From: Candidatus Poribacteria bacterium
GTDB taxonomy: Bacteria > Poribacteria > WGA-4E > WGA-3G
Length of the DNA: 64,000 bases
Direction of reading: 5' to 3'
Assembly: GCA_028821605.1 (NCBI GenBank)
Contig: JAPPFM010000013.1
Span: forward strand, 1-64,000
Shown here: piece by piece, positions 1 through 64,000 of the stretch
Position numbering within the stretch: the stretch's first letter is position 1
Layout: every line of letters begins with the position of its first letter
Program-made: the position numbers and the translations under genes
The notes under the pieces: generated by a model
What the model saw: only the letters and a program-made list of their open reading frames with translations
Databases searched by the model: none
Told to the model about the DNA's origin: nothing

Positions 1-713
1 AAAAGCCGATGGCGGAGAACCTCGGACAGGCGCGGGAGATGCTTGAAACCTGTTCGCAACACGGTGTGAAATTAGCGATTGACCATCAAGTCCGGTTTAG
101 TGCGCCCTACGAAGCCGCCAGACAGATGATAGCCGAGGGTGTTATCGGTGATATCTTTCGCATCCATGCTGTTTGTGGTGGTGGTGACCTGAAAGACAAT
201 GCCACACATACTGTTGATCTTATGCGATATGTCTATGGTGACCGCGCCGTAAGTTGGGTGATCGGTCAGATTGAACGCATCGGCACACCGACTAAATACG
301 ATTTACACTCTGAGGATTTCGCTGTCGGTTACTTCAAGTTTGAAGACAACGTTCGGGCTATCATTGAATCGGGCAGCGATACCGCTCCCGGTTATCACCA
401 CATCTACTGCTATGGGACGGAAGGTGAGCTTGAATTGGCTGCTCCGGGCGGACCCTCTATCCGCTACCGCACCTCAGAATCGGGTGGGGATTGGGTAACA
501 CCGGAACTCCCGTCAGAAAGCAATCCTGTACGAGACATGATTGCGGCTATTGAAGAGGATCGGGAACATCGCTCAAGTGGTCATCAGGGATACGCGACGC
601 ACGAGCTGCTCATGGCAATTTATGAATCGTCTCGGAAGCGGCGGCGGATTCATTTACCCCTTGAAGAGATGGAATCACCCTTAACGTTGATGATTGAGGA
701 TGGATGGATATAG
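1..713 (+). CDS. Gfo/Idh/MocA family oxidoreductase, C-terminal part (cut by window start)
   Basis: The reading frame is open from the window edge; the first visible residues are Lys-Pro, the end of the EKP motif whose Lys lies in the active site of Gfo/Idh/MocA NAD(P)-dependent sugar or inositol dehydrogenases. The Rossmann half is outside the window. What remains is the C-terminal alpha/beta domain: a VRF...IAEGVIGDI segment typical of the first strand after EKP and a THTVDLMRYVYGD segment carrying the family His/Asp. The Met nine bases in is internal, not a start. It leads a same-strand cluster of carbohydrate genes, so a sugar-derivative oxidation is likely; the substrate cannot be read from sequence. 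Confidence 0.85.
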   Translation, partial: KPMAENLGQAREMLETCSQHGVKLAIDHQVRFSAPYEAARQMIAEGVIGDIFRIHAVCGGGDLKDNATHTVDLMRYVYGDRAVSWVIGQIERIGTPTKYDLHSEDFAVGYFKFEDNVRAIIESGSDTAPGYHHIYCYGTEGELELAAPGGPSIRYRTSESGGDWVTPELPSESNPVRDMIAAIEEDREHRSSGHQGYATHELLMAIYESSRKRRRIHLPLEEMESPLTLMIEDGWI

Positions 714-791
714 CATAACGTCGGTTTGACTTAAATACTTACATCTACTTCCATTGTTATTTGCTTGACCTGGCTGATGCGAGGTGCCCAC

Positions 792-2291
792 ATGAAAGCG
801 TTATTCATTGATGACCATGTTGTTGAGGAAATTGATAATCTCGCACGGAAACTACACCCACTGCAAAAGTTCGACAAGAACGTTGTGCTTCGACCTGAAC
901 ATCGCTGGGAGAACTGCGGTATTATGATGTGGACAACTCCCGCTTGGGTTCCGGATGAAGCAATTTTCAAGGTGCTTTACTACGCCAGTTCGGAGTCAGA
1001 TGATCCGGAGGTTAAACTTGACGTAACCGGTGCCCCGATTGGTGGACGGAGTTTTATCTGTTATGCGACCTCGGAGGACGGTGTGAACTGGGAGAAACCG
1101 GCTTTGGGACTTCAGGATTATGATGCCCTCACGTGGAGAGGCACCGCGATTGGCACAGAGAACAACATCCTACCGACGGGAGTACCGCTGGGACCGATCT
1201 ACGATCCACATGACTCCAATGAACAACGCCGGTACAAAGGCATGGGATGGGGAAAAGGGGGTGGCGGATTGACACCAGCAGTCTCCTCGGATTGTCTTCA
1301 CTGGACATACCTTGATACACCAGTTGTTCCAAGTTCAGACGAGGCGCATTTCGGTTATGACGAGGAGGAAGGTCTATTTATCGCGACCGTCAAGCACGCT
1401 GGACCCGATGGCAGATCACCTTATGGACGCAGCTTCTGTTTGAGCACCAGCGAGGACTTTGAGAACTGGAGCGGGTTGGAACTTGTTTTTCATGCCGACC
1501 AGATTGATCAGGAGAACGGGGAGGAACGGATACAGAAATTCATTGAGGATCCCGATTATCTCACCCCCATCTACAACCGACCTGAAGAATGGCGCACCGA
1601 CGTTTATAATTTTCCGGTGTTTCGCTATGAGGGATTGTATCTGGGGTTACCTGTGATGCACCATTGGACTGGGAAGCATCCGCCGCTGTATGAAAACGTG
1701 GACAGTCGTAAGTCGGTGGAGCTGGCTTCAAGTCGAGATTTGGGACAATGGGAACGGGTCGCGAACCGCACGCCGTTTATTGAACTATCACCAGTAGGAG
1801 ATGGCAGTGCTTACGATACAGGGCAGATCTCGGTTGTCAACGGACCGATTAGACGTAACAATGAGTTGTGGTTCTACTATCTTGGGTGTCGTCACCGCAG
1901 CCAACCTTTGACAGACATAATGAATAGAAAATACCTCAATAACTTCGCCATGGCACTTGCAAAACTTCGCGTTGACGGTTTTGTGTCGCTCAAGGGGGGT
2001 ATTGAATGGGGTTCGGTGCTGACCAAGCCGTTGGTTGTGGAGGGTAGCGAACTGCGCGTTAATGTGGACGCTTGGCGCGGGCGGGTGAAGGTTGAGGTTC
2101 TCAATGCCGACGATGGACAGCCCCTTCCGGGATACACCTTTGACGAAAGTATCCCGGCGATGATCGATAGTATTGACGAACCGGTACGTTGGAAGGAGAA
2201 GGCTGACCTCACTGAGCTTCGTGGCAGGACTGTGCGCCTTCGCTTTTCCATACGCCAAGCGGAACTTTATGCTTTCTGGTTCACTGAGTGA
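792..2291 (+). CDS. Beta-propeller glycosidase-like protein (GH43/GH32-like fold)
   Basis: A 499-residue protein starting at ATG 792, chosen because GAGG at 781-784 sits seven bases upstream; an in-frame ATG at 765 has no such site. Repeated blade motifs of the type YATSEDGVNWEKP and a SxDFENW variant mark a five-bladed propeller related to GH43/GH32/GH62 enzymes. The C-terminal part (LRVDGFVSL..., then LRGRTVRLRF...LYAFWF) is a small beta-sandwich also found in the paralogue at 12033-13424. No signal peptide is visible, so it is probably cytoplasmic. I cannot assign catalytic acids with certainty; the role in carbohydrate breakdown is inferred from fold and from the adjoining GH32. Confidence 0.7.
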   Translation: MKALFIDDHVVEEIDNLARKLHPLQKFDKNVVLRPEHRWENCGIMMWTTPAWVPDEAIFKVLYYASSESDDPEVKLDVTGAPIGGRSFICYATSEDGVNWEKPALGLQDYDALTWRGTAIGTENNILPTGVPLGPIYDPHDSNEQRRYKGMGWGKGGGGLTPAVSSDCLHWTYLDTPVVPSSDEAHFGYDEEEGLFIATVKHAGPDGRSPYGRSFCLSTSEDFENWSGLELVFHADQIDQENGEERIQKFIEDPDYLTPIYNRPEEWRTDVYNFPVFRYEGLYLGLPVMHHWTGKHPPLYENVDSRKSVELASSRDLGQWERVANRTPFIELSPVGDGSAYDTGQISVVNGPIRRNNELWFYYLGCRHRSQPLTDIMNRKYLNNFAMALAKLRVDGFVSLKGGIEWGSVLTKPLVVEGSELRVNVDAWRGRVKVEVLNADDGQPLPGYTFDESIPAMIDSIDEPVRWKEKADLTELRGRTVRLRFSIRQAELYAFWFTE

Positions 2292-2353
2292 TTTAGTGCA
2301 TTAGATATCTATGGGTAACCACTGTTCAATTCTCATTAAGGAATAACAGAACT

Positions 2354-3877
2354 ATGAACACAGCCATCGAAAAGACAGAAGCACTTATACATTCCACACG
2401 AGTACTGGATGCAATGTATGCGGATGATCCTTATCGACCGTGTTATCACTTCACCCCGCCGTTCGGTTGGATGAACGATATCAACGGGTCGATCTTTTGG
2501 AAGGGAAGGTACCATATCTTCTATCAGCACAATCCTGAAGGTGGCTATTGGAAATGGATGCAGTGGGGACACGCGTCGAGTGTTGATCTGGTGCATTGGG
2601 TGCATCATCCAATCGCTCTAACGCCTGATCTCGACGGACCAGACCGGAATGGATGCTTTAGTGGTGGTGCCCTTGTGAATCTGGAGGGTGTTCCGACGTT
2701 CATTTACCATGGGGTCCCCGATGGAACATGTATCGCAACGAGTGATGATGATTTGCTCATTACATGGGACAAGCATCCAGCCAATCCGGTGATTCCAGTC
2801 CCAAAACCCGGTGAGGAAGGGCACGGCGAATATATTGTGTTTGACCCGTGTGCTTGGGTGGAAGGCGATACCTATTACGCGCTCGTCGGAAACACGATAC
2901 CCGGACAGAGTGGGGACGGAACTGCTCTGTTTAAGTCGTCTAATCTTGTGGACTGGGAATTTGTGCGCTCTTTTTATCAATCACGGCGCGAGTGGACGGA
3001 CGCAAAAGAGGACTGTGCGGTGCCTGATTTCTATCCGTTAGGGGATAAGCACATGTTGCTGTTTTGCAGCCACTGGCAAGGTACGCAGTATTACCTCGGC
3101 AGACTTGAAAACGAGCGGTATTATGTCGAGAGTTATGGACGGATGAGTTGGGAAGGCGGGTTGCTCGGTGGACCGCGCTCGCTGTTGGACGCACAAGGTC
3201 GCCGTATCTTTTTCGATTGGATTCGCGAGATTCGCGGGGTTGATCAGGAACGTGCATCCGGTTGGTCAGGGGTGATGACAGTGCCACGAATTCTGTCTCT
3301 CGCTACCGATGGCAGTTTGCAGATTAAACCGGTGCCAGAGTTAGAATGCCTACGGATGAACCCGAAGGCACTTGAAAATATTACCTTGAACACCGATGAT
3401 GAGATGAATTTAGAAGAGGTTCAGGGGAATTGCCTTGAGTTGGCTGTCGAAATTGACCCCGGCGATGCAACTGAGGTCGGCGTTCAAGTGCTCTGTTCAC
3501 CAGATCAGGCTGAACGAACCGCGGTTCTGTATGTTCCAACGGAAAGAACGTTAAAAATTGACATCAGTCGTTCTACCTTAAACGAAGCCATTCAGTATCC
3601 ACATTACCGAGACGCAGGCGGCAACGCGAGATTGCCAGAATCGGAGCGGTTTGTTGACGCACAGCGTGCACCTTTCGCACTAAAAGATAGCGAAACACTT
3701 CAACTCCGCATCTATGTTGATAAGTCTGTGGTTGAGGTATTCGCGAACGGTAGGCAGTGCATTACACAACGCGTCTATCCAACGCGAGCCGACAGCATCG
3801 GTGTAAGATTGGTGAGCCGTGGTGGGCAGGCACATTTCCAATCTGTTCAGGCGTGGGAGATGGCACCCGCATTTTGA
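2354..3877 (+). CDS. Glycoside hydrolase family 32 (fructan/sucrose hydrolase-like)
   Basis: A 507-residue GH32 enzyme; ATG follows AAGGAA at 2338. The N-terminal five-bladed propeller holds the nucleophile motif as WMNDING (Asp42; usually WMNDPNG), the transition-state stabiliser in FDPCAW (Asp164; usually RDP) and the acid/base motif as EDCAVPDF (Glu219; usually EC). The C-terminal beta-sandwich carries SVVEVFANGR and QRVYPTRADSIGVRL, typical of GH32C. Family enzymes cleave beta-fructofuranosyl bonds in sucrose, levan or inulin. The changed Arg (FDP for RDP) and extra Asp in the EC motif place it in a divergent subgroup, so the true substrate is open. It has no signal peptide and sits 62 bp after the propeller gene. 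Confidence 0.88.
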   Translation: MNTAIEKTEALIHSTRVLDAMYADDPYRPCYHFTPPFGWMNDINGSIFWKGRYHIFYQHNPEGGYWKWMQWGHASSVDLVHWVHHPIALTPDLDGPDRNGCFSGGALVNLEGVPTFIYHGVPDGTCIATSDDDLLITWDKHPANPVIPVPKPGEEGHGEYIVFDPCAWVEGDTYYALVGNTIPGQSGDGTALFKSSNLVDWEFVRSFYQSRREWTDAKEDCAVPDFYPLGDKHMLLFCSHWQGTQYYLGRLENERYYVESYGRMSWEGGLLGGPRSLLDAQGRRIFFDWIREIRGVDQERASGWSGVMTVPRILSLATDGSLQIKPVPELECLRMNPKALENITLNTDDEMNLEEVQGNCLELAVEIDPGDATEVGVQVLCSPDQAERTAVLYVPTERTLKIDISRSTLNEAIQYPHYRDAGGNARLPESERFVDAQRAPFALKDSETLQLRIYVDKSVVEVFANGRQCITQRVYPTRADSIGVRLVSRGGQAHFQSVQAWEMAPAF

Positions 3878-3951
3878 GACTCCTTATCATCGGGGTTCGT
3901 GAGGCTTGGTAGGTTGCTGATTTTGAATTTTTTAGGATATAGAGAAACATA

Positions 3952-4821
3952 ATGATTGACCCGAAGTTAAGCGGTAAGGTTGCCCTAATTACAGGTGCTA
4001 ATCACGGCATCGGTGCTGCAACAGCTTTGGCACTCGGCAAACAAGGTGTAAAGATATTTGCATCCTTTTTTCGTCCATCGTGCCAATACAGTGAAGCAGA
4101 ATTAAAACGCGCCGAAAAAGCAGGAATAGGTGGAGATACCTACTACCGAGCCATGCAACAAAAGCCTATTTCTCAACTTGTCGACGAGTTTAGAGACACC
4201 GGAATGACAATATCTGCTTTAGAGGTGGACCTTGCTGATGAAACAAATATCTCAAAACTTTTCGATGTATGTGAAGAAGAATTGGGTCCTGTTGACATCC
4301 TAATTAACAATCATACCCACTGTGTACTGGAAACTTTTGATCCAGAACAAATTTCAACAGATGGAAGCGGTGTTTTCTTATCCACTGCTACAAACATTGA
4401 TGCCCACTTCGTTATTAATTCTCGCGCGTATGCATTGATGATGCAAGCATATCTGAATCAATACCTTGAAAATGGGCTGAGTTGGGGACGTATTGTAAAT
4501 ACCAGTACGGATGCTGCGCACTGCCATCCCCTGAACATTAGTTACGCTGCCAGTAAACACGCAATTGAATCTTACAGTCGTTCTGCAGCGTGTGAGTTAG
4601 GGAAATACGGTATTACGGTAAATGTGATTGCACCAGGACCGGTGCAGACAGGTTACATTGTATCGGCGGATGAAAAGACGATTGCAAAATCTACACCGTT
4701 AGGGAGGGTCGGCGAGCCTGAAGATGTGGCTGATGTTACAGTCTTCCTCTGTTCTGAACAGGGGCGATGGCTCACAGGACAGCTGTTGTACGTTGGGGGC
4801 GGCTATCGAATTCCACAATAA
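3952..4821 (+). CDS. Short-chain dehydrogenase/reductase
   Basis: A 289-residue classical SDR. The cofactor loop TGANHGIG is at residues 14-21, the structural motif reads INNHTH (118-122) instead of the common NNAG, and the catalytic set is Ser185, Tyr198 and Lys202 with normal spacing. The C-terminal APGPVQTG and LYVGGGYR segments are standard. It is slightly longer than FabG-type enzymes (about 250) because of an insert around residues 35-75. It lies 74 bp after GH32 and before an aldo-keto reductase, so a sugar or polyol oxidoreductase is more likely than fatty-acid synthesis. The substrate is unknown. Confidence 0.88.
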   Translation: MIDPKLSGKVALITGANHGIGAATALALGKQGVKIFASFFRPSCQYSEAELKRAEKAGIGGDTYYRAMQQKPISQLVDEFRDTGMTISALEVDLADETNISKLFDVCEEELGPVDILINNHTHCVLETFDPEQISTDGSGVFLSTATNIDAHFVINSRAYALMMQAYLNQYLENGLSWGRIVNTSTDAAHCHPLNISYAASKHAIESYSRSAACELGKYGITVNVIAPGPVQTGYIVSADEKTIAKSTPLGRVGEPEDVADVTVFLCSEQGRWLTGQLLYVGGGYRIPQ

Positions 4822-4858
4822 ACTAAAATGTTAATTTAGGGTTTTTGAGGTGAACATA

Positions 4859-5665
4859 ATGGCTTATGAAATTCCGAAAACAGTTTTAGGTCGCACAGGT
4901 CTGACGGTTACGCGGCTCGGTAGCGGGGGCGCGTATTGTGAATCCGTTGAGGGTTATCGGAAAGCGATTGATGCTGGTATCAATTATATGGATACAGCAC
5001 GATCCTACAGAGATGGCGAGGATGAGAAGGTCATCGGAGCCGCTATAAAGGGACAACGCGATAAACTCATTCTTGCGACGAAAACCGCTAAACGCGATGC
5101 AAAAGGTGCACGGACAGAACTTGAAACATCGTTACGGATGCTTGGCGTTGACTACATTGATATTTATCAGCTGCATCACCTGAACTCGCAAGGGGAACGA
5201 GAGCAGGCGTTGGCACCCGACGGCGCATTGGAAATGGCGCAGAAGGCACGAGATGAGGGACTTATCCGCTTTATCGGTGTTACCGGACACGATTGGATTG
5301 AGATACAACACGCCGTTGACACAGGATTCTTTGACACCGTCCTCTGTTGGTATAACTGTGCGATGAAAACGCCAGAGGATACAGTTTTCCCCGCTGCTGA
5401 CAATCATAATACCGGTGTCGTCATTATGAATGCTTCGCGCAATGACAGACTTTTTGGGGACGCTGACGCGCCATCTCCAGAGCAGTTCTACCGATATGTG
5501 CTCAGCCATAAAAGTGTTGATCTAACAATTATGGGATTGAGGGATGTTGAACGATTCCATCGGATTGCGAAAGCACTCTCCGAGCAAGAAACCTTGACAC
5601 CGGAAGAACAAGCGGTTTTGGAAGAATATGGAGCACGGAGACTCGAAGAAGGCGCGCTGACATAA
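4859..5665 (+). CDS. Aldo/keto reductase
   Basis: A 268-residue AKR. ATG 4859 is preferred to GTG 4850 because GAGG ends at 4850, eight bases before ATG. The catalytic tetrad of the family is visible: Asp45 and Tyr50 in MDTARSY, Lys75 in LATKTAKR, and His106 in YQLHHL. The protein is shorter than many AKRs (about 310), with a brief C-terminal loop, like the single-domain members common in Planctomycetes. NADPH-dependent reduction of a carbonyl is expected; the substrate is not readable. It follows the SDR gene by 37 bp and probably shares its transcript. Confidence 0.88.
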   Translation: MAYEIPKTVLGRTGLTVTRLGSGGAYCESVEGYRKAIDAGINYMDTARSYRDGEDEKVIGAAIKGQRDKLILATKTAKRDAKGARTELETSLRMLGVDYIDIYQLHHLNSQGEREQALAPDGALEMAQKARDEGLIRFIGVTGHDWIEIQHAVDTGFFDTVLCWYNCAMKTPEDTVFPAADNHNTGVVIMNASRNDRLFGDADAPSPEQFYRYVLSHKSVDLTIMGLRDVERFHRIAKALSEQETLTPEEQAVLEEYGARRLEEGALT

Positions 5666-5722
5666 CCCCGATACTGAAAATGAGGGAACGAGTGAATTTG
5701 CTAACAAACGATTGGAATTTCA

Positions 5723-6988
5723 ATGGATAAAAGCGCACCAGATCAGACGAATGAACGTTCAGAAGAGTCTTATCCGCATGAAAAGCGCAATTTGATTGTA
5801 TTCGCTCTAAACCAGATTCTGATGCGTCTCGGTTGGATGTTCAAATCCGAGTCTGTGGTCATTCCAGCGTTTATTGATGTCTATACCTCATCTGGAACCA
5901 TCCGTGGACTGCTACCGCTTATTCTGCGAATCGGGCAGAGTTTGCCCCAGTTTCTGGTCGCGCAACGTGTCGCCCGAATGCCAAAAAAGCAGGGGTTCTT
6001 CATTCTCACAGGATTCGGTTTTGCGATTCAGTGGTTCGTGTTGTCCGGGATATTAAGCCTGACACGCTGGTCAGCAAATGTTATTGTTGCTGTTTTTCTC
6101 GTGCTGTGTACCCTGCACTGGCTCGCTGTTGGTTGCAATCATCTGGCTACCGGAACGCTACAGGGCAAACTTATCAGTCCCGAAAAACGGGGGAGGTTAC
6201 TCGCCTATTCCAATATCATCGGTTGTACACTTGCGATCGGTGTTGCTTTTTACTTCCTACCGCGTTGGCTTTCTGGGGATGCTCCACGTTATGCGATGCT
6301 CTTTAGTGCAACAGCCTTTTTCTTTGGTGTCGCAGCAGCAGTCAGTTTCTGGTTTAGAGAACTCCCTTCACGTCCAGAGGGTACGGCACCTTTTTTCAGA
6401 TTTCTCGGCGACGCGCTCCTATCGTTACGATACGACAGAAATTTTCGGCGATTTGCAATCGTTATCCTGCTGTTTTACTCAATCTGGCCCCTTTTCCCAC
6501 ACTATACGGTTTTTGGAAAGCGGACATTAGGGTTGGTTCCTTCTGGTTTCGTTACGTTGATAATTGCACAAAATGCCTCTAATGCTATCGGTGCCGGTAT
6601 CATGGGCAACATCGCAGACCGTTCAGGGAACCGATTCGTCTTGCGTATCCTAATATTAATCAGTGCCTGTATGCCACTATTGGCGGTTGGCATTAGTCGA
6701 ATGCCTTCTGGTGCGCAGTTTTACTGGATTATCTTTGCCCTCATGGGATTCACACCGGTGTCAGCGCGCATTGTCACAAACTATACCCTCGAAATTGCAC
6801 CACAGGAGAAGCACCCGCAATATCTCGGTGTGATGAGCCTTTTTCAGGCGATTCCGCTGTTCGTTTCCCCTCTAATTGGGGCGTTAATCGAGGGATTCGC
6901 CTTTGAACCGGTTTTTATCGGGTGCGGTATCCTTGTTTTGTTAGGGTTTTTGCTAACTTTCCGATTGGCTGAACCTCGGTTTGACTAA
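5723..6988 (+). CDS. Major facilitator superfamily transporter
   Basis: A 421-residue membrane protein with about 11-12 hydrophobic segments beginning near residue 45, after a polar, charged N-terminus. A loop with QRVARMPKKQG after the second helix resembles the MFS signature loop between helices 2 and 3, and a matching GNIADRSGNRF loop appears in the second half. The family moves small solutes by proton symport or antiport. As last gene of the carbohydrate cluster it is a plausible importer of the sugars handled by the upstream enzymes, but efflux is not excluded. No terminator follows; the gap beyond is filled by repeats. Confidence 0.82.
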   Translation: MDKSAPDQTNERSEESYPHEKRNLIVFALNQILMRLGWMFKSESVVIPAFIDVYTSSGTIRGLLPLILRIGQSLPQFLVAQRVARMPKKQGFFILTGFGFAIQWFVLSGILSLTRWSANVIVAVFLVLCTLHWLAVGCNHLATGTLQGKLISPEKRGRLLAYSNIIGCTLAIGVAFYFLPRWLSGDAPRYAMLFSATAFFFGVAAAVSFWFRELPSRPEGTAPFFRFLGDALLSLRYDRNFRRFAIVILLFYSIWPLFPHYTVFGKRTLGLVPSGFVTLIIAQNASNAIGAGIMGNIADRSGNRFVLRILILISACMPLLAVGISRMPSGAQFYWIIFALMGFTPVSARIVTNYTLEIAPQEKHPQYLGVMSLFQAIPLFVSPLIGALIEGFAFEPVFIGCGILVLLGFLLTFRLAEPRFD

Positions 6989-7082
6989 ACACCTTGGGAA
7001 TGGGAGTTCCGTCATAGATAAGACTCACAGACAGGCAGTAGATCGTCAGAAATACGTCCGTTTCTCAATACTGGTGTGGTTT

Positions 7083-7104
7083 GTAGTAGCGCAATTCATT
7101 GCGC
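7083..7104. repeat. Short dispersed repeat, copy 1 (also at 25500)
   Basis: A GTAGTRGCGCAATTCAYTGC word occurs here and again at about 25500-25520, each time upstream of a copy of the GTAGGTTGGG element (7177-7405; 25543-25785). The two units therefore travel together or were duplicated together. No gene is seen in the 485-bp gap 6989-7473. Confidence 0.55.
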
Positions 7105-7176
7105 TTTACGTATGTCCTGACAACGCGAACTTGGTCTAAGACCTATAAGTTCAATGGTAAAAATGTAAATATAGTT

Positions 7177-7405
7177 GTAGGTTGGGTTGAGCGGTAAAAA
7201 CCAAGAACTCTTGTGGTTATACGCAAAATTCCCTTTTCGAGCAGCGTTTCCTACAGATAAGCATAGCGAAACCCAACAATGCAAAGATTATCGGCATAAG
7301 CAAGTTGGGTTTCACTCGTGTTGTGGTGATTTTAGGTTTCTTGATATCTTTGAATGTCTATTTTCTCCATGGTCTTTTGAGTAAGTCCCGTTCAACCCAA
7401 CCTAC
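7177..7405. repeat. GTAGGTTGGGTTGAGCGG inverted-repeat element, copy 1 (229 bp)
   Basis: The element starts with GTAGGTTGGGTTGAGCGG and ends with its near-exact complement CCGTTCAACCCAACCTAC (7388-7405). A second, inner inverted pair, GCGAAACCCAAC (7266-7277) and GTTGGGTTTCACT (7304-7316), lies in the middle. The same architecture recurs at 25543-25785, and a left half alone at 13464-13565. The non-coding, palindromic make-up is like a MITE or a large REP-type element; no transposase is present. It lies between convergent genes (MFS and WD40), where it could form a long hairpin in either transcript. Confidence 0.8.
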
Positions 7406-7473
7406 GGGCTTTACTAAGGATCCTAAAAGTGGACGTTCCGTGATGGACTGACTGTATTAGATGAACACAATGT

Positions 7474-9210
7474 TTATTTTTCTACCTGAACGGTTTTATC
7501 CAAGTCCCAGAGGAGAATACTGCCATCACCACCACTGCTGGCGAGGGTTTTTCCATCAGGTGAGAATCGCAATACCCTGACAGTACTTGTGTGTCCAGTG
7601 AAAGTTGCCAGTATCCGTCCACTTGGAATTTCCCACAGACGAATTGCGTCAGAGCGACCTTGCGTATGATCATACACACTGCCGCCCGCGAGAATTTTCC
7701 CATCGGGTGAGAATGCCACAGCGAAAACTGTGTTTGTATAGGTCGGGAGTGTCAGCATTTCGTTACCGGTGATGGCATCCCATAGCCGAATCGTCATATC
7801 GTCGCTGCCACTCGCAAGGATTTTCCTATCGGGTGAAAACGCGAACGTCCAGATATCGCCTTTATGTTCAGTAATTTGATACATTTCGCGACCTGTTGCG
7901 ACATCCCGTACCTGAATGTGTTTTCGATCTTCGTCAATCTTCGCAGAGATGACACGATTGGGTAAATTCGCGGATCCTTTTCCGAGCGTTTCTTTAAAGT
8001 CAGGTGCTGAGATTTGGACACCCGTGGTTGTATCCCAAAATAGCAGTTGATCTTCGCTACCATAACGCACAAGCCGACTGATAAGTATCTGTCCATCTTC
8101 GGAAAACGCCAGTGTGTCGGCCCCTCTACCGTGCCCTGTGGTGAAAGTAGAGAGATATGTTCCTGTTGCCGTGTCCCACTGGTGAATTGTGCCGTCCCAG
8201 CTACCCGTCAAGATGATACCGCCATCAGGCGAGATTGCTAATGCTTCATGTTGATCCGTATGCTTTGTGTAAATGGATTGAAGATGTTCACCCGTTTCTG
8301 TGTCCCATACATGGAGGTCTTCGTTTTCTCCTTTCCAAGACTGCCAATCGAAGCCGATGAGGGTTTTGCCATCGGGAGAGAACACCAAGTGATCCGTGGA
8401 ATGCTTTATCGTAAGGGGTGCTTGTGGTTTGCCTTTTTGAAGTGTATATAATATGATGTTATCTATTGAAACACTGGCAAGCGTTTTCCCATCAGGTGAA
8501 AATGCCAACTCATCAATGCCGCCCCGTTTGTGATCTCTCAGGGTTGAAAGTTTTCGTCCGTTTTCTGCATCCCAGAGTCGTAGAATTCCATCCCGATGTC
8601 CGCTCGCAAAGATTTGCCCATCGGGTGAAAAAGCGAGTGCTCCAATAGCATTTGGATATGGTACGGTTCTATGCTTATCAAAAGAAATTTGGAGTCTGCG
8701 CATCAAATTGTCCGTGTATAGGGTGTGGCGTTCAAGTTGTTCGCCTGTCTCTGTATCCCAGAGGATCAGCGTGCCTTTCCATGTGTCGCCACTGACGACG
8801 GTTTTTCCATCGGGTGACACTGCGATGGCTCCGATTCCACCTCGGTGTCCAGCGAAAACGGCGGTCTGTTTGCCGGTGTCTATGTCCCACAATCGGACTG
8901 TTTTATCGGAGCTTCCACTTGCGAGAAAGCGTCCGTCTGCAGGAAAACCCAATGAGGTAACCCTACCCGTGTGTCCTGTTAGGAGGGCGAGTTCCTTTCC
9001 TGTCTGCGCGTCGTATATCCAAATGCCTATATCCGTTGCGACTGCTATGCGGTTACCATCTGGTGTATATTTGATATCATGCAAGTTGCCTTTTCCGAGC
9101 CGAAATTTGGCACCTTCAGGAAGTTGCCATTGATTATAATTTTCTGCTGAGAGAGTTGGAATAAACTGGAATGAAACGAAGAATAGTATGAGAGCGATAC
9201 GTTGTGTCAT
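7474..9210 (-). CDS. Secreted WD40-repeat protein, about 12 repeats
   Basis: A 578-residue protein with an N-terminal signal peptide (MTQRIALILFFVSF...LSA) followed by about twelve WD-type repeats ending in motifs such as VRLWDIDTGK, LILWDTETGE, LHVWDTETGE and ILLWDLDK, each preceded by a FSPDGKxLASGS strand. Twelve repeats suggest two stacked propellers. It is probably a scaffold for protein contacts in the periplasm or outside the cell; WD40 proteins have no catalytic role of their own. AAGGAA lies before the start. It is transcribed alone, against its neighbours, from the promoter at 9281-9310. Such exported WD40 proteins are typical of Poribacteria and Planctomycetes. Confidence 0.88.
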   Translation of the reverse strand: MTQRIALILFFVSFQFIPTLSAENYNQWQLPEGAKFRLGKGNLHDIKYTPDGNRIAVATDIGIWIYDAQTGKELALLTGHTGRVTSLGFPADGRFLASGSSDKTVRLWDIDTGKQTAVFAGHRGGIGAIAVSPDGKTVVSGDTWKGTLILWDTETGEQLERHTLYTDNLMRRLQISFDKHRTVPYPNAIGALAFSPDGQIFASGHRDGILRLWDAENGRKLSTLRDHKRGGIDELAFSPDGKTLASVSIDNIILYTLQKGKPQAPLTIKHSTDHLVFSPDGKTLIGFDWQSWKGENEDLHVWDTETGEHLQSIYTKHTDQHEALAISPDGGIILTGSWDGTIHQWDTATGTYLSTFTTGHGRGADTLAFSEDGQILISRLVRYGSEDQLLFWDTTTGVQISAPDFKETLGKGSANLPNRVISAKIDEDRKHIQVRDVATGREMYQITEHKGDIWTFAFSPDRKILASGSDDMTIRLWDAITGNEMLTLPTYTNTVFAVAFSPDGKILAGGSVYDHTQGRSDAIRLWEIPSGRILATFTGHTSTVRVLRFSPDGKTLASSGGDGSILLWDLDKTVQVEK

Positions 9211-9280
9211 TTCTTAATTCCTTTTTTTCTTGAAGCACTTGTCTGTAGAAGTCTGTTTGGCAATCGAAACGTCTTACAGA

Positions 9281-9310
9281 AGTATAACATTACCGACTTT
9301 GGATTGTCAA
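9281..9310 (-). promoter_or_regulatory. Sigma-70 type promoter of the WD40 gene
   Basis: On the minus strand TTGACA (9310-9305) and TATACT (9286-9281) are separated by 18 bp, placing the start of transcription about 65 bases before the WD40 ATG. The -35 box is a perfect match; the -10 box has one mismatch. Confidence 0.6.
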
Positions 9311-9498
9311 ACGGCACGGCAAAACGTCCCTGTTTTCCATAGACTTAGCTTCGTATCTATGATAACATGTCCACCAAGTGAAAGTTGTTTCGCTGATAGT
9401 TGTGTTTGAACCTTACATTTCATTGAAGAGGGCGGACAGAGATGGGTTTAATCTTTTGTAGAAGGGGTTTGCAACCCCGATGAAGGAGGAACACCGCT

Positions 9499-10638
9499 AT
9501 GCTAAAAACAATGCCGTGCCCAATTTGTGGTACTCAAGTCGAATACGCTATCGAAAATTCGCCCGAGTGGTATCGCGATCCGTCCCTACCCATCTACCGA
9601 ATCGATTGTCATGAGAAATGCAGACGGTATTGGCTTGCAGCAATTTCTGACCCGCAACCACAGATCGACCCAGCTATTCTGTCTATCCTTGATGGACTCA
9701 ATGATAAACAACGAATGTTTATATCGGAATCAACACAGCGTGTTTGTGATACCGATAGTTGGGTAATTTATGACAGTAGTGAGTTGCAACGACTTGTCAA
9801 TGATTATCACTATGCAAAGGCGGCTATTATGCTGTATGGGTGGCGTAATGCCACCTTCCAGGTCAGCGGTACCGGATTGGATGCTGAGAACCGGCTGTTT
9901 TTTGTAGAGAGTGAGGGCATACGGTGGACCCTGAGACTCCATCAGCTTGGAGCTTCTGTTGATAAAGTCCGCTCTGAAATCTATTGGTTAAAAGCACTGT
10001 GGAACGAGGCGAAGGTCAAGACCTTAGCCCCGGTGCCGGGATGCGCCGGAGAACTGGTTCAATGTCTCTCTGGGAACGCCCTACCGGTGCGATATGCTAC
10101 CGCCTACAATTGGATTCCCGGCAAGACGCTTAACCTACTCTCCGAGGATGAAAAAACGCCTGAATTGATTCGGAGTCTTGGGACCATGCTGGGGCGCATG
10201 CACGCTCTCTCGGAGACCTTAAAACTGCCGCACTGGTTTATCCGTCCTCGATACAACATTGATTGGATCAATCTGAAAGTTGAGAAGGCATTTGGAACGG
10301 ATTACAAACTTTATTCATCAAGGGAGCTTGAAAAACTCTCCACCGTTTCTTCGCGCTTCTCGCGGTTTGCCGCGGAACATGCGGAAGGTAGACACGTTTT
10401 TGGACTCATTAACTTGGATTTTGAACCCCATAATATCGTTATTTCGGAGACACAGCCCTGTCCAATCGACATGGTCCACTTAGGGTTTGGTTATTACATT
10501 TCAGATATTCTGAATGTTTCGCGCTGTTTTGATACGGACGAACAACCGATTTTCTTCGAGGGGTATCAAGAAATTCGATCACTACCCAAAGATTACCGTC
10601 AACAGTTTGCGCTATTTGATGATATAGGCTTACTGTAA
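9499..10638 (+). CDS. Zinc-ribbon plus APH/HomK-type kinase-fold protein, copy A
   Basis: A 379-residue protein with a strong AAGGAGG site. The N-terminus holds Cys7-Cys10 (CPIC) and Cys37-Cys41 (CHEKC), a likely zinc ribbon. From about residue 135 it has the aminoglycoside/homoserine-kinase-type fold: RLHQLG...IYWLKALW, PVPGCAGELVQ, then the catalytic loop at 305-312. In this copy the loop reads NLDFEPHN, so the usual HxD His is Asn305 while Asp307 and Asn312 remain; the metal Asp is Asp324 in PCPID. The lost His suggests reduced or altered phosphotransfer. Copy B follows 80 bp downstream. No substrate can be named. Confidence 0.7.
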   Translation: MLKTMPCPICGTQVEYAIENSPEWYRDPSLPIYRIDCHEKCRRYWLAAISDPQPQIDPAILSILDGLNDKQRMFISESTQRVCDTDSWVIYDSSELQRLVNDYHYAKAAIMLYGWRNATFQVSGTGLDAENRLFFVESEGIRWTLRLHQLGASVDKVRSEIYWLKALWNEAKVKTLAPVPGCAGELVQCLSGNALPVRYATAYNWIPGKTLNLLSEDEKTPELIRSLGTMLGRMHALSETLKLPHWFIRPRYNIDWINLKVEKAFGTDYKLYSSRELEKLSTVSSRFSRFAAEHAEGRHVFGLINLDFEPHNIVISETQPCPIDMVHLGFGYYISDILNVSRCFDTDEQPIFFEGYQEIRSLPKDYRQQFALFDDIGLL

Positions 10639-10718
10639 TCCAGCGGGTAAGTCTACCCGAACAGATGGAATGGTAGACATGCAAAATTGGAAAAAGATGG
10701 TGCAGGAGGAACGCTATC

Positions 10719-11858
10719 ATGACAAGGAAAATGTCATGCCCATTTTGTCAGACCCAAGTTGAATACGCTATCGAAAATTCTCCTGATTGGTATCGCGATC
10801 CGTCCCTACCGGTCTACCGAATTGATTGTCATGAGAAATGTAGGCAGTATTGGCTTGAAGCAATTTCTGACCCACACCCACAGATTGATCCCACCATCCT
10901 TGCCTTCTTGGATTCACTTGATGACGAACAGCGAACCTTTATATCCGAATCGACACGACACGCTTGTGACAACGGCATTTTGATAGTTTATAACAGTAGG
11001 ATTTTACAATACCTTATCACCGATTGGCACTACGCAAAAGCGGCTGTTGTGTCGTATGCGTTAGATAATGTTTCATTCCGAATTAGTGGTCTTGGATTTG
11101 ATTTTGCGAATATATTGTTTTTCTTAGAGGCTGAGCAGGCTCGGTTCACACTGAGACTCCATCGCGCTGGAACCTCTATCCATGAAATTCGATCTAAAAT
11201 CTATTGGTTAGAGGCTCTTTGGAACAAGGGACGCGTCAAGACCCTCTCCGCTATTCCAGGACGTGATGGCGAAATGCTCCAATGCATCACCCCAAACGAT
11301 CTACCTTCACGCTATGCAACTTTGTACGATTGGATTTCCGGTGAGACGCTTAGCGCGCTCTCTGCAGCGGAAAAAACACCTGAACTGATTCGGAATCTTG
11401 GGAACATGGTGGGTCGCATGCACAATGTATCGGAGACCTTAGAGCTACCCCAATGGTTTACCCGTCCTCGGTACGACATTGACTGGATTATCTCTAAGGT
11501 TGAAAAGGCACTTGAAAGTAATCACACAGACGCTTCAGCGGAAGCGTTTGCAAAACTCTCCTCACTTTCTTCGCGCTTCTCACGGTTTGTTGCGGAACAA
11601 GGAGAAGGACGGGACGTTTTTGGGCTGATTCACTCGGATCTGGAACCCCATAATATCATTGTTTCGGAGGGACAGCCCTGCCCAATTGACGTGCGAGAAT
11701 TTGGGTTCGGTTATTATCTCTCAGATATTCTGACGCTTTCACGCCATTTTAGTGAAGATGAACAGACAATTTTCTTTGAGGGGTACCAAGAAATCCGGTC
11801 CCTTCCGACAGATTACCATCAACATTTAGCTCTATTTGAAGAGTTGCACACACTGTAA
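10719..11858 (+). CDS. Zinc-ribbon plus APH/HomK-type kinase-fold protein, copy B
   Basis: A 379-residue tandem paralogue of the preceding gene, co-linear over its whole length and close even at DNA level (the stretch encoding AIENSP-W-YRDPSLP is nearly unchanged). The ribbon cysteines 7, 10, 37 and 41 are kept. The catalytic loop here is intact, HSDLEPHN (His305, Asp307, Asn312), with Asp324 in PCPIDV, so this copy is the better candidate for an active kinase. AGGAGG at 10704-10709 sets the start. The family phosphorylates small hydroxylated metabolites or antibiotics, but the zinc ribbon fused in front is unusual. One duplicated gene with a degenerating partner is the simplest reading. Confidence 0.72.
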   Translation: MTRKMSCPFCQTQVEYAIENSPDWYRDPSLPVYRIDCHEKCRQYWLEAISDPHPQIDPTILAFLDSLDDEQRTFISESTRHACDNGILIVYNSRILQYLITDWHYAKAAVVSYALDNVSFRISGLGFDFANILFFLEAEQARFTLRLHRAGTSIHEIRSKIYWLEALWNKGRVKTLSAIPGRDGEMLQCITPNDLPSRYATLYDWISGETLSALSAAEKTPELIRNLGNMVGRMHNVSETLELPQWFTRPRYDIDWIISKVEKALESNHTDASAEAFAKLSSLSSRFSRFVAEQGEGRDVFGLIHSDLEPHNIIVSEGQPCPIDVREFGFGYYLSDILTLSRHFSEDEQTIFFEGYQEIRSLPTDYHQHLALFEELHTL

Positions 11859-11906
11859 CCCAACGGGTAAGTTTAGTACTTTGTTCATCTAAATTTTGTG
11901 GTACGA

Positions 11907-11934
11907 GTGTCGCGAGCAAAGCTCGCTCCTACAG
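11907..11934. repeat. Short hairpin repeat ending TCCTACAG (also at 57603-57630)
   Basis: GCGAGC-AAA-GCTCGC (11912-11926) is a perfect 6-bp hairpin followed by TCCTACAG. At 57603-57630 a different stem (GGGAA/TTCCC) is framed by the same GTCG and TCCTACAG words, so the frame is kept while the stem varies. It is probably a small dispersed non-coding repeat. Confidence 0.4.
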
Positions 11935-12032
11935 AAGAGGGACGTTTGGAATACGCCCGTTGTGATTGACTTGTGTTCACAATTATGATAATAGTCTGCG
12001 CAAAGGACATGAAGCACCTAAGGAGCCAACAC

Positions 12033-13424
12033 ATGGAACACCGCTATCTTTTCCTCGACCTACACCACATCACCCGCATCGAAAGACTTTACCGCCGGAT
12101 GCACCAACCGCAACGGCATCCCGATAACCCGGTTTTGCGCGGTGAGAATCCGTGGGAGAGTGTCGCATCCCTCTACGGCACGGTGCTTTACGACCCGCAG
12201 GATTCACTCTTCAAAATGTGGTATCTCACAGGACCTTACGCTGATGGTATGGTGAAGGTCCGTCAACGGGACGCGCTCGGCAATATAACGCTCCTTGGAT
12301 ACGCCACTTCAACCGATGGGGTGCACTGGGAAAAACCTATCCTAAATCAGGTCGATTTTGAAGGCAGCACCGAGAACAATCTGGTTGACATCGGACGCAC
12401 AAACTGCGAAGGTGCAGCTATCATCTACGATGAAGGTGAGACCGACCCTGCGCGTCGTTACAAGGGTTTCTATTGGGAGCACGGCGGAATCGACACCTTT
12501 GTTGAATACGAAGGGCGCACGATCTGGGGACACGGTGAAGGAGACGGCATGTGGATGTCGTTTTCACCGGACGGTGTTCATTGGACAGACTGCGAAACCA
12601 ATCCGGTCATTCCGCTGGGTAGCGACACAACCCAATCCTTGGTGTGGGACCCGAAGATACAGAAGTACGTTGTGTTTGGGCGATTCGGGGCAGGTGGTCG
12701 CAAAACGGCTCGCGCTGAAAGTCTCGACGCGATCAATTTCAGTGAACCGGAACGTGTGTTTGAGTGCGATGAGGTTGATGAAGAAGGTACCCAGATTTAC
12801 GGTATGCCGATCAACATCTACGAAGGCATCTATCTCGGTATGATTTGGGTCTATCGCGAAGGCGTTGATGGCACGATTGACACTTCACTCGCTATGAGTC
12901 GTGATGGTATCCACTGGCAACGCGTTTTGGATCGTCAGACATTCCTGACGCTCGGAGAACCGGGGAGTTGGGAAGACGGCATGGTGAGAATTAGCCAGAA
13001 TTTCATCACACATAACGATCAAATTTATTTCTATTACGGCGGTGTGAATGGACCGCACACCGGTAGGAAGTTCAAGCAGGTCGAGCGTAAGCACAAAACC
13101 ATGCTCGGCTTGGCGACGTTGCGACGGGACGGGTTCGTTTCCCTTGATGCTGGTGAAACCGAAGGATGCATGCTGACAAAACCGTTGACGCTTGATGGTA
13201 GGAAGTTACACCTCAACACCGATGCGAGTCAAGGCTGCGTCACCGTCGCTGTCACCGATGATACAGGTGTTCCTTTGGAGAATTATACCTCTCATCAAAT
13301 TGTCGGGAATCGATTGGATATAGAAATTGAATTTAATCATTCGTTAGAGGCACTTAAAGGGAAAGAGGGCCGGCTCCTGTTTCAACTCAGGAACGCGAGT
13401 CTGTATTCCTACTGGTTCGTTTAA
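12033..13424 (+). CDS. Beta-propeller glycosidase-like protein, second copy
   Basis: A 463-residue paralogue of the protein at 792-2291. ATG 12033 is chosen because AGGAG at 12021-12025 lies seven bases upstream; the frame is open further up but no site supports it. The blade motifs are YATSTDGVHWEKP, MSFSPDGVHW and MSRDGIHWQ, the ending is the same beta-sandwich (LRRDGFVSLDAGE... LLFQLRNASLYSYWF), and a TYPE-conserved MWYLTGPY strand appears early. It is cytoplasmic as far as can be seen. It stands alone rather than in a glycosidase cluster. An enzymatic role on glycans is inferred from fold only. Confidence 0.68.
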   Translation: MEHRYLFLDLHHITRIERLYRRMHQPQRHPDNPVLRGENPWESVASLYGTVLYDPQDSLFKMWYLTGPYADGMVKVRQRDALGNITLLGYATSTDGVHWEKPILNQVDFEGSTENNLVDIGRTNCEGAAIIYDEGETDPARRYKGFYWEHGGIDTFVEYEGRTIWGHGEGDGMWMSFSPDGVHWTDCETNPVIPLGSDTTQSLVWDPKIQKYVVFGRFGAGGRKTARAESLDAINFSEPERVFECDEVDEEGTQIYGMPINIYEGIYLGMIWVYREGVDGTIDTSLAMSRDGIHWQRVLDRQTFLTLGEPGSWEDGMVRISQNFITHNDQIYFYYGGVNGPHTGRKFKQVERKHKTMLGLATLRRDGFVSLDAGETEGCMLTKPLTLDGRKLHLNTDASQGCVTVAVTDDTGVPLENYTSHQIVGNRLDIEIEFNHSLEALKGKEGRLLFQLRNASLYSYWFV

Positions 13425-13463
13425 ACATAACGTGAGCTCGATAATAAAAATTGAATGATTCCC

Positions 13464-13565
13464 GTAGGTTGGGTTGAGCGGTAAATGACCAAGAACCCTC
13501 ATTCTGCCAAAAAAAGCCTGCTTTTCAGGGACCCGTTGATGGAAATAGACATAGCGAAACCCAAC
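13464..13565. repeat. GTAGGTTGGGTTGAGCGG element, left half only
   Basis: The element begins with the same 18 bases as the copies at 7177 and 25543 and ends at the inner GCGAAACCCAAC word; the right half is missing. It lies directly upstream of the HAD gene, whose start is 30 bases further on, so it is transcribed as or near that gene's leader. Confidence 0.7.
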
Positions 13566-13594
13566 AATTCAACTGTGAGAGGCTTAATTAATCT

Positions 13595-14404
13595 ATGCCA
13601 ATCACAAGTATCCTCTTTGATTTGGACGATACCCTTGTTGTAGAGGGTGCCGCTGCGGATGCAGCCTTTCTGGCGACGTGTGAGCGTGCATACGAGAAAC
13701 ACGGCATTGATCCAGAAGCACTTCATCAATCAGTCCGCTACCATGCCCGCCAGTTATGGCGTGCATCTACAACCATTACCTATTGTCGTGCTATCGGTAT
13801 CAGTTCATGGGAGGGTTTATGGGCGCGTTTTCTCGGTAGCGACCCAAATCTAAAGTGTCTTCGCGCATGGGCACCAACTTATAGACGGGAAGCATGGTTC
13901 TCTGCCCTTGCTGACCACGGCGTGAGCGATTCGTCCTTTGCTGAAGAATTGTCTGCTACCTTTCTATTGGAACGGCGTGCACGGCATACACTCTTTTCCG
14001 ATGTTGAAGACAGTCTAACACATCTTCACGGGATCTACCAATTAGCACTCGTCACCAATGGCGCGCCCGATCTGCAGCATGAAAAAATTCAAGGTGCTAA
14101 CTTGGCACGGTTCTTTGACACAATCCTGATTTCAGGAGAAGTAGGTATCGGAAAGCCGGATTGCCGAATCTTCGGGCTGGCACTTGACGCACTTGCCGCT
14201 TCGCCATTTGAAACAGTGATGATCGGAGATAGTTTGACACGGGACATCTTGGGCGCGCAACGTGCTGGACTCAAAGGAATTTGGCTGAACCGCTCAGGGA
14301 GTGATGCGACCGACCAAGTTACACCGGATGTTCAGATTACAAGCCTGAGTCAATTGCATAAGCGACTGTCGGCTTTAGACGATGTAAACCTAAGTTGCCT
14401 CTAA
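13595..14404 (+). CDS. HAD-superfamily phosphatase (subfamily IA)
   Basis: A 269-residue HAD hydrolase with all four motifs: Asp9 and Asp11 in FDLDDT, Thr154 in VTNG, Lys187 in GKPD and Asp212 in IGDSLTRD. The helical cap sits between motifs I and II (about residues 20-120). It resembles the YjjG/NANP type that dephosphorylates nucleotides or sugar phosphates and would act in the cytoplasm. A half copy of the GTAGGTTGGG repeat forms its upstream region and no strong ribosome site is seen. The substrate is unassigned. Confidence 0.85.
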   Translation: MPITSILFDLDDTLVVEGAAADAAFLATCERAYEKHGIDPEALHQSVRYHARQLWRASTTITYCRAIGISSWEGLWARFLGSDPNLKCLRAWAPTYRREAWFSALADHGVSDSSFAEELSATFLLERRARHTLFSDVEDSLTHLHGIYQLALVTNGAPDLQHEKIQGANLARFFDTILISGEVGIGKPDCRIFGLALDALAASPFETVMIGDSLTRDILGAQRAGLKGIWLNRSGSDATDQVTPDVQITSLSQLHKRLSALDDVNLSCL

Positions 14405-14421
14405 AGCGTTATATACACAAA

Positions 14422-14502
14422 GGCGAGGATACAATCCTCGCCAGCAGTGGTGAGGGCTTGTTCCCTGACGAACTGTAAACATATTTTCGGATTCTACTAT
14501 AA
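14422..14502. repeat. CGAGG-hairpin / TTTTACTATA repeat, copy 1
   Basis: GGCGAGGAT-ACA-ATCCTCGCC forms a stem, followed by AGCAGTGGTGAG and, after a variable spacer, TTTTCGGATTCTACTATAA. The same order recurs at 16494-16574 and 63454-63558, and the right end alone at 57662-57690. All copies are intergenic. Confidence 0.75.
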
Positions 14503-14546
14503 GAGGACCTTTGAGGCAGTTATGAAATTTAATCCTGGAGGAAAAA

Positions 14547-14957
14547 GTGACACACATCTATCACAAAGAAGATGCCGAAGTCGTACGAATTGAAGGCGAG
14601 GCACCGCGGACCTTATACACCCTCGTCGAGCCGAATACTGTTGGTACTGAGCACTTTTCGATGGGGTTAGAAGAGGTTGATCCCAATAGCGAGATTCCTA
14701 TGCACTCACACAGCGAAGCGGAAGAGATTATTTTCGTCTATGGTGGGCAGGGAAAGGCGTTTGTCGGTGATGAGGTCGCCGACCTGAAACCCGGCACAGT
14801 TATCTATCTTCCGCCGAATGTTGAACACCGGTTTGTCAACACAGGCGATGAACCGCTCTGGATTACGTGGACGCTCTCACCCCCCGGCTTTGAGAAGCAA
14901 ATTCGACGGATTGCAGACGGCTCCGCTGGAATGGAAGTCTTTAGTGAGTCAGATTAG
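14547..14957 (+). CDS. Cupin-domain protein
   Basis: A 136-residue single-domain cupin with a GTG start five bases after GGAGG (14537-14541). Metal ligands are visible: His53 and His55 in MHSHSEAEE, Glu59 or Glu60 in the same motif, and His94 in VEHRF, separated by the usual G-rich strand. Small mononuclear cupins act as isomerases, dioxygenases or ligand-binding regulators in the cytoplasm; nothing here distinguishes them. It lies just upstream of the sigma-54 promoter region at 14994-15107 but is not driven by it. Confidence 0.85.
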   Translation: MTHIYHKEDAEVVRIEGEAPRTLYTLVEPNTVGTEHFSMGLEEVDPNSEIPMHSHSEAEEIIFVYGGQGKAFVGDEVADLKPGTVIYLPPNVEHRFVNTGDEPLWITWTLSPPGFEKQIRRIADGSAGMEVFSESD

Positions 14958-14993
14958 GACCTCTGAAACGCAGTGCTGAAGATTTGTTAAGTC

Positions 14994-15107
14994 TGCCCCA
15001 TTTCGTGCATAAGGGTATGAAATATGTACCTTTTCGTGCAGTACTTTCTGGACATTTGGCAAAAATTCCACCAATATAGCATTATTCAGGTTGGCATGTT
15101 ATTTGCT
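14994..15107 (+). promoter_or_regulatory. Sigma-54 promoter with two tandem activator sites
   Basis: The -24/-12 element is TTGGCA-N6-TTGCT at 15091-15107, with the GG and GC exactly ten bases apart. Upstream are two 16-bp sites, TGCCCCATTTCGTGCA (14994-15009) and TGTACCTTTTCGTGCA (15025-15040), spaced 31 bp, about three helical turns. They resemble NtrC-type half-sites (TGC...GCA). The distance from the second site to the -24 box is 52 bp, identical to the promoter at 55680-55792. Downstream lies the IsrB element and then the giant TPR gene. Confidence 0.75.
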
Positions 15108-15180
15108 AAGGTAACAAATCCTTGCATTATGAAATTAAAAATAATGCATCTTTTTTGCCCCTAAAGTGCGTCACTATAAG

Positions 15181-15386
15181 TCAACTACCCAAGTCTAAAG
15201 ACTTGGGCTTGTGCGAAGCGCATGCCGAGCGTCCACTCCACAAGGTAAACGGTTTTCTACAGTAATATATCGTAGTATCTTGGCGTGGTAGCCAGTTGAA
15301 TGTATCGGATACTCCCCTCGTCTGATACCACTTGGATATTGCGATCTGGAAGGGACAACACACCCTGCAAAGGAGAATACAAACTT
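15181..15386 (+). ncRNA. Candidate omega-RNA scaffold upstream of isrB
   Basis: Known IscB/IsrB proteins use an RNA encoded immediately upstream, whose guide is taken from DNA just outside the left end. Here about 200 non-coding bases lie between the left-end hairpin and the ATG, with several short GC-rich complementary segments after the first stem-loop. If the family rule holds, the guide would be the flank ending near 15180. The RNA itself and its limits are inferred, not seen. Confidence 0.45.
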
Positions 15387-16412
15387 ATGTTTGTGCCTGT
15401 AAAAACCAAAGACGGACAACAACTGATGCCTCTGCATGCCGCACGAGCAAGAAAACTTATCAAGCGTGGCGAGGCAACACCCTATTGGGATAACGGTATC
15501 TATTGTATCCGTCTGAACAAAGAACCGTCTGACAGAGAAATACAAGATATTGTTGTCGGTGTAGACCCCGGTAGTAAGAAAGAGGGGTTTACCGTCAAAT
15601 CAGAAAAGCATACCTATTTGAATGTGCAGGCGGACGCTCATAATAAAGTGGGTAAGAAAGTAGCGAAGCGTCGTGAGTTGCGCAGGCGTAGACGCTCTCG
15701 TAAGTGTCCGAACCGTCCTAACAGAACCAACCGCCTTGCGAATAGAGAACGAATACCCGCGGGCACTCGTGCGAGGTGGGATTGGAAACTACGGATACTT
15801 GATTGGCTGTCGAAGTTGTATCCAGTTACGCATGTCTGCGTAGAGGATATTAAGGCACGGACAATAGAACGTGCGAAGCAGTGGAATCAATCGTTTAGTC
15901 CACTTGAAGTTGGTAAACGGTGGTTCTATCGCGAACTCCGAAAGCGGTGGGAGTTGCTAACACTTCAAGGGTGGGAAACCAAAGAGATACGCGATAGGTT
16001 AGGGCTAAAGAAGTCGTCAGAGAAGATGTCAGAAACCTTTGACGCACATTGTGTAGATAGTTGGTGTCTGGCATATCATGTTGTTGGTGGGAGAAGTATA
16101 CCTGATAATACCTCAATCTTTTGTATAGCCCCGATACCTATCAAACGCAGGTGTCTACACCGTGAACAAGAGGCGAGAGGCAGGAAACGAAATAGATATG
16201 GGGGCACGCGGTGTTTGTATACCGTCAAGAACGCACTCGTCAAACATGTCAAACACGGCTTGCTACGCGTCTCAGGATACCAAAAAGGAAAATTAACGCT
16301 CAGCGAAATCAACAGTAGCAAACAAGTCGTACTTCGTGCAAAAGAAAACGAATATACTATCTTGAAACGACTCAACTTCAAATACCATAACGCCACTACA
16401 TCCCAAACCTAA
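15387..16412 (+). CDS. isrB: IsrB-like RNA-guided nickase (IscB family without HNH)
   Basis: A 341-residue protein; ATG 15387 follows AAAGGAG (15369-15375), and the first residues FVPVKTKDGQQLMPLHAARARKL form the N-terminal PLMP domain. RuvC-I Asp60 (GVDPGSK), an Arg-rich bridge helix (about 88-112), RuvC-II Glu153 (VCVEDIKA) and RuvC-III Asp224 (AHCVDSW) are present. Only about 70 residues separate RuvC-II and III and none form an HNH, so it fits IsrB, the HNH-less relative (about 350 residues) that nicks one strand with a guide RNA. The catalytic triad is complete, so it may be active. The stop codon TAA lies in the loop of the right-end hairpin. Confidence 0.8.
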   Translation: MFVPVKTKDGQQLMPLHAARARKLIKRGEATPYWDNGIYCIRLNKEPSDREIQDIVVGVDPGSKKEGFTVKSEKHTYLNVQADAHNKVGKKVAKRRELRRRRRSRKCPNRPNRTNRLANRERIPAGTRARWDWKLRILDWLSKLYPVTHVCVEDIKARTIERAKQWNQSFSPLEVGKRWFYRELRKRWELLTLQGWETKEIRDRLGLKKSSEKMSETFDAHCVDSWCLAYHVVGGRSIPDNTSIFCIAPIPIKRRCLHREQEARGRKRNRYGGTRCLYTVKNALVKHVKHGLLRVSGYQKGKLTLSEINSSKQVVLRAKENEYTILKRLNFKYHNATTSQT

Positions 16413-16493
16413 AGGATTGGGTTTTGTGGCGAAGATTAGATAACGCCGCGGATATTTATACTAAAACCTACAATTAATTAGACATTATGAAAG

Positions 16494-16574
16494 GGCGAGG
16501 TTCCAAACCTCGCCAGCGGTGGTGAGGTGTTTTGTGTTTTCCAAAGTGTTCTCTTATTTTCGGGTTTTACTATA
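16494..16574. repeat. CGAGG-hairpin / TTTTACTATA repeat, copy 2
   Basis: GGCGAGGTT-CCA-AACCTCGCC stem, then AGCGGTGGTGAG, then TTTTCGGGTTTTACTATAA. It lies between the IsrB element and the giant TPR gene, 86 bases before the TPR start, and so falls in that gene's leader. Confidence 0.75.
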
Positions 16575-16659
16575 AATTCGCTTTTGACAGACGATGTAAA
16601 ATCCTCAAAAGTTCTAAGTGCTTTTCCAAAGCTGCCTATTCACTCAAGGAGATCCTTCC

Positions 16660-19600
16660 ATGTTTGGACGAGAAAAATTCTCAGTTGTCGTGTGTGTGTT
16701 GTATCTTATATCCTGCACCCTTTATCTTTCCTCGATTAGTTTTGCCCAAGACGAACAAATCATTGAACGCTACAAACTAATGCTCAGTCGCAATCCGAAA
16801 GAGGGGAGTACGTTTGATCGACTCTACCAGTTTTATTTGGAAGGTACGGGTTTAGATGCCATGGTAACCGACTATCAAGCCGAGGCACAAGCCAAACCGG
16901 ACAATTCAAACGTTCAACTCATCTTGGGACACATCTACAAACGTCTTGGAAAGGACCTTGAGACCGTCGCAGCGTATCAACGCGCTGTTGAACTTGCTGC
17001 GAACGATTATTACGCGCATTTCGCCTTGGGACAGATGTATGCAACGTTGCGACGACATGAAGAGGCGATCGGTGCGTTGACGAAGGCAGCAGAATTATCG
17101 GAAGAAACACAGGCGGCATCTCCTGAAGAGTTGATGGATGTATATAAAGCACTTGGGCGCGCCTACTTCAGCCGAGACCGGGTGGACGAGGCGATTGCGG
17201 CGTGGGGAAAAATCCCTGAACTTGATCCGGAAAACATCTTCTCTCGTATTGAACTCGCGGATCTTTTCCGAGAGCAGGAACTCTATGATCAGGCAATCGC
17301 ACAACATGAAGCGATTATTCAACTTAAGACAGAGGATCCGTATCGGATCTGCTTGAGTCGTCGAGAAATTGGGAACATTCACGAGGCAAAAGGCGATTAT
17401 GAGGATGCCATTCAAAGTTACGATACTGCGATGGCTTTAACAGCACCGGGCAATTGGCTGCGGAAAGATCTCCAACACCGCATTATCGGTATCTACGCAG
17501 CTGATGGCAATTGGGAAGGGCTGATTGCGCACTATCAAAAGAAACTTGAGGACACACCGAACGATCCTGAACTCATCGGTCTGCTCGCTGCCGCATACAT
17601 TGAGAACCAGCAGTTAGATGAAGGTATCACTACATATCAGAAGGCAGCAGAACTCGCCCCAACAGACACTGGAATCCGATTAAACTTAATCACCGCCCTC
17701 CGCAGTGCTGAAAAATTTGAAGACGCAGCAACTGCTTATGAATCCCTCAGCGAGCAGCAACCTGACGATTTCGGCATCTACCGCGAACTCGGTGAGTTGT
17801 ACTTGCAATTGGAGGACGAAAGCAGGGCAAGAGCAACATATCAGAGGATGCTTGACCGGGACCCGGATAACGCAGGCACACACCTCATCCTTGCCGAAAT
17901 TTACGCTGGAAATGACTGGATAGACGATGCCATCGCAGCATACCAGAAAGCGATGGAAAAGAGTCCCGACAATCTTGACTATATTGAGTATTTCGGCGAA
18001 TTCTACTTCCGTCAGGGCAACCGTCAGAAGACTGTGGAGACGTGGAATCAGTTGGTTGCCGGTGACAAAGCAACCGCTGAGAACTATGACCGATTGGCGA
18101 AGTTACTTGATGCCAAGGATTTTCGGACGGAAGCCATCGCTGCGAGTCGGGAAGCGGTTACGTTGATGCCTGATGCCTATCGCTATCGTGAAGCACTGGC
18201 GCAGCGGCTCACAGCGGCGAAGAACTACGACGAAGCATTGGCAGAATATGCTGAGGCAGAGAAACTCGCACCCAACGAATTCTTCGCTGAACAGATGGCT
18301 GACCAGCAAATCGAAATCTATCGGCGGCAAGGGACGCTTGTTGGGAAAATTGAGGCATTGGAAACAGAACTTAACAAGCAGGGAATTGCTCCGGCTGATG
18401 CCTTTACCCAACAGAAGCAGCTTGCCAAGATGTACCTCAAGTTGGGCAATATCACTTACGCAATTGAAGTGCTTTTGAAGACGAAAGCACTCCAACCCGA
18501 TGATATACTCATCAACCGTTGGCTCGCGGAAGTCTATACCCGACAGGGTTTGCGCGATGAAGCCGATGCTATCTACACACATTTGATTGAGGTTGATAGT
18601 GCGAATGCGCGGGAATACTATGCAAACATTGCACGCGCCCATCTGGTCATTATGGATTTTGATACCGCAACAGACGCGGCGAAACAGGCAGTGGCGCACA
18701 GTCCCCGCAATCCTGAAGGACATCAGATGCTCGCGTTGATCGCTAAGCAGCTTGGCAACTATGAAACCGCCGTTGACAGCCTCAAGCAGGCGATTCGCCT
18801 TCGACCGGAAGCGACCGACATTCGTGCTGAACTGGCAGAGGTTTATAAAATTTCGGGGAATCCTCGACAGGCGATTGAGCAGTACTGGCGGTGTTGGGAG
18901 TTAAGCGAGAGTGTGAATGATAAACTCGCATTCGTCAAACCGCTCTCTGAGATATATTACGATTTGGGACGACGCGGTGAGTTAGAAGAAAAGCTGAAAC
19001 AGATGTCGCAGACGAATACGTTTGGCGTAGGTCCTGTCGTTGCCTTGGCAGAGCTTTATCAGATGGAGGGCGACTTACCAAGCGCACGTTTCCAATTGGC
19101 GCGGGCATTAGATCAGGAGCGTGAAAATTCGGATCTGTTGGCACAACTCGTCAAAGTCAGCCTTGATCTTGGTGATACCCAAGAGGCACTCACCTATCAA
19201 CAGCGACTCGCCAAGGCGCAACCCGATCCGATCCATCAGCAGCGGCTCGGTGAATTGTTGTTTGATGTCGGGCGCGAACAGGAGGCAATCCAAGCGTGGA
19301 CAAAATTGCTGCATGCCAAGAATCAACCGCTTGAGGCGGAGATTCGGCTCGCGACTTTGCTGATTCGGCACGGGCTGCTCGATGAAGCGATTTCTGTCCT
19401 TGACCGCGCGGCGGAAAAGATAACGGGGACAGATACCCATATTGCGCTATATCAGTTCGGTGCAGCGTTGGTTCAAATGAACGAGTTTGACCGCGCACAA
19501 CCTCATTTCCAACGGATTCTGGACATGCCCGAACCCCCTAAGAGCACAACACAGAACGTCACTGCGAGTCGTTCAGGGTGGGGTCCTCCTGGAATCAACA

Positions 19601-22600
19601 TACGCAAATTCGATCTCCCGCAGCAACTCATCTGGGATATTCAAGGACAGCCCTTTGGAGGCAGCGGCGGACAGCGGTGGATACCGAAAAGCTTTGAGGA
19701 GGCACAAGCCGGTGCACTCGTGCAGTTGACAACTATCGCACAACAGCAGCGGAAATTGACGGAACTGATTGAACAATTTGAGGCAGAGGCGGACGCGAAT
19801 CCGAAGAACGTCCAGAATCTCGAAACACTGGTGCAGATCTATATCTTGACAGACAACACCGACAAGACGAAAGACACAATTGATCGGTTGCTTGCTGTAT
19901 CCCCGAACGATCCTCTCTATCAAAGCCTGCGATTGAGTCGCTCAATGCGGCAGGACATTGATTATGAAACTTTGAAAAAATACCTTGATGAAATAAGTGG
20001 GCTGACACCCGAGGCACGACTCTGGTATATCGCAATGTACGCCGGCGATTTCTATCGTCGCGGATCGAAAGCAGATGCCGAAAAACTGGCGGCAGAGCTT
20101 GAGGCAGCAGAGATAACCGATCTCGGCACCGGTTCAATGCTGGTGAGTACACTTGCGCAGATGAACAGGACCGACGCGGCGGAGAGAATCCTCGCGCAAC
20201 TTCCAATACCAGTACTTCCCACAGGACCCCAGACTTTGACGATGGGACGACCGTCACCTATACAGCAACAGTGGAGCCAATATAGAGGTATCTATCAGAG
20301 TCTCGTCAGTGCTTACGTTCGCGCGGAGCAGACAGACAAAGCGGTTGCCCTGCTTTGGACATTCTTTGAGCGAACCAAACCCTACGCGGCGAGTGCTCGA
20401 CGCGTCTCAAACATCGCACGTTCCTCTCACTCCTACAGTGGTTACACACCGCTTCAATCAAGTTATCCATCGCCCACAACTTACTACGATCAGAGCCGTT
20501 TGCAGTATCTCCAGCAGGTTTTCAGCCAACTGTGGATCGCAAATCAACAAGACGTTTTGTATACCAAATTGCAGACTGAGTTAGATGGCGCGAAAGGCAG
20601 GGAACGCATCTATCCGGGTTTAGCGTTGAGTTATTGCTATTGGTGGGAAGGACAGCGCGACAAAGCGGAGGAAGTCCTGTCGGCGTTGCAAAAAGAACTC
20701 CCTGATGACCTTACGCTCAAACTCAACACCGTTTTCGTCCTTGTTCAGACGGGACAGCATACGGAAGTGTTAGATTTACTTGAGGAACTTGCCGCGGCAG
20801 ATCCAAGAAACCGTCATCAATATTATAACCTCACACTCCAACTCGCCGCACATACAGGGGACACCGTCGCTGTCCGTGAGTTGGTAACAAAGGTACTGAA
20901 TTCGCCGATCGGTGTTCGGGAACTGCATCAATTCTCGCAAAAACTCCAACAGAGTGGACTTACGCAGTACGCCATCGCTGTCGCCAAGAAAGCAGCGGTG
21001 CTGGCAATGTCACAACGCGATCCAAACTTCCTGATAGATTTAGGGCGCCATTTAGAGGATTTAGGGCGCGGCAAGGACGCAGCGCGCATCGCTGAACGTG
21101 CCCTGCGTTTTGCCAACCAACGTGACCGGTACGGTCAGACACTGTACTCATGGGATTTTCAGCAAGCATCACGGATGGTTGGGCGTTCCAAAGCCATACG
21201 AGAACGTGAACCTCAATTGATCGCAGCCGTCCAAAATGATCCGGATTCGTTCCAGGCACGCGTCAAACTGGCGACATTCTACGAAAGTACCAATCAACTG
21301 AAAAAGGCATCGGACGCATTTGAGGCAGCACTTGAACTGCGCCCCAAGGACAACATGACCCGACAACGGTACGCCCAGATGCTCCAGCGAAGCGGGCAGG
21401 CGAAAGAGGCTGTTACCCAATACATCGTCCTCCTCAAAGACAACCCGAATGCGATGGGTTATAACTATTGGGAGGTAATGGAAACCTTCTTCCAGGCAAG
21501 TAAGGTTGATGAACTCGTTTCGCTCGCAAAAGAGATGATCGTGCCGTCTGTTGGCAGGAATTTCGGCAACGATTTCGCTCGAAGCGTAGCACGCGAGTGT
21601 ATGGATAATAACAGAGCCGAAGCGGCGATTGAACTCTATGAAAAGATTATTGAGGTTCAACCTGACCAGACCTATACATATAACGATTTAGCGTCTGCTT
21701 ACGCTGCTGTCGGTGAACCAGAGAAAGCCATCCAGTTCTTGCGTGAGAAACTGGACGATCTGGATAAGGGACTTACACAGGATTCTTATGCACAAGTCGA
21801 AATTGTAAAGAAGCTTACCGAGCTTTACAAAACATCGGGTGGAATAGAGACGTTGGTAACGGAATATGAGGCGAAACTCGCTGAGAAGCCGGAAGACCCG
21901 GCGTTGCTCTACCTTGTTGCCTCAATGAAAATTGCTGCAGGCGATCTCGAAGGGTCAAAAACATTCGTTGACCGATTGCTTGATGATGATGCCGTATCAA
22001 TGAACAGCCGATGGTTGAACAGTCTCGCGGATGCCTATCGAACCGCGAGTGACCGGGACCGTGAACGCCGCCTGCTTGAGACCGCAATTGCAAAGATGAA
22101 CCCACAGGATACGTGGGGGCTCTCAGAAAGTTACCAAAAACTCGGCACAGTGTACGCTCGCGAAGACGAGAAGCAGAAAGCACAGGATGCGTTCCGTAAG
22201 ATGGGAACACTCCGACTGTTGCAAGGGAGGGGTTTCTACGAAAAAGAGCAGATAGCGAACACATACATGCAACACGAAATGTTCGATGATGCCGAAGTAC
22301 TCTTTAACGAAATCATCAATGATTTCTCAACGCAACAGTGGACGCGAGAGCAGGCACAGCGGCAGTTGGCGGAGATTAAACGACGACGCGATGGACCCAC
22401 AACTACAACCCGAACGCCTGAAGAAGTGCCGAAGTTCAACGTTGGAATGCAGCGAACATTAGCGCAGCAACATGCTCGGAGCGGTCAGGTCAAGAAGGCT
22501 ATTGATATTTACGAGCAGATTGCAAAGGTGATGCCTGAAGACCTGGAATCACAAGCACAACTTGCAAGGCTTTATTCACGCCAAAATAAGCACGATAAAG

Positions 22601-25473
22601 CAGTTAACATCTGGAGTGCTTTGCTTGAAGCTGACCCGGAGAATACGAAGTATCAGGATGGATTGGTTGATACCTACCGAGACGCTGACAAAACCGATGA
22701 AGCACTTGAACTCGCGCAGCAATACATTGCATCGGATCCTGAAAGTAGTGTTCACCATGTCCGGCTTGCTGAACTCTACGCTGCTGACGATCAAGTAGAT
22801 ACCGCTATTGACACCTATAAAAAAGCGATTGAACTCGGTACCGGCGATGGAGAGGCATACCTCAAGTTGGCCCAGCTTTATCTCCGTAAAGATGACCTTG
22901 ACGCGGCAGAAAAAGCGTTTGCGGATGCCATTCAACACACCGGTGAGGAGTGGGAACGACGGAATATTGAACGGCAGCTCATGGATCTCTACCGCCGTCA
23001 AGGTAAGTTGGAGGAGATGCTAAAGCAGGCAGAGGAGGTAGGCACGCTGACGCTTGAAATGCAACAGGAGCGCGCCCAAGAGTACCGTAACGCTGGCGAA
23101 TTGGAAAAAGCCGTCACTGCTTACAAGAAAGCATTGGAGATGACCTCCCAAAGATGGGATCGAAGTAACATCGCTAATGAGCTGCTACAAGTCTACGCGC
23201 AACTCGGCGAAAACGACTTGGCAATGGAACTCTATGAAACGCAGTCTCAGTCCCGCTCAACGGGTGTATCAATCCACCACGGTCCGTCAGGTATCAAAGT
23301 CATGTTCGGTGGAGACGAGGCACGCGAAACTTTGATTAACGCCTATAAGAATCAAGGGAAACTTGAAGCGTTGACGGACATCTTTGAGGGTAAGCTTGAA
23401 GCGGATGCAGATAATCCAGCACTGCTTGAGATGATCGCTGAAATTTATCGGAATGCCGACAATCATGAAAAGACGGCGGAAGCCTATCAGGCACTCTGTA
23501 AAGCGCAGCCCAGCAATGTCCGCGGTTTTTACTATGCTGCTGCCGCTCTCTATAAGACTAACCAACCTGAGTTGGCGAAAGAATTGATGGATCAAGGGGA
23601 AGTCGCGCTTTCGGCGAACAACCGTAGAGGGGATATGTGGTTCCTCGCAGCACTCGCATCTATCTGTCTTGAAGGGGAAATGTATGACGATGCCATCAAA
23701 TTCGTCGAAGATGCGATCGCCGCAAGTTCAAGGTACGGTGGTTTCTCGTCCGGTGTCGGGAATTTATATGGGATTCTTGGGAAAAGTTACTTAGGCACGA
23801 AACAGTACGAAGAAGCTGCTAATGCCTATCAACAAGTGGTAAACCTCTCCAGACACAATTATGAGCGAGATCGGGCGGAAGCATCCTTACGCCGGGTACA
23901 TAGAGAAGGCAACCTTTATGAAAAGAAAATTCCCGAACAGTTGCAGCGGGTTGAGAATAATCCCGACGATCCGGATGCCCACTTCGAGCTTGCTCAAACC
24001 TACGAGTGGAGTGGTAAAGTTGACGAGGCAGTTGCGCAATATGAGAAAGTTGTAGAACTTCAACCCGATAACGCTGAGTGGCACAAAAAAATCGGCGACC
24101 TCACCCGAAAATCGCGTCAGGGAGACGAAGCCGCGCGCTTAGCGAAGGCGGGTGCTGCTTATGAAAAAGCGATTGAACTTGAGCCGACTTCATATCAATC
24201 CTACAGTTCGTTGGCACAAACGCACGTGAAAGCGGATCGGTTATCCGAGGCGGAGGCGGTATACCGTCGAGCCTTAGATGCTTCTCTTGAGGATCACGAA
24301 TATAGTAGTGCCCTCCGAGGCATCTGGAAGCTGTACGCTAATGCGGATCAAGAGGACAAGGGTATTGCTGTCCTTGAAGAAGTGAGGTCGGATTTTGACG
24401 AAAAAGAGCGTACAAATGCTATGCTACTTGAACTGTTAGGGGATGCCTACAAAGAAGCAGAGGATGCAGAAAAAGCGGACGCTGTATACGCCGAATGGCT
24501 GGCGATTCGACAGAAAGAGGTGAATCGGAATCAACGCGAGTGGGACTATCGTCTGCTTGCTGATCAGCTTCTGAGAAAGGGCATCATGCCGGAGGTGGCG
24601 TTGGAACTCGCCGAACGCGCCTCACAGATGCGGAGTGATTGGAGTTTCGCCTTAACGTTGGCGGATGCTTATGTTACTAATGACCGGTATGAGGAAGCAT
24701 TGGAACAATTCAAGCGCGCTATGAACGGTATGAGTCAGAGATACTCAGATACGGGGAGGCGGTTTTGGTCAGGTGTTGCTCAAGCAGGCAAGAATGCCAA
24801 GGACGAAGAGCGTTACGTCGAAATGGTGAAGGAACTGGTAAATCTCCCTTCCAGTAATCCGACGACTCAACTACATGCCAATGTAGCATTGGCACAGTTC
24901 TATCATGAACGCGATCTCCCTGAGAAGGCGAAAGCGTATATGGATAAAACTGCCTTCATCGCTGAGAATGCGTGGTGGATCATCGGTACGTTTGACAATG
25001 CAGACGGAATCGGGTATAATAAGGTTTACATCCCAGAGACCGAGACGCAGTTTGACACAACTGCGGAATACGAGGGTGTAGATGAGCAGGTGAGTTGGAA
25101 GAAGCAGGCGGATGATACGTTCGATGGATTCATTGATTTCCGACAAATCCTCGACAAAAACGTCAATTGGAGTACAGCCTACGCTTGGACGACCGTGAAC
25201 TCACCCGACGAGCGAAAAGCCCAATTCCATTTCAGCAGCGGTGTTCAGGCGAAACTCTGGTTAAACGGCGAAGAGGTCTTTACACATAGTGAATCCCATG
25301 ACTTCGCGATGCATCAGGATACCATTCCCATAACGCTCAAAGCAGGTGAAAACGGTATTCTCGTCAAAGTTTGTAGTGAGAATACACACGCTTTGGGATT
25401 CTATCTACGGCTTACCAATATGGATGGAGAACCCTTTGCGGATTTAAAACTCAGCAGTTCAGAGGAGAATTAA
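16660..25473 (+). CDS. Giant exported TPR protein (2,937 residues)
   Basis: ATG 16660 is chosen because AAGGAG (16646-16651) precedes it and it begins a signal peptide (hydrophobic core VVVCVLYLISCTLYLSSISFA). Nearly the whole protein is tandem tetratricopeptide repeats, recognisable by A-x-x-x-Y/F-x-x-A-L-x-L-x-P patterns such as EAIxxYxKAIEL; I estimate well over 50. The last about 190 residues differ: a beta-sandwich with AKLWLNGEEVF and ITLKAGENGILVKV, as in carbohydrate-binding or PA14-like modules. It is probably a periplasmic or surface scaffold. The MoxR/DUF58/VWA genes follow; Bat operons also contain TPR partners. Its ancestral sigma-54 promoter may be the one at 15091, now split off by the IsrB element. 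Confidence 0.88.
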   Translation: MFGREKFSVVVCVLYLISCTLYLSSISFAQDEQIIERYKLMLSRNPKEGSTFDRLYQFYLEGTGLDAMVTDYQAEAQAKPDNSNVQLILGHIYKRLGKDLETVAAYQRAVELAANDYYAHFALGQMYATLRRHEEAIGALTKAAELSEETQAASPEELMDVYKALGRAYFSRDRVDEAIAAWGKIPELDPENIFSRIELADLFREQELYDQAIAQHEAIIQLKTEDPYRICLSRREIGNIHEAKGDYEDAIQSYDTAMALTAPGNWLRKDLQHRIIGIYAADGNWEGLIAHYQKKLEDTPNDPELIGLLAAAYIENQQLDEGITTYQKAAELAPTDTGIRLNLITALRSAEKFEDAATAYESLSEQQPDDFGIYRELGELYLQLEDESRARATYQRMLDRDPDNAGTHLILAEIYAGNDWIDDAIAAYQKAMEKSPDNLDYIEYFGEFYFRQGNRQKTVETWNQLVAGDKATAENYDRLAKLLDAKDFRTEAIAASREAVTLMPDAYRYREALAQRLTAAKNYDEALAEYAEAEKLAPNEFFAEQMADQQIEIYRRQGTLVGKIEALETELNKQGIAPADAFTQQKQLAKMYLKLGNITYAIEVLLKTKALQPDDILINRWLAEVYTRQGLRDEADAIYTHLIEVDSANAREYYANIARAHLVIMDFDTATDAAKQAVAHSPRNPEGHQMLALIAKQLGNYETAVDSLKQAIRLRPEATDIRAELAEVYKISGNPRQAIEQYWRCWELSESVNDKLAFVKPLSEIYYDLGRRGELEEKLKQMSQTNTFGVGPVVALAELYQMEGDLPSARFQLARALDQERENSDLLAQLVKVSLDLGDTQEALTYQQRLAKAQPDPIHQQRLGELLFDVGREQEAIQAWTKLLHAKNQPLEAEIRLATLLIRHGLLDEAISVLDRAAEKITGTDTHIALYQFGAALVQMNEFDRAQPHFQRILDMPEPPKSTTQNVTASRSGWGPPGINIRKFDLPQQLIWDIQGQPFGGSGGQRWIPKSFEEAQAGALVQLTTIAQQQRKLTELIEQFEAEADANPKNVQNLETLVQIYILTDNTDKTKDTIDRLLAVSPNDPLYQSLRLSRSMRQDIDYETLKKYLDEISGLTPEARLWYIAMYAGDFYRRGSKADAEKLAAELEAAEITDLGTGSMLVSTLAQMNRTDAAERILAQLPIPVLPTGPQTLTMGRPSPIQQQWSQYRGIYQSLVSAYVRAEQTDKAVALLWTFFERTKPYAASARRVSNIARSSHSYSGYTPLQSSYPSPTTYYDQSRLQYLQQVFSQLWIANQQDVLYTKLQTELDGAKGRERIYPGLALSYCYWWEGQRDKAEEVLSALQKELPDDLTLKLNTVFVLVQTGQHTEVLDLLEELAAADPRNRHQYYNLTLQLAAHTGDTVAVRELVTKVLNSPIGVRELHQFSQKLQQSGLTQYAIAVAKKAAVLAMSQRDPNFLIDLGRHLEDLGRGKDAARIAERALRFANQRDRYGQTLYSWDFQQASRMVGRSKAIREREPQLIAAVQNDPDSFQARVKLATFYESTNQLKKASDAFEAALELRPKDNMTRQRYAQMLQRSGQAKEAVTQYIVLLKDNPNAMGYNYWEVMETFFQASKVDELVSLAKEMIVPSVGRNFGNDFARSVARECMDNNRAEAAIELYEKIIEVQPDQTYTYNDLASAYAAVGEPEKAIQFLREKLDDLDKGLTQDSYAQVEIVKKLTELYKTSGGIETLVTEYEAKLAEKPEDPALLYLVASMKIAAGDLEGSKTFVDRLLDDDAVSMNSRWLNSLADAYRTASDRDRERRLLETAIAKMNPQDTWGLSESYQKLGTVYAREDEKQKAQDAFRKMGTLRLLQGRGFYEKEQIANTYMQHEMFDDAEVLFNEIINDFSTQQWTREQAQRQLAEIKRRRDGPTTTTRTPEEVPKFNVGMQRTLAQQHARSGQVKKAIDIYEQIAKVMPEDLESQAQLARLYSRQNKHDKAVNIWSALLEADPENTKYQDGLVDTYRDADKTDEALELAQQYIASDPESSVHHVRLAELYAADDQVDTAIDTYKKAIELGTGDGEAYLKLAQLYLRKDDLDAAEKAFADAIQHTGEEWERRNIERQLMDLYRRQGKLEEMLKQAEEVGTLTLEMQQERAQEYRNAGELEKAVTAYKKALEMTSQRWDRSNIANELLQVYAQLGENDLAMELYETQSQSRSTGVSIHHGPSGIKVMFGGDEARETLINAYKNQGKLEALTDIFEGKLEADADNPALLEMIAEIYRNADNHEKTAEAYQALCKAQPSNVRGFYYAAAALYKTNQPELAKELMDQGEVALSANNRRGDMWFLAALASICLEGEMYDDAIKFVEDAIAASSRYGGFSSGVGNLYGILGKSYLGTKQYEEAANAYQQVVNLSRHNYERDRAEASLRRVHREGNLYEKKIPEQLQRVENNPDDPDAHFELAQTYEWSGKVDEAVAQYEKVVELQPDNAEWHKKIGDLTRKSRQGDEAARLAKAGAAYEKAIELEPTSYQSYSSLAQTHVKADRLSEAEAVYRRALDASLEDHEYSSALRGIWKLYANADQEDKGIAVLEEVRSDFDEKERTNAMLLELLGDAYKEAEDAEKADAVYAEWLAIRQKEVNRNQREWDYRLLADQLLRKGIMPEVALELAERASQMRSDWSFALTLADAYVTNDRYEEALEQFKRAMNGMSQRYSDTGRRFWSGVAQAGKNAKDEERYVEMVKELVNLPSSNPTTQLHANVALAQFYHERDLPEKAKAYMDKTAFIAENAWWIIGTFDNADGIGYNKVYIPETETQFDTTAEYEGVDEQVSWKKQADDTFDGFIDFRQILDKNVNWSTAYAWTTVNSPDERKAQFHFSSGVQAKLWLNGEEVFTHSESHDFAMHQDTIPITLKAGENGILVKVCSENTHALGFYLRLTNMDGEPFADLKLSSSEEN

Positions 25474-25542
25474 CTGGTAGTAGTAAATAATTCTGGGTTT
25501 GTAGTGGCGCAATTCACTGCTTTCCCTAAGGCTGGTAGTCTT

Positions 25543-25785
25543 GTAGGTTGGGTTGAGCGGAACTGAAAAGCAGGATGTGGTGTTACAAATACGCGTGAAG
25601 TTTGATAGGTGATCATATCCACTCAACAACGCAGCGAAACCCAACTTCATACCGCCAGAATCTGGGAAATTTTGCAACAAAGGCGTTGGGTTTCACTCAG
25701 TTTCTGTTTGATGTAATGTGTATCGATGGATTTCATTCTCTTTAACTTTTCGGAGATTTGATGGAATCCGTTCAACCCAACCTAC
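25543..25785. repeat. GTAGGTTGGGTTGAGCGG inverted-repeat element, copy 2 (243 bp)
   Basis: It has the same outer ends (GTAGGTTGGGTTGAGCGG and CCGTTCAACCCAACCTAC) and inner pair (GCGAAACCCAAC / GTTGGGTTTCACT) as 7177-7405, with a diverged interior. The shorter GCGCAATTCACTGC word stands just upstream at about 25506. The element fills most of the 413-bp gap between the TPR gene and the MoxR series; nothing else is visible there. Confidence 0.8.
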
Positions 25786-25886
25786 GCTCTAAGGAGACTA
25801 AACTTCTGTAGGGATTTAAGTTATAGATGCGGTTTACAACTGCGCTCAAAGAACAGACATACAAAAAGTAAAGAAGGAGAAGCCTC

Positions 25887-27371
25887 ATGGACGAAAAATT
25901 AATTCTCGAAAAAATTCGGCACGTCCGCCACCGTCTGAATATTCAGCGGTATTTTCAGACCTTCGCGACGTTCCTCTTCTATGGATTTTTGGCGTGTGTT
26001 CCGTTAGTTATTGTTGACAGCGTCACATCCTTTAACGTTCCACCCCTTGTTTTTCTTTGGGTGGTGCTCGGTATCGCTGTGGGTGCCTTTGCGGTTCGCC
26101 TCATTCGACCTGTGAGCCTCTACGAGACAGCGCGGAGAATTGACACAGATGCCTCCCTCAAGGACCGCGTCGTGAGTGGCTTGGAACAAATTCAGCAGCG
26201 GATTGATGAACCCTTGACGGCTCTGCAACTTCAGGATACTTCTAACAGGTTAAAAGCAGTACCCGTGAAGCAGGTCGCCCGCTACGTTGTCCCGCGCGAG
26301 ACGAAGTTCATTGTGCTCATCGCTGCTTTCCTCGTTGCCTTTTCATTCGTTGAATTTTTCGCTCCCTCAGCGACTTCAACGGAGATTGACTTCTCACCGC
26401 AAATCGCAGCCGAGGCGGACACGCTGTTGAAACGGATTGAGGAAGTGAAGAAGGAAGCGGAACGGGATGAGGATACGGAGCTTGAGGAGCTCTTAGAAGA
26501 GATTGAGAAAAGAGCATTGGAATTGAAGAAACCGCAGATCGCCCCGAAAGAGGCACTCGCCAGAATGACTGAGTTGAGCGCGCTCTTGAAGACGAAAATC
26601 GATCCCCTCAAGATGGCACAGCAGCAAGAACTCATGAAGGGGTTAGGGCAACAGTTCATTGGTAATCCCTACCTCGGCGAATTCGGACACCAGTTGAAAC
26701 GCGGCGATTATCAACAAGCGGCGACGAAACTTGACGACGTAACCAAAGATTTGCCGAAGTCCGACAAGGAGAAACGTCAAAACCTTGCCGATGCGCTCAA
26801 ACGGGGTGGGAAACACCTCGAAGGTAGCGATCTCGATGGACTTGGAAGCGAGCTGTCGGGAGCAGGCGAAGGTTTGGATGGTGACGATATCGAAGGCGCG
26901 AGAGTTCGGCTCCGCGCATCGAGCAAAAAAATTCGGGATCTCGCACTCCTTAAAAATAGAAATGTGCGGTTAGCGGAGTTACTTTCGGAATGTGAAGCTT
27001 GTAAGGCAGGTATCGCCGGTGCTTGTAGTGCCGCTGGAATTAATAAGGCTACAGGGTTGACGCAGGCACTGAGCGTTAATCCAAGCAATGGTATAGGCAA
27101 CAAAACATCTGCGAGTCAACTCGGTCAAGTGACATCTCTTGATTCCATTTTGAATCTTGAGCAGATTACCGGGGTCCAAGGGGAAGGTGCCTCGACCGTC
27201 CAAACCTCTAAGGCATCTGCAGAAGGACAACAATCCGCTGTGAGTTATAAAGAGGCGTACACGAAGTATCAGAAGCTTTCCGAGGATGTCCTCACCCAAG
27301 AACAGATTCCGTTGGGGTATAAGTTTTATGTGAAACGCTACTTTGAATCTATTAAGCCGAGTAGTAAATAG
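25887..27371 (+). CDS. Membrane protein with coiled coil, MoxR-series partner
   Basis: A 494-residue protein with two N-terminal membrane helices (about 27-47 and 53-73), a third at about 136-155, then a long, highly charged coiled coil (about 170-245; EEVKKEAERDEDTELEELLEEIEKR). Next come a Gly/Asp-rich linker (about 310-335) and a Cys cluster (CEACKAGIAGAC) near 365-380. I do not recognise a named family. The layout, a membrane anchor with a long helical arm, is like the DUF4175-type proteins that accompany MoxR/VWA genes. GAAGGAG precedes the ATG. It is the first of six same-strand genes of the MoxR series. Confidence 0.75.
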   Translation: MDEKLILEKIRHVRHRLNIQRYFQTFATFLFYGFLACVPLVIVDSVTSFNVPPLVFLWVVLGIAVGAFAVRLIRPVSLYETARRIDTDASLKDRVVSGLEQIQQRIDEPLTALQLQDTSNRLKAVPVKQVARYVVPRETKFIVLIAAFLVAFSFVEFFAPSATSTEIDFSPQIAAEADTLLKRIEEVKKEAERDEDTELEELLEEIEKRALELKKPQIAPKEALARMTELSALLKTKIDPLKMAQQQELMKGLGQQFIGNPYLGEFGHQLKRGDYQQAATKLDDVTKDLPKSDKEKRQNLADALKRGGKHLEGSDLDGLGSELSGAGEGLDGDDIEGARVRLRASSKKIRDLALLKNRNVRLAELLSECEACKAGIAGACSAAGINKATGLTQALSVNPSNGIGNKTSASQLGQVTSLDSILNLEQITGVQGEGASTVQTSKASAEGQQSAVSYKEAYTKYQKLSEDVLTQEQIPLGYKFYVKRYFESIKPSSK

Positions 27372-27372
27372 T

Positions 27373-27483
27373 TATTAGTTATCAGTTATCAGTTATCAGT
27401 TATCAGTTAAGAGATATGTTGTGGCAGTGGCAGAAAATGTTACCACCACAGAGATTAACTGACAACTGACGACTGACAACTGG
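27373..27483. repeat. Degenerate heptamer repeat array (AGTTATC / AACTGAC)
   Basis: Four consecutive AGTTATC heptamers at 27376-27406 are followed, after a short spacer, by their complement-like words AACTGACAACTGACG... The array can fold on itself. The same words occur at 29379-29530, 45765-45788 and 63353-63393. The pattern resembles the short tandemly repeated repeats of cyanobacteria and is intergenic in every case. Confidence 0.7.
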
Positions 27484-27504
27484 AAACTATACTATAGGAG
27501 AAAC

Positions 27505-28488
27505 ATGTCCGAACACGCCGAACAAAAATATGAAGAATTCCGTGAGACTTTTCTGAAAATACAGCAAGAAGTTTCCAAACGAATCGTTGGGCAAAAGGAA
27601 ATCATTGAAGGCGTTCTGATCTGCCTCATGACGGGAGGGCATGCGTTGTTAGAAGGTGTCCCTGGGTTAGGCAAAACCCTGCTAATCCGAACGCTGCACG
27701 AGGTATTGGACCTCAAATTTTCCCGAATTCAGTTCACGCCGGATCTGATGCCAGCCGACATTATCGGTACCACTGTGGTCGCTGAAGATGAAGAGGGACG
27801 CAAGTTCTTTGAATTCCAACCTGGTCCCGTATTTGCCAATCTTATTCTTGCCGACGAAATCAACCGAGCGACCCCTAAGACACAATCCGCTTTGTTAGAG
27901 GCGATGCAGGAGAAATCTGTGACCGTTGCCGGACAGCAGCGAGAATTGGATCTACCTTTCTTTGTGATGGCGACACAAAACCCCTTGGAAATGGAAGGCA
28001 CCTATCCGCTGCCCGAAGCGCAACTTGACCGATTCTTTTTTAAACTCAAGGTTGAATACCCAAGCCTTGATGAACTCGACCTCGTTATGGAGCGCACGAC
28101 GAGACGCGAGATGCCTTCCGTTGATAAAGTCTGTGATGGTGCGCAGATCAACACGTTGGAACAGAGCGTCCGCGATATTCTCGTCGCTGAGGACGTGCGT
28201 AGGTATGCCTTGCAGCTGATATTGGGTACACACCCCGAAGCAGAAGATGCGCCAGAACTCACTAAAAAGTATGTCCGCTACGGTTCGAGTCCGCGTGGTG
28301 CGCAGGCGTTGATTCTCGGTGGAAAGGTCCGGGCGATTCTCGATGGCAGGTACAATGTTGCCCGTGAAGACATTCAAGCAGTTGCCTTGCCAAGCCTGCG
28401 GCATCGTCTCATCCTTAGCTTTGAAGGCGAAGCGGAAGGGATTGATCCCGATGGCATCATTCAGCATTTGCTGGAAGCGATTGAATGA
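27505..28488 (+). CDS. MoxR-family AAA+ ATPase
   Basis: A 327-residue AAA+ protein with Walker A GVPGLGKT (51-58), Walker B LADEINR (Asp117, Glu118), sensor and arginine-finger regions, and the family signature YPLPEAQLDRFFFKL. MoxR ATPases act as chaperones that load or remodel complexes, usually with VWA-domain partners; here DUF58 and two VWA genes follow directly. Its stop overlaps the next start as ATGA (28485-28488), so translation is probably coupled. It acts in the cytoplasm next to membrane partners. Confidence 0.93.
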   Translation: MSEHAEQKYEEFRETFLKIQQEVSKRIVGQKEIIEGVLICLMTGGHALLEGVPGLGKTLLIRTLHEVLDLKFSRIQFTPDLMPADIIGTTVVAEDEEGRKFFEFQPGPVFANLILADEINRATPKTQSALLEAMQEKSVTVAGQQRELDLPFFVMATQNPLEMEGTYPLPEAQLDRFFFKLKVEYPSLDELDLVMERTTRREMPSVDKVCDGAQINTLEQSVRDILVAEDVRRYALQLILGTHPEAEDAPELTKKYVRYGSSPRGAQALILGGKVRAILDGRYNVAREDIQAVALPSLRHRLILSFEGEAEGIDPDGIIQHLLEAIE

Positions 28489-29375
28489 TGAACGATACAC
28501 AGGCTGCCTTCGACAGCGAATTCCTCAAAAAACTTGAATACCTCTACATCGTCTCCAAAAAGATTTTTGCCGGACGCATCAAAGCGGAGCGGCGGAGTAC
28601 ACGCCGAGGTGTCAGCGTTGAATTTGCTGATTATCGCAACTATACCGCGGGCGACGATTTTCGCTACATTGATTGGAACGCTTTCGCACGTTTGGATGAA
28701 CTCCTGCTAAAACTCTATGAGGAGCGGGAGGATCTGCACATCTATTTCCTCGTTGATGCCAGCCGGTCGATGACCTACGGCGAATTGCCGAAGTTGACCT
28801 ATGCGAAACGCGTCGCTGCTGCGCTCGCCTACATCGGTTTGTCCAACCTCGACCGGATTAGTATTACTGCCTTCAACAACACGCGTGTGAATCGACTTCC
28901 AACAGAGCGTGGCAAGGGTAAAATCTTCACCGTGCTCGACTTTCTTGAACAGATTAATGGTACCGGCGAAACGGATTTGGAGAACGCCTTCCACAACTTC
29001 ATTCATACGACCAAACGCCGTGGGCTCGTCGTTCTAATTTCTGACCTCTTTGATCCGAGTGGGTTTGCAAATGGGTTGAATGTGTTGAAGTTTCAGAAGC
29101 ATGAACTCTTCGTAATCCAGGTCATTGATCAGAAAGAGGTCACCCCCGACCTACTTGGTGACTATCATCTCATTGACGTTGAAACGGATCGGCTCCGTCA
29201 AGTCACTATCAACGAAAATCATATCAAACGGTATCAGGCACTTTTCCAAAAATATTGCGACGATCTGGATTTATACTGCACACAACGCGAAATCAGCCTC
29301 GTACGGACGACGACAGAATCACCCTTTGAGGAGCTCATCCTACGCATTTTCAGGATGGGAGGTTTTGTCTCTTAA
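28485..29375 (+). CDS. DUF58 / VWA-like protein
   Basis: A 296-residue protein with the DUF58 hallmark RGVSVEFADYRNY...DDFRYIDWNAFAR (42-69) and a VWA-type metal site Asp91-x-Ser93-x-Ser95 (VDASRSM), followed by the Thr/Asp loops GETD and SDLFD. DUF58 proteins are standard partners of MoxR ATPases. The start overlaps the end of the moxR-like gene by four bases. No membrane helix is visible, so it would be cytoplasmic and recruited to the membrane by the BatA-like neighbour. Confidence 0.9.
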   Translation: MMNDTQAAFDSEFLKKLEYLYIVSKKIFAGRIKAERRSTRRGVSVEFADYRNYTAGDDFRYIDWNAFARLDELLLKLYEEREDLHIYFLVDASRSMTYGELPKLTYAKRVAAALAYIGLSNLDRISITAFNNTRVNRLPTERGKGKIFTVLDFLEQINGTGETDLENAFHNFIHTTKRRGLVVLISDLFDPSGFANGLNVLKFQKHELFVIQVIDQKEVTPDLLGDYHLIDVETDRLRQVTINENHIKRYQALFQKYCDDLDLYCTQREISLVRTTTESPFEELILRIFRMGGFVS

Positions 29376-29378
29376 TAG

Positions 29379-29530
29379 TTGTCAGTTACCAGTTAAGACT
29401 CGCGGTCGGTACGATAAAACAGACTGCCACAAGCGACTCTTTAACTGAAAACTGAAAGGTTTTCGCAGAAAACCGTACTGACAACTGATGACTCTCTTAA
29501 CCGATGACTGACTGCTGATGGCTGATAACC
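29379..29530. repeat. Degenerate heptamer repeat array, second site
   Basis: Words of the type GTCAGTTACCAGTTAAGA and ACTGAAAACTGAAAG, then GACTGACTGCTGATGGCTGATAA, fill the gap between the DUF58 and BatA-like genes. A 16-base hairpin GGTTTTCGCAGAAAACC (29458-29474) lies inside. Confidence 0.6.
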
Positions 29531-29546
29531 GACGGCTTATAAAAAA

Positions 29547-31601
29547 ATGAATTTCTTATCCCCGATCTCACTTTTTCTATTTGGGCTGGCTATTCCGATT
29601 GTCGCACTGTACATCCTCAGGCTGCGTCGGCGACGCGAACCTGTTTCCACACTGATGTTCTGGGAAGAACTTTTCAGAGAGCGGCAGACGACCTCACTGT
29701 TTCAGAGACTGAAGCATCTCCTATCGCTCCTGCTGCAGCTCCTGTTTCTGGCACTTTTGGTGCTTGCCGTGGCGCGACCGCAGTTCGCGTTTCTAACGAA
29801 GTCGGCTCGGCAGCTCGTGTTGGTTATTGACCGGTCAGCGAGCATGAACGCGGTTGAGGATTCCGAGGGGCGCACGCGGTTGGAATCTGCTAAGCAGCGT
29901 GCACTGCAAACAGTAGATGGACTCCGTTTCATGGACGAAATGACTGTGATTAGTTCCCATACGCAACCTGTAATTCACAGTCCGTTTACTAATCACCAGA
30001 GATCGCTGCGAGACGCGATTAACGCAATCAAGCCAACCGACATCAGTACTGATCTTGAACCAGCATTTGATTTAGCAGCCGCGATCGCCCAAACGAAGCC
30101 CAATCCCGAAATCGTTATCTTCAGCGATTTCCAGTCTGTTTCCGAATCGCTGCTTGCTAAACTCAATAGTAAAGTAGAACAGGACAAGGATACCGAAGAA
30201 CCAGACTCAGAAATCAAGCACCGTCTGGTCAGGATAGGAGAAGCGAAAAATAATGTCGGTATCACGCAGTTCCGCGTCCGAAAGAGTCTTGTTAACCCTT
30301 TTGATTACGAAACGCTTTTGCGCGTCGTGAATGCCTCAGAGGGGGAGCGACAGTTCAACGTTGAACTCTATTTCAAGGAGGACCTCTTTGACGTGCGTCC
30401 CTACACGCTTGCGCCGGGCGAAAGCAAATCCGAGATTTTTAGCAACTTTACATTTGAAGGCGGAGAACTCAAAGCCGTCTTGGATATTGAAGACGCACTC
30501 TCCACAGACAACGTTGCTTATGCGGCACTCCCGAAGCGTGAGCGTATTTCTGTTCTACTTGTGACAGAGGAGAACCCATTTCTTGAAAAAGCACTCGCTG
30601 TTGATGAACAACTTGATCTCAGCGTTGTCACACCGGCGGTGTATGAATCCACTGCACCACTTGAAAGCCATAACTCGGAAGGCAAGCGTGCCTATCAGGT
30701 CGTCATCTTTGACCGATACAGCCCGCCGACCCTTGGCGATGGAAATTACATGTTTATCTATCCACCCGCTGGATCCTCATCTTTAGAAACTTCCGGCACG
30801 GAACTGAAATGGAACATCGGGGCACCCTTGGAAACACCGATTATCACGGACTGGGAGCGGACACACCCAATTCTACGGCATGTTCATTTGGAGAACGTTC
30901 AGATAGGTGAGGCGTATCAGATTACGCCACCGGCGACGGCACAGGTGCTTGCCCGTTCATTCGAGTCGCCTGTCTTGTTTGTTGACGTTGCACCGAACCG
31001 GAAAATCGTCTTCGCAGCCATTGATATTTTGCAATCCGATCTGCCGCTTCGCATTGCCTTTCCTGTGATTATTGCCAACACGATTCAGTGGTTTCAACAG
31101 CGTACCGGCATCCAAGAATACTACCTCCGAACAGGGGAAGTCCTACAGCAGCGGATTGAACCGCTATCGGAAGCGGATTCACCCCAAGACGTGCCGAGAA
31201 GTGTAACAATCACAGGACCTGGAGATGAGACGTGGGAGATACCTATTGAGCAGAACGAGGTGCTTTTTGATCAAACGCAGCGTGCCGGTTTTTATGAATT
31301 GAAACGGACGGATAGATCACTAACGGAGGCAACCACACCTACAAGAGAGGAGGATTCCCCATTGGAAGCAGCCGCTTCTGCAGAAGAAGAGAATGACGGA
31401 ACTTTGTGGGCTATCAATCTCGCTGATGAAACAGAGTCACACATCGGGATAGACGCAGCAATTGAGGACCTGCTCGAAGAATCGGTGTTACCGAGCGGTG
31501 CTGCGCTTTTACACTACCCACCATGGGTTTACTTGGTATTCCTCGCTGTCGGGTTGAGTGTCGTTGAATGGTTTTTATATCAACGGAGAAGGATCGATTA
31601 A
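29547..31601 (+). CDS. BatA-like membrane VWA protein
   Basis: A 684-residue protein. The N-terminus is the BatA-type segment: a membrane helix (about 5-25), RLRRRREPVSTLMFWEEL, and a second helix (about 58-76). It is followed by a VWA domain with Asp95-x-Ser97-x-Ser99 (IDRSASM). The middle (about 230-560) is a beta-rich region of the kind seen in planctomycete VWA proteins, and a last helix lies near 658-676 with a short basic tail. It is thus anchored at both ends with the VWA domain between. In Bat operons such proteins work with MoxR and DUF58. No strong ribosome site is visible after the heptamer array. Confidence 0.87.
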   Translation: MNFLSPISLFLFGLAIPIVALYILRLRRRREPVSTLMFWEELFRERQTTSLFQRLKHLLSLLLQLLFLALLVLAVARPQFAFLTKSARQLVLVIDRSASMNAVEDSEGRTRLESAKQRALQTVDGLRFMDEMTVISSHTQPVIHSPFTNHQRSLRDAINAIKPTDISTDLEPAFDLAAAIAQTKPNPEIVIFSDFQSVSESLLAKLNSKVEQDKDTEEPDSEIKHRLVRIGEAKNNVGITQFRVRKSLVNPFDYETLLRVVNASEGERQFNVELYFKEDLFDVRPYTLAPGESKSEIFSNFTFEGGELKAVLDIEDALSTDNVAYAALPKRERISVLLVTEENPFLEKALAVDEQLDLSVVTPAVYESTAPLESHNSEGKRAYQVVIFDRYSPPTLGDGNYMFIYPPAGSSSLETSGTELKWNIGAPLETPIITDWERTHPILRHVHLENVQIGEAYQITPPATAQVLARSFESPVLFVDVAPNRKIVFAAIDILQSDLPLRIAFPVIIANTIQWFQQRTGIQEYYLRTGEVLQQRIEPLSEADSPQDVPRSVTITGPGDETWEIPIEQNEVLFDQTQRAGFYELKRTDRSLTEATTPTREEDSPLEAAASAEEENDGTLWAINLADETESHIGIDAAIEDLLEESVLPSGAALLHYPPWVYLVFLAVGLSVVEWFLYQRRRID

Positions 31602-31645
31602 GGTAGTAGGGGCGAGGTCACTTCGTCCACACGGATTGGGGGATT

Positions 31646-31731
31646 CAGTCTGGGAATAGACTGGATTTAGTCTGGGGTTAGACTAAATCCGTTCCTTGTA
31701 TTACATTTCCATTCCTTGTATTACATCCCCA
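31646..31731. repeat. Two hairpins and a tandem 20-mer before the next gene
   Basis: CAGTCT/AGACTG (31646-31663) and ATTTAGTCT/AGACTAAAT (31665-31688) are adjacent hairpins, followed by two tandem 20-base units beginning TTCCTTGTATTACAT (31692 and 31712). Function is unknown; the position suggests attenuation or a terminator between the BatA-like gene and its neighbour. Confidence 0.5.
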
Positions 31732-31763
31732 ACCCCTACGATGCCTGATGAACGGAGATATAG

Positions 31764-32810
31764 GTGAACAACAGCAATACATTCACACCTCAACCGATGA
31801 GATTTGCTGAGATTCTGGATACAGCTTTTAGTCTCTACCGGAAACATTTTTTGCTATTTCTGGGCATTATCGCTTTCGATTTTTGCGGACGTTTAGTGGG
31901 GTATTTGTTAGGGCGTTTTCTTCCTGGTTTTCCCCTAAAAGGTATTGTAATAAATCTGATTAGTATGTCTTTTGGACTTGTAAGCATGGGTGGAATAATT
32001 ATCGCAGCGGCTACAATCTATTTAAGTGGACATATTACAAGTCGTGATGCATTGAAGCAAGCTGGACATTGGTTCTGGTATATATTAGCATGTTTTCTTG
32101 TATGGAGTTTGGGTTTTCATATATCAAGAACCGGTACCTCTTTTTCTCTATTTTCTGTGATGAACCCTATAACTCTGTGGACTCCAGGTTCTCCTGTTGA
32201 TACTGATCCTCTAATACGTTTACCTTACATGCTCGCTTTTCTTAGGTTAGTTTCTGTGCCGTTCTCAATCTATTTTCGGGATCCTTGGTGGCACATCACC
32301 TCTGATTTAGTATTTTTTCTGGTGAGATCACGGATGCTATGGATGCAGTTTATTCCGTTAGCCCTTGTGCCGTTCTCAATTTACTTTGCTGTGCGTTGGA
32401 CGTTCACCACCACAGTTGTTCTGCTTGAGAGACCTTCTATCCGAGGTATTTTTGGAAGGAGCAGCGAATTGACTCGTGGGAGATGGTGGCAAGTGTGGGG
32501 AATGCTAATCTCCTTTTCCGTGTTAAGCTTCGCTATCCAGTACATCATAGAGATCACAGTTGGATTCATTCTTATCTTAACAAAATTGATGGGTGTAGCA
32601 GGTCCTATGGAGATCGTTCAATGGATAGTAATACATACATCCATTGATGTTGACCCACTTTTCTACACGATTATGATGTGGACGGGTTTCATCGTTAGAA
32701 CGCTTGTTTTTCCGATTTGGGTCATCGGCATTACACTTTTGTACTTTGATTTGCGAATACGAAAAGAGGGATTTAATGGCGAAATGCCACTAAACAACAC
32801 CACTAACTGA
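31764..32810 (+). CDS. Polytopic membrane protein (DUF7847-like)
   Basis: A 348-residue protein with a GTG start seven bases after GGAG (31753-31756). It opens with MRFAEILDTAFSLYRKHFLLFLG, the signature of the glycerophosphoryl-diester-phosphodiesterase membrane-like family (sometimes DUF7847), and has about six hydrophobic segments, with RGIFGRSSELTRGRWWQVWG near the fourth. Its job is unknown; related proteins are often next to MoxR or spore/secretion operons. Base composition is more AT-rich than the flanking VWA genes. Confidence 0.75.
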   Translation: MNNSNTFTPQPMRFAEILDTAFSLYRKHFLLFLGIIAFDFCGRLVGYLLGRFLPGFPLKGIVINLISMSFGLVSMGGIIIAAATIYLSGHITSRDALKQAGHWFWYILACFLVWSLGFHISRTGTSFSLFSVMNPITLWTPGSPVDTDPLIRLPYMLAFLRLVSVPFSIYFRDPWWHITSDLVFFLVRSRMLWMQFIPLALVPFSIYFAVRWTFTTTVVLLERPSIRGIFGRSSELTRGRWWQVWGMLISFSVLSFAIQYIIEITVGFILILTKLMGVAGPMEIVQWIVIHTSIDVDPLFYTIMMWTGFIVRTLVFPIWVIGITLLYFDLRIRKEGFNGEMPLNNTTN

Positions 32811-32826
32811 ATACTTCAATAAAATT

Positions 32827-35403
32827 ATGGAAATTACACGTCCACTTTTACTTTTACTTCTACTTTTCTTACCGGCTCTTTACTACGGTTACCGGCGGAG
32901 CCTCGTGGATTTGTCACGAACGCAGCGGGTCATTAGTTTAGTCGTCCGGATTATCATTGTTGTCCTGCTGATTCTGAGCGTTGCTGATGTCCAGTACCTG
33001 AGGACGGATGATAAATTGGCGGTTATGTTTTTAACGGACATTTCGGATAGTATCTCGGACGATGGGTTGACAAAAGCGACGGATTATGTCAACGAAGCAT
33101 TGAAATCACGAGACGGGAACCAGCAAAGTGGTCTCATCGCATTTACGGACAAGGCAGAGATCATTCAAGCGTTACTGAAAAATGGAGATGAGCCTGATGC
33201 TGAATTGAAACTCACTGAAATCAAACAGGCATGGCTGGAGACGGATGAGGACGCGGGTGACACAACGAACATCGCACGGGCGATTGAGACCGCATGGGGG
33301 ACTTTCCCCGCAAATGCGAATAAACGCATTGTCCTGATTACAGATGGTGTTGAGACACAGGGAGACGCTGTTCATACTGCACTTCGTGGGAAGGACTTCG
33401 GCATACAAATCGACACGGTGCCGCTATATCCGAGCGATGAACCGGAGGTCATGGTTCAGAGACTTGATATGCCCGCCCAGGTTAAACAGGGTGCGCCGTT
33501 CAATGTGGAGGTGCTCATCCACAGCAACCATGAAGATGTAGCAGAGATTCGTCTCTTCAAGAACAAATTCGAGGTCGCTAAACAGGAAACTCGACTTGAA
33601 GAGGGTGAAAATCGAGTGATATTTACCCAAACCGCTATGGACAGCGGCACGCTTACTTACGATGCGCTCTGCCGATCGACGAAAGACACGCGCTATGACA
33701 ACAACCGAGCACTCGGCATCGTTTCGGTGTCCGGCAAGCCGAAGGTGCTGCTCATCGATGAAAACGAATCGCAAGCCCGTTATCTAACGCGCGCGCTTGA
33801 AGATGCCAAAATTCGCGTTGATGTCCGCAACGGATTGGGCGTACCGAATGAACTGGCAGATTTGCAAAACTATGAACTCGTTATTTTCAGCAATGTGCCC
33901 GCCAACCGACTCACCCAAAATCAGATGGAACTCATCCGCACCTACGTACAAGACCTCGGCGGCGGCTTCATGATGCTCGGCAGCGAAAACAGTTTCGGAC
34001 TCGGCGGCTATTACAAAACCCCAATCGAAGCGATTTTGCCTGTCCACACAGATACAGAGAAGAAAAAAGAAACGCCTTCTTTGGCAATGGTCTTGGTTAT
34101 TGATAAATCTGGAAGTATGGGTGGTATTAAGATTGAGTTAGCAAAAGCCGCAGCGCGTGCCACCGTTGAACTGCTTGGGAAACGTGATAAAATAGGGGTT
34201 GTCGCCTTTGATGGTTCCCCGTTCTGGATTGCGGAGATGCATGATGCTTCGGACAAATTGTACCTCTCTGATCAGATCGGTTCAATCACCGCAAGTGGTG
34301 GCACGAATCTGTATCCGGCACTTGAGCAGGCGTATTTCGCCCTGACGGAGACGACAGCGAAACTCAAGCACGTCATCGTCCTCAGCGATGGACAGTCGCA
34401 AGATGGGGACTGGTATGGGATCGCCAGTTCTATGCGGAATGAACGTATCACGATCTCAACGGTCGGCATCGGGAGTGGGGCTGACATGAATCTCCTTGGC
34501 AACCTCGCTAACTGGGGTGGTGGACGTGATTACTTCACGCAGGATCCGTATAGCATCCCTCAGATTTTCGCGAAGGAGACTGTTACGGCTTCCAAATCTG
34601 CAATCATTGACGAGCCTTTCATTCCACAGCGTATCAAGCCCACACAGGTCTTGAGTGGAATAGATCTTGAACTCGCACCCTTCCTCCTCGGTTACGTTGC
34701 TACGCAACCGCGTCCGACGGCTGAAGTCTTCCTTGTTTCTGACCGCGGTGATCCGCTACTGGCAAGTTGGCAGTATGGCTTAGGTAAATCTGTCGCGTTT
34801 ACCTCTGATGCTAAAGCACGTTGGGCTTCGGATTGGTTGGATTGGGGTGGCTACGGCAAGTTCTGGACGCAATTGGTGCGCGATACAATGCGGAAGGCGA
34901 CGCTCAGCAATTTTCAGGCGGAAATCAGGAAGGAGAAGGGGATTGCGCATCTCGCCATTGATGCGCTTGACGACGCGGGAGATTTCCTGAATCAACTCGA
35001 AAACGATGTTTCCCTCATTTCGCCCGATCTCAAAAAGAAACAACTCGCTGTTACACAGACCGCCCCGGGACGATATGAACTCGATTTTCCGACGCAAGAC
35101 GTTGGCCCCTATTTCCTGAACGTCATGCAAAAACAGGCAGGCGAGGTCGTCAATACCCAAGTGACGGGCACTGTTGTCTCGTATCCACAGGAATATCTCG
35201 TTCACAACGCCAACGACGCGCTTCTTACACAACTCGCTGCGGTATCGGGTGGAAAATTCAACGCTTCAGCCGAGGACGCGTTCCGGCCCCCTGAAGAGCA
35301 GGTCGCGCTGCGTATCCATTTATGGCGACCGTTCCTCATCACTGCACTATTTCTATTGATCGTGGATATTGCGTTGCGTCGCGTCGATTTCAAGCGAGGC
35401 TAA
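32827..35403 (+). CDS. Large membrane protein: VWA - GATase-like - VWA
   Basis: An 858-residue protein. Two membrane helices open it (about 6-22 and 35-53). The first VWA domain has Asp71-x-Ser73-x-Ser75 (TDISDS). At about 308-405 there is a class-I glutamine-amidotransferase-like domain (VLLIDENESQ...GGGFMMLGSENSFGLGGY) without a visible catalytic Cys. A second VWA domain has Asp426-x-Ser428-x-Ser430 (IDKSGSM) and the downstream TNLYPAL and LSDGQS loops. A last helix lies near 838-853. This is the planctomycete type in which a dead amidotransferase domain lies between two metal-binding domains. It closes the MoxR series, 16 bases after the previous gene. Confidence 0.85.
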   Translation: MEITRPLLLLLLLFLPALYYGYRRSLVDLSRTQRVISLVVRIIIVVLLILSVADVQYLRTDDKLAVMFLTDISDSISDDGLTKATDYVNEALKSRDGNQQSGLIAFTDKAEIIQALLKNGDEPDAELKLTEIKQAWLETDEDAGDTTNIARAIETAWGTFPANANKRIVLITDGVETQGDAVHTALRGKDFGIQIDTVPLYPSDEPEVMVQRLDMPAQVKQGAPFNVEVLIHSNHEDVAEIRLFKNKFEVAKQETRLEEGENRVIFTQTAMDSGTLTYDALCRSTKDTRYDNNRALGIVSVSGKPKVLLIDENESQARYLTRALEDAKIRVDVRNGLGVPNELADLQNYELVIFSNVPANRLTQNQMELIRTYVQDLGGGFMMLGSENSFGLGGYYKTPIEAILPVHTDTEKKKETPSLAMVLVIDKSGSMGGIKIELAKAAARATVELLGKRDKIGVVAFDGSPFWIAEMHDASDKLYLSDQIGSITASGGTNLYPALEQAYFALTETTAKLKHVIVLSDGQSQDGDWYGIASSMRNERITISTVGIGSGADMNLLGNLANWGGGRDYFTQDPYSIPQIFAKETVTASKSAIIDEPFIPQRIKPTQVLSGIDLELAPFLLGYVATQPRPTAEVFLVSDRGDPLLASWQYGLGKSVAFTSDAKARWASDWLDWGGYGKFWTQLVRDTMRKATLSNFQAEIRKEKGIAHLAIDALDDAGDFLNQLENDVSLISPDLKKKQLAVTQTAPGRYELDFPTQDVGPYFLNVMQKQAGEVVNTQVTGTVVSYPQEYLVHNANDALLTQLAAVSGGKFNASAEDAFRPPEEQVALRIHLWRPFLITALFLLIVDIALRRVDFKRG

Positions 35404-35607
35404 AATTGACGAGAATTTGCTGATGGGTATTACAGAATGGGTTGCATGCGCGTCCTCAAAGCATTTCACCTATAAAGCAGAAACACAGCGTCCGTGGAAG
35501 TTTGACGGATTCTTATTGGATGTGTTACCATAATAGATAGAATGTATTGAGAATACTACAAATCAATATATCTCAGAACCCAGCATTGAGATCCCGGAGA
35601 TGACAAT

Positions 35608-36912
35608 ATGAGTATTACCCAATTCACAATGGAAGAGATCCGCTGTTTCAGTGACCGTCAAACGCTTGAAATTCGTCCACTGACTTTCTTAGTAGGTGAA
35701 AACAGCACCGGTAAAACAACTGCTCTTGCATGTTTCCATGTGTTAGCAAATTTTTTGCGGGGTGATGGTGTAGATTTTAATTCAAACCCCTATTCTATGG
35801 GGACCTTCAAGGATATTGTCAGAAATAATAAAAAAAGAGAAAAAAACTTTAAGCTTGGATTTACTGCTAAATACAATAATGAAGATATTAAAAAAACAAT
35901 TGAATTCATTGAAAAAAAATCAGGTGTAGAACCAGTCGTTAATTCTATAACAATGAAACTCGCTGATGGTGAAATTATTGTTCAATCTGAGGACGAAATG
36001 GGTAGGGAGTTACGTTTAGATTCCTTTGATGAAGAACAGAATCGATATAGAATAACTTGTGATGCTGATAGATTGAACGAGTTTTCTCTTTTTTTCTTTT
36101 TTCCTCCTTTCACACGAGAATCTAAGGGTGAAATAGTTTTCAAAAAATATTTTAATAAAAAAACTAACAAATTGGAGTGCGGCCCGTGGGATATCTTTCG
36201 AGACATGTCCGTATTTAGTACATCGCCAGTCCGTTCACGTCCTAAACGAACCTATGATCCGACAAGGGAGTTTGATGATCCAGAAGGCAGCGATGTTCCT
36301 ATGTATTTAATGCGGATTGAAGCGACTGAGAAAAAGAATTGGGAGGCATTGAAAACACAATTAGTTGAGTTTGGCAGGAATTCTGGGCTATTTGAGAACA
36401 TAGATGTAAAAAACTTTGGACGCTCCTTAGGTGCTCCATTCCAACTACAGGTTAAAGTGTGCGGTCCTAAAGCAAATATCACTGATGTCGGCTACGGTGT
36501 CAGTCAGATTCTACCAATTTTAGTGCAGATTTTAAATCCGAGTATTTCTAAAAATGTTCGGCGTAATCCAATGCAGTCATTTTTTTCTTTATTACAACAA
36601 CCTGAAATTCACTTGCATCCAAAAGCACAGGCAGAATTTTCTTCTTTGTTGGTGAAATTGGCTAACAAGGGCAATCAGTCATTCATTATTGAGACACATA
36701 GCGATTATATGATTGACCGCGCACGCATTGAGATCAGGAGGGGGAATATCAAACCCGAAGATGTGTCCCTGATCTATTTTGAACCAAAAGGGAATATTGT
36801 CAAAGTGCATAATATTGGCTTTGATAAAGACGCTAATATGACAGGTGTCCCACCACATTATAGACAATTTTTCCTAAAAGAGTCCAAGCGGCTCATGGGG
36901 TTTGAGGATTAA
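35608..36912 (+). CDS. AAA ATPase of the OLD/ABC-like type (with PIN partner)
   Basis: A 434-residue ATPase with Walker A GENSTGKT (30-37), an ABC-signature-like GYGVSQILP (295-303), Walker B ending in Glu333 (QPEIHLHP) and a switch His in ETHSDYMI (362-369). The order is that of OLD-family ATPases (AAA15/AAA21), but no TOPRIM domain follows. The DNA is clearly more AT-rich than the neighbours, with A-runs that hint at transfer. The PIN gene starts five bases after its stop, so the two probably form one functional unit. OLD-like ATPases usually sense invading DNA or damage and license a nuclease partner; that role is inferred here. Confidence 0.8.
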   Translation: MSITQFTMEEIRCFSDRQTLEIRPLTFLVGENSTGKTTALACFHVLANFLRGDGVDFNSNPYSMGTFKDIVRNNKKREKNFKLGFTAKYNNEDIKKTIEFIEKKSGVEPVVNSITMKLADGEIIVQSEDEMGRELRLDSFDEEQNRYRITCDADRLNEFSLFFFFPPFTRESKGEIVFKKYFNKKTNKLECGPWDIFRDMSVFSTSPVRSRPKRTYDPTREFDDPEGSDVPMYLMRIEATEKKNWEALKTQLVEFGRNSGLFENIDVKNFGRSLGAPFQLQVKVCGPKANITDVGYGVSQILPILVQILNPSISKNVRRNPMQSFFSLLQQPEIHLHPKAQAEFSSLLVKLANKGNQSFIIETHSDYMIDRARIEIRRGNIKPEDVSLIYFEPKGNIVKVHNIGFDKDANMTGVPPHYRQFFLKESKRLMGFED

Positions 36913-36916
36913 GTTA

Positions 36917-37345
36917 ATGTGTGTGATTTTGGATGCGAATACGTTTGGTAAATTCAAAAATCCTGCTGATGAAGATATGGCACCTGTGTGGAAATGGTTG
37001 GATAACAGAAACGGCAAAATCGTCTACGCTAACACTGAAAGATTTGAAGATGAATGGGGGAGAGGCGGAATGAGCCACTTAAGAGACCAGATGATGCGGG
37101 CGGGTCAACTTAAGTTAGTATCTGAAGGTGTACAAGAAAAGGCGGATGAGTTAGAAGGTGAAATATCATCAAACGACGAGCATATTATTGCATTAGCTAT
37201 AGTGGCAGGAGTGAAAGTCCTTATATCTTATCGCGAGGGCGACAGAAATTTATTCGCGGATTTTAAGAATCGTCAGTTAGTTGGAGGCAAAGTATATACG
37301 AGAAAAGCACATGCACGCATGCTTACTAAAGATACCTGCCCTTAA
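36917..37345 (+). CDS. PIN-domain nuclease, partner of the ATPase
   Basis: A 142-residue PIN-like protein. ATG 36917 is chosen because GAGG (36904-36907) precedes it. It begins MCVILDANTFGKF with the first acid Asp6; further acids are Glu40/Glu42 region, Asp87 in SNDEHIIALA and Asp109 and Asp115 in EGDRNLFADF. The ending GGKVYTRKAHARML is that of the PIN subfamily with C-terminal VY motif. PIN domains cut RNA or DNA with Mg. No antitoxin gene is adjacent; the upstream ATPase is the only partner, which points to an ATPase-controlled effector. Confidence 0.78.
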   Translation: MCVILDANTFGKFKNPADEDMAPVWKWLDNRNGKIVYANTERFEDEWGRGGMSHLRDQMMRAGQLKLVSEGVQEKADELEGEISSNDEHIIALAIVAGVKVLISYREGDRNLFADFKNRQLVGGKVYTRKAHARMLTKDTCP

Positions 37346-37514
37346 AATAGGCGGGTGAGGCACGGTGACCTTAGCTGGATATGCTCATCCATTCAGAAAA
37401 CCTCCCTTTTTTCTTTACATTTTTTGGAAAGTGGAATATACTTTTATTCAGTACGCGCGAAACGTTTATTCCCGAAAAATGAGAAGCAAAAATTTTTAAT
37501 AGGAGGAAAAGACT

Positions 37515-39359
37515 GTGCAAACGCCAACTTCTGCTCTTGAAGAAACCGGTATCGGTTCCATCCACGTTGAAGCACCACCATTACCTACGATAGAAGAAAC
37601 CGAACTTGATTATCATCAACTGTGCCCCGCAGAGGATTTTGAGGAACTCGAAGGTAAACCCTTTCATGTTAACGGCACGCATCTGGCTGTTTTCAAGTCC
37701 GGCGACAAATTTTACGCCGTTGATAACCGTTGCCCACACATGGGGTATCCGATGTCCAAAGGGAGCATTCGTGATGGTGTACTCATCTGTCATTGGCACC
37801 ATTGGGAATTTGACCTCAAATCGGGTGCCTGCTTCCTGGCATTCGGCGATGACCTGAAAGCGTTTCCTGTTGAAGCCCGAGAGGACGGTTATTTGTACGT
37901 CGGGTTAGGGAAAGGTGAGCGAGAGGCAGCAAAACAGCGTGTCATCGCAAACGGCAAACGTGCACTTGAGCGGGGTCTTAAAGACCGCAGTACCTTCTTT
38001 ATCGCCAAAGCCGTTACAGCACTGCGTGATGCAGGCGCGACCCCCGCGGAGATTATCCAACAGGGACTTCATTACGGCGCACACAAAAGCAGTGATGGAT
38101 GGTCGTCAGGTGTCGCTATCCTCACATTGGCAGCGAACCTGTGGGACGACGTTGATCCAGACGACCATAACCTGTTTCTCGTACACGGATTAAGTCAGAT
38201 CAGCCGTAGAACAACGGGAAGTGCACGTCCTTATCGCGCACCTTTTCCGCGAATGAACGAGGAACACGACCTTGAAACACTGCAGCGATGGTTCCGCTAT
38301 TTTATCGATAAACGGCACAGCGGTGCAGCAGAGCGCATCTTGCTAACGCTGAATGACCGAGGCTACGATAAATCGGTCCTCGCAGACTTCGTATACACGG
38401 CAGCAACTGACTATTACTTCACTGGCGACGGACACGCGCTTGATTTTGGAAATAAAATGTTTGAAGCGTTGGATTACGTCAACTGGGAAGGATCACACGA
38501 GATACTGCGTCCGATTGTTGTCGATCTGGTCAGTCGAACACGGCATGAGGAAACCTCTCGATGGGCTGACGCTGTTCCTGTCTTAGAACCCGTCTTTGAG
38601 AGACTCGAGAGTATATGGGAGGACAATCAAGCGAACGAAGCAGAACTCGATATTTCAGCGTTTGCACAGACGCTGCTCGGTGACGAGTTTGAACCTACTG
38701 TCGCCGTGGTTGAAGAGAAACTTCGCGCTGGTGTCAATCCAACCGACATCTGTCGTGCGATGACGTATGCTTCGGCGGTTCGCACTGCCCGGTTCCATCT
38801 GAAAAACGAAGGAGATTGGCACGATGTCGCGAACATTTACTCTTATGCACATGCTCTCTATCATGCGTTTCAGTATGCACCGAGTGCTAACCTTCTACGT
38901 GGCATTTTCCACGGGGTCGTTTTTTTGGCATACCTGCGCTGGTTGAACATGCCCGCCGCCCGTATTCCGAGACCCGGGCAACGGATACCTGATGAAACCT
39001 ACGACTCCGCTGACAAGATGTTAGATCGACTCCAAGAGTTCGCTGACTTCCAAAAGGTCTACGAGGCGGAAATTCTTGTGAATCAGTATCTTGAAGAAGG
39101 GCACGACATCGACGCACTGAAACGAGCACTTGCACACATTCTGCTCCGTGAAGACGCGGAACTCCACATGTTCCAAGTTCTCGAAGTCGCCTTCCGGCAT
39201 TACGACTTGACAGACGACTTTGAAGAACAACGGATGCATCTATTGGCAGCGACACGTTACATCACGGCACAGAAATTGATGAAAAATATTCTGTGGTCCA
39301 CTGAGAACGCCGAACGTCTCGCACGAGGTGAGTTGCTTAGCGAACGCGACGATGATTAG
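37515..39359 (+). CDS. Rieske [2Fe-2S] protein with large helical C-terminal domain
   Basis: A 614-residue protein with GTG start eight bases after AGGAGG (37501-37506). Residues about 35-140 are a Rieske ferredoxin-type domain with Cys73-x-His75 (CPHMG) and Cys92-x-x-His95 (CHWH). The remaining about 470 residues are helix-rich and I do not recognise them; they contain His-rich stretches (for instance HALYHAFQYAP) that might bind a metal, but this is not shown. It has no signal peptide. It is immediately upstream of a sulfite-oxidase-like molybdoenzyme and may serve as its redox partner. Confidence 0.82.
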   Translation: MQTPTSALEETGIGSIHVEAPPLPTIEETELDYHQLCPAEDFEELEGKPFHVNGTHLAVFKSGDKFYAVDNRCPHMGYPMSKGSIRDGVLICHWHHWEFDLKSGACFLAFGDDLKAFPVEAREDGYLYVGLGKGEREAAKQRVIANGKRALERGLKDRSTFFIAKAVTALRDAGATPAEIIQQGLHYGAHKSSDGWSSGVAILTLAANLWDDVDPDDHNLFLVHGLSQISRRTTGSARPYRAPFPRMNEEHDLETLQRWFRYFIDKRHSGAAERILLTLNDRGYDKSVLADFVYTAATDYYFTGDGHALDFGNKMFEALDYVNWEGSHEILRPIVVDLVSRTRHEETSRWADAVPVLEPVFERLESIWEDNQANEAELDISAFAQTLLGDEFEPTVAVVEEKLRAGVNPTDICRAMTYASAVRTARFHLKNEGDWHDVANIYSYAHALYHAFQYAPSANLLRGIFHGVVFLAYLRWLNMPAARIPRPGQRIPDETYDSADKMLDRLQEFADFQKVYEAEILVNQYLEEGHDIDALKRALAHILLREDAELHMFQVLEVAFRHYDLTDDFEEQRMHLLAATRYITAQKLMKNILWSTENAERLARGELLSERDDD

Positions 39360-39460
39360 CTGTGGAGGGCGATGTTACTTCGCCCTATCTTTCGGGCTGG
39401 AATCCCACTGCTTTGGCGGTAGGAGGAAAGCCCGTCTCTTTTTTCAATAGAACGCCAATC

Positions 39461-40741
39461 ATGGAAAAAACAGGACATAAATCCAGTTTTACAGATGGAC
39501 TTGAAACTGTGCCTGACCCAACAAGGCGGGACTTTCTTACTAAGGTAAGCAAAACAGCACTGCTCGCGAGTTTGGGTATATTCGGTGCCGGTTGCGAAGC
39601 TGTCAATCGAGGTCTATTGGATAGTGGACTCATGCCCATTGTCTTGGAAGATCCACACGCAGCAGGACTTCCGAAGCCGGACATGCTCGTTCACTCAGAA
39701 ATCCCCTTTAACGGTGAGTTTGCGCCCCACCTTCTCAACGACGATGTCACACCGACAGAACGGCACTTTGTCCGTAATAACAGCGGCATCCCAGAACGAG
39801 CAGTGAATAAAGACCTCCGCGGATGGCAATTGGTCATAAACGGCGAAGTCCATAAAGAACTGGCACTGTCAATGGATGATTTAGCGCGTTTCCCACAAAT
39901 CACTATGGAGGTCGTATTGGAATGTGCGGGAAATGGGAGAAGCCTATTTGAGCCGAAGGTTGGTGGGACCCCGTGGCAACGCGGCGCGGTCGCTTGTAGT
40001 GAATGGACCGGCGTACGCTTGCGTGATGTCTTGCAAGCCGCAGGTGTGAAGCCGAATGCCGTCTATACTGGAAACTATGGGGAAGACATATCCAATGATG
40101 GCAGTGAACCCTTTTCACGCGGAATCCCGATCGAGAAAGCAATGGACGAACACACGCTCATCGCTTTGAAGATGAACGGAAAAGTGCTACCAGCAGCCCA
40201 CGGATTCCCAGCGAGATTAATTGTCCCCGGATGGATCGGCAGTGCGATGCAGAAGTGGCTCAACCGTATTTGGGTAAGGAATAGGGTCCACGACTCCGAA
40301 AAAATGAGTGGGTATTCCTATCGCGTCCCGGCTCATCCGATAGCACCCGGAGATAAACCACCGATCGAAGACATGCGTATTACGACTGCTTGGCAGGTTA
40401 AATCCTTGATTACGCAACCCCAATCATCTTTGGAATTCAGCACTGGCACGCCTATAAAGGTCCGAGGACACGCGTGGGCAGGTGAAAACCAGATTGATAA
40501 TGTTATGGTCTCTACAGATTTCGGTCTGCAGTGGCAAGAAACCCAGTTGATCCAGCCATCAAACAGATACGCTTGGTATCACTGGGAAACCGAACTTACC
40601 TTTGCAAACAGAGGCTATTATGAAATATGGGCACGCGCGTACGACGATACAGGTACTGCGCAGCCCTTTACGCAACCGTGGAATCCTAAGGGTTACCTTG
40701 GAAACGTTATCCACAGGGTACCTATCTTGATAGTTGCCTAA
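39461..40741 (+). CDS. Sulfite-oxidase-like molybdopterin enzyme, Tat-exported
   Basis: A 426-residue protein from ATG 39461; an earlier in-frame GTG exists, but the Tat signal TRRDFLTK...LGIFGAGC fits the later start, and the last part (FGAGC) is also a lipobox. It has the molybdenum-ligand Cys155 in VVLECAGNGRS, the sulfite-oxidase central domain and a C-terminal Ig-like dimerisation domain (VMVSTDFGLQWQETQL). The family oxidises sulfite or reduces/oxidises related oxyanions in the periplasm. The Rieske gene ends 101 bp upstream. The true substrate (sulfite, sulfoxide or another) is not readable. Confidence 0.85.
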   Translation: MEKTGHKSSFTDGLETVPDPTRRDFLTKVSKTALLASLGIFGAGCEAVNRGLLDSGLMPIVLEDPHAAGLPKPDMLVHSEIPFNGEFAPHLLNDDVTPTERHFVRNNSGIPERAVNKDLRGWQLVINGEVHKELALSMDDLARFPQITMEVVLECAGNGRSLFEPKVGGTPWQRGAVACSEWTGVRLRDVLQAAGVKPNAVYTGNYGEDISNDGSEPFSRGIPIEKAMDEHTLIALKMNGKVLPAAHGFPARLIVPGWIGSAMQKWLNRIWVRNRVHDSEKMSGYSYRVPAHPIAPGDKPPIEDMRITTAWQVKSLITQPQSSLEFSTGTPIKVRGHAWAGENQIDNVMVSTDFGLQWQETQLIQPSNRYAWYHWETELTFANRGYYEIWARAYDDTGTAQPFTQPWNPKGYLGNVIHRVPILIVA

Positions 40742-40850
40742 ATAGGTTTGTAAGATCCAAGCCCGTAATATAATGAAGGGGCTTTTGTTTGAGTATTTCT
40801 TCGGATTTCCCTCGTGCTCGCGACTTCTACAGATAAAATAGCAACGAAAC

Positions 40851-40939
40851 CGTAGCCCGAAACGAAGTGGAGGGCGGCTCTTGAGCGAAAAACGTCAAAG
40901 CGCAAATCACGTCGTTTAACCGCAAGGAAATTTAAAAAT
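40851..40939 (+). repeat. Leader repeat ending ACCGCAAGGAAAWTTAA before a start codon, copy 1
   Basis: GTAGCCCGAAACGAAGTGGAGGG, CTTGAGCG and ACCGCAAGGAAATTTAA occur in this order, ending at the phosphodiesterase ATG (40940). A minus-strand copy with the same words ends at the ATG of the epimerase gene (45638), and the last word alone precedes the permease at 63739. AAGGAA serves as ribosome site in all three. A partial extra copy (AAGCCCGTAATATAATGAAGG) lies at about 40760. Confidence 0.65.
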
Positions 40940-41425
40940 ATGAAACTTGGTGTTATGTCCGACAGCCACGACAATATCCCAAACGTCAAACGCGCTGTCG
41001 CACTTTTTAACGAAATTGGTGTGGACCTCGTTGTCCATGCTGGCGATTTTATTGCTCCGTTTGCTATTGACCCATTAGGGGACTTAAACTGCCGCGTCGT
41101 CGGTGCATTCGGAAACAATGACGGCGAACGCGTCGTTGTTGCGAAACGGTTTGAAGCCATCGACGGTGAGGTGCACCCTAACCTCGCAAGCGTGTCGCTC
41201 GGTGAAAAGAACATCGCTGTGATGCACTACCCTGAATTCGCTATTCCCATTTCCAAAAGCGGCGATTATGACATCGTTGTTTATGGACACACCCATCAGA
41301 TAGACATCCAAAAAGGTCAATCGCTATTGCTCAATCCCGGGGAGACAGGTGGATGGACAACTGGAAAAGCAACGGTTGCTGTTGTAGACTTAGAAACGCT
41401 TGAAGCAACAATTCATGAACTGTAG
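40940..41425 (+). CDS. YfcE/MJ0936-type phosphodiesterase
   Basis: A 161-residue calcineurin-like metallophosphatase. Ligands run in order: Asp8 and His10 (SDSHDN), Asp in HAGDF, Asn in GNND, His in MHYP and GHTH, which is the full two-metal set of the family. YfcE-like enzymes hydrolyse phosphodiesters in the cytoplasm; the physiological substrate is generally unknown. The ribosome site comes from the leader repeat just upstream. The small gene at 41435 starts ten bases after the stop. Confidence 0.9.
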   Translation: MKLGVMSDSHDNIPNVKRAVALFNEIGVDLVVHAGDFIAPFAIDPLGDLNCRVVGAFGNNDGERVVVAKRFEAIDGEVHPNLASVSLGEKNIAVMHYPEFAIPISKSGDYDIVVYGHTHQIDIQKGQSLLLNPGETGGWTTGKATVAVVDLETLEATIHEL

Positions 41426-41434
41426 AGATAGGTG

Positions 41435-41734
41435 ATGAAATACAGGGAACTGTCCACACCGCTGCATGGAGAAGCACGAGTACTCAAGCAAAAGTGCCTT
41501 ATCTGGTCTGCAAACCACGAGCATGCTGTTGCCTCTGTAGATGACGAGATTCACCCGCAAGCGAAGTGTGTCTGGCTGGAATTTGAAAGTTCCGATGTTA
41601 TCTACGCCTACGAAAAGCACTGGAAAACTGGCGAGTGGGAACTCGTTGAACGGAAAAAAGGCAACATTCCTTTGGTAAACAACAATCCGTTCAAGCCCGA
41701 CAGTGAAAGTGTCTTTCCTGTCAATCAACATTGA
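41435..41734 (+). CDS. Small protein of unknown function
   Basis: A 99-residue protein; ATG 41435 and GTG 41432 are both possible, ATG preferred. The sequence is hydrophilic, rich in Glu, Lys and Trp, with a WLEFESSDVIYAYEKHWKTG segment; I recognise no family. It lies nine bases after the phosphodiesterase and before a HigA-like regulator. A toxin role beside the HigA-like gene is possible but its sequence does not match HigB. Confidence 0.55.
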   Translation: MKYRELSTPLHGEARVLKQKCLIWSANHEHAVASVDDEIHPQAKCVWLEFESSDVIYAYEKHWKTGEWELVERKKGNIPLVNNNPFKPDSESVFPVNQH

Positions 41735-41788
41735 GAGATATGTAGCAAACGGTCCTTTCCTATTCCCTATTCAGCTTAAGGAATGACT

Positions 41789-42172
41789 ATGGATATTAAA
41801 CCGATCCGATCCGAAGCAGATTATGAAACTGCCCTGAAGAGCATTGATCAGCTTTGGGATGCAGCACAAGGCTCAACAGAAGCAGATCAACTTGATGTAC
41901 TTGTCACACTGGTGGAGGTTTATGAAGAGAAGCACTACCCAATACTTCCGCCGGATCCGATTGAGGCAATTCTTCATTATATGGAGAGCCAAGAACTATC
42001 CGAATCTGACCTTGAAACCTATCTCGGTTCGCGTACTTGTGTGTCAGAAGTCTTGAATCGAGAACGCGCTTTATCGCTTGATATGATTCGGAAATTGCAT
42101 AAAGGACTCGGAATTCCCGCGGATATTTTGGTACAGCCCTATGCAGCACAGATTGATGAAGTTGCAGACTGA
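41789..42172 (+). CDS. HigA-like antitoxin / XRE-type regulator
   Basis: A 127-residue protein; ATG 41789 is chosen over 41783 because AAGGA (41778-41782) would otherwise abut the start codon. The N-terminal half (IRSEADYETALKSIDQLWDA) and the C-terminal helix-turn-helix (SDLETYLGSRTCVSEVLNRERALSLDMIRKL) are those of HigA antitoxins of the COG5499 type. No recognisable HigB toxin is beside it; either the small gene upstream is an unrelated-looking partner or this is an orphan regulator. Confidence 0.8.
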   Translation: MDIKPIRSEADYETALKSIDQLWDAAQGSTEADQLDVLVTLVEVYEEKHYPILPPDPIEAILHYMESQELSESDLETYLGSRTCVSEVLNRERALSLDMIRKLHKGLGIPADILVQPYAAQIDEVAD

Positions 42173-42181
42173 AATAGAAAT

Positions 42182-43447
42182 CTATTCAACGTAGCCCAAA
42201 TCTCGCAACCTGCCCTCTAAAATCTTTGTCTCTTCAGTTGTGGATTCCTGTGCTTGTAGGTGCTGATAATTGGAATTCATCAAGATGTCGTCGTAAGCGT
42301 CACGAAAGCGATCTGGATCCGAGCAGGTGAGATCTTCGCCACTTAGGACACGTCGATACACAAACTCACCTGTCTGTTCATCTTCGCGGTAGAGATGCTC
42401 ACCATCTGTTAATGACCAGAGTCGAACCCCTTCCGAATACTTGCTGATCTCAACGTTGTCAACCGTCGTCCGAGATGTCACTCGATGATGGGGCATTTCC
42501 AAGTTGTCTTTACTGAGAAACCCGATACCGTAAAGACTATCCAACTCCGACAATACCAACCGGTTTTCATCAAATTTTGATGGAGATAGCAGGTCCTGTC
42601 CATATCCCTGATAATCCACATCAATATCCGCAAGGTTTAGAATTGTAGGGAAGAGATCAATTGCTGAAATCGGTGGCTTCGGGAATTCAAGGTTTGATAC
42701 ACCGGGAATATGCGCTAACAACGGCACGTGTAGTACGTTCTGATTGAGCGTGCTGCCGTGATCAATGAGCTCTTCGCAGATACCTTCACCATGGTCTCCA
42801 AAAATGAAGACCGCCCAATCCGAAAGTCGAAGTTGTTTCAGGATTTCAACCAGCTTAAATTCGAGGATATGCGTTGCAGCGGCGTAGTAGATACGCAACG
42901 CCTCATCCATTCTACCGCTATCAACGAGCGACTTTAGACTTGGCGCGCCTGGAATCCCGCCCATGCCGTAACCGCCGTGTGTATACCAGAAGTGCAGAAA
43001 ACAAAACTGTGGCACGTCCGAAGGTTGCTTGAGCTGCTGTATCAGATCCTCAAGTGAACCGAGATGTTGCGCTTCCGCGTTCGGGTCGACCGATGTGATG
43101 AACGACTCAAAATCAAGAAATCGAAACACCTCTGGACGCTCGGAACGTCCTGTGATATGGTAGCCAGCATCATTGAATATCTGAAACAGGTTCGGAATCC
43201 CCTGAAACATTTTGAGATAGGTTTGCCCGTAGACCCCGTGTTCAAATGGATAAAGTCCTGTGAAATAGGAGGTATGGGAAGGACGGGTTGCCGGTGCCGA
43301 CACGAAAAACTTTTCGGCGAGCGAGAAATCCTGCGTCAGCAGATCAAACTTCGGCGTGTTGAAAAGAGGGTTGGTCCGGCTGAGCGCGTCAAACCGCCAA
43401 CAATCAATTGAGATAAGTAGAAATTTATTGACCACGTTGGTTTCCAT
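42182..43447 (-). CDS. Sulfatase-family hydrolase with Thr at the nucleophile position
   Basis: A 421-residue alkaline-phosphatase-superfamily enzyme: metal site SIDCWRFDAL near the N-terminus, nucleophile region APATRPSHTSYFTGLYP, and FIFGDHGEGI with the second metal site. Where arylsulfatases have Cys or Ser (C/S-x-P-x-R) this protein has Thr in TRPSH, so formylglycine cannot form and phosphatase, phosphonate or transferase activity is more likely than sulfate ester hydrolysis. No signal peptide. It starts three bases after the stop of the propeller gene at 43451, so the two are coupled. Confidence 0.82.
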   Translation of the reverse strand: METNVVNKFLLISIDCWRFDALSRTNPLFNTPKFDLLTQDFSLAEKFFVSAPATRPSHTSYFTGLYPFEHGVYGQTYLKMFQGIPNLFQIFNDAGYHITGRSERPEVFRFLDFESFITSVDPNAEAQHLGSLEDLIQQLKQPSDVPQFCFLHFWYTHGGYGMGGIPGAPSLKSLVDSGRMDEALRIYYAAATHILEFKLVEILKQLRLSDWAVFIFGDHGEGICEELIDHGSTLNQNVLHVPLLAHIPGVSNLEFPKPPISAIDLFPTILNLADIDVDYQGYGQDLLSPSKFDENRLVLSELDSLYGIGFLSKDNLEMPHHRVTSRTTVDNVEISKYSEGVRLWSLTDGEHLYREDEQTGEFVYRRVLSGEDLTCSDPDRFRDAYDDILMNSNYQHLQAQESTTEETKILEGRLRDLGYVE

Positions 43448-43450
43448 ATT

Positions 43451-44812
43451 TTAATCCATTAACCGCGTATTGTATTGCCGCTCGGTATGCTGATATCCAT
43501 CAAACAGATCGGGTTGAAAAGGTGCCGGTGTATAGATATAGACAGCATCGGTATACGGATCGTAGAGGATAACCTCTTCGCGTGCGTCGCTGCAGACATC
43601 CGCAGGGAAGCAATGATACCATCCCATCTTGCCACCGGTGGGTGCCGGAAGTTCAGGGAATACCACCGCCCTATTTCCAACACCATCGTAAAGTGCAGCT
43701 GGACTATAAATCAACTCAGGATGCTCGTCGCCGTTCCAACGGATAACCTCCAAACCTGTATTGTTCGGTGTCTCATCAACCTGAAATCGACTTCTGATCT
43801 GCCCACTGTTGTCCACAATCATCAAGTCCGTATGGTGTCCATTATAGCGGATAACTAAAGCATTGGCGGAGGTATCTGGGAGGAATTTACCACACCGAAT
43901 CTCCTGACCGTGCGGGACAACATCAAAGCCAAGCGAGAGGATTGGTTGACCCGCGGCATCCACCACCTGTCCACCCCCGGAAAGGATAGCCCGATTATTA
44001 CCCTCCCATTCGGAAACTAAGACAGAGTCCATGTTATCACCAAAAAAGTGATTCCAAAGCACAGAACCATCGGCAGCGAGTCCGAAATTTCCGCCGTTGA
44101 CTTCATCAAGTCCATCGTCATTAAAATCGCCGACCGCTGGAATATATGCCGAGTGCTTTGGATAACGAAACCACTCGTCGGTATACTGCCAGAGCAGTTC
44201 CAGTCTGTGGTTAAAGGCGAGTAGGTTCACTCCTACTTTTACGACAAAATCTTGTGGTTGGGCGTTTCCAGAGAAATTGGCGATCATCAATCGCTGATGG
44301 ACATAGTTGGAGATATGAAGTTCGCCATCAGCATAGGCATTGCACTGACGCAAGGCATCTGGAGCAAGGGTTTGTTTAACAGCACCCGTGGCACCATCTA
44401 AAATCATCAAGTGAATTGCGGACAAGTCCCACTTACTCACCTCTGAGGCATCTTTATCTATCCAGAAACAGATAACCTCTGCCTGTCCATCGGCATCAAT
44501 GTCGTGAATAGCGACGGGACCGGGACGGTCGGGTGAGAGTGTTGTTAGATAAGCGTCCTTAGCATCCGCGTCTCTGATTTCAAGATGTTTGTCACCAATC
44601 GACCAAAGGGGTTCGCCTTCCAGTGTAAACGCGCCAAGAAAACAGGGATGAATACCGCCGAGCGATTTGTACACCAGAAAATCGACAGTGCCGTTGCCTG
44701 TCAAATCACCGATACGGATATCGCCCCCCCATGCGTTTCCATCCGTTTGGTTTAGAAATGCGTCTGGGATTGCGACTCGTTTATAAAGGTGTGCTGATTG
44801 CTGTATATCCAT
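43451..44812 (-). CDS. FG-GAP/propeller protein, rhamnogalacturonan-lyase-like
   Basis: A 453-residue protein made of beta-propeller blades with calcium-type loops: DLTGNGTVDFLVY, DIDADGQAEVICFW, DFNDDGLDEVNGG. The ending, YIYTPAPFQPDLFDGYQHTERQYNTRLMD when read in pieces, is that of the PL11-like rhamnogalacturonan lyase propellers. No signal peptide is visible. The ribosome site is a G-run from the repeat at 44819. Catalysis is not proven by motif, so a binding role is possible. It is in one unit with the sulfatase-like gene. Confidence 0.68.
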   Translation of the reverse strand: MDIQQSAHLYKRVAIPDAFLNQTDGNAWGGDIRIGDLTGNGTVDFLVYKSLGGIHPCFLGAFTLEGEPLWSIGDKHLEIRDADAKDAYLTTLSPDRPGPVAIHDIDADGQAEVICFWIDKDASEVSKWDLSAIHLMILDGATGAVKQTLAPDALRQCNAYADGELHISNYVHQRLMIANFSGNAQPQDFVVKVGVNLLAFNHRLELLWQYTDEWFRYPKHSAYIPAVGDFNDDGLDEVNGGNFGLAADGSVLWNHFFGDNMDSVLVSEWEGNNRAILSGGGQVVDAAGQPILSLGFDVVPHGQEIRCGKFLPDTSANALVIRYNGHHTDLMIVDNSGQIRSRFQVDETPNNTGLEVIRWNGDEHPELIYSPAALYDGVGNRAVVFPELPAPTGGKMGWYHCFPADVCSDAREEVILYDPYTDAVYIYTPAPFQPDLFDGYQHTERQYNTRLMD

Positions 44813-44818
44813 TTTTAA

Positions 44819-44868
44819 CCCCCTAAATCCGCCTTATCAGGGGGACTTTAAGAGGAAATGCGTAAGTC
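44819..44868. repeat. CCCCCTAAATC repeat, half copy; supplies a ribosome site
   Basis: CCCCCTAAATC...TTATCAGGGGGACTTTAAG...ATGCGTAAGTC folds through CCCCC/GGGGG. The same order appears at 63560-63610 and, on the other strand, inside the element at 51537-51656. Read on the minus strand, its G-run lies about eight bases before the ATG at 44812. Confidence 0.65.
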
Positions 44869-44873
44869 TTAAG

Positions 44874-45638
44874 TTAGACAAATGCCTTGAAAAGCCCGAC
44901 ATAGAGCGCGAGTACCTTCTCTGGATCAGGTCCCGTATAAGCGCACTCATTGGAGATGTAGCCTGAGAAACCGATGCGATCAAGCCATTGGAACATCTGT
45001 CGGTAAAGGTCAAACGTTTCTGGTTCCTCTACCCGGTGTGTATGCACTGCCGTGATATGTGAAGCCACGCGTGAAAAGAGCGGTTCAATACTGCCAGCAT
45101 CGCAACCAATGAATTGTGAATTGAAGACGAAACCGACATTTGGAAGGTTCACACCGTCAATCACTTGCATCGCCGAATCGGGATCTGTGAAGGATCCGTG
45201 CATCTCAATAGAAACAGTAATGTCTTTCTCACCGGCATAGGTGCCGAGAGCCTTCAGACCATCTGTGACATAACCGACAATGGCATCTCTATTGTCCTCG
45301 GTATATCGATCACCGAGGACTCGGACATGGTCGCAGTCCATAAATTCCGCCATGTCGATTACGCGCGTAACGCGTCGGACGGTCTCCTCGCGGTCAGCAG
45401 CGTTCTCGGAGTGGAAATTTTGGCAACTGGTGAGCGAGGAGATAACAACACCACTCGCCTCTACCTGTGCCTTTAATCCGTCCCAAGCCTCTCTTGGCGT
45501 ATCCCACTCAAAGCCGTGCTTCTGCTTGTAGTCCATTAACAATTCGACACCGTGATAGCCAGTTGCCTCAGCGGTGTCGAGTATGCGTCCTAACTCCCAT
45601 TCTTGGCAAGTCTGATATGTATTCAATGACCATTTCAT
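44874..45638 (-). CDS. TIM-barrel sugar phosphate isomerase/epimerase
   Basis: A 254-residue xylose-isomerase-like barrel. The start at 45638 is chosen because AAGGAA of the leader repeat lies nine bases before this ATG. Typical features are KWSLNTYQ at the start, GVELLMDY, a SIEMHGSF strand carrying a metal Glu, and ITAVHTHR with a metal His. The family epimerises or isomerises sugars, inosose or hydroxypyruvate. It lies in the carbohydrate-linked minus-strand series and likely acts with its neighbours. Confidence 0.85.
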   Translation of the reverse strand: MKWSLNTYQTCQEWELGRILDTAEATGYHGVELLMDYKQKHGFEWDTPREAWDGLKAQVEASGVVISSLTSCQNFHSENAADREETVRRVTRVIDMAEFMDCDHVRVLGDRYTEDNRDAIVGYVTDGLKALGTYAGEKDITVSIEMHGSFTDPDSAMQVIDGVNLPNVGFVFNSQFIGCDAGSIEPLFSRVASHITAVHTHRVEEPETFDLYRQMFQWLDRIGFSGYISNECAYTGPDPEKVLALYVGLFKAFV

Positions 45639-45748
45639 TTTTTTAATTTTCCTTGCGGTTCGTTGAGGCGGGTTGGGAACTTGAAGTGTCTTTCCGTAGA
45701 TATGAAGAGACACTCAAGCAAAAACCCCTCCACTTCATTACGGGCTAA
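45639..45748 (-). repeat. Leader repeat ending ACCGCAAGGAAAATTAA, copy 2
   Basis: On the minus strand TAGCCCGTAATGAAGTGGAGG, GCTTGAGTG and ACCGCAAGGAAAATTAA occur in the same order as at 40851-40939 and end at the ATG of the epimerase. Spacing between words differs, but the last word and the start codon keep their distance. A heptamer repeat word (CTTAACTGAAAACTGAAA) lies just beyond at about 45768. Confidence 0.65.
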
Positions 45749-45787
45749 ATTTTCGTTAGAACTAAACCTCTTAACTGAAAACTGAAA

Positions 45788-46870
45788 CTATTCCTGTATT
45801 GGAATGGGATACCAGAGCCCCCCGGTTTTAGAGGTTAAAGCCCTATGGGTTGTATGATTAATACCGATGACATCTACGGTGATATTGTTCTGAAAGCACT
45901 GTGCCAATACCTCTGGTAGCGTATAAGACCCTTTGCTCGCTTCGTCAGTAACAAGGATAAATCGTCGCTTCACGCCTTCCCGAAAATCGACGCGGCGAAT
46001 CGTTTTTATGATGGCATTGTGCGCTCGTTCATCACCCGCAGCAGCAACAACGTGAGAAGTCAACAATCGTTTGTATCTCTCACCGTCCCGCGTTTGGGGA
46101 TGAATGATCGTATCACTCTCAAGATACCTGAAAATAACGATGCCGAGTGTGAAGTCAATCCCTTTCTCCTCAAATACTGTTACCATTCGATTGAGCTGCC
46201 TGCCGACTGCACGGATATTATCTATCATACTCCCACTAATGTCAAGCAGAAAAACGAGATCAACAACGGTTTCAGTTTGGCTATCAGCGATACTCTCCGC
46301 GATTCCTTCGAGTGCTTCTCCCATTCGTCCATCCCTGTCAATTGGTGGAGCTGGGCTTTTATGACCTGTTTCTTCCTTCATTACAGCCTGTTCCTGCAAG
46401 AGTTTAGGTGTGGGCGCGATCGTAGGTGTTTTTGTATGCGCGGTCGCAATTGTTTTCCATGCGGGAGTTTTTGTTGTTTGTTCGTGCAGAGATGTCTCAG
46501 CCATGGGGAGTCGGGCATCCGTTCTTAACACGGGAATTGACGCACTGGATGCAGTTGGACGTATCGAAGGTATCGGCTTCGCGATGTTCTGATTAACAGT
46601 GGGTGAGGTTTTAGAGTGCACTGGTGTTGAACGCCGCGTGGTTGACATAGAACGTTTGCGGGTACTACTTACATGAAAACGTTGAAGATCCGTTACGGCA
46701 ATGGCTTCAGAGACAAGCGGTTCCGAAGGTTGCATCGGGTGATACCACCGGATATAACCAAGGCTCATAATTCCGATCGCTATGGTGTGCAAGACCAACG
46801 AAATCAGGAATGCTCTGCGAGTTTTCCTGCGCTTCTGATATAATTTATGCCAATAGGTATCAAACATCAT
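45788..46870 (-). CDS. TonB-like N-terminus plus VWA domain
   Basis: A 360-residue protein with a basic start (KLYQKRRKTRRAF), one membrane helix (LISLVLHTIAIGIMSLGYI), a Ser/Thr/Pro-rich linker of about 130 residues and a C-terminal VWA domain with Asp-x-Ser-x-Ser in LLDISGSM and the TDEAS loop. This inside-to-outside layout is like TonB or GltG-type proteins, with the VWA domain in the periplasm. The GTG at 46885 overlaps the stop of the upstream gene by one base; ATG 46870 is chosen for a better-placed GGAA. It may be a target of the MoxR system, which is inference. Confidence 0.75.
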   Translation of the reverse strand: MMFDTYWHKLYQKRRKTRRAFLISLVLHTIAIGIMSLGYIRWYHPMQPSEPLVSEAIAVTDLQRFHVSSTRKRSMSTTRRSTPVHSKTSPTVNQNIAKPIPSIRPTASSASIPVLRTDARLPMAETSLHEQTTKTPAWKTIATAHTKTPTIAPTPKLLQEQAVMKEETGHKSPAPPIDRDGRMGEALEGIAESIADSQTETVVDLVFLLDISGSMIDNIRAVGRQLNRMVTVFEEKGIDFTLGIVIFRYLESDTIIHPQTRDGERYKRLLTSHVVAAAGDERAHNAIIKTIRRVDFREGVKRRFILVTDEASKGSYTLPEVLAQCFQNNITVDVIGINHTTHRALTSKTGGLWYPIPIQE

Positions 46871-46884
46871 GTCCTGTCTTTCCA

Positions 46885-49422
46885 CTATGGTGTGTCGGGG
46901 AAAATTGAAACCGTCCCTTGATTTCCATCAACCTGAAGTGTCTGTCCATCGGCGATGTGCTGTGTTGCGTTCGGAATGTTCGCCACAGCAGGCACACCAT
47001 ACTCCCTCGCAACAATCGCACCGTGTGATAGGATCCCGCCGCGTTCCATCACAAGTCCCGCTGCGTGTAGAAACAGGGGTGTCCACGCGGGATCGGTTGA
47101 GGGACACACTAAAATGTAATCTCGATCAGATGGACGTACATCCACTGGTGTCAGCAACACACGCGCTTTCCCAGTTGCGACCCCCGCGGAAACGCCTACT
47201 CCTGCATACATCTCCGCCGCGTCTGTCAAGATCGGTGCGCCTATATCCTCCAACGCATCACTGAAAATGACATCGGGCACCTCAATCTGTAGTGCCAGTT
47301 CACGCCTCTTTTTACGTGTAGTGATGACCTCATTAAAAGTTTCGCCGTCAACCAACTGCTTTAATTCATTAGGCATGAGATAAAAAATACCACCATTGAG
47401 CTGATAACGGCGATCCAGTTCAAGTAAAGCGCGTCGGATCTGTTCATAGCCGAGCATGAGGTAGAATTTCGCTGTCTCCCTGAAGGGCATATAACATCTC
47501 GTGAAATCGAGTTCACTCTCAATCTGTTTGCGCAAACCTGCCTTCTCTTTGAGGATTCCAGCGAGTTCCTTTTCTGCGGACTCGCGTTGTTCTATCTGTC
47601 CCCCCAAACGCGGCCCATTTTCTTGTGTCTGTGTACCTTCTTGACGAAAGGATGCAACAATCTGTTCAAGGTAGGTGGTATCTTCGCGCCAACGGGGTTG
47701 TGCCAATTCAAATTCATCAACTGCACGATGTCCGTAATCTTTTAGGAAATCCTTAAGTGTTAGTTCTCCAGTCGCTACCTGCCACAGTTTCTCATTGGTT
47801 TCAACGGTGAGATTACCAGAAAGTCCACTAATAAGTTTGCTCGCAAGTACCTTTGCTGGAGTCTCATCAAGGCACTTCTGAAGTCCTGCCTCTAACCGTT
47901 GGAGCGAAAATCCAGCGAGGAGCGTAGCAGTGAGTGCCTTCGGTGCGAAATCGTCCAAGGTCTTGGCGCGCCACGTTTGAAATTTCGCCAGCAATTCTGT
48001 ATCCGATAAGTCCGAATATGAAATATTTCGTTCTGCTTCAACCTCTGTTTGAAATGCCGGAAATATATCTTCTGTTAGTAGCCGATCGAAGCCCGAGCGG
48101 CACTGACGTAAACGCAGCTCTGCTCTGCTCATACGAACAATATGGAGTGGTAGTTTCAACCAAAATGAGGCGTTACTTCGCTTAATGTCAGTTTGTGCTT
48201 GTGCATACATCGCCTGCTGTGGATTCCGCTTCAATGCTTCAAAATCGTGTGCAAAGGGGAAACCATCGAAGTGTAGTTCTGCTTCGCTGTTCAAATTAAC
48301 GTAAATTCGCCCACAGATAAGGTCAAGAACGCCTTCGTTATCCACCCGCTTACTTGGGTAAAATCCCAAGCTGCGATACGCTTTACCCAGTCCACCGGCA
48401 CCCGACATAAACGCCTTCATAATCCCCCATGTCATCGGTAGTGGAGCCGGTAGCACCTCCGCGAGATTGTGATGACACCAGACCGTCCCGTGCGCTTCGG
48501 AGCGCGCCGCCAACATCCGAATCTCCTCCTGACGGAGTTCCTCAATAGCACTCTTAGGAGCCTCAGATGCGGTACCCCGGACCGTGATGTAGCGTGCCTG
48601 CAACAAAACAAACTGTCCATCCGCGAGTGCCCACTCAATATCCATCGGCTGTTCGTAGCAGGTTTCAACCTGCTTGCCAAGTTGGACGAGTTCCTTCAGT
48701 TGCGTATCCGTCAGACTCGGAATGTCCTGTTGTGGAGACGACACTTCGTTTACACCTGTGGCGGTTATCATCTCCCGTTTTACAGCGATATTTTTTTCGA
48801 CAACCCCGCCCGTCTCCCGCGAGACATGGAAAGTATCAGGCGTGATTGCACCGGATACAACCGATTCACCCAACCCCCAATTCGACTCAACAATAGAGAC
48901 ATCGGGATCAAAAGGACTGACAGTGAAAAGCACACCAGAGACATCCGCGTCGCACATTTCTTGAACCACAACTGCCATTGCCAAGCCTTCATCCGCAATG
49001 CCCTGTGTCTGGCGATAAGCAATTGCCCGTTCCGACCAGAGCGATGCCCAGCACGCCTTGAGCGCGTCTAAGAGTTCATCAGACGTTACATTCAAAAAGG
49101 TGTCCTGCTGCCCCGCAAAACTCGCTTCTGCCAAATCTTCGGCGGTTGCGCTGGAGCGTACTGCGACTGTGGCTGTCTGCAATTGTTCCCGCGCCGCGCG
49201 GACTGCTGCAACGAGTTTTGGTGGTAGTTCGATGTCCTTAACGCTGCTTTCATTCTGTTCCGATAACCCTCGGACAGAAAATCGGTAGGCATCCGTAGTG
49301 ACACAAAAACCTTGCGGCACTCGAAATCCTGCTCTCGTCAACTTTCCCAGATTCAGCCCTTTTCCGCCGACGTGGGGTAAGTCTGTCCCGTCAATTTCTG
49401 AAAAATGTTTGATGAACTGCAT
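46885..49422 (-). CDS. PEP synthase / rifampicin-phosphotransferase-like enzyme
   Basis: An 845-residue three-domain protein: ATP-grasp pyruvate-phosphate-dikinase N-terminal domain (VGGKGLNLGKLTRAGFRVPQGF and VRSSATAEDLAEASFAGQQDTFL), a long linker and receptor region, and the phosphohistidine swivel domain with His800 in GGILSHGAIVAREYGVPAV. The length and the lack of the PEP-synthase C-terminal barrel match the Rph family, which phosphorylates rifamycins, better than PpsA (about 790 with barrel). The substrate receptor part is the least conserved, so the acceptor is unknown. No good ribosome site is seen. Confidence 0.82.
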   Translation of the reverse strand: MQFIKHFSEIDGTDLPHVGGKGLNLGKLTRAGFRVPQGFCVTTDAYRFSVRGLSEQNESSVKDIELPPKLVAAVRAAREQLQTATVAVRSSATAEDLAEASFAGQQDTFLNVTSDELLDALKACWASLWSERAIAYRQTQGIADEGLAMAVVVQEMCDADVSGVLFTVSPFDPDVSIVESNWGLGESVVSGAITPDTFHVSRETGGVVEKNIAVKREMITATGVNEVSSPQQDIPSLTDTQLKELVQLGKQVETCYEQPMDIEWALADGQFVLLQARYITVRGTASEAPKSAIEELRQEEIRMLAARSEAHGTVWCHHNLAEVLPAPLPMTWGIMKAFMSGAGGLGKAYRSLGFYPSKRVDNEGVLDLICGRIYVNLNSEAELHFDGFPFAHDFEALKRNPQQAMYAQAQTDIKRSNASFWLKLPLHIVRMSRAELRLRQCRSGFDRLLTEDIFPAFQTEVEAERNISYSDLSDTELLAKFQTWRAKTLDDFAPKALTATLLAGFSLQRLEAGLQKCLDETPAKVLASKLISGLSGNLTVETNEKLWQVATGELTLKDFLKDYGHRAVDEFELAQPRWREDTTYLEQIVASFRQEGTQTQENGPRLGGQIEQRESAEKELAGILKEKAGLRKQIESELDFTRCYMPFRETAKFYLMLGYEQIRRALLELDRRYQLNGGIFYLMPNELKQLVDGETFNEVITTRKKRRELALQIEVPDVIFSDALEDIGAPILTDAAEMYAGVGVSAGVATGKARVLLTPVDVRPSDRDYILVCPSTDPAWTPLFLHAAGLVMERGGILSHGAIVAREYGVPAVANIPNATQHIADGQTLQVDGNQGTVSIFPDTP

Positions 49423-49543
49423 ACGCGTAGATCAATCTATGAAGGATAGAAGCCACTGAAAATAGTATAGCAGCATCTATCCGCCGAATGCAAATGGGTT
49501 TGCGTTTACTGTTTATAGAATAGAAAGAAGGTGGGATTAAGCA

Positions 49544-49571
49544 TAGAGGCTGGTTTCGTAACCAGCCTCTA
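49544..49571. terminator. Hairpin 3' of the double-domain cytochrome-like gene
   Basis: TAGAGGCTGGTT-TCGT-AACCAGCCTCTA is a perfect 12-bp stem. It lies 36 bases beyond the stop of the minus-strand gene at 49607 and lacks a clear T-run. The hairpin at 52704-52730 has nearly the same sequence, and the 40 bases between hairpin and gene are related in both, so these 3' regions were duplicated with the genes. Confidence 0.5.
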
Positions 49572-49606
49572 CGACATTTTGAAGTAACGAAAGCATCAGA
49601 ATTCTT

Positions 49607-50497
49607 TTAGTCATCGTCATCATCATCGTCATCATCGTCATCATCATCGTCGTCGTCATCGTCGTCATCGTCATCATGATCATCATCGTCATCATCGTCA
49701 TCATCGTCATCATCGTAACGGAGGTTAGGAAAATTGGCGGGGTCTTGCTGATTAATCCAATCTCTGAAGAGTTGAATTTGCGAGGCAGTCAAGGGGGGAC
49801 CGCCAAGAGGCATTCTACCAGAGACAATTTCTTCAATAATATCGCTGCTTCGGGCATTACCTGGGACAAATACATCCTCTGCACTTCTTATGAAAGTTTG
49901 GTATGTCCTGAAATCAAGGTCATAGGGACCGTTAGCATCATGACAACCACTATATGCACACCTCGCCGTGAGAATAGGCAGAAGGTCCTGTTCAAAAGAA
50001 ACTGTACCGTCAGTGGATTGCGGAATTTGTATCTCAGGTGGTTCATCAACGGGTCTATCAGGGATTGCTTCTTGACTGTTAATCCAATCAATGAAAAGTT
50101 GGATTTGAGCATCTGTCAGACGGGGTCCACCCGGTGGCATCCTTCCTGAAACGATTTCCTCAATAATATCGCTCGACCGAGCATGCCCAGGTTCAAATAT
50201 AGGCCCCTCATTTCCACCTTTTATGAAAGATTGATATGTACTGAGATCAATGCCATTAGGACCTCCAGCAACATGGCAACCAGCAAAGGCACATCTCGCT
50301 GTAAGGATAGGTAAAAGGTTCTGTTCAAAAGCGATTTCAGTGTTAGCGATCTCAACGTTTTCCATAGCCGGAACCTGATCGTTTTCAGATAAAATATTAT
50401 CCAATAATAAGAACCCGCCTCGCTGAGAATCACACCCAACTAAGTAAAATAACAATCCTATGATGAGTAGGAAAGACCCTCGTGTATTTGCAACCAT
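49607..50497 (-). CDS. Lipoprotein with two CX4CH cytochrome-like domains and a 35-residue poly-Asp tail
   Basis: A 296-residue protein; ATG 50497 fits AAGGAA upstream and starts a lipoprotein signal ending LVGC (Cys22). Two repeats of the Planctomycete-type cytochrome domain follow: haem-site candidates Cys69-x4-Cys74-His75 (CAFAGCH) and Cys180-x4-Cys185-His186 (CAYSGCH), each with a downstream MPPGG or MPLGG Met as possible sixth ligand and a closing DWIN motif. The last 35 residues are 34 Asp and one His, encoded by mixed GAT/GAC codons. The haem spacing is CX4CH, not CXXCH. The acidic tail could bind Ca or other cations at the surface; function is unknown. Confidence 0.8.
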   Translation of the reverse strand: MVANTRGSFLLIIGLLFYLVGCDSQRGGFLLLDNILSENDQVPAMENVEIANTEIAFEQNLLPILTARCAFAGCHVAGGPNGIDLSTYQSFIKGGNEGPIFEPGHARSSDIIEEIVSGRMPPGGPRLTDAQIQLFIDWINSQEAIPDRPVDEPPEIQIPQSTDGTVSFEQDLLPILTARCAYSGCHDANGPYDLDFRTYQTFIRSAEDVFVPGNARSSDIIEEIVSGRMPLGGPPLTASQIQLFRDWINQQDPANFPNLRYDDDDDDDDDDDDHDDDDDDDDDDDDDDDDDDDDDD

Positions 50498-50676
50498 AAT
50501 AGATATTCCTTTAATCTTGTTTAAAACGTGAGTTTGAAAAAGTTTATGCCTTAGAAAACATCTGTAAATCTGTGATTTCCCGAAGTTTAGAGAACTCCAG
50601 TGAGGGGTTATTATCCAAAACCTGTAATATACAGATATGACACCTTGAAATAGCAAACATATTGGAATCACTGTTA

Positions 50677-51186
50677 TCAGTCATCATCATCGTCGTCGTC
50701 ATCATCGTCACGGTCGTCGTCATCGTCGTCATCACCCCAATTACGGGATAGTGGTTCCTGTTGATTGATCCAATCAACGAAAAGTTGAATTTCCGCGTCG
50801 CTCAACCGGGGACCCCCAGGTGGCATTCTTCCTGAGACGATTTCTTCGATAATATCGCTTGACCGAGCATTCCCAGGAATGAATAGCTCCTCTCCTGCCC
50901 TTATGAAAGTTTGATATGTACTGAGATCAATGCCCTCGGGACCGCCAGCAACGTGACAACCAGCAAAGGCACATCTCGCTGTAAGGATAGGTAAAAGGTT
51001 CTGTTCAAAGGAAACCTCAATGTTAGTAGAGATACCAGTTTGTGCAGATGTAAATTGCATACTTTCGGATTCGGAGGAAGAGCCATCGGGCAATAATACA
51101 TTATCTTCATCTTCCACAGAATCGCACCCAGACAAGTAAAATAGTAATCCGAGACAGATAAAAAAAAATCGGTGTGTTATACGCAT
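50677..51186 (-). CDS. Lipoprotein with one CX4CH cytochrome-like domain and poly-Asp tail
   Basis: A 169-residue paralogue: lipobox LSGC (Cys21), an acidic linker, CAFAGCH (Cys72, Cys77, His78), SGRMPPGG, FVDWINQQ, then a tail of seven Asp, one Arg and ten Asp. The domain is nearly identical to the first domain of the preceding gene, so they are recent duplicates. It probably sits in the outer or inner membrane leaflet as a monohaem electron carrier, if haem is attached. A sigma-54 type promoter lies upstream at 51475-51490 on the same strand. Confidence 0.8.
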   Translation of the reverse strand: MRITHRFFFICLGLLFYLSGCDSVEDEDNVLLPDGSSSESESMQFTSAQTGISTNIEVSFEQNLLPILTARCAFAGCHVAGGPEGIDLSTYQTFIRAGEELFIPGNARSSDIIEEIVSGRMPPGGPRLSDAEIQLFVDWINQQEPLSRNWGDDDDDDDRDDDDDDDDDD

Positions 51187-51474
51187 AATAGATAGTAAAC
51201 TCTGAAATCAATGGCATTTCAGACAGAGCAGATGTGAAGACTTATCAACATCTGATAGGCAAGGTTTCTTAACCGCGCCGCTACAGAAAGTCCAATAATT
51301 AACCTAAAGTCTACCAAATCTCCTTTCGAGTATCTATGTAGTGTTACATTACTTTTTCCAGCATGCATAATAAACAGAGCAATGCAGCAATCAAGATATG
51401 GGAGAGCCTATTGCATTGCTCAGCACTTTCCTCAGGAGGAAGAGGGCTCTCTTACATTCCATAGTCGCAATAGT

Positions 51475-51490
51475 AGCAAATACTATGCCA
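51475..51490 (-). promoter_or_regulatory. Sigma-54 promoter toward the 51186 lipoprotein gene
   Basis: On the minus strand TTGGCA-N6-TTGCT, with GG and GC ten bases apart, as in the other three. It lies about 290 bases before the ATG at 51186, a long leader. No TGC-N10-GCA activator sites are visible beyond it. Confidence 0.55.
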
Positions 51491-51536
51491 AGTTTGAAGT
51501 ATGCGAGAAGTGTCTTATTGCTTGGGCTTATTGAAT

Positions 51537-51656
51537 AGGACTTACGCACTCCGCCCTTAAAGTCCTCTGATAACGGAGATTTAGGGGGTTTAAAGGACAG
51601 AAATTATCGCTTTTGGCATCTAAACACCCGATATTTATTCAATGTGCGTAAGTCCT
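51537..51656. repeat. 120-bp MITE-like element with terminal inverted repeats
   Basis: AGGACTTACGCA (51537-51548) and TGCGTAAGTCCT (51645-51656) are perfect 12-bp inverted ends; weaker pairing extends outward. Read on the minus strand the interior includes the CCCCCTAAATC / GGACTTTAAG words found at 44819 and 63560, which therefore look like half copies. In the 886-bp gap 51187-52072 I see this element, two sigma-54 boxes and no convincing gene. Confidence 0.65.
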
Positions 51657-51972
51657 GTTGAATTAAAAAATCTGAACATTTTTGTCCAAAAAATGAACAT
51701 CATAGAGGAACATATTAAACAGAACAGAGAAAATTTTGGTGATGGACTGATCCTTAACCGGATTTGGTATTGTTGAAAATGAAGTGGACCGATTGGTGAT
51801 TTTCCAGCAGAGGTGGAATGATCAAGCGTTGTTATTCCCTCAGCAACGCCATTTATATTGGAACTGTGGGTATTTATGGCAAGATTTACAAATCGGATAA
51901 TTGCACAGATAGATAAGCGTATCCGGTTTGTTGGTGCAAAGCGAGCATTGAGGTAGGATAACGTCGTCAAAC

Positions 51973-51988
51973 TGGCATCAATTTTGCA
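51973..51988 (+). promoter_or_regulatory. Sigma-54 promoter toward the 52073 lipoprotein gene
   Basis: TGGCA-N6-TTGCA with GG and GC ten bases apart. It ends 85 bases before the ATG at 52073. With the minus-strand box at 51475-51490 it makes a divergent pair serving two related lipoprotein genes. No tandem activator site was found at the usual distance, only a GGTGCA half-site near 51935. Confidence 0.6.
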
Positions 51989-52072
51989 AGTGTTTAATTT
52001 GACCCTATTTAAGATTTTTGTTATTTGTGTTGTTAGATACACTCTCATTCTGAAAGCAAGGAGACGACCACT

Positions 52073-52495
52073 ATGTTTACAATAGAAAAAAGAATAATGT
52101 TAACACTCTTTCTCGGGATTATCTTTTGTATTTATGGATGTGGCAAAAGTTTAGACGATTCCGCCGCTGAGTTAGGCTTGGCATTTGATAGTCCAGCAGA
52201 TAGTGATAGACTTACTCCATCCTTTAAAGCCGATATTTCGCCCATTCTTACACAGCGATGTGCCCTCACAGGCTGTCACGTTGCTGAAGGTCCAGAGGGT
52301 GTGGATCTTAGGACCTACGCGACACTACAAAAGGGTGGAGAGCATGGTCCTATAGTCATCGCAGGTGATGCACGAGAGAGCGAACTCGTTGAGGAGATTG
52401 TTAAAGGTAAAATGCCGCCTGAAGGATCTCCGTTGGAAGCAATCGAGATTCAAAGCATTATTGATTGGATCAACAATGGTGCAAAGGACAACTAA
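52073..52495 (+). CDS. Lipoprotein with one CX4CH cytochrome-like domain, no acidic tail
   Basis: A 140-residue paralogue with AAGGAG before the start. Lipobox IYGC (Cys23), then PILTQRCALTGCH with the CX4CH pair, GGEHGPIVIAGDARESELVEEI, KMPPEGSP and IIDWINNG. It ends soon after the domain with NGAKDN, so it lacks the Asp tail of its three relatives. It is on the opposite strand and may be the simplest or oldest form in the cluster. Expected in the envelope as a lipid-anchored small electron carrier. Confidence 0.8.
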   Translation: MFTIEKRIMLTLFLGIIFCIYGCGKSLDDSAAELGLAFDSPADSDRLTPSFKADISPILTQRCALTGCHVAEGPEGVDLRTYATLQKGGEHGPIVIAGDARESELVEEIVKGKMPPEGSPLEAIEIQSIIDWINNGAKDN

Positions 52496-52703
52496 TTCCC
52501 TTACATCGATGTTCAACAGTTAGCAGAAATGGGATAAAAACTGGATCTGAGGAGAGGAACCGACCACAACTTAGATTTTCGCTGTGACAATTCAATTACT
52601 TGGACGAGGTGTCAGCACTGAGTTGGAGTCTTGCTTTGCTGGTATGAAGAACCTTTCTTCCCAATTGTACCAACATTAGGAATTACCTTGACATTTTAAC
52701 AAA

Positions 52704-52730
52704 TAGAGGCTGATTTGAAATCAGCCTCTA
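52704..52730. terminator. Perfect hairpin 3' of the Asp/His-tailed lipoprotein gene
   Basis: TAGAGGCTGATTT and its exact complement frame a single G, giving a stem of at least 12 bp. On the minus strand it is followed by TTTGTTAAAA, a fair T-run, so termination of the gene at 52766 is plausible. Near-identical to 49544-49571. Confidence 0.6.
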
Positions 52731-52765
52731 CAATATTTGAAATAACAAAGACATCAGAATGGACG

Positions 52766-53344
52766 TTAGTTATCATCGTTTTCATGATCGCCGTCGTCCT
52801 CCATGTCTTCATGGTCATCATCGTCTTCATCGTGAGCGTCGTCGTCATGATCGTCATCCATGTCTTCATGAATGAGCATTTCAACAGCATGCTCGTCGCT
52901 GGGGACATGTTTGACAACACCATCTTGGGCTTCTCGTTGGTTAATCCAATCAACGAAAAGTTTAATCTCAGCAGCGGACAGCGGAGGCCCCCCAGGCGGC
53001 ATCGTGCCTGAAACAATTTGTTCAACGATCTCACTCTCCTGAGCATTCCCCGGGACGAATGCGGGACCGTGCTCACCTCCGGCAACAAAAGATTCATAGG
53101 TTCTGAAATCTAAACCGTGCGGTCCATCAGCAACATGGCATCCGGAGAGTGCACATCTCGCCGTGAGGATAGGCAAAAGGTTATGTTCAAAGGAAGCCTT
53201 AGCAACATCGTCAGTTTCGTGGACATCCATCGGCGGTGAAACGTGATCAGGTATTAGAACATCACTGCGATCGCGAGCGCATCCAAGTACGCAAAACAGC
53301 AATCCAACAGTGAGTAGGAAAAATTTTTGTAGATTTATAGTCAT
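52766..53344 (-). CDS. Lipoprotein with one CX4CH cytochrome-like domain and Asp/His/Glu tail
   Basis: A 192-residue relative: lipobox VLGC (Cys22), CALSGCH, GTMPPGGP and LFVDWINQ, then a tail of about 45 residues rich in Asp, His, Glu and Met (MDDDHDDDAHDEDDDDHEDM). Unlike the pure Asp tails this one mixes His, which could bind transition metals such as Cu, Ni or Zn as well as Ca. The 3' flank is homologous to that of the double-domain gene. The 322 bases upstream hold no clear promoter for this gene. Confidence 0.8.
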   Translation of the reverse strand: MTINLQKFFLLTVGLLFCVLGCARDRSDVLIPDHVSPPMDVHETDDVAKASFEHNLLPILTARCALSGCHVADGPHGLDFRTYESFVAGGEHGPAFVPGNAQESEIVEQIVSGTMPPGGPPLSAAEIKLFVDWINQREAQDGVVKHVPSDEHAVEMLIHEDMDDDHDDDAHDEDDDDHEDMEDDGDHENDDN

Positions 53345-53629
53345 GATATACTTACCTTTTTAATCAATTTAATCAAGTTTTTAACCAACTTAAGATTAAG
53401 GACATTAGCAGAAACGCACTGTTTCCATCAATTGAAGATAAGGATAACACTTTTCGACAAAACATTCAAGAATATGGTTTAATTCAGCAGAGACATTCAA
53501 TTGTCCAATTGTCTGAATCGCGGATTACACAGATGACGCGGATTTTCAGATATTCGTTATCCAAAACTGATTCGGGGTCTGGTGGTTTTTTCTCAGGATT
53601 GGATGATTCTGACCTATACGGAATTCATC

Positions 53630-53658
53630 TTGACAAATCCAAACAGGTTGGGTAAACT
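53630..53658 (+). promoter_or_regulatory. Possible sigma-70 promoter of the glycosyltransferase gene
   Basis: TTGACA at 53630-53635 and TAAACT at 53653-53658, spacer 17. The -10 box is weak (four of six) and transcription would start within a few bases of the ATG at 53667, giving an almost leaderless message. Nothing else is seen in the 53345-53666 gap. Confidence 0.3.
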
Positions 53659-53666
53659 GCAAAGAG

Positions 53667-54791
53667 ATGTTTCAGAACGCATCCGAAATTCTCACTTTAA
53701 TCGCTTCCGCTGTCGTGCAGTGGCTCTTTTACCGGAAACCGCTGCCGAAGAACTTCACACCCGAACGCATTCTCGTCGTCAAACTCGATCATCTTGGAGA
53801 TGTGCTGTTAGCGACACCGGTGCTTTCCAATCTACGTCGGGCGTACCCGAACACTGAACTGCACGCGCTCACCGGGGCATGGAGTCGCGTTGTTTTAGAG
53901 AAGCATCCCGATGTCAGTAAAGTCATCGAATATAACTCACCGGCTTTCTGCCGCACAGGGCGATCCACTTCACTCAAACAAACCTTTCGGCTTTACCGAG
54001 CGTTACGTCGTCAAAAATACGACATGATTGTGGAACTTCGAGGCGATTGGCGTGTTGTCTGGTTCGCGTTCTTACGACTCACACCGAAACGGCTCGACCG
54101 TGCAGCCCTACAAGTTGCAAACAAATTGGGTCTTGCCCAATTTACGGGAACACACGAAACAACGCGGAATCTTGATGTCCTAAGGCAGGCAGGTATTCCA
54201 ATACCCGTCCAAACCACGACCTTCTCAGTGACAGCAGAAGACGAAAAATGGGTATCTGATTTCCTTGCTACATATCAGATTGACAGAAAACGACTGTTGA
54301 TTGCTATCCATCCGGGTTCTCCGATTGAACTTAAAAGATGGCTGCCTGAACGGTATGCTGAACTCGCGGATTGGCTAATTGCCCAAAAAGGTGCACAAAT
54401 TCTGTTTGTCGGTGTGAAAGACGAAATCCAGATAATTACCAACATCCAAGCACGCATGCAAGGAGAATCAATTAATATTGCGGGCAAAACAACGCTAACA
54501 GAATTGGCATCAATTTTGCGCAAGTGTAATATATTCATCGGCAACGATAGCGGTCCGATGCATCTCGCTGCAGCGGTAGGTATACACACAATAGGACTCT
54601 ATGGACCGGGAGATCCAACCCGCTTCGGACCAGTGGGTGCGAAGTGTCAGACGATTCGTCGGAAACTCGACTGTCCGCCATGTTCAGGAACAACCTGTCG
54701 ATTCGTCGAAGAAGGATGTATGTCTAAAATTCAGGTAACTGACGTAATTCAGACGCTTGAAACAACTGCACATTTGACACCAAACAATTAA
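53667..54791 (+). CDS. Glycosyltransferase family 9 (heptosyltransferase-like)
   Basis: A 374-residue GT9 protein: ILVVKLDHLGDVLLATPVLSNLRRAYP at the start of the N-terminal domain, AIHPGSPIELKRWLPERYAELADWL at the domain junction, and GNDSGPMHLAAAVGIHTIGLYGPGDPTRFGP in the donor site. A short hydrophobic N-terminal segment (ILTLIASAVVQWLFY) may touch the membrane. Four Cys near the C-terminus (LDCPPCSGTTCRF...GC) are common in the family. It would transfer a heptose or similar sugar to a lipid-linked or LPS-like acceptor, which implies an outer membrane. Confidence 0.9.
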   Translation: MFQNASEILTLIASAVVQWLFYRKPLPKNFTPERILVVKLDHLGDVLLATPVLSNLRRAYPNTELHALTGAWSRVVLEKHPDVSKVIEYNSPAFCRTGRSTSLKQTFRLYRALRRQKYDMIVELRGDWRVVWFAFLRLTPKRLDRAALQVANKLGLAQFTGTHETTRNLDVLRQAGIPIPVQTTTFSVTAEDEKWVSDFLATYQIDRKRLLIAIHPGSPIELKRWLPERYAELADWLIAQKGAQILFVGVKDEIQIITNIQARMQGESINIAGKTTLTELASILRKCNIFIGNDSGPMHLAAAVGIHTIGLYGPGDPTRFGPVGAKCQTIRRKLDCPPCSGTTCRFVEEGCMSKIQVTDVIQTLETTAHLTPNN

Positions 54792-54792
54792 C

Positions 54793-54821
54793 TTGACATA
54801 TTTTTCTAAAGAAGTTATAAT
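54793..54821 (+). promoter_or_regulatory. Consensus sigma-70 promoter
   Basis: TTGACA (54793-54798) and TATAAT (54816-54821) are perfect boxes with a 17-bp spacer. Transcription would start about 165 bases before the lipoprotein gene at 54993; the leader between is otherwise unremarkable. Confidence 0.8.
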
Positions 54822-54992
54822 GTCTTTATAAACGAACAGCATCCATAGAAAATTTGTCTTAACCATTAAGCAAGGGCTGATTCTTGCCTTATACGCAGTT
54901 GGAAAACTGGAAAGAGTGATTTTTGGATGTAAACGGCTTGCAGTATTGACTTGCAAGCGACGCGATGAATTTACAAGGAGGAATTTAGAAAA

Positions 54993-55652
54993 ATGCAATC
55001 GAGATTAACGTGGCTCGTGTTTGCCATTCTCGCAATGGGCATCATGAGCATCGGCATCGTAGGCTGCGGCAGCGACACCGAAGAGGAATCCGCTGAAAAG
55101 CCGACAGAAAGCTCCTCAACGACGAGTGCTGCTGATGAACCAGTGGTGGCTGCAAGACCACCTATTGACTTTGACGCGGAAAAAGCGGCGATTCAAGATC
55201 TCTATAGTGCCTTCTACAAAGCCTTTAACGATAACGATATCGGAGCTGTCGGCGAAACCTTTAATACCAGTACCATTGAATTCGGGACTATCTTTGCTGG
55301 AAACGAACCCGTTCCTGTGGCCACTGGTTGGAACGATGTCAAAACTAATATCTTAGGCTTGTGGAACGGTATTGGCACAAAAGGTGCTAAATGGGGACAG
55401 AACGATAAGTTGTCGGATTTTTGGATTCGCTATAAAGGGAGCAAGTTGGAAGCCGCCGCAATAGGTTACAACTGTTACAAAGGTGCGTTTCCCGGGGAAA
55501 CACACCTCTATTTGCTGAAAGATGACAAGGGGTGGAAAATTTATGAACTTGACAGCAGCACCCAAAACAACCTTGGCATTTTTGGCTTTCACAAAGGCAA
55601 ACCGCGAATTCAGAAGTTTATTAAGCTTACGAGAGAAGCGGAAAAGCTCTAA
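54993..55652 (+). CDS. Lipoprotein with SnoaL/DUF4440-like domain
   Basis: A 219-residue protein with AAGGAGG before the start, a lipoprotein signal ending IGIVGC, a Ser/Thr/Glu linker and from about residue 60 a single NTF2-like cone (KAAIQDLYSAFYKAFNDNDIGAVGETF ... GWKIYELDSSTQNN). Such domains bind small ligands or are degenerate enzymes; none of the catalytic residues of ketosteroid isomerase can be picked out. It is driven by the strong promoter at 54793, separately from the sigma-54 gene that follows. Confidence 0.82.
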   Translation: MQSRLTWLVFAILAMGIMSIGIVGCGSDTEEESAEKPTESSSTTSAADEPVVAARPPIDFDAEKAAIQDLYSAFYKAFNDNDIGAVGETFNTSTIEFGTIFAGNEPVPVATGWNDVKTNILGLWNGIGTKGAKWGQNDKLSDFWIRYKGSKLEAAAIGYNCYKGAFPGETHLYLLKDDKGWKIYELDSSTQNNLGIFGFHKGKPRIQKFIKLTREAEKL

Positions 55653-55679
55653 TAACGTTCCCTACGTCTTGCTGAAAAC

Positions 55680-55792
55680 TGCCCCTTTTTGTGCAGCGTT
55701 AAAAGAGACTGCCCCTTTTTGTGCAGCTTAACCCTCTTGATGCAGGGATTCATGGCAAATTCAGCGTTTTTCACATTGGCATGGAAATTGCA
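55680..55792 (+). promoter_or_regulatory. Sigma-54 promoter with two tandem activator sites
   Basis: TTGGCA-N6-TTGCA at 55776-55792, GG and GC ten bases apart. Two identical TGCCCCTTTTTGTGCA sites lie at 55680-55695 and 55710-55725, 30 bp apart and on one face of the helix; the second is 52 bp from the -24 box. Site sequence, spacing and distance repeat those at 14994-15107. The gene served starts at 55864 with GGAGG. Confidence 0.85.
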
Positions 55793-55863
55793 TATATCTC
55801 TGCATCAACAACTTTTATTTTTCGTGTAGGATATGTAAACAATACCCTTGGAGGTAATAACGA

Positions 55864-57342
55864 ATGAGTGCAAAAAGAACCTCAGGTGCCTTTATGACTT
55901 CCTTGGTTCTCCACATCGTCATAGCAGCGATTGCTGGCATTTACCTTGTCACGCAAACCGAGCAGTTTAAAGACCTTGTGGGTGCCGAAGTGCTCCAACC
56001 GAAAGAGCCGCCGAAGCCTAAGGTACGGAAACCTGTTGTAAAACCTGTTATTAAGCCGACGGTCCCAACCCAGAACACCGTCGTTGTTGAACAGGTTCAG
56101 GTGCAACCCCGTGTAACGACTGCGTTTGTTGCCAAGTCGAATTTCCAACCGCAGACGGTCCTCGAATTTTCCAACCAAACCGTCAAAGTAGAAGCACCGA
56201 TTAATCCGAACGTTCCGAGAGTGGTTACACCAAACGCCCCAGTGCCGACAGTTGTAACACACGCGGATCTCCCTGTTTCGGATGCACCCGGTGCCTTGGC
56301 GTTCTCCGCACCCGTGGCAACTGCGCCTTCCGCTGGACCGGCTAACATCGGTCGTGGTGTCGCAGGGACTGCAGTGCAAGTGAAAGTCGCTTTTGAACGT
56401 CCACCCGGACTCGCGATGGTTGAAAACGTCGGTGCCGCACGCGATGCCCTCGGTGATGTCGTTGAAAACATCACGCTCGGTAACGTTGAAGTACCGCCCC
56501 TGCCGAGAGGCGAACCCGGTGGTCGCGTTATCGGTAAAGGTAAAGACATCCGCGGCGTATTCCGTTTCACACGGATCCGCCACAGTCTCTCTGACTGGTG
56601 GGCAGATGCTTCTTCCTTGAACGCATTGACGAAGTGGCTCAACGAACGTACCAAAATCAAAACCGACATGAACGTTGAAGGTGGCGCATTGAAACTTACC
56701 GATGCCAACCTCTTCAAAACACCGTTCGTCTTTATGACAGGACATGATCCGTCACTCGTCCGTTCTCGTAACTTGCTTGGACGGCAGTATGGTGGCGGTA
56801 AAATGGACAGCCGTCTCACCGAGACTGAAGCAGCGGGTATGCGTCGCTACTTCGTTGAAAAGGGCGGATTCCTCGTCTTTGACGACTGCGGTGTGAACGC
56901 TCCTGCGCAGGCGATGATTCGTCTCTTCCTCGCACAGATGCGTTACGTCATGCCTGAGTATCAAATTGAACGGATTCCCAACGATCACGAAGTCTATGAC
57001 AACTTCTATGAAATGGGTGGTCCTCCCGTCGGATTCGACATCTTCTGGTGGGGCACACGTCCGCCGAAACGGAACTACCTCGAAGGTATCTCTGTCGGTG
57101 AAAAGTTGTCCGTTATCGTTGTCCGTCGTGACTATATGTGCGCGATGGAGTCTGTCAGTCTCCCGACCCGTAGTGTCCACTATTCACCCGGTGTGTATCG
57201 TTTCATGACGAACGTTGTGGTGTATGCATTGACGCACGGTCAGATTTCTGACTACTCCGGTTACGTGCCTGAAGACACATTAGCGAAGAAAGAACTCCCG
57301 ACACGAGCACCTGAAGCTGCGAAGGTCGGCGGTTTTGAATAG
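55864..57342 (+). CDS. TonB-like N-terminus fused to DUF4159
   Basis: A 492-residue protein. It opens with a basic stretch and one membrane helix (FMTSLVLHIVIAAIAGIYLV), then a Pro/Lys/Val-rich arm (KPKVRKPVVKPVIKP) as in TonB, and a low-complexity Ala/Val/Pro region to about residue 220. From about 225 to 460 it is a DUF4159 domain: RFTRIRHSLSDWWADASSLNALTKWLNERTKI, PFVFMTGHDPSLV, GGFLVFDDCG. DUF4159 proteins are common in planctomycete-type bacteria near MoxR/VWA genes. Transcription is from the sigma-54 promoter upstream. Function is unknown; the layout suggests a membrane-anchored periplasmic protein. Confidence 0.85.
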   Translation: MSAKRTSGAFMTSLVLHIVIAAIAGIYLVTQTEQFKDLVGAEVLQPKEPPKPKVRKPVVKPVIKPTVPTQNTVVVEQVQVQPRVTTAFVAKSNFQPQTVLEFSNQTVKVEAPINPNVPRVVTPNAPVPTVVTHADLPVSDAPGALAFSAPVATAPSAGPANIGRGVAGTAVQVKVAFERPPGLAMVENVGAARDALGDVVENITLGNVEVPPLPRGEPGGRVIGKGKDIRGVFRFTRIRHSLSDWWADASSLNALTKWLNERTKIKTDMNVEGGALKLTDANLFKTPFVFMTGHDPSLVRSRNLLGRQYGGGKMDSRLTETEAAGMRRYFVEKGGFLVFDDCGVNAPAQAMIRLFLAQMRYVMPEYQIERIPNDHEVYDNFYEMGGPPVGFDIFWWGTRPPKRNYLEGISVGEKLSVIVVRRDYMCAMESVSLPTRSVHYSPGVYRFMTNVVVYALTHGQISDYSGYVPEDTLAKKELPTRAPEAAKVGGFE

Positions 57343-57383
57343 AGCTTTTGTCTCTAAGCGCGGTTCTTAACCGTGTGCTTATT

Positions 57384-57426
57384 TAGGGCTATTCGGTTAT
57401 CCTCCAAGGGCGGCTGAATAGCCCTA
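57384..57426 (+). terminator. Terminator-like hairpin after the DUF4159 gene
   Basis: TAGGGCTATTC (57384-57394) pairs exactly with GAATAGCCCTA (57416-57426). It is 42 bases after the DUF4159 stop and followed by an AT-rich TATTTT stretch. Confidence 0.6.
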
Positions 57427-57602
57427 ATATTTTGCCCTGATTGGGAAGGGAACCAACCGGTTTCTCTTTCAAGTGATCTGAACACAATCCCTAATCTTCC
57501 CCAACAACAACTTTTTCTTAGCAAGTCTTTTAAACCTTTTTCCCAAAATTTTCCCTCTTTTGATAGTAGCTCCCGTAATTACTTATACACCCTTAGGAGA
57601 AG

Positions 57603-57714
57603 CGTCGGGAATCGGAGTTCCCTCCTACAGCGTTCATGAAGCAGGGCGCGTTTTTTCAAAATGTAAACATATTTTCGGATTTTACTATAATTCCTAAAAA
57701 ATCCAAGATTTTTT
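57603..57714. repeat. Repeat remnants in the 57343-57879 gap
   Basis: The gap holds the TCCTACAG hairpin repeat (57603-57630), the right end of the TTTTACTATA repeat (TTTTCGGATTTTACTATAA, 57672-57690) and a weak AT hairpin AAAAAATC/GATTTTTT (57696-57714) followed by a T-run. No gene or convincing promoter for the sigma fusion gene is seen. Confidence 0.5.
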
Positions 57715-57879
57715 CACTTTTTTTCAAATTATGCAATTTTTCCTGCCTAAAATCGCGTCTTAAAAAAACAGTAGCGGGCATGAACTGCATTGTATCGCTT
57801 AATTTTACAAGACTCAGCATTTGATTAAGCCTTTTGGTAAATGTGAACGTGCCCAATCTGTTCGTTAGGAGGAAACTTC

Positions 57880-60060
57880 GTGGAGAAAGAAGATGACGTT
57901 CAATTAATTCGCAAAATTCTGTCAGGCGACGACGAGGCGTTTAACGCTTTAGTCCAAAAGTATGAAAAAAGTGTTCATACCCTTGTGTGGCGAAAAATAG
58001 GTGATTTTCACTACGCTGAAGAGATTACGCAAGACACTTTCCTCCAAGCATACGAAAAACTTTCGACGCTCAAGGACCCCAGTCAATTTGCTGGGTGGCT
58101 CTACGCCATTGTGAATCGACTTTGCATTGGTTGGATGCGAAAGCAAAAGCCTGCGATGCAACCGCTGGATGACACGTCTGTAAAAGCAATAGATAACTTA
58201 ACTTACGAGCGTTATATATTGGATCAGCGCGAGGCAGAAGCAATTGAGCGTCGTTATGAAATCGTTGAAGAACTTCTGGCAAAACTGCCGGAGAGTGAAC
58301 GCACGGTAATGACCCTCTACTATCTGGACGAAATGACAACAAAAGAAATAGGCGATTTCTTGAGTGTGCCGGTGAATACGATTGTGAGTCGGCTCCACCG
58401 GGCACGAAAGCGTTTACAAGAGAAAGGGGAATTTCTTCAAATGCCAAGTAATAATCAGCAACAGAATCTGGCAACGCAGATTAAAAACCACCATAGATCG
58501 GGCGAATTTGATAAGGCTTTAGAAATCAGTGCACGGACACTGAAATCCAATCCACCGAACTTAGAAGCTTATGGCTCTCGTTGGAAACTGATAGCCGAAA
58601 TGTTTTCAGAGGAGGAGGCGAAAAAAAGGATTTGCCCTGAAATTGAAGCCTTGCTGAGAACATATCCAGAAACCTTGGAAGTGTTAGAGGCTGCCTATTG
58701 GGGATATAGACATCTTCCGGGTCTCGCCAAAAACGTCCCAAGCAGTCTGTTTGATAAGATACTGCAACACCCCCGAACCGAAATTTATCTGGCTGCATTG
58801 TTCGGGTTAGTTGAACGGAGCGAAGAGGCAGGTCAGAAGTGGCACTATTACCAGCGCGTCATTGATGAGTTCACCGTTCCAGATGTCCCAGTACTCTCAT
58901 GGTATCTGTTAGCTTATGAAGAAATGCTGAGGTTAGCCGAGGCGGATCATTCTCTGGCAAACGATGATTACCTTGACGAACTTATTGATGGACTCTTGAA
59001 GGCACATCTTGCCATGTGCGAGGAGACACAGCAGTATTTCGGTTGGGCTTACACTACAGCAGTTGAATGGCGCCTGAAGTTTAACGTCCGATTAGACAAA
59101 GCTTATGAAATTTTAGATCATGCTGAAACCAGATTAGGGGAGGAAGAGGAACAGAAGTGGCTTGTCGAACACAACAAAGGATCTGTAGAAAAAGAGCACA
59201 AGAGGATATCGCGTTTACGCGCTGAAATCTATCTCCGGCAGGAGCGATGGAGAGAAGCACACGATGGATTTGTTGCAAACGCTCCGGATTGTTTGGAATC
59301 CCTCTGGGCAAGGTTCAACGAGAACACCATAAATTACTTTTGGATGTTGGGATGCTCAGCAGAAGGCATTGGGGAATGGGAAAAAGCAAAGCGTTACTAC
59401 GCCGATGCTTACTTTGCACCTACACCTCACTGTGAAAAAGTAAGACATGACCATGATCCCATCCACTTTGCGCCTACACCTCGTGTGGAAAGTCGGACGG
59501 GCTTGGAACGCGTCTATCATCAAATAGAACGAGAGGAAACCACCGATACGTTTGAGGCGTTCCTCAAAGACACTGAAGCGGAATATCGGATTCGAGAAGG
59601 TGCTGATCGCGAAAAAATCCGTCAGAAACTTATCACGAACAGACTGAATCAGAAAGCGACAGATTTTCGGTTAGAAACTTTGACAGGAGAGATCTACACG
59701 CTATCAGCGATGTCTGGAAAGGTTGTTTTACTTGATGTTGGACCTTCATCGAACATAATGATCCCGGAAGTCAAGATCGTCTACGAGCGATTTAGCAAAA
59801 ACGATGATGTCGTCGTCTTGGGAATCAACGATGGTGAACCCCCTCAAAAAGTGCGGAAATTTTTAGATGAACATCAGCCATCTTGGCCCGTTTTGCTTGA
59901 TCCGCATGGGGAAGTGAGAAAGGCTTATCAGATTAGAGTACTCCCATGTTTTATCCTGATTGATAAGGTGGGCAATTGGCAATACAGTTGTAGTAGTCTG
60001 GGTCTCATAAACGGTCAGCCCTTAATTTGGATGATTGAAGCACTACTATCAGGTACGTGA
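57880..60060 (+). CDS. ECF sigma factor fused to a TlpA-type domain without cysteines
   Basis: A 726-residue fusion; GTG start six bases after AGGAGG. Residues 8-80 are sigma region 2 (DDEAFNALVQKYEK, YAEEITQDTFLQAYEKL), and 120-185 region 4 with its helix-turn-helix (PESERTVMTLYYLDEMTTKEIGDFLSVPVNTIVSRLHRARKRL). After that comes a helical, TPR-like part (about 195-560) and a redoxin-like domain (about 600-726). Where TlpA proteins have WCGPC this one has a four-residue deletion (LLDVGPSSNIMIPEV), so no thiol chemistry is possible. The C-terminal two thirds match the next gene almost residue by residue. It would be cytoplasmic, unlike that exported paralogue. Regulation by ligand or partner binding is inferred. 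Confidence 0.85.
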   Translation: MEKEDDVQLIRKILSGDDEAFNALVQKYEKSVHTLVWRKIGDFHYAEEITQDTFLQAYEKLSTLKDPSQFAGWLYAIVNRLCIGWMRKQKPAMQPLDDTSVKAIDNLTYERYILDQREAEAIERRYEIVEELLAKLPESERTVMTLYYLDEMTTKEIGDFLSVPVNTIVSRLHRARKRLQEKGEFLQMPSNNQQQNLATQIKNHHRSGEFDKALEISARTLKSNPPNLEAYGSRWKLIAEMFSEEEAKKRICPEIEALLRTYPETLEVLEAAYWGYRHLPGLAKNVPSSLFDKILQHPRTEIYLAALFGLVERSEEAGQKWHYYQRVIDEFTVPDVPVLSWYLLAYEEMLRLAEADHSLANDDYLDELIDGLLKAHLAMCEETQQYFGWAYTTAVEWRLKFNVRLDKAYEILDHAETRLGEEEEQKWLVEHNKGSVEKEHKRISRLRAEIYLRQERWREAHDGFVANAPDCLESLWARFNENTINYFWMLGCSAEGIGEWEKAKRYYADAYFAPTPHCEKVRHDHDPIHFAPTPRVESRTGLERVYHQIEREETTDTFEAFLKDTEAEYRIREGADREKIRQKLITNRLNQKATDFRLETLTGEIYTLSAMSGKVVLLDVGPSSNIMIPEVKIVYERFSKNDDVVVLGINDGEPPQKVRKFLDEHQPSWPVLLDPHGEVRKAYQIRVLPCFILIDKVGNWQYSCSSLGLINGQPLIWMIEALLSGT

Positions 60061-60092
60061 TACTGCAATGTTACCGTAATAAGGAGGAATTT

Positions 60093-61823
60093 ATGCAACT
60101 TTCAAGTCGAACAATACTGGGTGCGTTTTTTGTTTTCTGTGCACTCGTTTCAGTGGCACTGTTCTCAACGCATCACACCAAACAGGACGTAACCTCACCT
60201 ACTGCCCTCGGAACCGCATTCGCGGAAACCCCTGCTGAAGCGGACAGTAAAAAGCCAGACAATGTGCATCAACAAGATTTGGCAACGCAGATTAAAGTGC
60301 TTCATAAGTCGGGTGAATTTGATAAGGCTTTAGAAATCAGCAAACGCGTGCTAAAATCCGATCCACCGGATTTGGAGGCTTACGATGCTCGATGGAGATT
60401 GATAGCCAAAATGTTTTCAGAGGTGGATACCAAGAAAAGGATTCACTCTGAAATCGAAACGCTGCTGCGGACACACCCAGAAACCCCGGAAGTATTAGAG
60501 GCTGCCCACTGGGGATATAGGGACCTCCCCGGCGGGGTCAAGAATGTCCCAAACAGTTTGTTCGATAAGATGTTGCAATATCCCAAAACCGAACTTCATC
60601 TGCTCGCATTGTTAGGGTTCGCCGAACGGAGCGAAGATGCGTCTCAAAAGTGGCATTATTACCAGCGCGTCATTGATGAGTTTACCGCCTCAGATGTTCC
60701 AGAATTATCTTGGTATCTGTTAGCTTATGAAGAAATGATGTGGTTAGCCGAAGAGGACCGCTCTCTGGTAAGTGATGCCAAACTTGATGAACTTATCAAT
60801 CGATACTTGAAAGCACATCTTTTCTATTGTCAGAAGACACAGCGGTGGTCCGGTTGGGCTCATACGATAGTAAGCAAATGGCGACTGAAGCTTAACATCC
60901 GATTAGATAAAGCGTTGGAAGATTTGGCGCGTGCTGAGATTAGATTAGGCGAAGCAGAGGAACAAACGTGGATTAAACGCCGGGGAGGGTCTATAGAAGA
61001 AAGGCAGAAAGACATCTCGCGCTTGCGTGCTGAAATATATCTCCAGCAGGAACGATGGCGAGAAGCGCATGACGGACTTCTCGCAAACGCACCCGATTTT
61101 TCGGAATCGTTGTGGGTGAGGTTCAACGAGCATGCCATCAATTATTTCTGGATGTTGGGCCAGTCGGCAGAAAGAATCGGTGAATGGGAAACCGCGAGAC
61201 GCTACTATGCCGACGCATACTTTGCACCCAAACCTCACGTTGAAGCGCGTGCCGGATTGGAACGCGTCTATCATCAAACCACGCGAGGTGAGACCGCCGA
61301 TACGTTTGAGGCATTCCTCAAAGACACCGAAGCCGAATACCGGATCCGAGAAACGGCGGATCTCGAAAAATTCCGTCAGGAATTTATCACGAAGAGACTG
61401 AATAAGAAAGCAACGGATTTTCGGTTAGAAACTCTGGAAGGGGAAACCTACTCGCTATCAGCAATGGCTGGAAAAGTTGTGCTGCTTGATGTTAGCGCAT
61501 CATGGTGTGGTCCTTGCATTGGGGTAATGCCTGAAGTCAAACTCGTCTACAAGCACTTCAGCAAAAACGATGATGTTGTTGTCTTGGGAATCAACGATGG
61601 TGAAACTCCTGAACAGGTGCGGAAATTTTTAGATGAACATGAGCAGCCATGGCCCGTTCTACTCGACCAGCATCAAAAGGTGAGGAAGGCTTATCAGTTT
61701 AAAGGAATCCCATTTTTTATCCTGATTGATAAAGCAGGGAATTGGCAATACAGTTTTTTAGGTTCACATCTCATAAACGGTCAGCCTCTAATTTGGATGA
61801 TTGAAGCCCTTCTCTCAGATTAG
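60093..61823 (+). CDS. Membrane-anchored TlpA/ResA-like thioredoxin with helical domain
   Basis: A 576-residue protein from ATG 60093 (AAGGAGG 60081-60087). A signal-anchor helix (TILGAFFVFCALVSVALF) is followed by a TPR-like helical region (about 70-440) and a TlpA-type domain with the complete active site SASWCGPC (Cys472, Cys475) and the cis-Pro region GIPFFILIDK. Such proteins reduce or shuffle disulfides in the periplasm, often for cytochrome c assembly. It is the evident source, or sister, of the C-terminal part of the sigma fusion 32 bases upstream. Electron supply cannot be seen here. Confidence 0.88.
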   Translation: MQLSSRTILGAFFVFCALVSVALFSTHHTKQDVTSPTALGTAFAETPAEADSKKPDNVHQQDLATQIKVLHKSGEFDKALEISKRVLKSDPPDLEAYDARWRLIAKMFSEVDTKKRIHSEIETLLRTHPETPEVLEAAHWGYRDLPGGVKNVPNSLFDKMLQYPKTELHLLALLGFAERSEDASQKWHYYQRVIDEFTASDVPELSWYLLAYEEMMWLAEEDRSLVSDAKLDELINRYLKAHLFYCQKTQRWSGWAHTIVSKWRLKLNIRLDKALEDLARAEIRLGEAEEQTWIKRRGGSIEERQKDISRLRAEIYLQQERWREAHDGLLANAPDFSESLWVRFNEHAINYFWMLGQSAERIGEWETARRYYADAYFAPKPHVEARAGLERVYHQTTRGETADTFEAFLKDTEAEYRIRETADLEKFRQEFITKRLNKKATDFRLETLEGETYSLSAMAGKVVLLDVSASWCGPCIGVMPEVKLVYKHFSKNDDVVVLGINDGETPEQVRKFLDEHEQPWPVLLDQHQKVRKAYQFKGIPFFILIDKAGNWQYSFLGSHLINGQPLIWMIEALLSD

Positions 61824-61834
61824 GCGATAATGCA

Positions 61835-63349
61835 ATGTTCCTGACACTCATTCGGCGAGAATTGCTCGCCAATCTTATGACCTTCCGGTTTCTCGTTGCA
61901 ATGGTTGTCACGCTGTTGCTGGTTGTTGCGAATACCGTCGTACTGATTGCCGATTATGAACGCCGCCTGATAAGCTACGATACCGCAGTGAAGGAACATC
62001 ATCAGAAGTTTTTAAAAAGAGCAAGTACCTATTCGGAGGTAGAAGGAGAAATCCTCGTAGACCGCCCGCCTAATCCACTGAGTATTTTCAATGCTGGTCT
62101 GGATCGACGGCTTGGCAACTCCATCACTGTCAGTCATACCTTTGTGCCGACCCTTTGGGACACCAAATCCCACAGCGCAGATAATCCTTTCCTCAACCTA
62201 TTTTCCAGTGTCGATCTCGTTTTGATCTTTCAGGTAATTCTCAGTCTACTGGCACTGCTTTTTGCTCACGATGCAATCGCCGGGGAACGGGAAGCAGGCA
62301 CGCTCCGCTTGACGATGGCAAACCCCGTCAGTCGTCCTCTTATTCTGTTGGCAAAGTACATCAGTGCGATGGCTTGTCTGATTCTTCCGGTAGTCATGAG
62401 TTTGCTACTTGCGTTAATCTTATTTTCTGTGTCGGGATCAATTTCGCTGAGTGGGGATGATTGGCTGCGGATTAGTGGTATTTTGTTCACCTCAATCATC
62501 TATCTTTCCGTTTTCTATCTGATAGGATTGTTAATTTCCGTGGTCACTCGCCGAACTGCGACCGCATTGATGCTTTCAATGGTGATATGGAGTACCCTTG
62601 TCCTAATCTATCCAAGTTTGAGCGTATTCACGGTCAATCGACTTTGGCAAACCCCTTCTCAATTGGAAGCCGCCTATCGTGAAATCGAGCAGATCTGGGA
62701 AGCGTTTGAAAGAGAGCAGACAGATTTCTTGCGGAACGATAGCGTTGAAGGGGAAGATCCGAATTTCAATGTACCGCCTTCAGGAAGTTACGGTGCGTAT
62801 CAGACCTCCGACCCGATAACACTCAAGTATGCTAAGGTAGAAACCCGCCTTTGGACGCGTATCGATCCAGATTCAGAACCACAGATTCCTTATGTCAAAG
62901 CTTACTTTCAATTCTCAGAACCGCGACGGATCCGCGCAGCAGAGAGAACGTGGCAGGTTCGACAAAAAGCGTTAGATCGTGTCTACGTTCGCAAAGCAAA
63001 TGTGGCGAAAAATCTGATGCGACTTTCACCGGCGGCAATGTATGATTTCGCAACCGAAGCGTGGGCAGGAACAGATTTCTACGGCATTGAGAATTTTATC
63101 ACAACAACCCAACAGTACCGGCAAACGATTATCAATTATTTCTATGATAAGGAAGCCTTTTCCTCCCGAAAGTGGTTCTCTATTGACCAAGGAAAGGTTG
63201 ATTGGAGCGATTTACCTCAGTTTTCTTATCATCGTACAGATGTTTCAACCAACGTAAAGCATGCCAGTGGGGATATTGCCTGCCTGTTTCTCATTAACGT
63301 TGTGCTGTTTATGGCGACATTTTTAATTTTTGTGCGGCAGGAAGTGTAG
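61835..63349 (+). CDS. ABC-2 type permease with large periplasmic insert
   Basis: A 504-residue membrane protein: first helix LVAMVVTLLLVVANTVVLIA, a loop of about 100 residues, then about five helices around 125-265 including the AGEREAGTLRLTMANPVSRP motif of ABC-2/DUF3526 permeases, a second long polar loop (about 275-475) and a last helix. It is of the GldF/NosY type with extracytoplasmic domain. The ATPase is not in the window. It starts 11 bases after the TlpA-like gene, so these may be one unit. Confidence 0.83.
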   Translation: MFLTLIRRELLANLMTFRFLVAMVVTLLLVVANTVVLIADYERRLISYDTAVKEHHQKFLKRASTYSEVEGEILVDRPPNPLSIFNAGLDRRLGNSITVSHTFVPTLWDTKSHSADNPFLNLFSSVDLVLIFQVILSLLALLFAHDAIAGEREAGTLRLTMANPVSRPLILLAKYISAMACLILPVVMSLLLALILFSVSGSISLSGDDWLRISGILFTSIIYLSVFYLIGLLISVVTRRTATALMLSMVIWSTLVLIYPSLSVFTVNRLWQTPSQLEAAYREIEQIWEAFEREQTDFLRNDSVEGEDPNFNVPPSGSYGAYQTSDPITLKYAKVETRLWTRIDPDSEPQIPYVKAYFQFSEPRRIRAAERTWQVRQKALDRVYVRKANVAKNLMRLSPAAMYDFATEAWAGTDFYGIENFITTTQQYRQTIINYFYDKEAFSSRKWFSIDQGKVDWSDLPQFSYHRTDVSTNVKHASGDIACLFLINVVLFMATFLIFVRQEV

Positions 63350-63356
63350 GATAGTT

Positions 63357-63610
63357 TTCAGTTATCAGTTATCGGTTGTCAGTTAAGAGATGTTTTGGTT
63401 AAGTCAAAATCCTCTTATAACGGATAACCGAGGTCTGACATACACTAACGCAAGGACGAGGATACTAGAGGAAACACCCCAGCAAAAACACCCTCGTCAG
63501 CGGCGGTGAGAGTTTTGATCGCTAAACAACTGTCTACATATTTTCAGGTTTTACTATAGCCCCCTAAATCCCCCTTATCAGGGGGACTTTAATCGGAAAT
63601 GCATAAGTTC
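63357..63610. repeat. Three repeat families in a row between permease genes
   Basis: In order: heptamer words (CAGTTATCAGTTATCGG) at 63357-63393; a CGAGG...CCTCGTCAGCGGCGGTGAG / TTTTCAGGTTTTACTATA copy at 63454-63558; and the CCCCCTAAATC half copy at 63560-63610. The 389-bp gap otherwise shows no gene. The ACCGCAAGGAAAATTAA word at its end carries the ribosome site of the next gene. Confidence 0.65.
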
Positions 63611-63738
63611 TACAGTTAAAAGAACTTTTGGAAAACTTAGCCAAAACTCGCAGCCCCAACCAACGGGCCGGGGCGGGTTCCGGAAACGAACATCTGTTGC
63701 TAAGCCTTACCTGACCGCACCGCAAGGAAAATTAAAAA

Positions 63739-64000
63739 ATGATTTGGCACATTACAAAACGCGAACTCTATGACCACCTGAACAGTCTGCGGTTTGCCTT
63801 CACAACGGTATTGCTTATTGGACTGATGATCGTCAACGCGATCGGATATCTTGGCGAATACACAGCGCAATCAACGGCATATCAGAAAAAAGTCTCAGCG
63901 TCTTTAGATAAAATGAGGTCCAATGCAGAAAGTCTGTATAACCTGCTCACAGAAGGCCCCGGTACGCTTTACAAAAAACCGTGTTCACTCTCCTTTTGTG
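63739..64000 (+). CDS. ABC-2 type permease, N-terminal part (cut by window end)
   Basis: At least 87 residues from ATG 63739, with AAGGAA of the leader word upstream. It begins MIWHITKRELYDHLNSLRF, then a helix (AFTTVLLIGLMIVNAIGYL) and a polar segment, the same start layout as the permease at 61835. It is probably the second subunit of the same transporter. The rest lies beyond the window. Confidence 0.7.
   Translation, partial: MIWHITKRELYDHLNSLRFAFTTVLLIGLMIVNAIGYLGEYTAQSTAYQKKVSASLDKMRSNAESLYNLLTEGPGTLYKKPCSLSFC

Follow-up and report, generated by a model that had tools for sequence, protein, structure and literature searches.

An IsrB element in the leader of a TPR/MoxR gene series behind a sigma-54 promoter in Candidatus Poribacteria

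Sigma-54 promoters of the NtrC/PspF type carry paired enhancer sites, and glutamine synthetase is a classical target of this sigma factor. Among IsrB proteins, the closest described relative of the one discussed here is DtIsrB (PDB 8DMB). The sections of its structural description used here (Hirano et al. 2022, PMC9581776) give it a 20-nt guide segment and the TAM NTGA, while other orthologues recognize NTG or NTGG. Arg323 of DtIsrB contacts the third TAM base, G, and Gln326 contacts the fourth, A (PMC9581776, same sections).

We analysed a 64,000-nt stretch of DNA (the window) from contig C13 of a 6.0-Mb Poribacteria genome in 60 contigs. From 13.6 to 16.7 kb, its plus strand carries, in this order, genes for a HAD hydrolase and a cupin, a pair of activator-like motifs, a sigma-54 box, an IsrB element, a small element with inverted repeats, and a giant TPR gene (Table 1). 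A first-pass annotation had placed the IsrB element between the sigma-54 box and the TPR gene in an interval that starts at 15091 and ends at 16660, and both limits were correct.

Table 1. Features of the window, by position
Feature	Position	Strand	Remarks
Putative upstream activating sequence, copy 1, TGCCCCATTTCGTGCA	14994..15009	+	97 bp before the -24 box
Putative upstream activating sequence, copy 2, TGTACCTTTTCGTGCA	15025..15040	+	31 bp after copy 1
Sigma-54 -24/-12 box TTGGCATGTTATTTGC, exact match	15091..15106	+	conserved in relatives without the element
Host leader abutting the left end, expected source of a 20-nt guide	15160..15179	+	by analogy with DtIsrB
IsrB element, left end GTCAACTACCC, right end ..GAAGATTAG	15180..16439	+	from a 94% identical copy (L002), other copies, and empty sites in three relatives
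Predicted omega-RNA scaffold region	15180..15386	+	25-copy alignment
IsrB protein, 341 aa, no HNH	15387..16412	+	Gln313 at the site of DtIsrB Arg323
Right-end hairpin of the element	16396..16429	+	
Right flank ATAA, predicted TAM	16440..16443	+	GTAA in the relatives' empty sites
MITE-like insertion, terminal inverted repeats, ~118 bp	16457..16574	.	folds end to end
Giant TPR gene, 2,937 codons	16660..25473	+	ATG conserved in homologues; own Shine-Dalgarno AAGGAG intact
Series after TPR: MoxR, DUF58, BatA/VWA, VWA, and further genes	25887..35403	+	
MoxR (AAA_3)	27505-28488	+	
DUF58	28485-29375	+	
BatA/VWA	29547-31601	+	
VWA	32827-35403	+	
Twin promoter: tandem motif (55680, 55710) and sigma-54 box (55776-55791)	55680..55791	+	
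DUF4159 gene behind the twin promoter	55864..57342	+	Pfam DUF4159, E=7e-29

The sigma-54 promoter and its tandem upstream motif

The pattern TTGGCAYN5TTGC occurs at 54 sites in the genome, as compared to 6 for the reversed control pattern. One of these sites lies ahead of a gene that we recognised by eye, from its sequence, as glutamine synthetase (L058); RpoN is encoded in the genome as well. Three close relatives (G006, G015, and G017) lack the element. Their box has the sequence TGGCACGCWATTTGC, and the TPR gene follows it directly; in none of them is it missing or turned toward another gene. The first-pass proposals that the box at 15091 faces IsrB and then the TPR gene, and that the TPR-MoxR series is its target, are supported by this. 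The TPR homologues of G028 and G003, which are more distant, are also preceded by an exact box, at distances of 161 and 251 nt. Among TPR homologues, we found the box only in these five genomes and in the window, which makes the promoter a trait of only part of the family; the remaining homologues must use something else. Judging from the box, its conservation, and the presence of RpoN, the promoter ahead of the TPR gene is real, and we predict that transcription from it depends on RpoN and on an activator. Another box in the window, at 54504, is probably a chance occurrence, as it lies inside a long ORF (53667-54791).

Upstream of the box are two direct copies of TGCCCCATTTTGTGCA, at -97 and -66, and their spacing of 31 bp is kept in the relatives and at other promoters of the genome. 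The first copy has no mismatches in G006, G015, or G017; the second is degenerate in the window (4 mismatches) and in all three relatives. Among TPR homologues, motif and box go together: where the motif is present so is the box, and where the motif is absent, neither is found. The tandem motif is common to about a dozen sigma-54 promoters of this genome, including those of DUF4159 genes. Besides the twin promoter, it precedes another DUF4159-like gene and several secreted proteins that look WD40- or TolB-like by eye. Written as TGCCCC-N5-GTGCA, the motif stands in tandem ahead of sigma-54 boxes at 14994-15040, 55680-55725, L062, L190, L191, L193, L195, L196, L200, and L203, mostly with a spacing of 30-31 bp (22 bp at L193). 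GTGCA followed by a box at 44-72 bp has 16 matches in the genome and none for the reversed control.

The first-pass annotation had linked the TPR/MoxR series to DUF4159 through the twin promoter. Because the same tandem motif stands at the same distance before both boxes, this link is stronger than was first proposed. The TPR/MoxR and DUF4159 genes very probably belong to one putative activator regulon, which would be served by an uncharacterised enhancer-binding protein and would also take in the secreted WD40/TolB-like genes. Such a regulon would tie TPR/MoxR/VWA genes to DUF4159 genes in an uncultured sponge symbiont. Elsewhere in the window, 49607-53344 encodes several short secreted-looking proteins that have Asp-rich tails and repeats of the motif 'FEQNLLPILTARCAFAGCHVA' (CxxCH variants, haem c-like), and one of these stands behind a sigma-54 box at 51476 on the minus strand.

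An IsrB insertion in the leader

The left end of the element, which is about 1.26 kb long, lies 74 bp behind the sigma-54 box. In G006, G015, and G017, the leader between box and TPR gene is about 200-320 nt and runs on uninterrupted (..GTGYGTCACTRTTAAGTAACACMGC..), so we conclude from these genomes that the element is an insertion into the untranslated leader of the TPR transcription unit. That the element had landed in the leader was already suspected in the first-pass annotation, and the empty sites that it proposed to look for are there, with promoter and leader intact, in all three. (G008, which is also among the closest relatives, is uninformative because its contig begins within the leader.) The right flank is ATAAC in the window and GTAAC in the relatives, and the left flank in the window is one T short, so the junction base can be placed only to within about one position.

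The MITE-like insertion is present in G017, partial in G008, and absent in G006 and G015. Judging from this pattern, the leader of the TPR unit has been hit by insertion more than once. We also noticed a second copy of the MITE-like repeat, at 14419-14508. Like the one at 16457-16574, it has TATASTAAAACC-type ends and a hairpin of the form GGCGAGG..CCTCGCC, and L003 and L008 contain similar matching pieces. In G006 (L039), a third insertion, unrelated to the others and about 118 bp long, lies in the same leader beside the sigma-54 box and has inverted ends ACCATTTCT..AGAAATGGT.

The only Pfam domain in the element's protein is RRXRR (E=1.7e-30), and its best solved relative is DtIsrB (E=2.7e-30 with the single sequence and 9.8e-44 with a profile, over positions 3-325), with which it is colinear. 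In the alignment to DtIsrB, the RuvC motifs (GVDPGS, VEDI, and DAHCVDS) seem, by eye, to be intact. The fold of the predicted omega-RNA has 43 predicted pairs, 20 of which show at least one compensatory change in the 25-copy alignment, and an Rfam search of 14400-16700 found no known RNA. Given the homology over PLMP and RuvC, the lack of HNH, the structured RNA region upstream, and the TAM-like flank, we assign the protein to IsrB and predict that it is an RNA-guided nickase of the non-target strand. We rejected IscB because there is no HNH between RuvC-II and RuvC-III and because the NCBIfam IscB model scores 81.8 bits, against a cut-off of 175. We also rejected an autonomous IS200/IS605-type element: there is no Y1 transposase in the element and no room for one. 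Two Y1 genes elsewhere in the genome were considered as the source of the ends, but the flanks of neither carry matching ends. A transposase acting in trans would have to move the element.

Flanks, start codons, and TAM-reading residues across the genus

Of the 38 genomes that make up the genus here, 32 have IsrB copies, and all of the matches in named genome records are from Candidatus Poribacteria. DNA sequence was available for 97 copies, and their ends were called by pattern, which left 27 left ends uncalled and gave 92 right flanks: 68 ATGA, 8 GTGA, 4 ATGG, 11 ATAA, and 1 that was mis-parsed. We counted the flank as a host start codon if the ORF that it opened had at least 80 codons and if an in-frame stop lay no more than 30 codons upstream. 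By this criterion, it is a start codon in 29 of the 61 NTG copies with both ends called; of 2,291 control sites taken from these flanks, 127 qualify (P about 2e-19, odds ratio 15, for copies that are not fully independent, as some are orthologous insertions). Also, if a start codon lies at the right end or within 10 nt of it, then the left flank usually has a Shine-Dalgarno-like motif (23 of 38 copies, versus 1 of 29 others and 8% of random flank). For two copies in this genome, relatives show an uninterrupted Shine-Dalgarno-ATG. The downstream coding strand is the isrB strand in 56 of 63 scorable copies, and two of the three cyanobacterial plasmid copies that we examined end at an annotated start codon.

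As judged from these flanks, NTG-flanked copies are often seated between a host Shine-Dalgarno and its ATG (this applies to about half of the NTGA-flanked copies). We considered whether the right end (GAAGAT..ATG) supplies a new Shine-Dalgarno and rejected this: its mean anti-SD duplex energy is -1.0 kcal/mol, which is weaker than that of random flank (-2.2) or of the native left flank (-5.5). In the parts of the literature that we surveyed, we found no report of IsrB/IscB or IS605 insertion at start codons, though absence is no proof. As an aside, rpoN has an IsrB copy (L006 and L171; G000:C19:13804-16142) on its own strand, at a distance of about 1 kb.

All seven of the copies that are at least 81% identical to the window's IsrB (itself included) have ATAA flanks. 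A profile alignment, whose numbering we checked with Arg100 and Arg104, places DtIsrB Arg323 at residue 313 of the window protein. All 79 of the NTG copies with a residue at this position have Arg. The NTAA copies have Gln, except for one with His (after a one-residue alignment shift was corrected by eye) and one, L100, that keeps Arg. Copies with Arg at the 326 position mostly fit an ATGG register, as the published Q326R mutant would predict. If NTAA is the TAM, then most start codons are no longer sites, and 220 nt separate the window copy from the TPR start downstream. To judge from the alignment, Gln in place of Arg can explain why this copy sits in the leader, away from a start codon. On the full-protein tree the Gln copies form four groups, and on a tree built without the TAM domain they are scattered, which hints that the C-terminal TAM-reading domain has been exchanged between IsrB lineages.

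How the locus may work, and how it compares

The conserved promoter and motif, the precise insertion and its empty sites, the ends of the element, its flank class, and the match between flank and TAM-reading residue all come from comparison of genomes and copies. We think it probable, with some confidence, that the TPR/MoxR series is under an activator-dependent sigma-54 promoter with two tandem sites, and that a non-autonomous, NTAA-flanked IsrB inserted precisely into its leader, in the sense direction, and left the promoter, the activator sites, and the TPR Shine-Dalgarno intact. The upstream motif would be bound by a common activator, and the sigma-54 transcript would run through the leader (the guide), the omega-RNA, and isrB into the TPR series. 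A scan for sigma-70-type promoters found no plus-strand site between the left end and isrB. The simplest reading, and a plausible one, is that the sigma-54 promoter transcribes the guide and the omega-RNA. We count in its favor that co-orientation with the downstream gene is a trait of the IsrB family. By analogy with other OMEGA elements, an RNP guided by the leader sequence might nick the empty allele and so favor retention of the element. Expression of TPR would persist, perhaps at a lower level.

It is unlikely, but worth taking seriously, that the element instead ends or weakens the sigma-54 transcript, so that the TPR series is driven by a promoter downstream of the element or by none. 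The element does add 1.26 kb and hairpins at both ends, and the hairpin of the adjoining MITE (16507-16528) is terminator-like, although such sites are no commoner here than in shuffled sequence. However, the right-end hairpin has no T-run and was not called a terminator, there is no plus-strand sigma-70-like site between 16440 and 16660, and in G017, which has no IsrB here, the same MITE stands behind an intact promoter. Furthermore, the TPR gene has kept an intact reading frame, and over the first 500 residues its product is 95-97% identical to its counterparts in close relatives. Somewhat less likely still is that the box is defunct, that the element is transcribed only from an unrecognised promoter of its own, and that the arrangement is an accident. 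The -24 box is TGGCAT in the window and TGGCAC in the relatives, and the second activator copy has those 4 mismatches; but TGGCAT boxes with the motif are found elsewhere in the genome, and G006 and G015, though free of the element, have an equally degenerate second copy. We give very little credence to regulation of the TPR series by a domesticated IsrB that acts back on the promoter region, even though its guide would match the leader and TnpB-derived RNA-guided regulators (TldR) exist, as stated in the part of PMC13418256 used here: the RuvC motifs seem intact, the element separates the guide target from the TAM so that the occupied locus is not a target, and all three of the readable relatives lack the element at this site.

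To return to transcription of the element from the sigma-54 promoter, a broader account would be that IsrB lives in host 5' leaders. The NTGA TAM would make start codons ready sites, sense insertions would sit between Shine-Dalgarno and ATG, and the host promoter would transcribe guide and omega-RNA; a change from Arg to Gln would have shifted some lineages to NTAA and freed them into leaders. For this account as a whole, we see about as much reason to doubt it as to believe it. If it is true, then the TAM code of IsrB can be read from its insertion sites. The two TAM-reading positions differ naturally among copies (Arg/Gln and Gln/Arg), as do the flanks that go with them, and this offers a ready test of that code. 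The locus also opens the question of how the guide RNAs of compact OMEGA elements without an obvious promoter are transcribed and how this affects adjoining genes. With same-strand insertions in host leaders and empty alleles in sister genomes, the question can be addressed from the sites alone.

Like DtIsrB, as described in the sections of PMC9581776 used here, the window protein has about 340-350 amino acids, PLMP and RuvC without HNH, and a structured RNA region upstream, and its predicted TAM lies on the side of the element opposite the guide-derived flank. The genus flank classes NTGA and NTGG match TAMs published there. Unlike DtIsrB, the window subfamily has the flank NTAA, which is absent among the TAMs quoted in those sections of PMC9581776, and has Gln in place of the TAM-reading Arg323. 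The window protein shares an RRXRR/PLMP N-terminus and RuvC with IscB (OgeuIscB and others), but IscB has the HNH domain that it lacks. Finally, the promoter resembles those of the NtrC/PspF type in its -24/-12 box and its paired upstream sites, about three helical turns apart; its motif, TGCCCC-N5-GTGCA, is a putative activator site.
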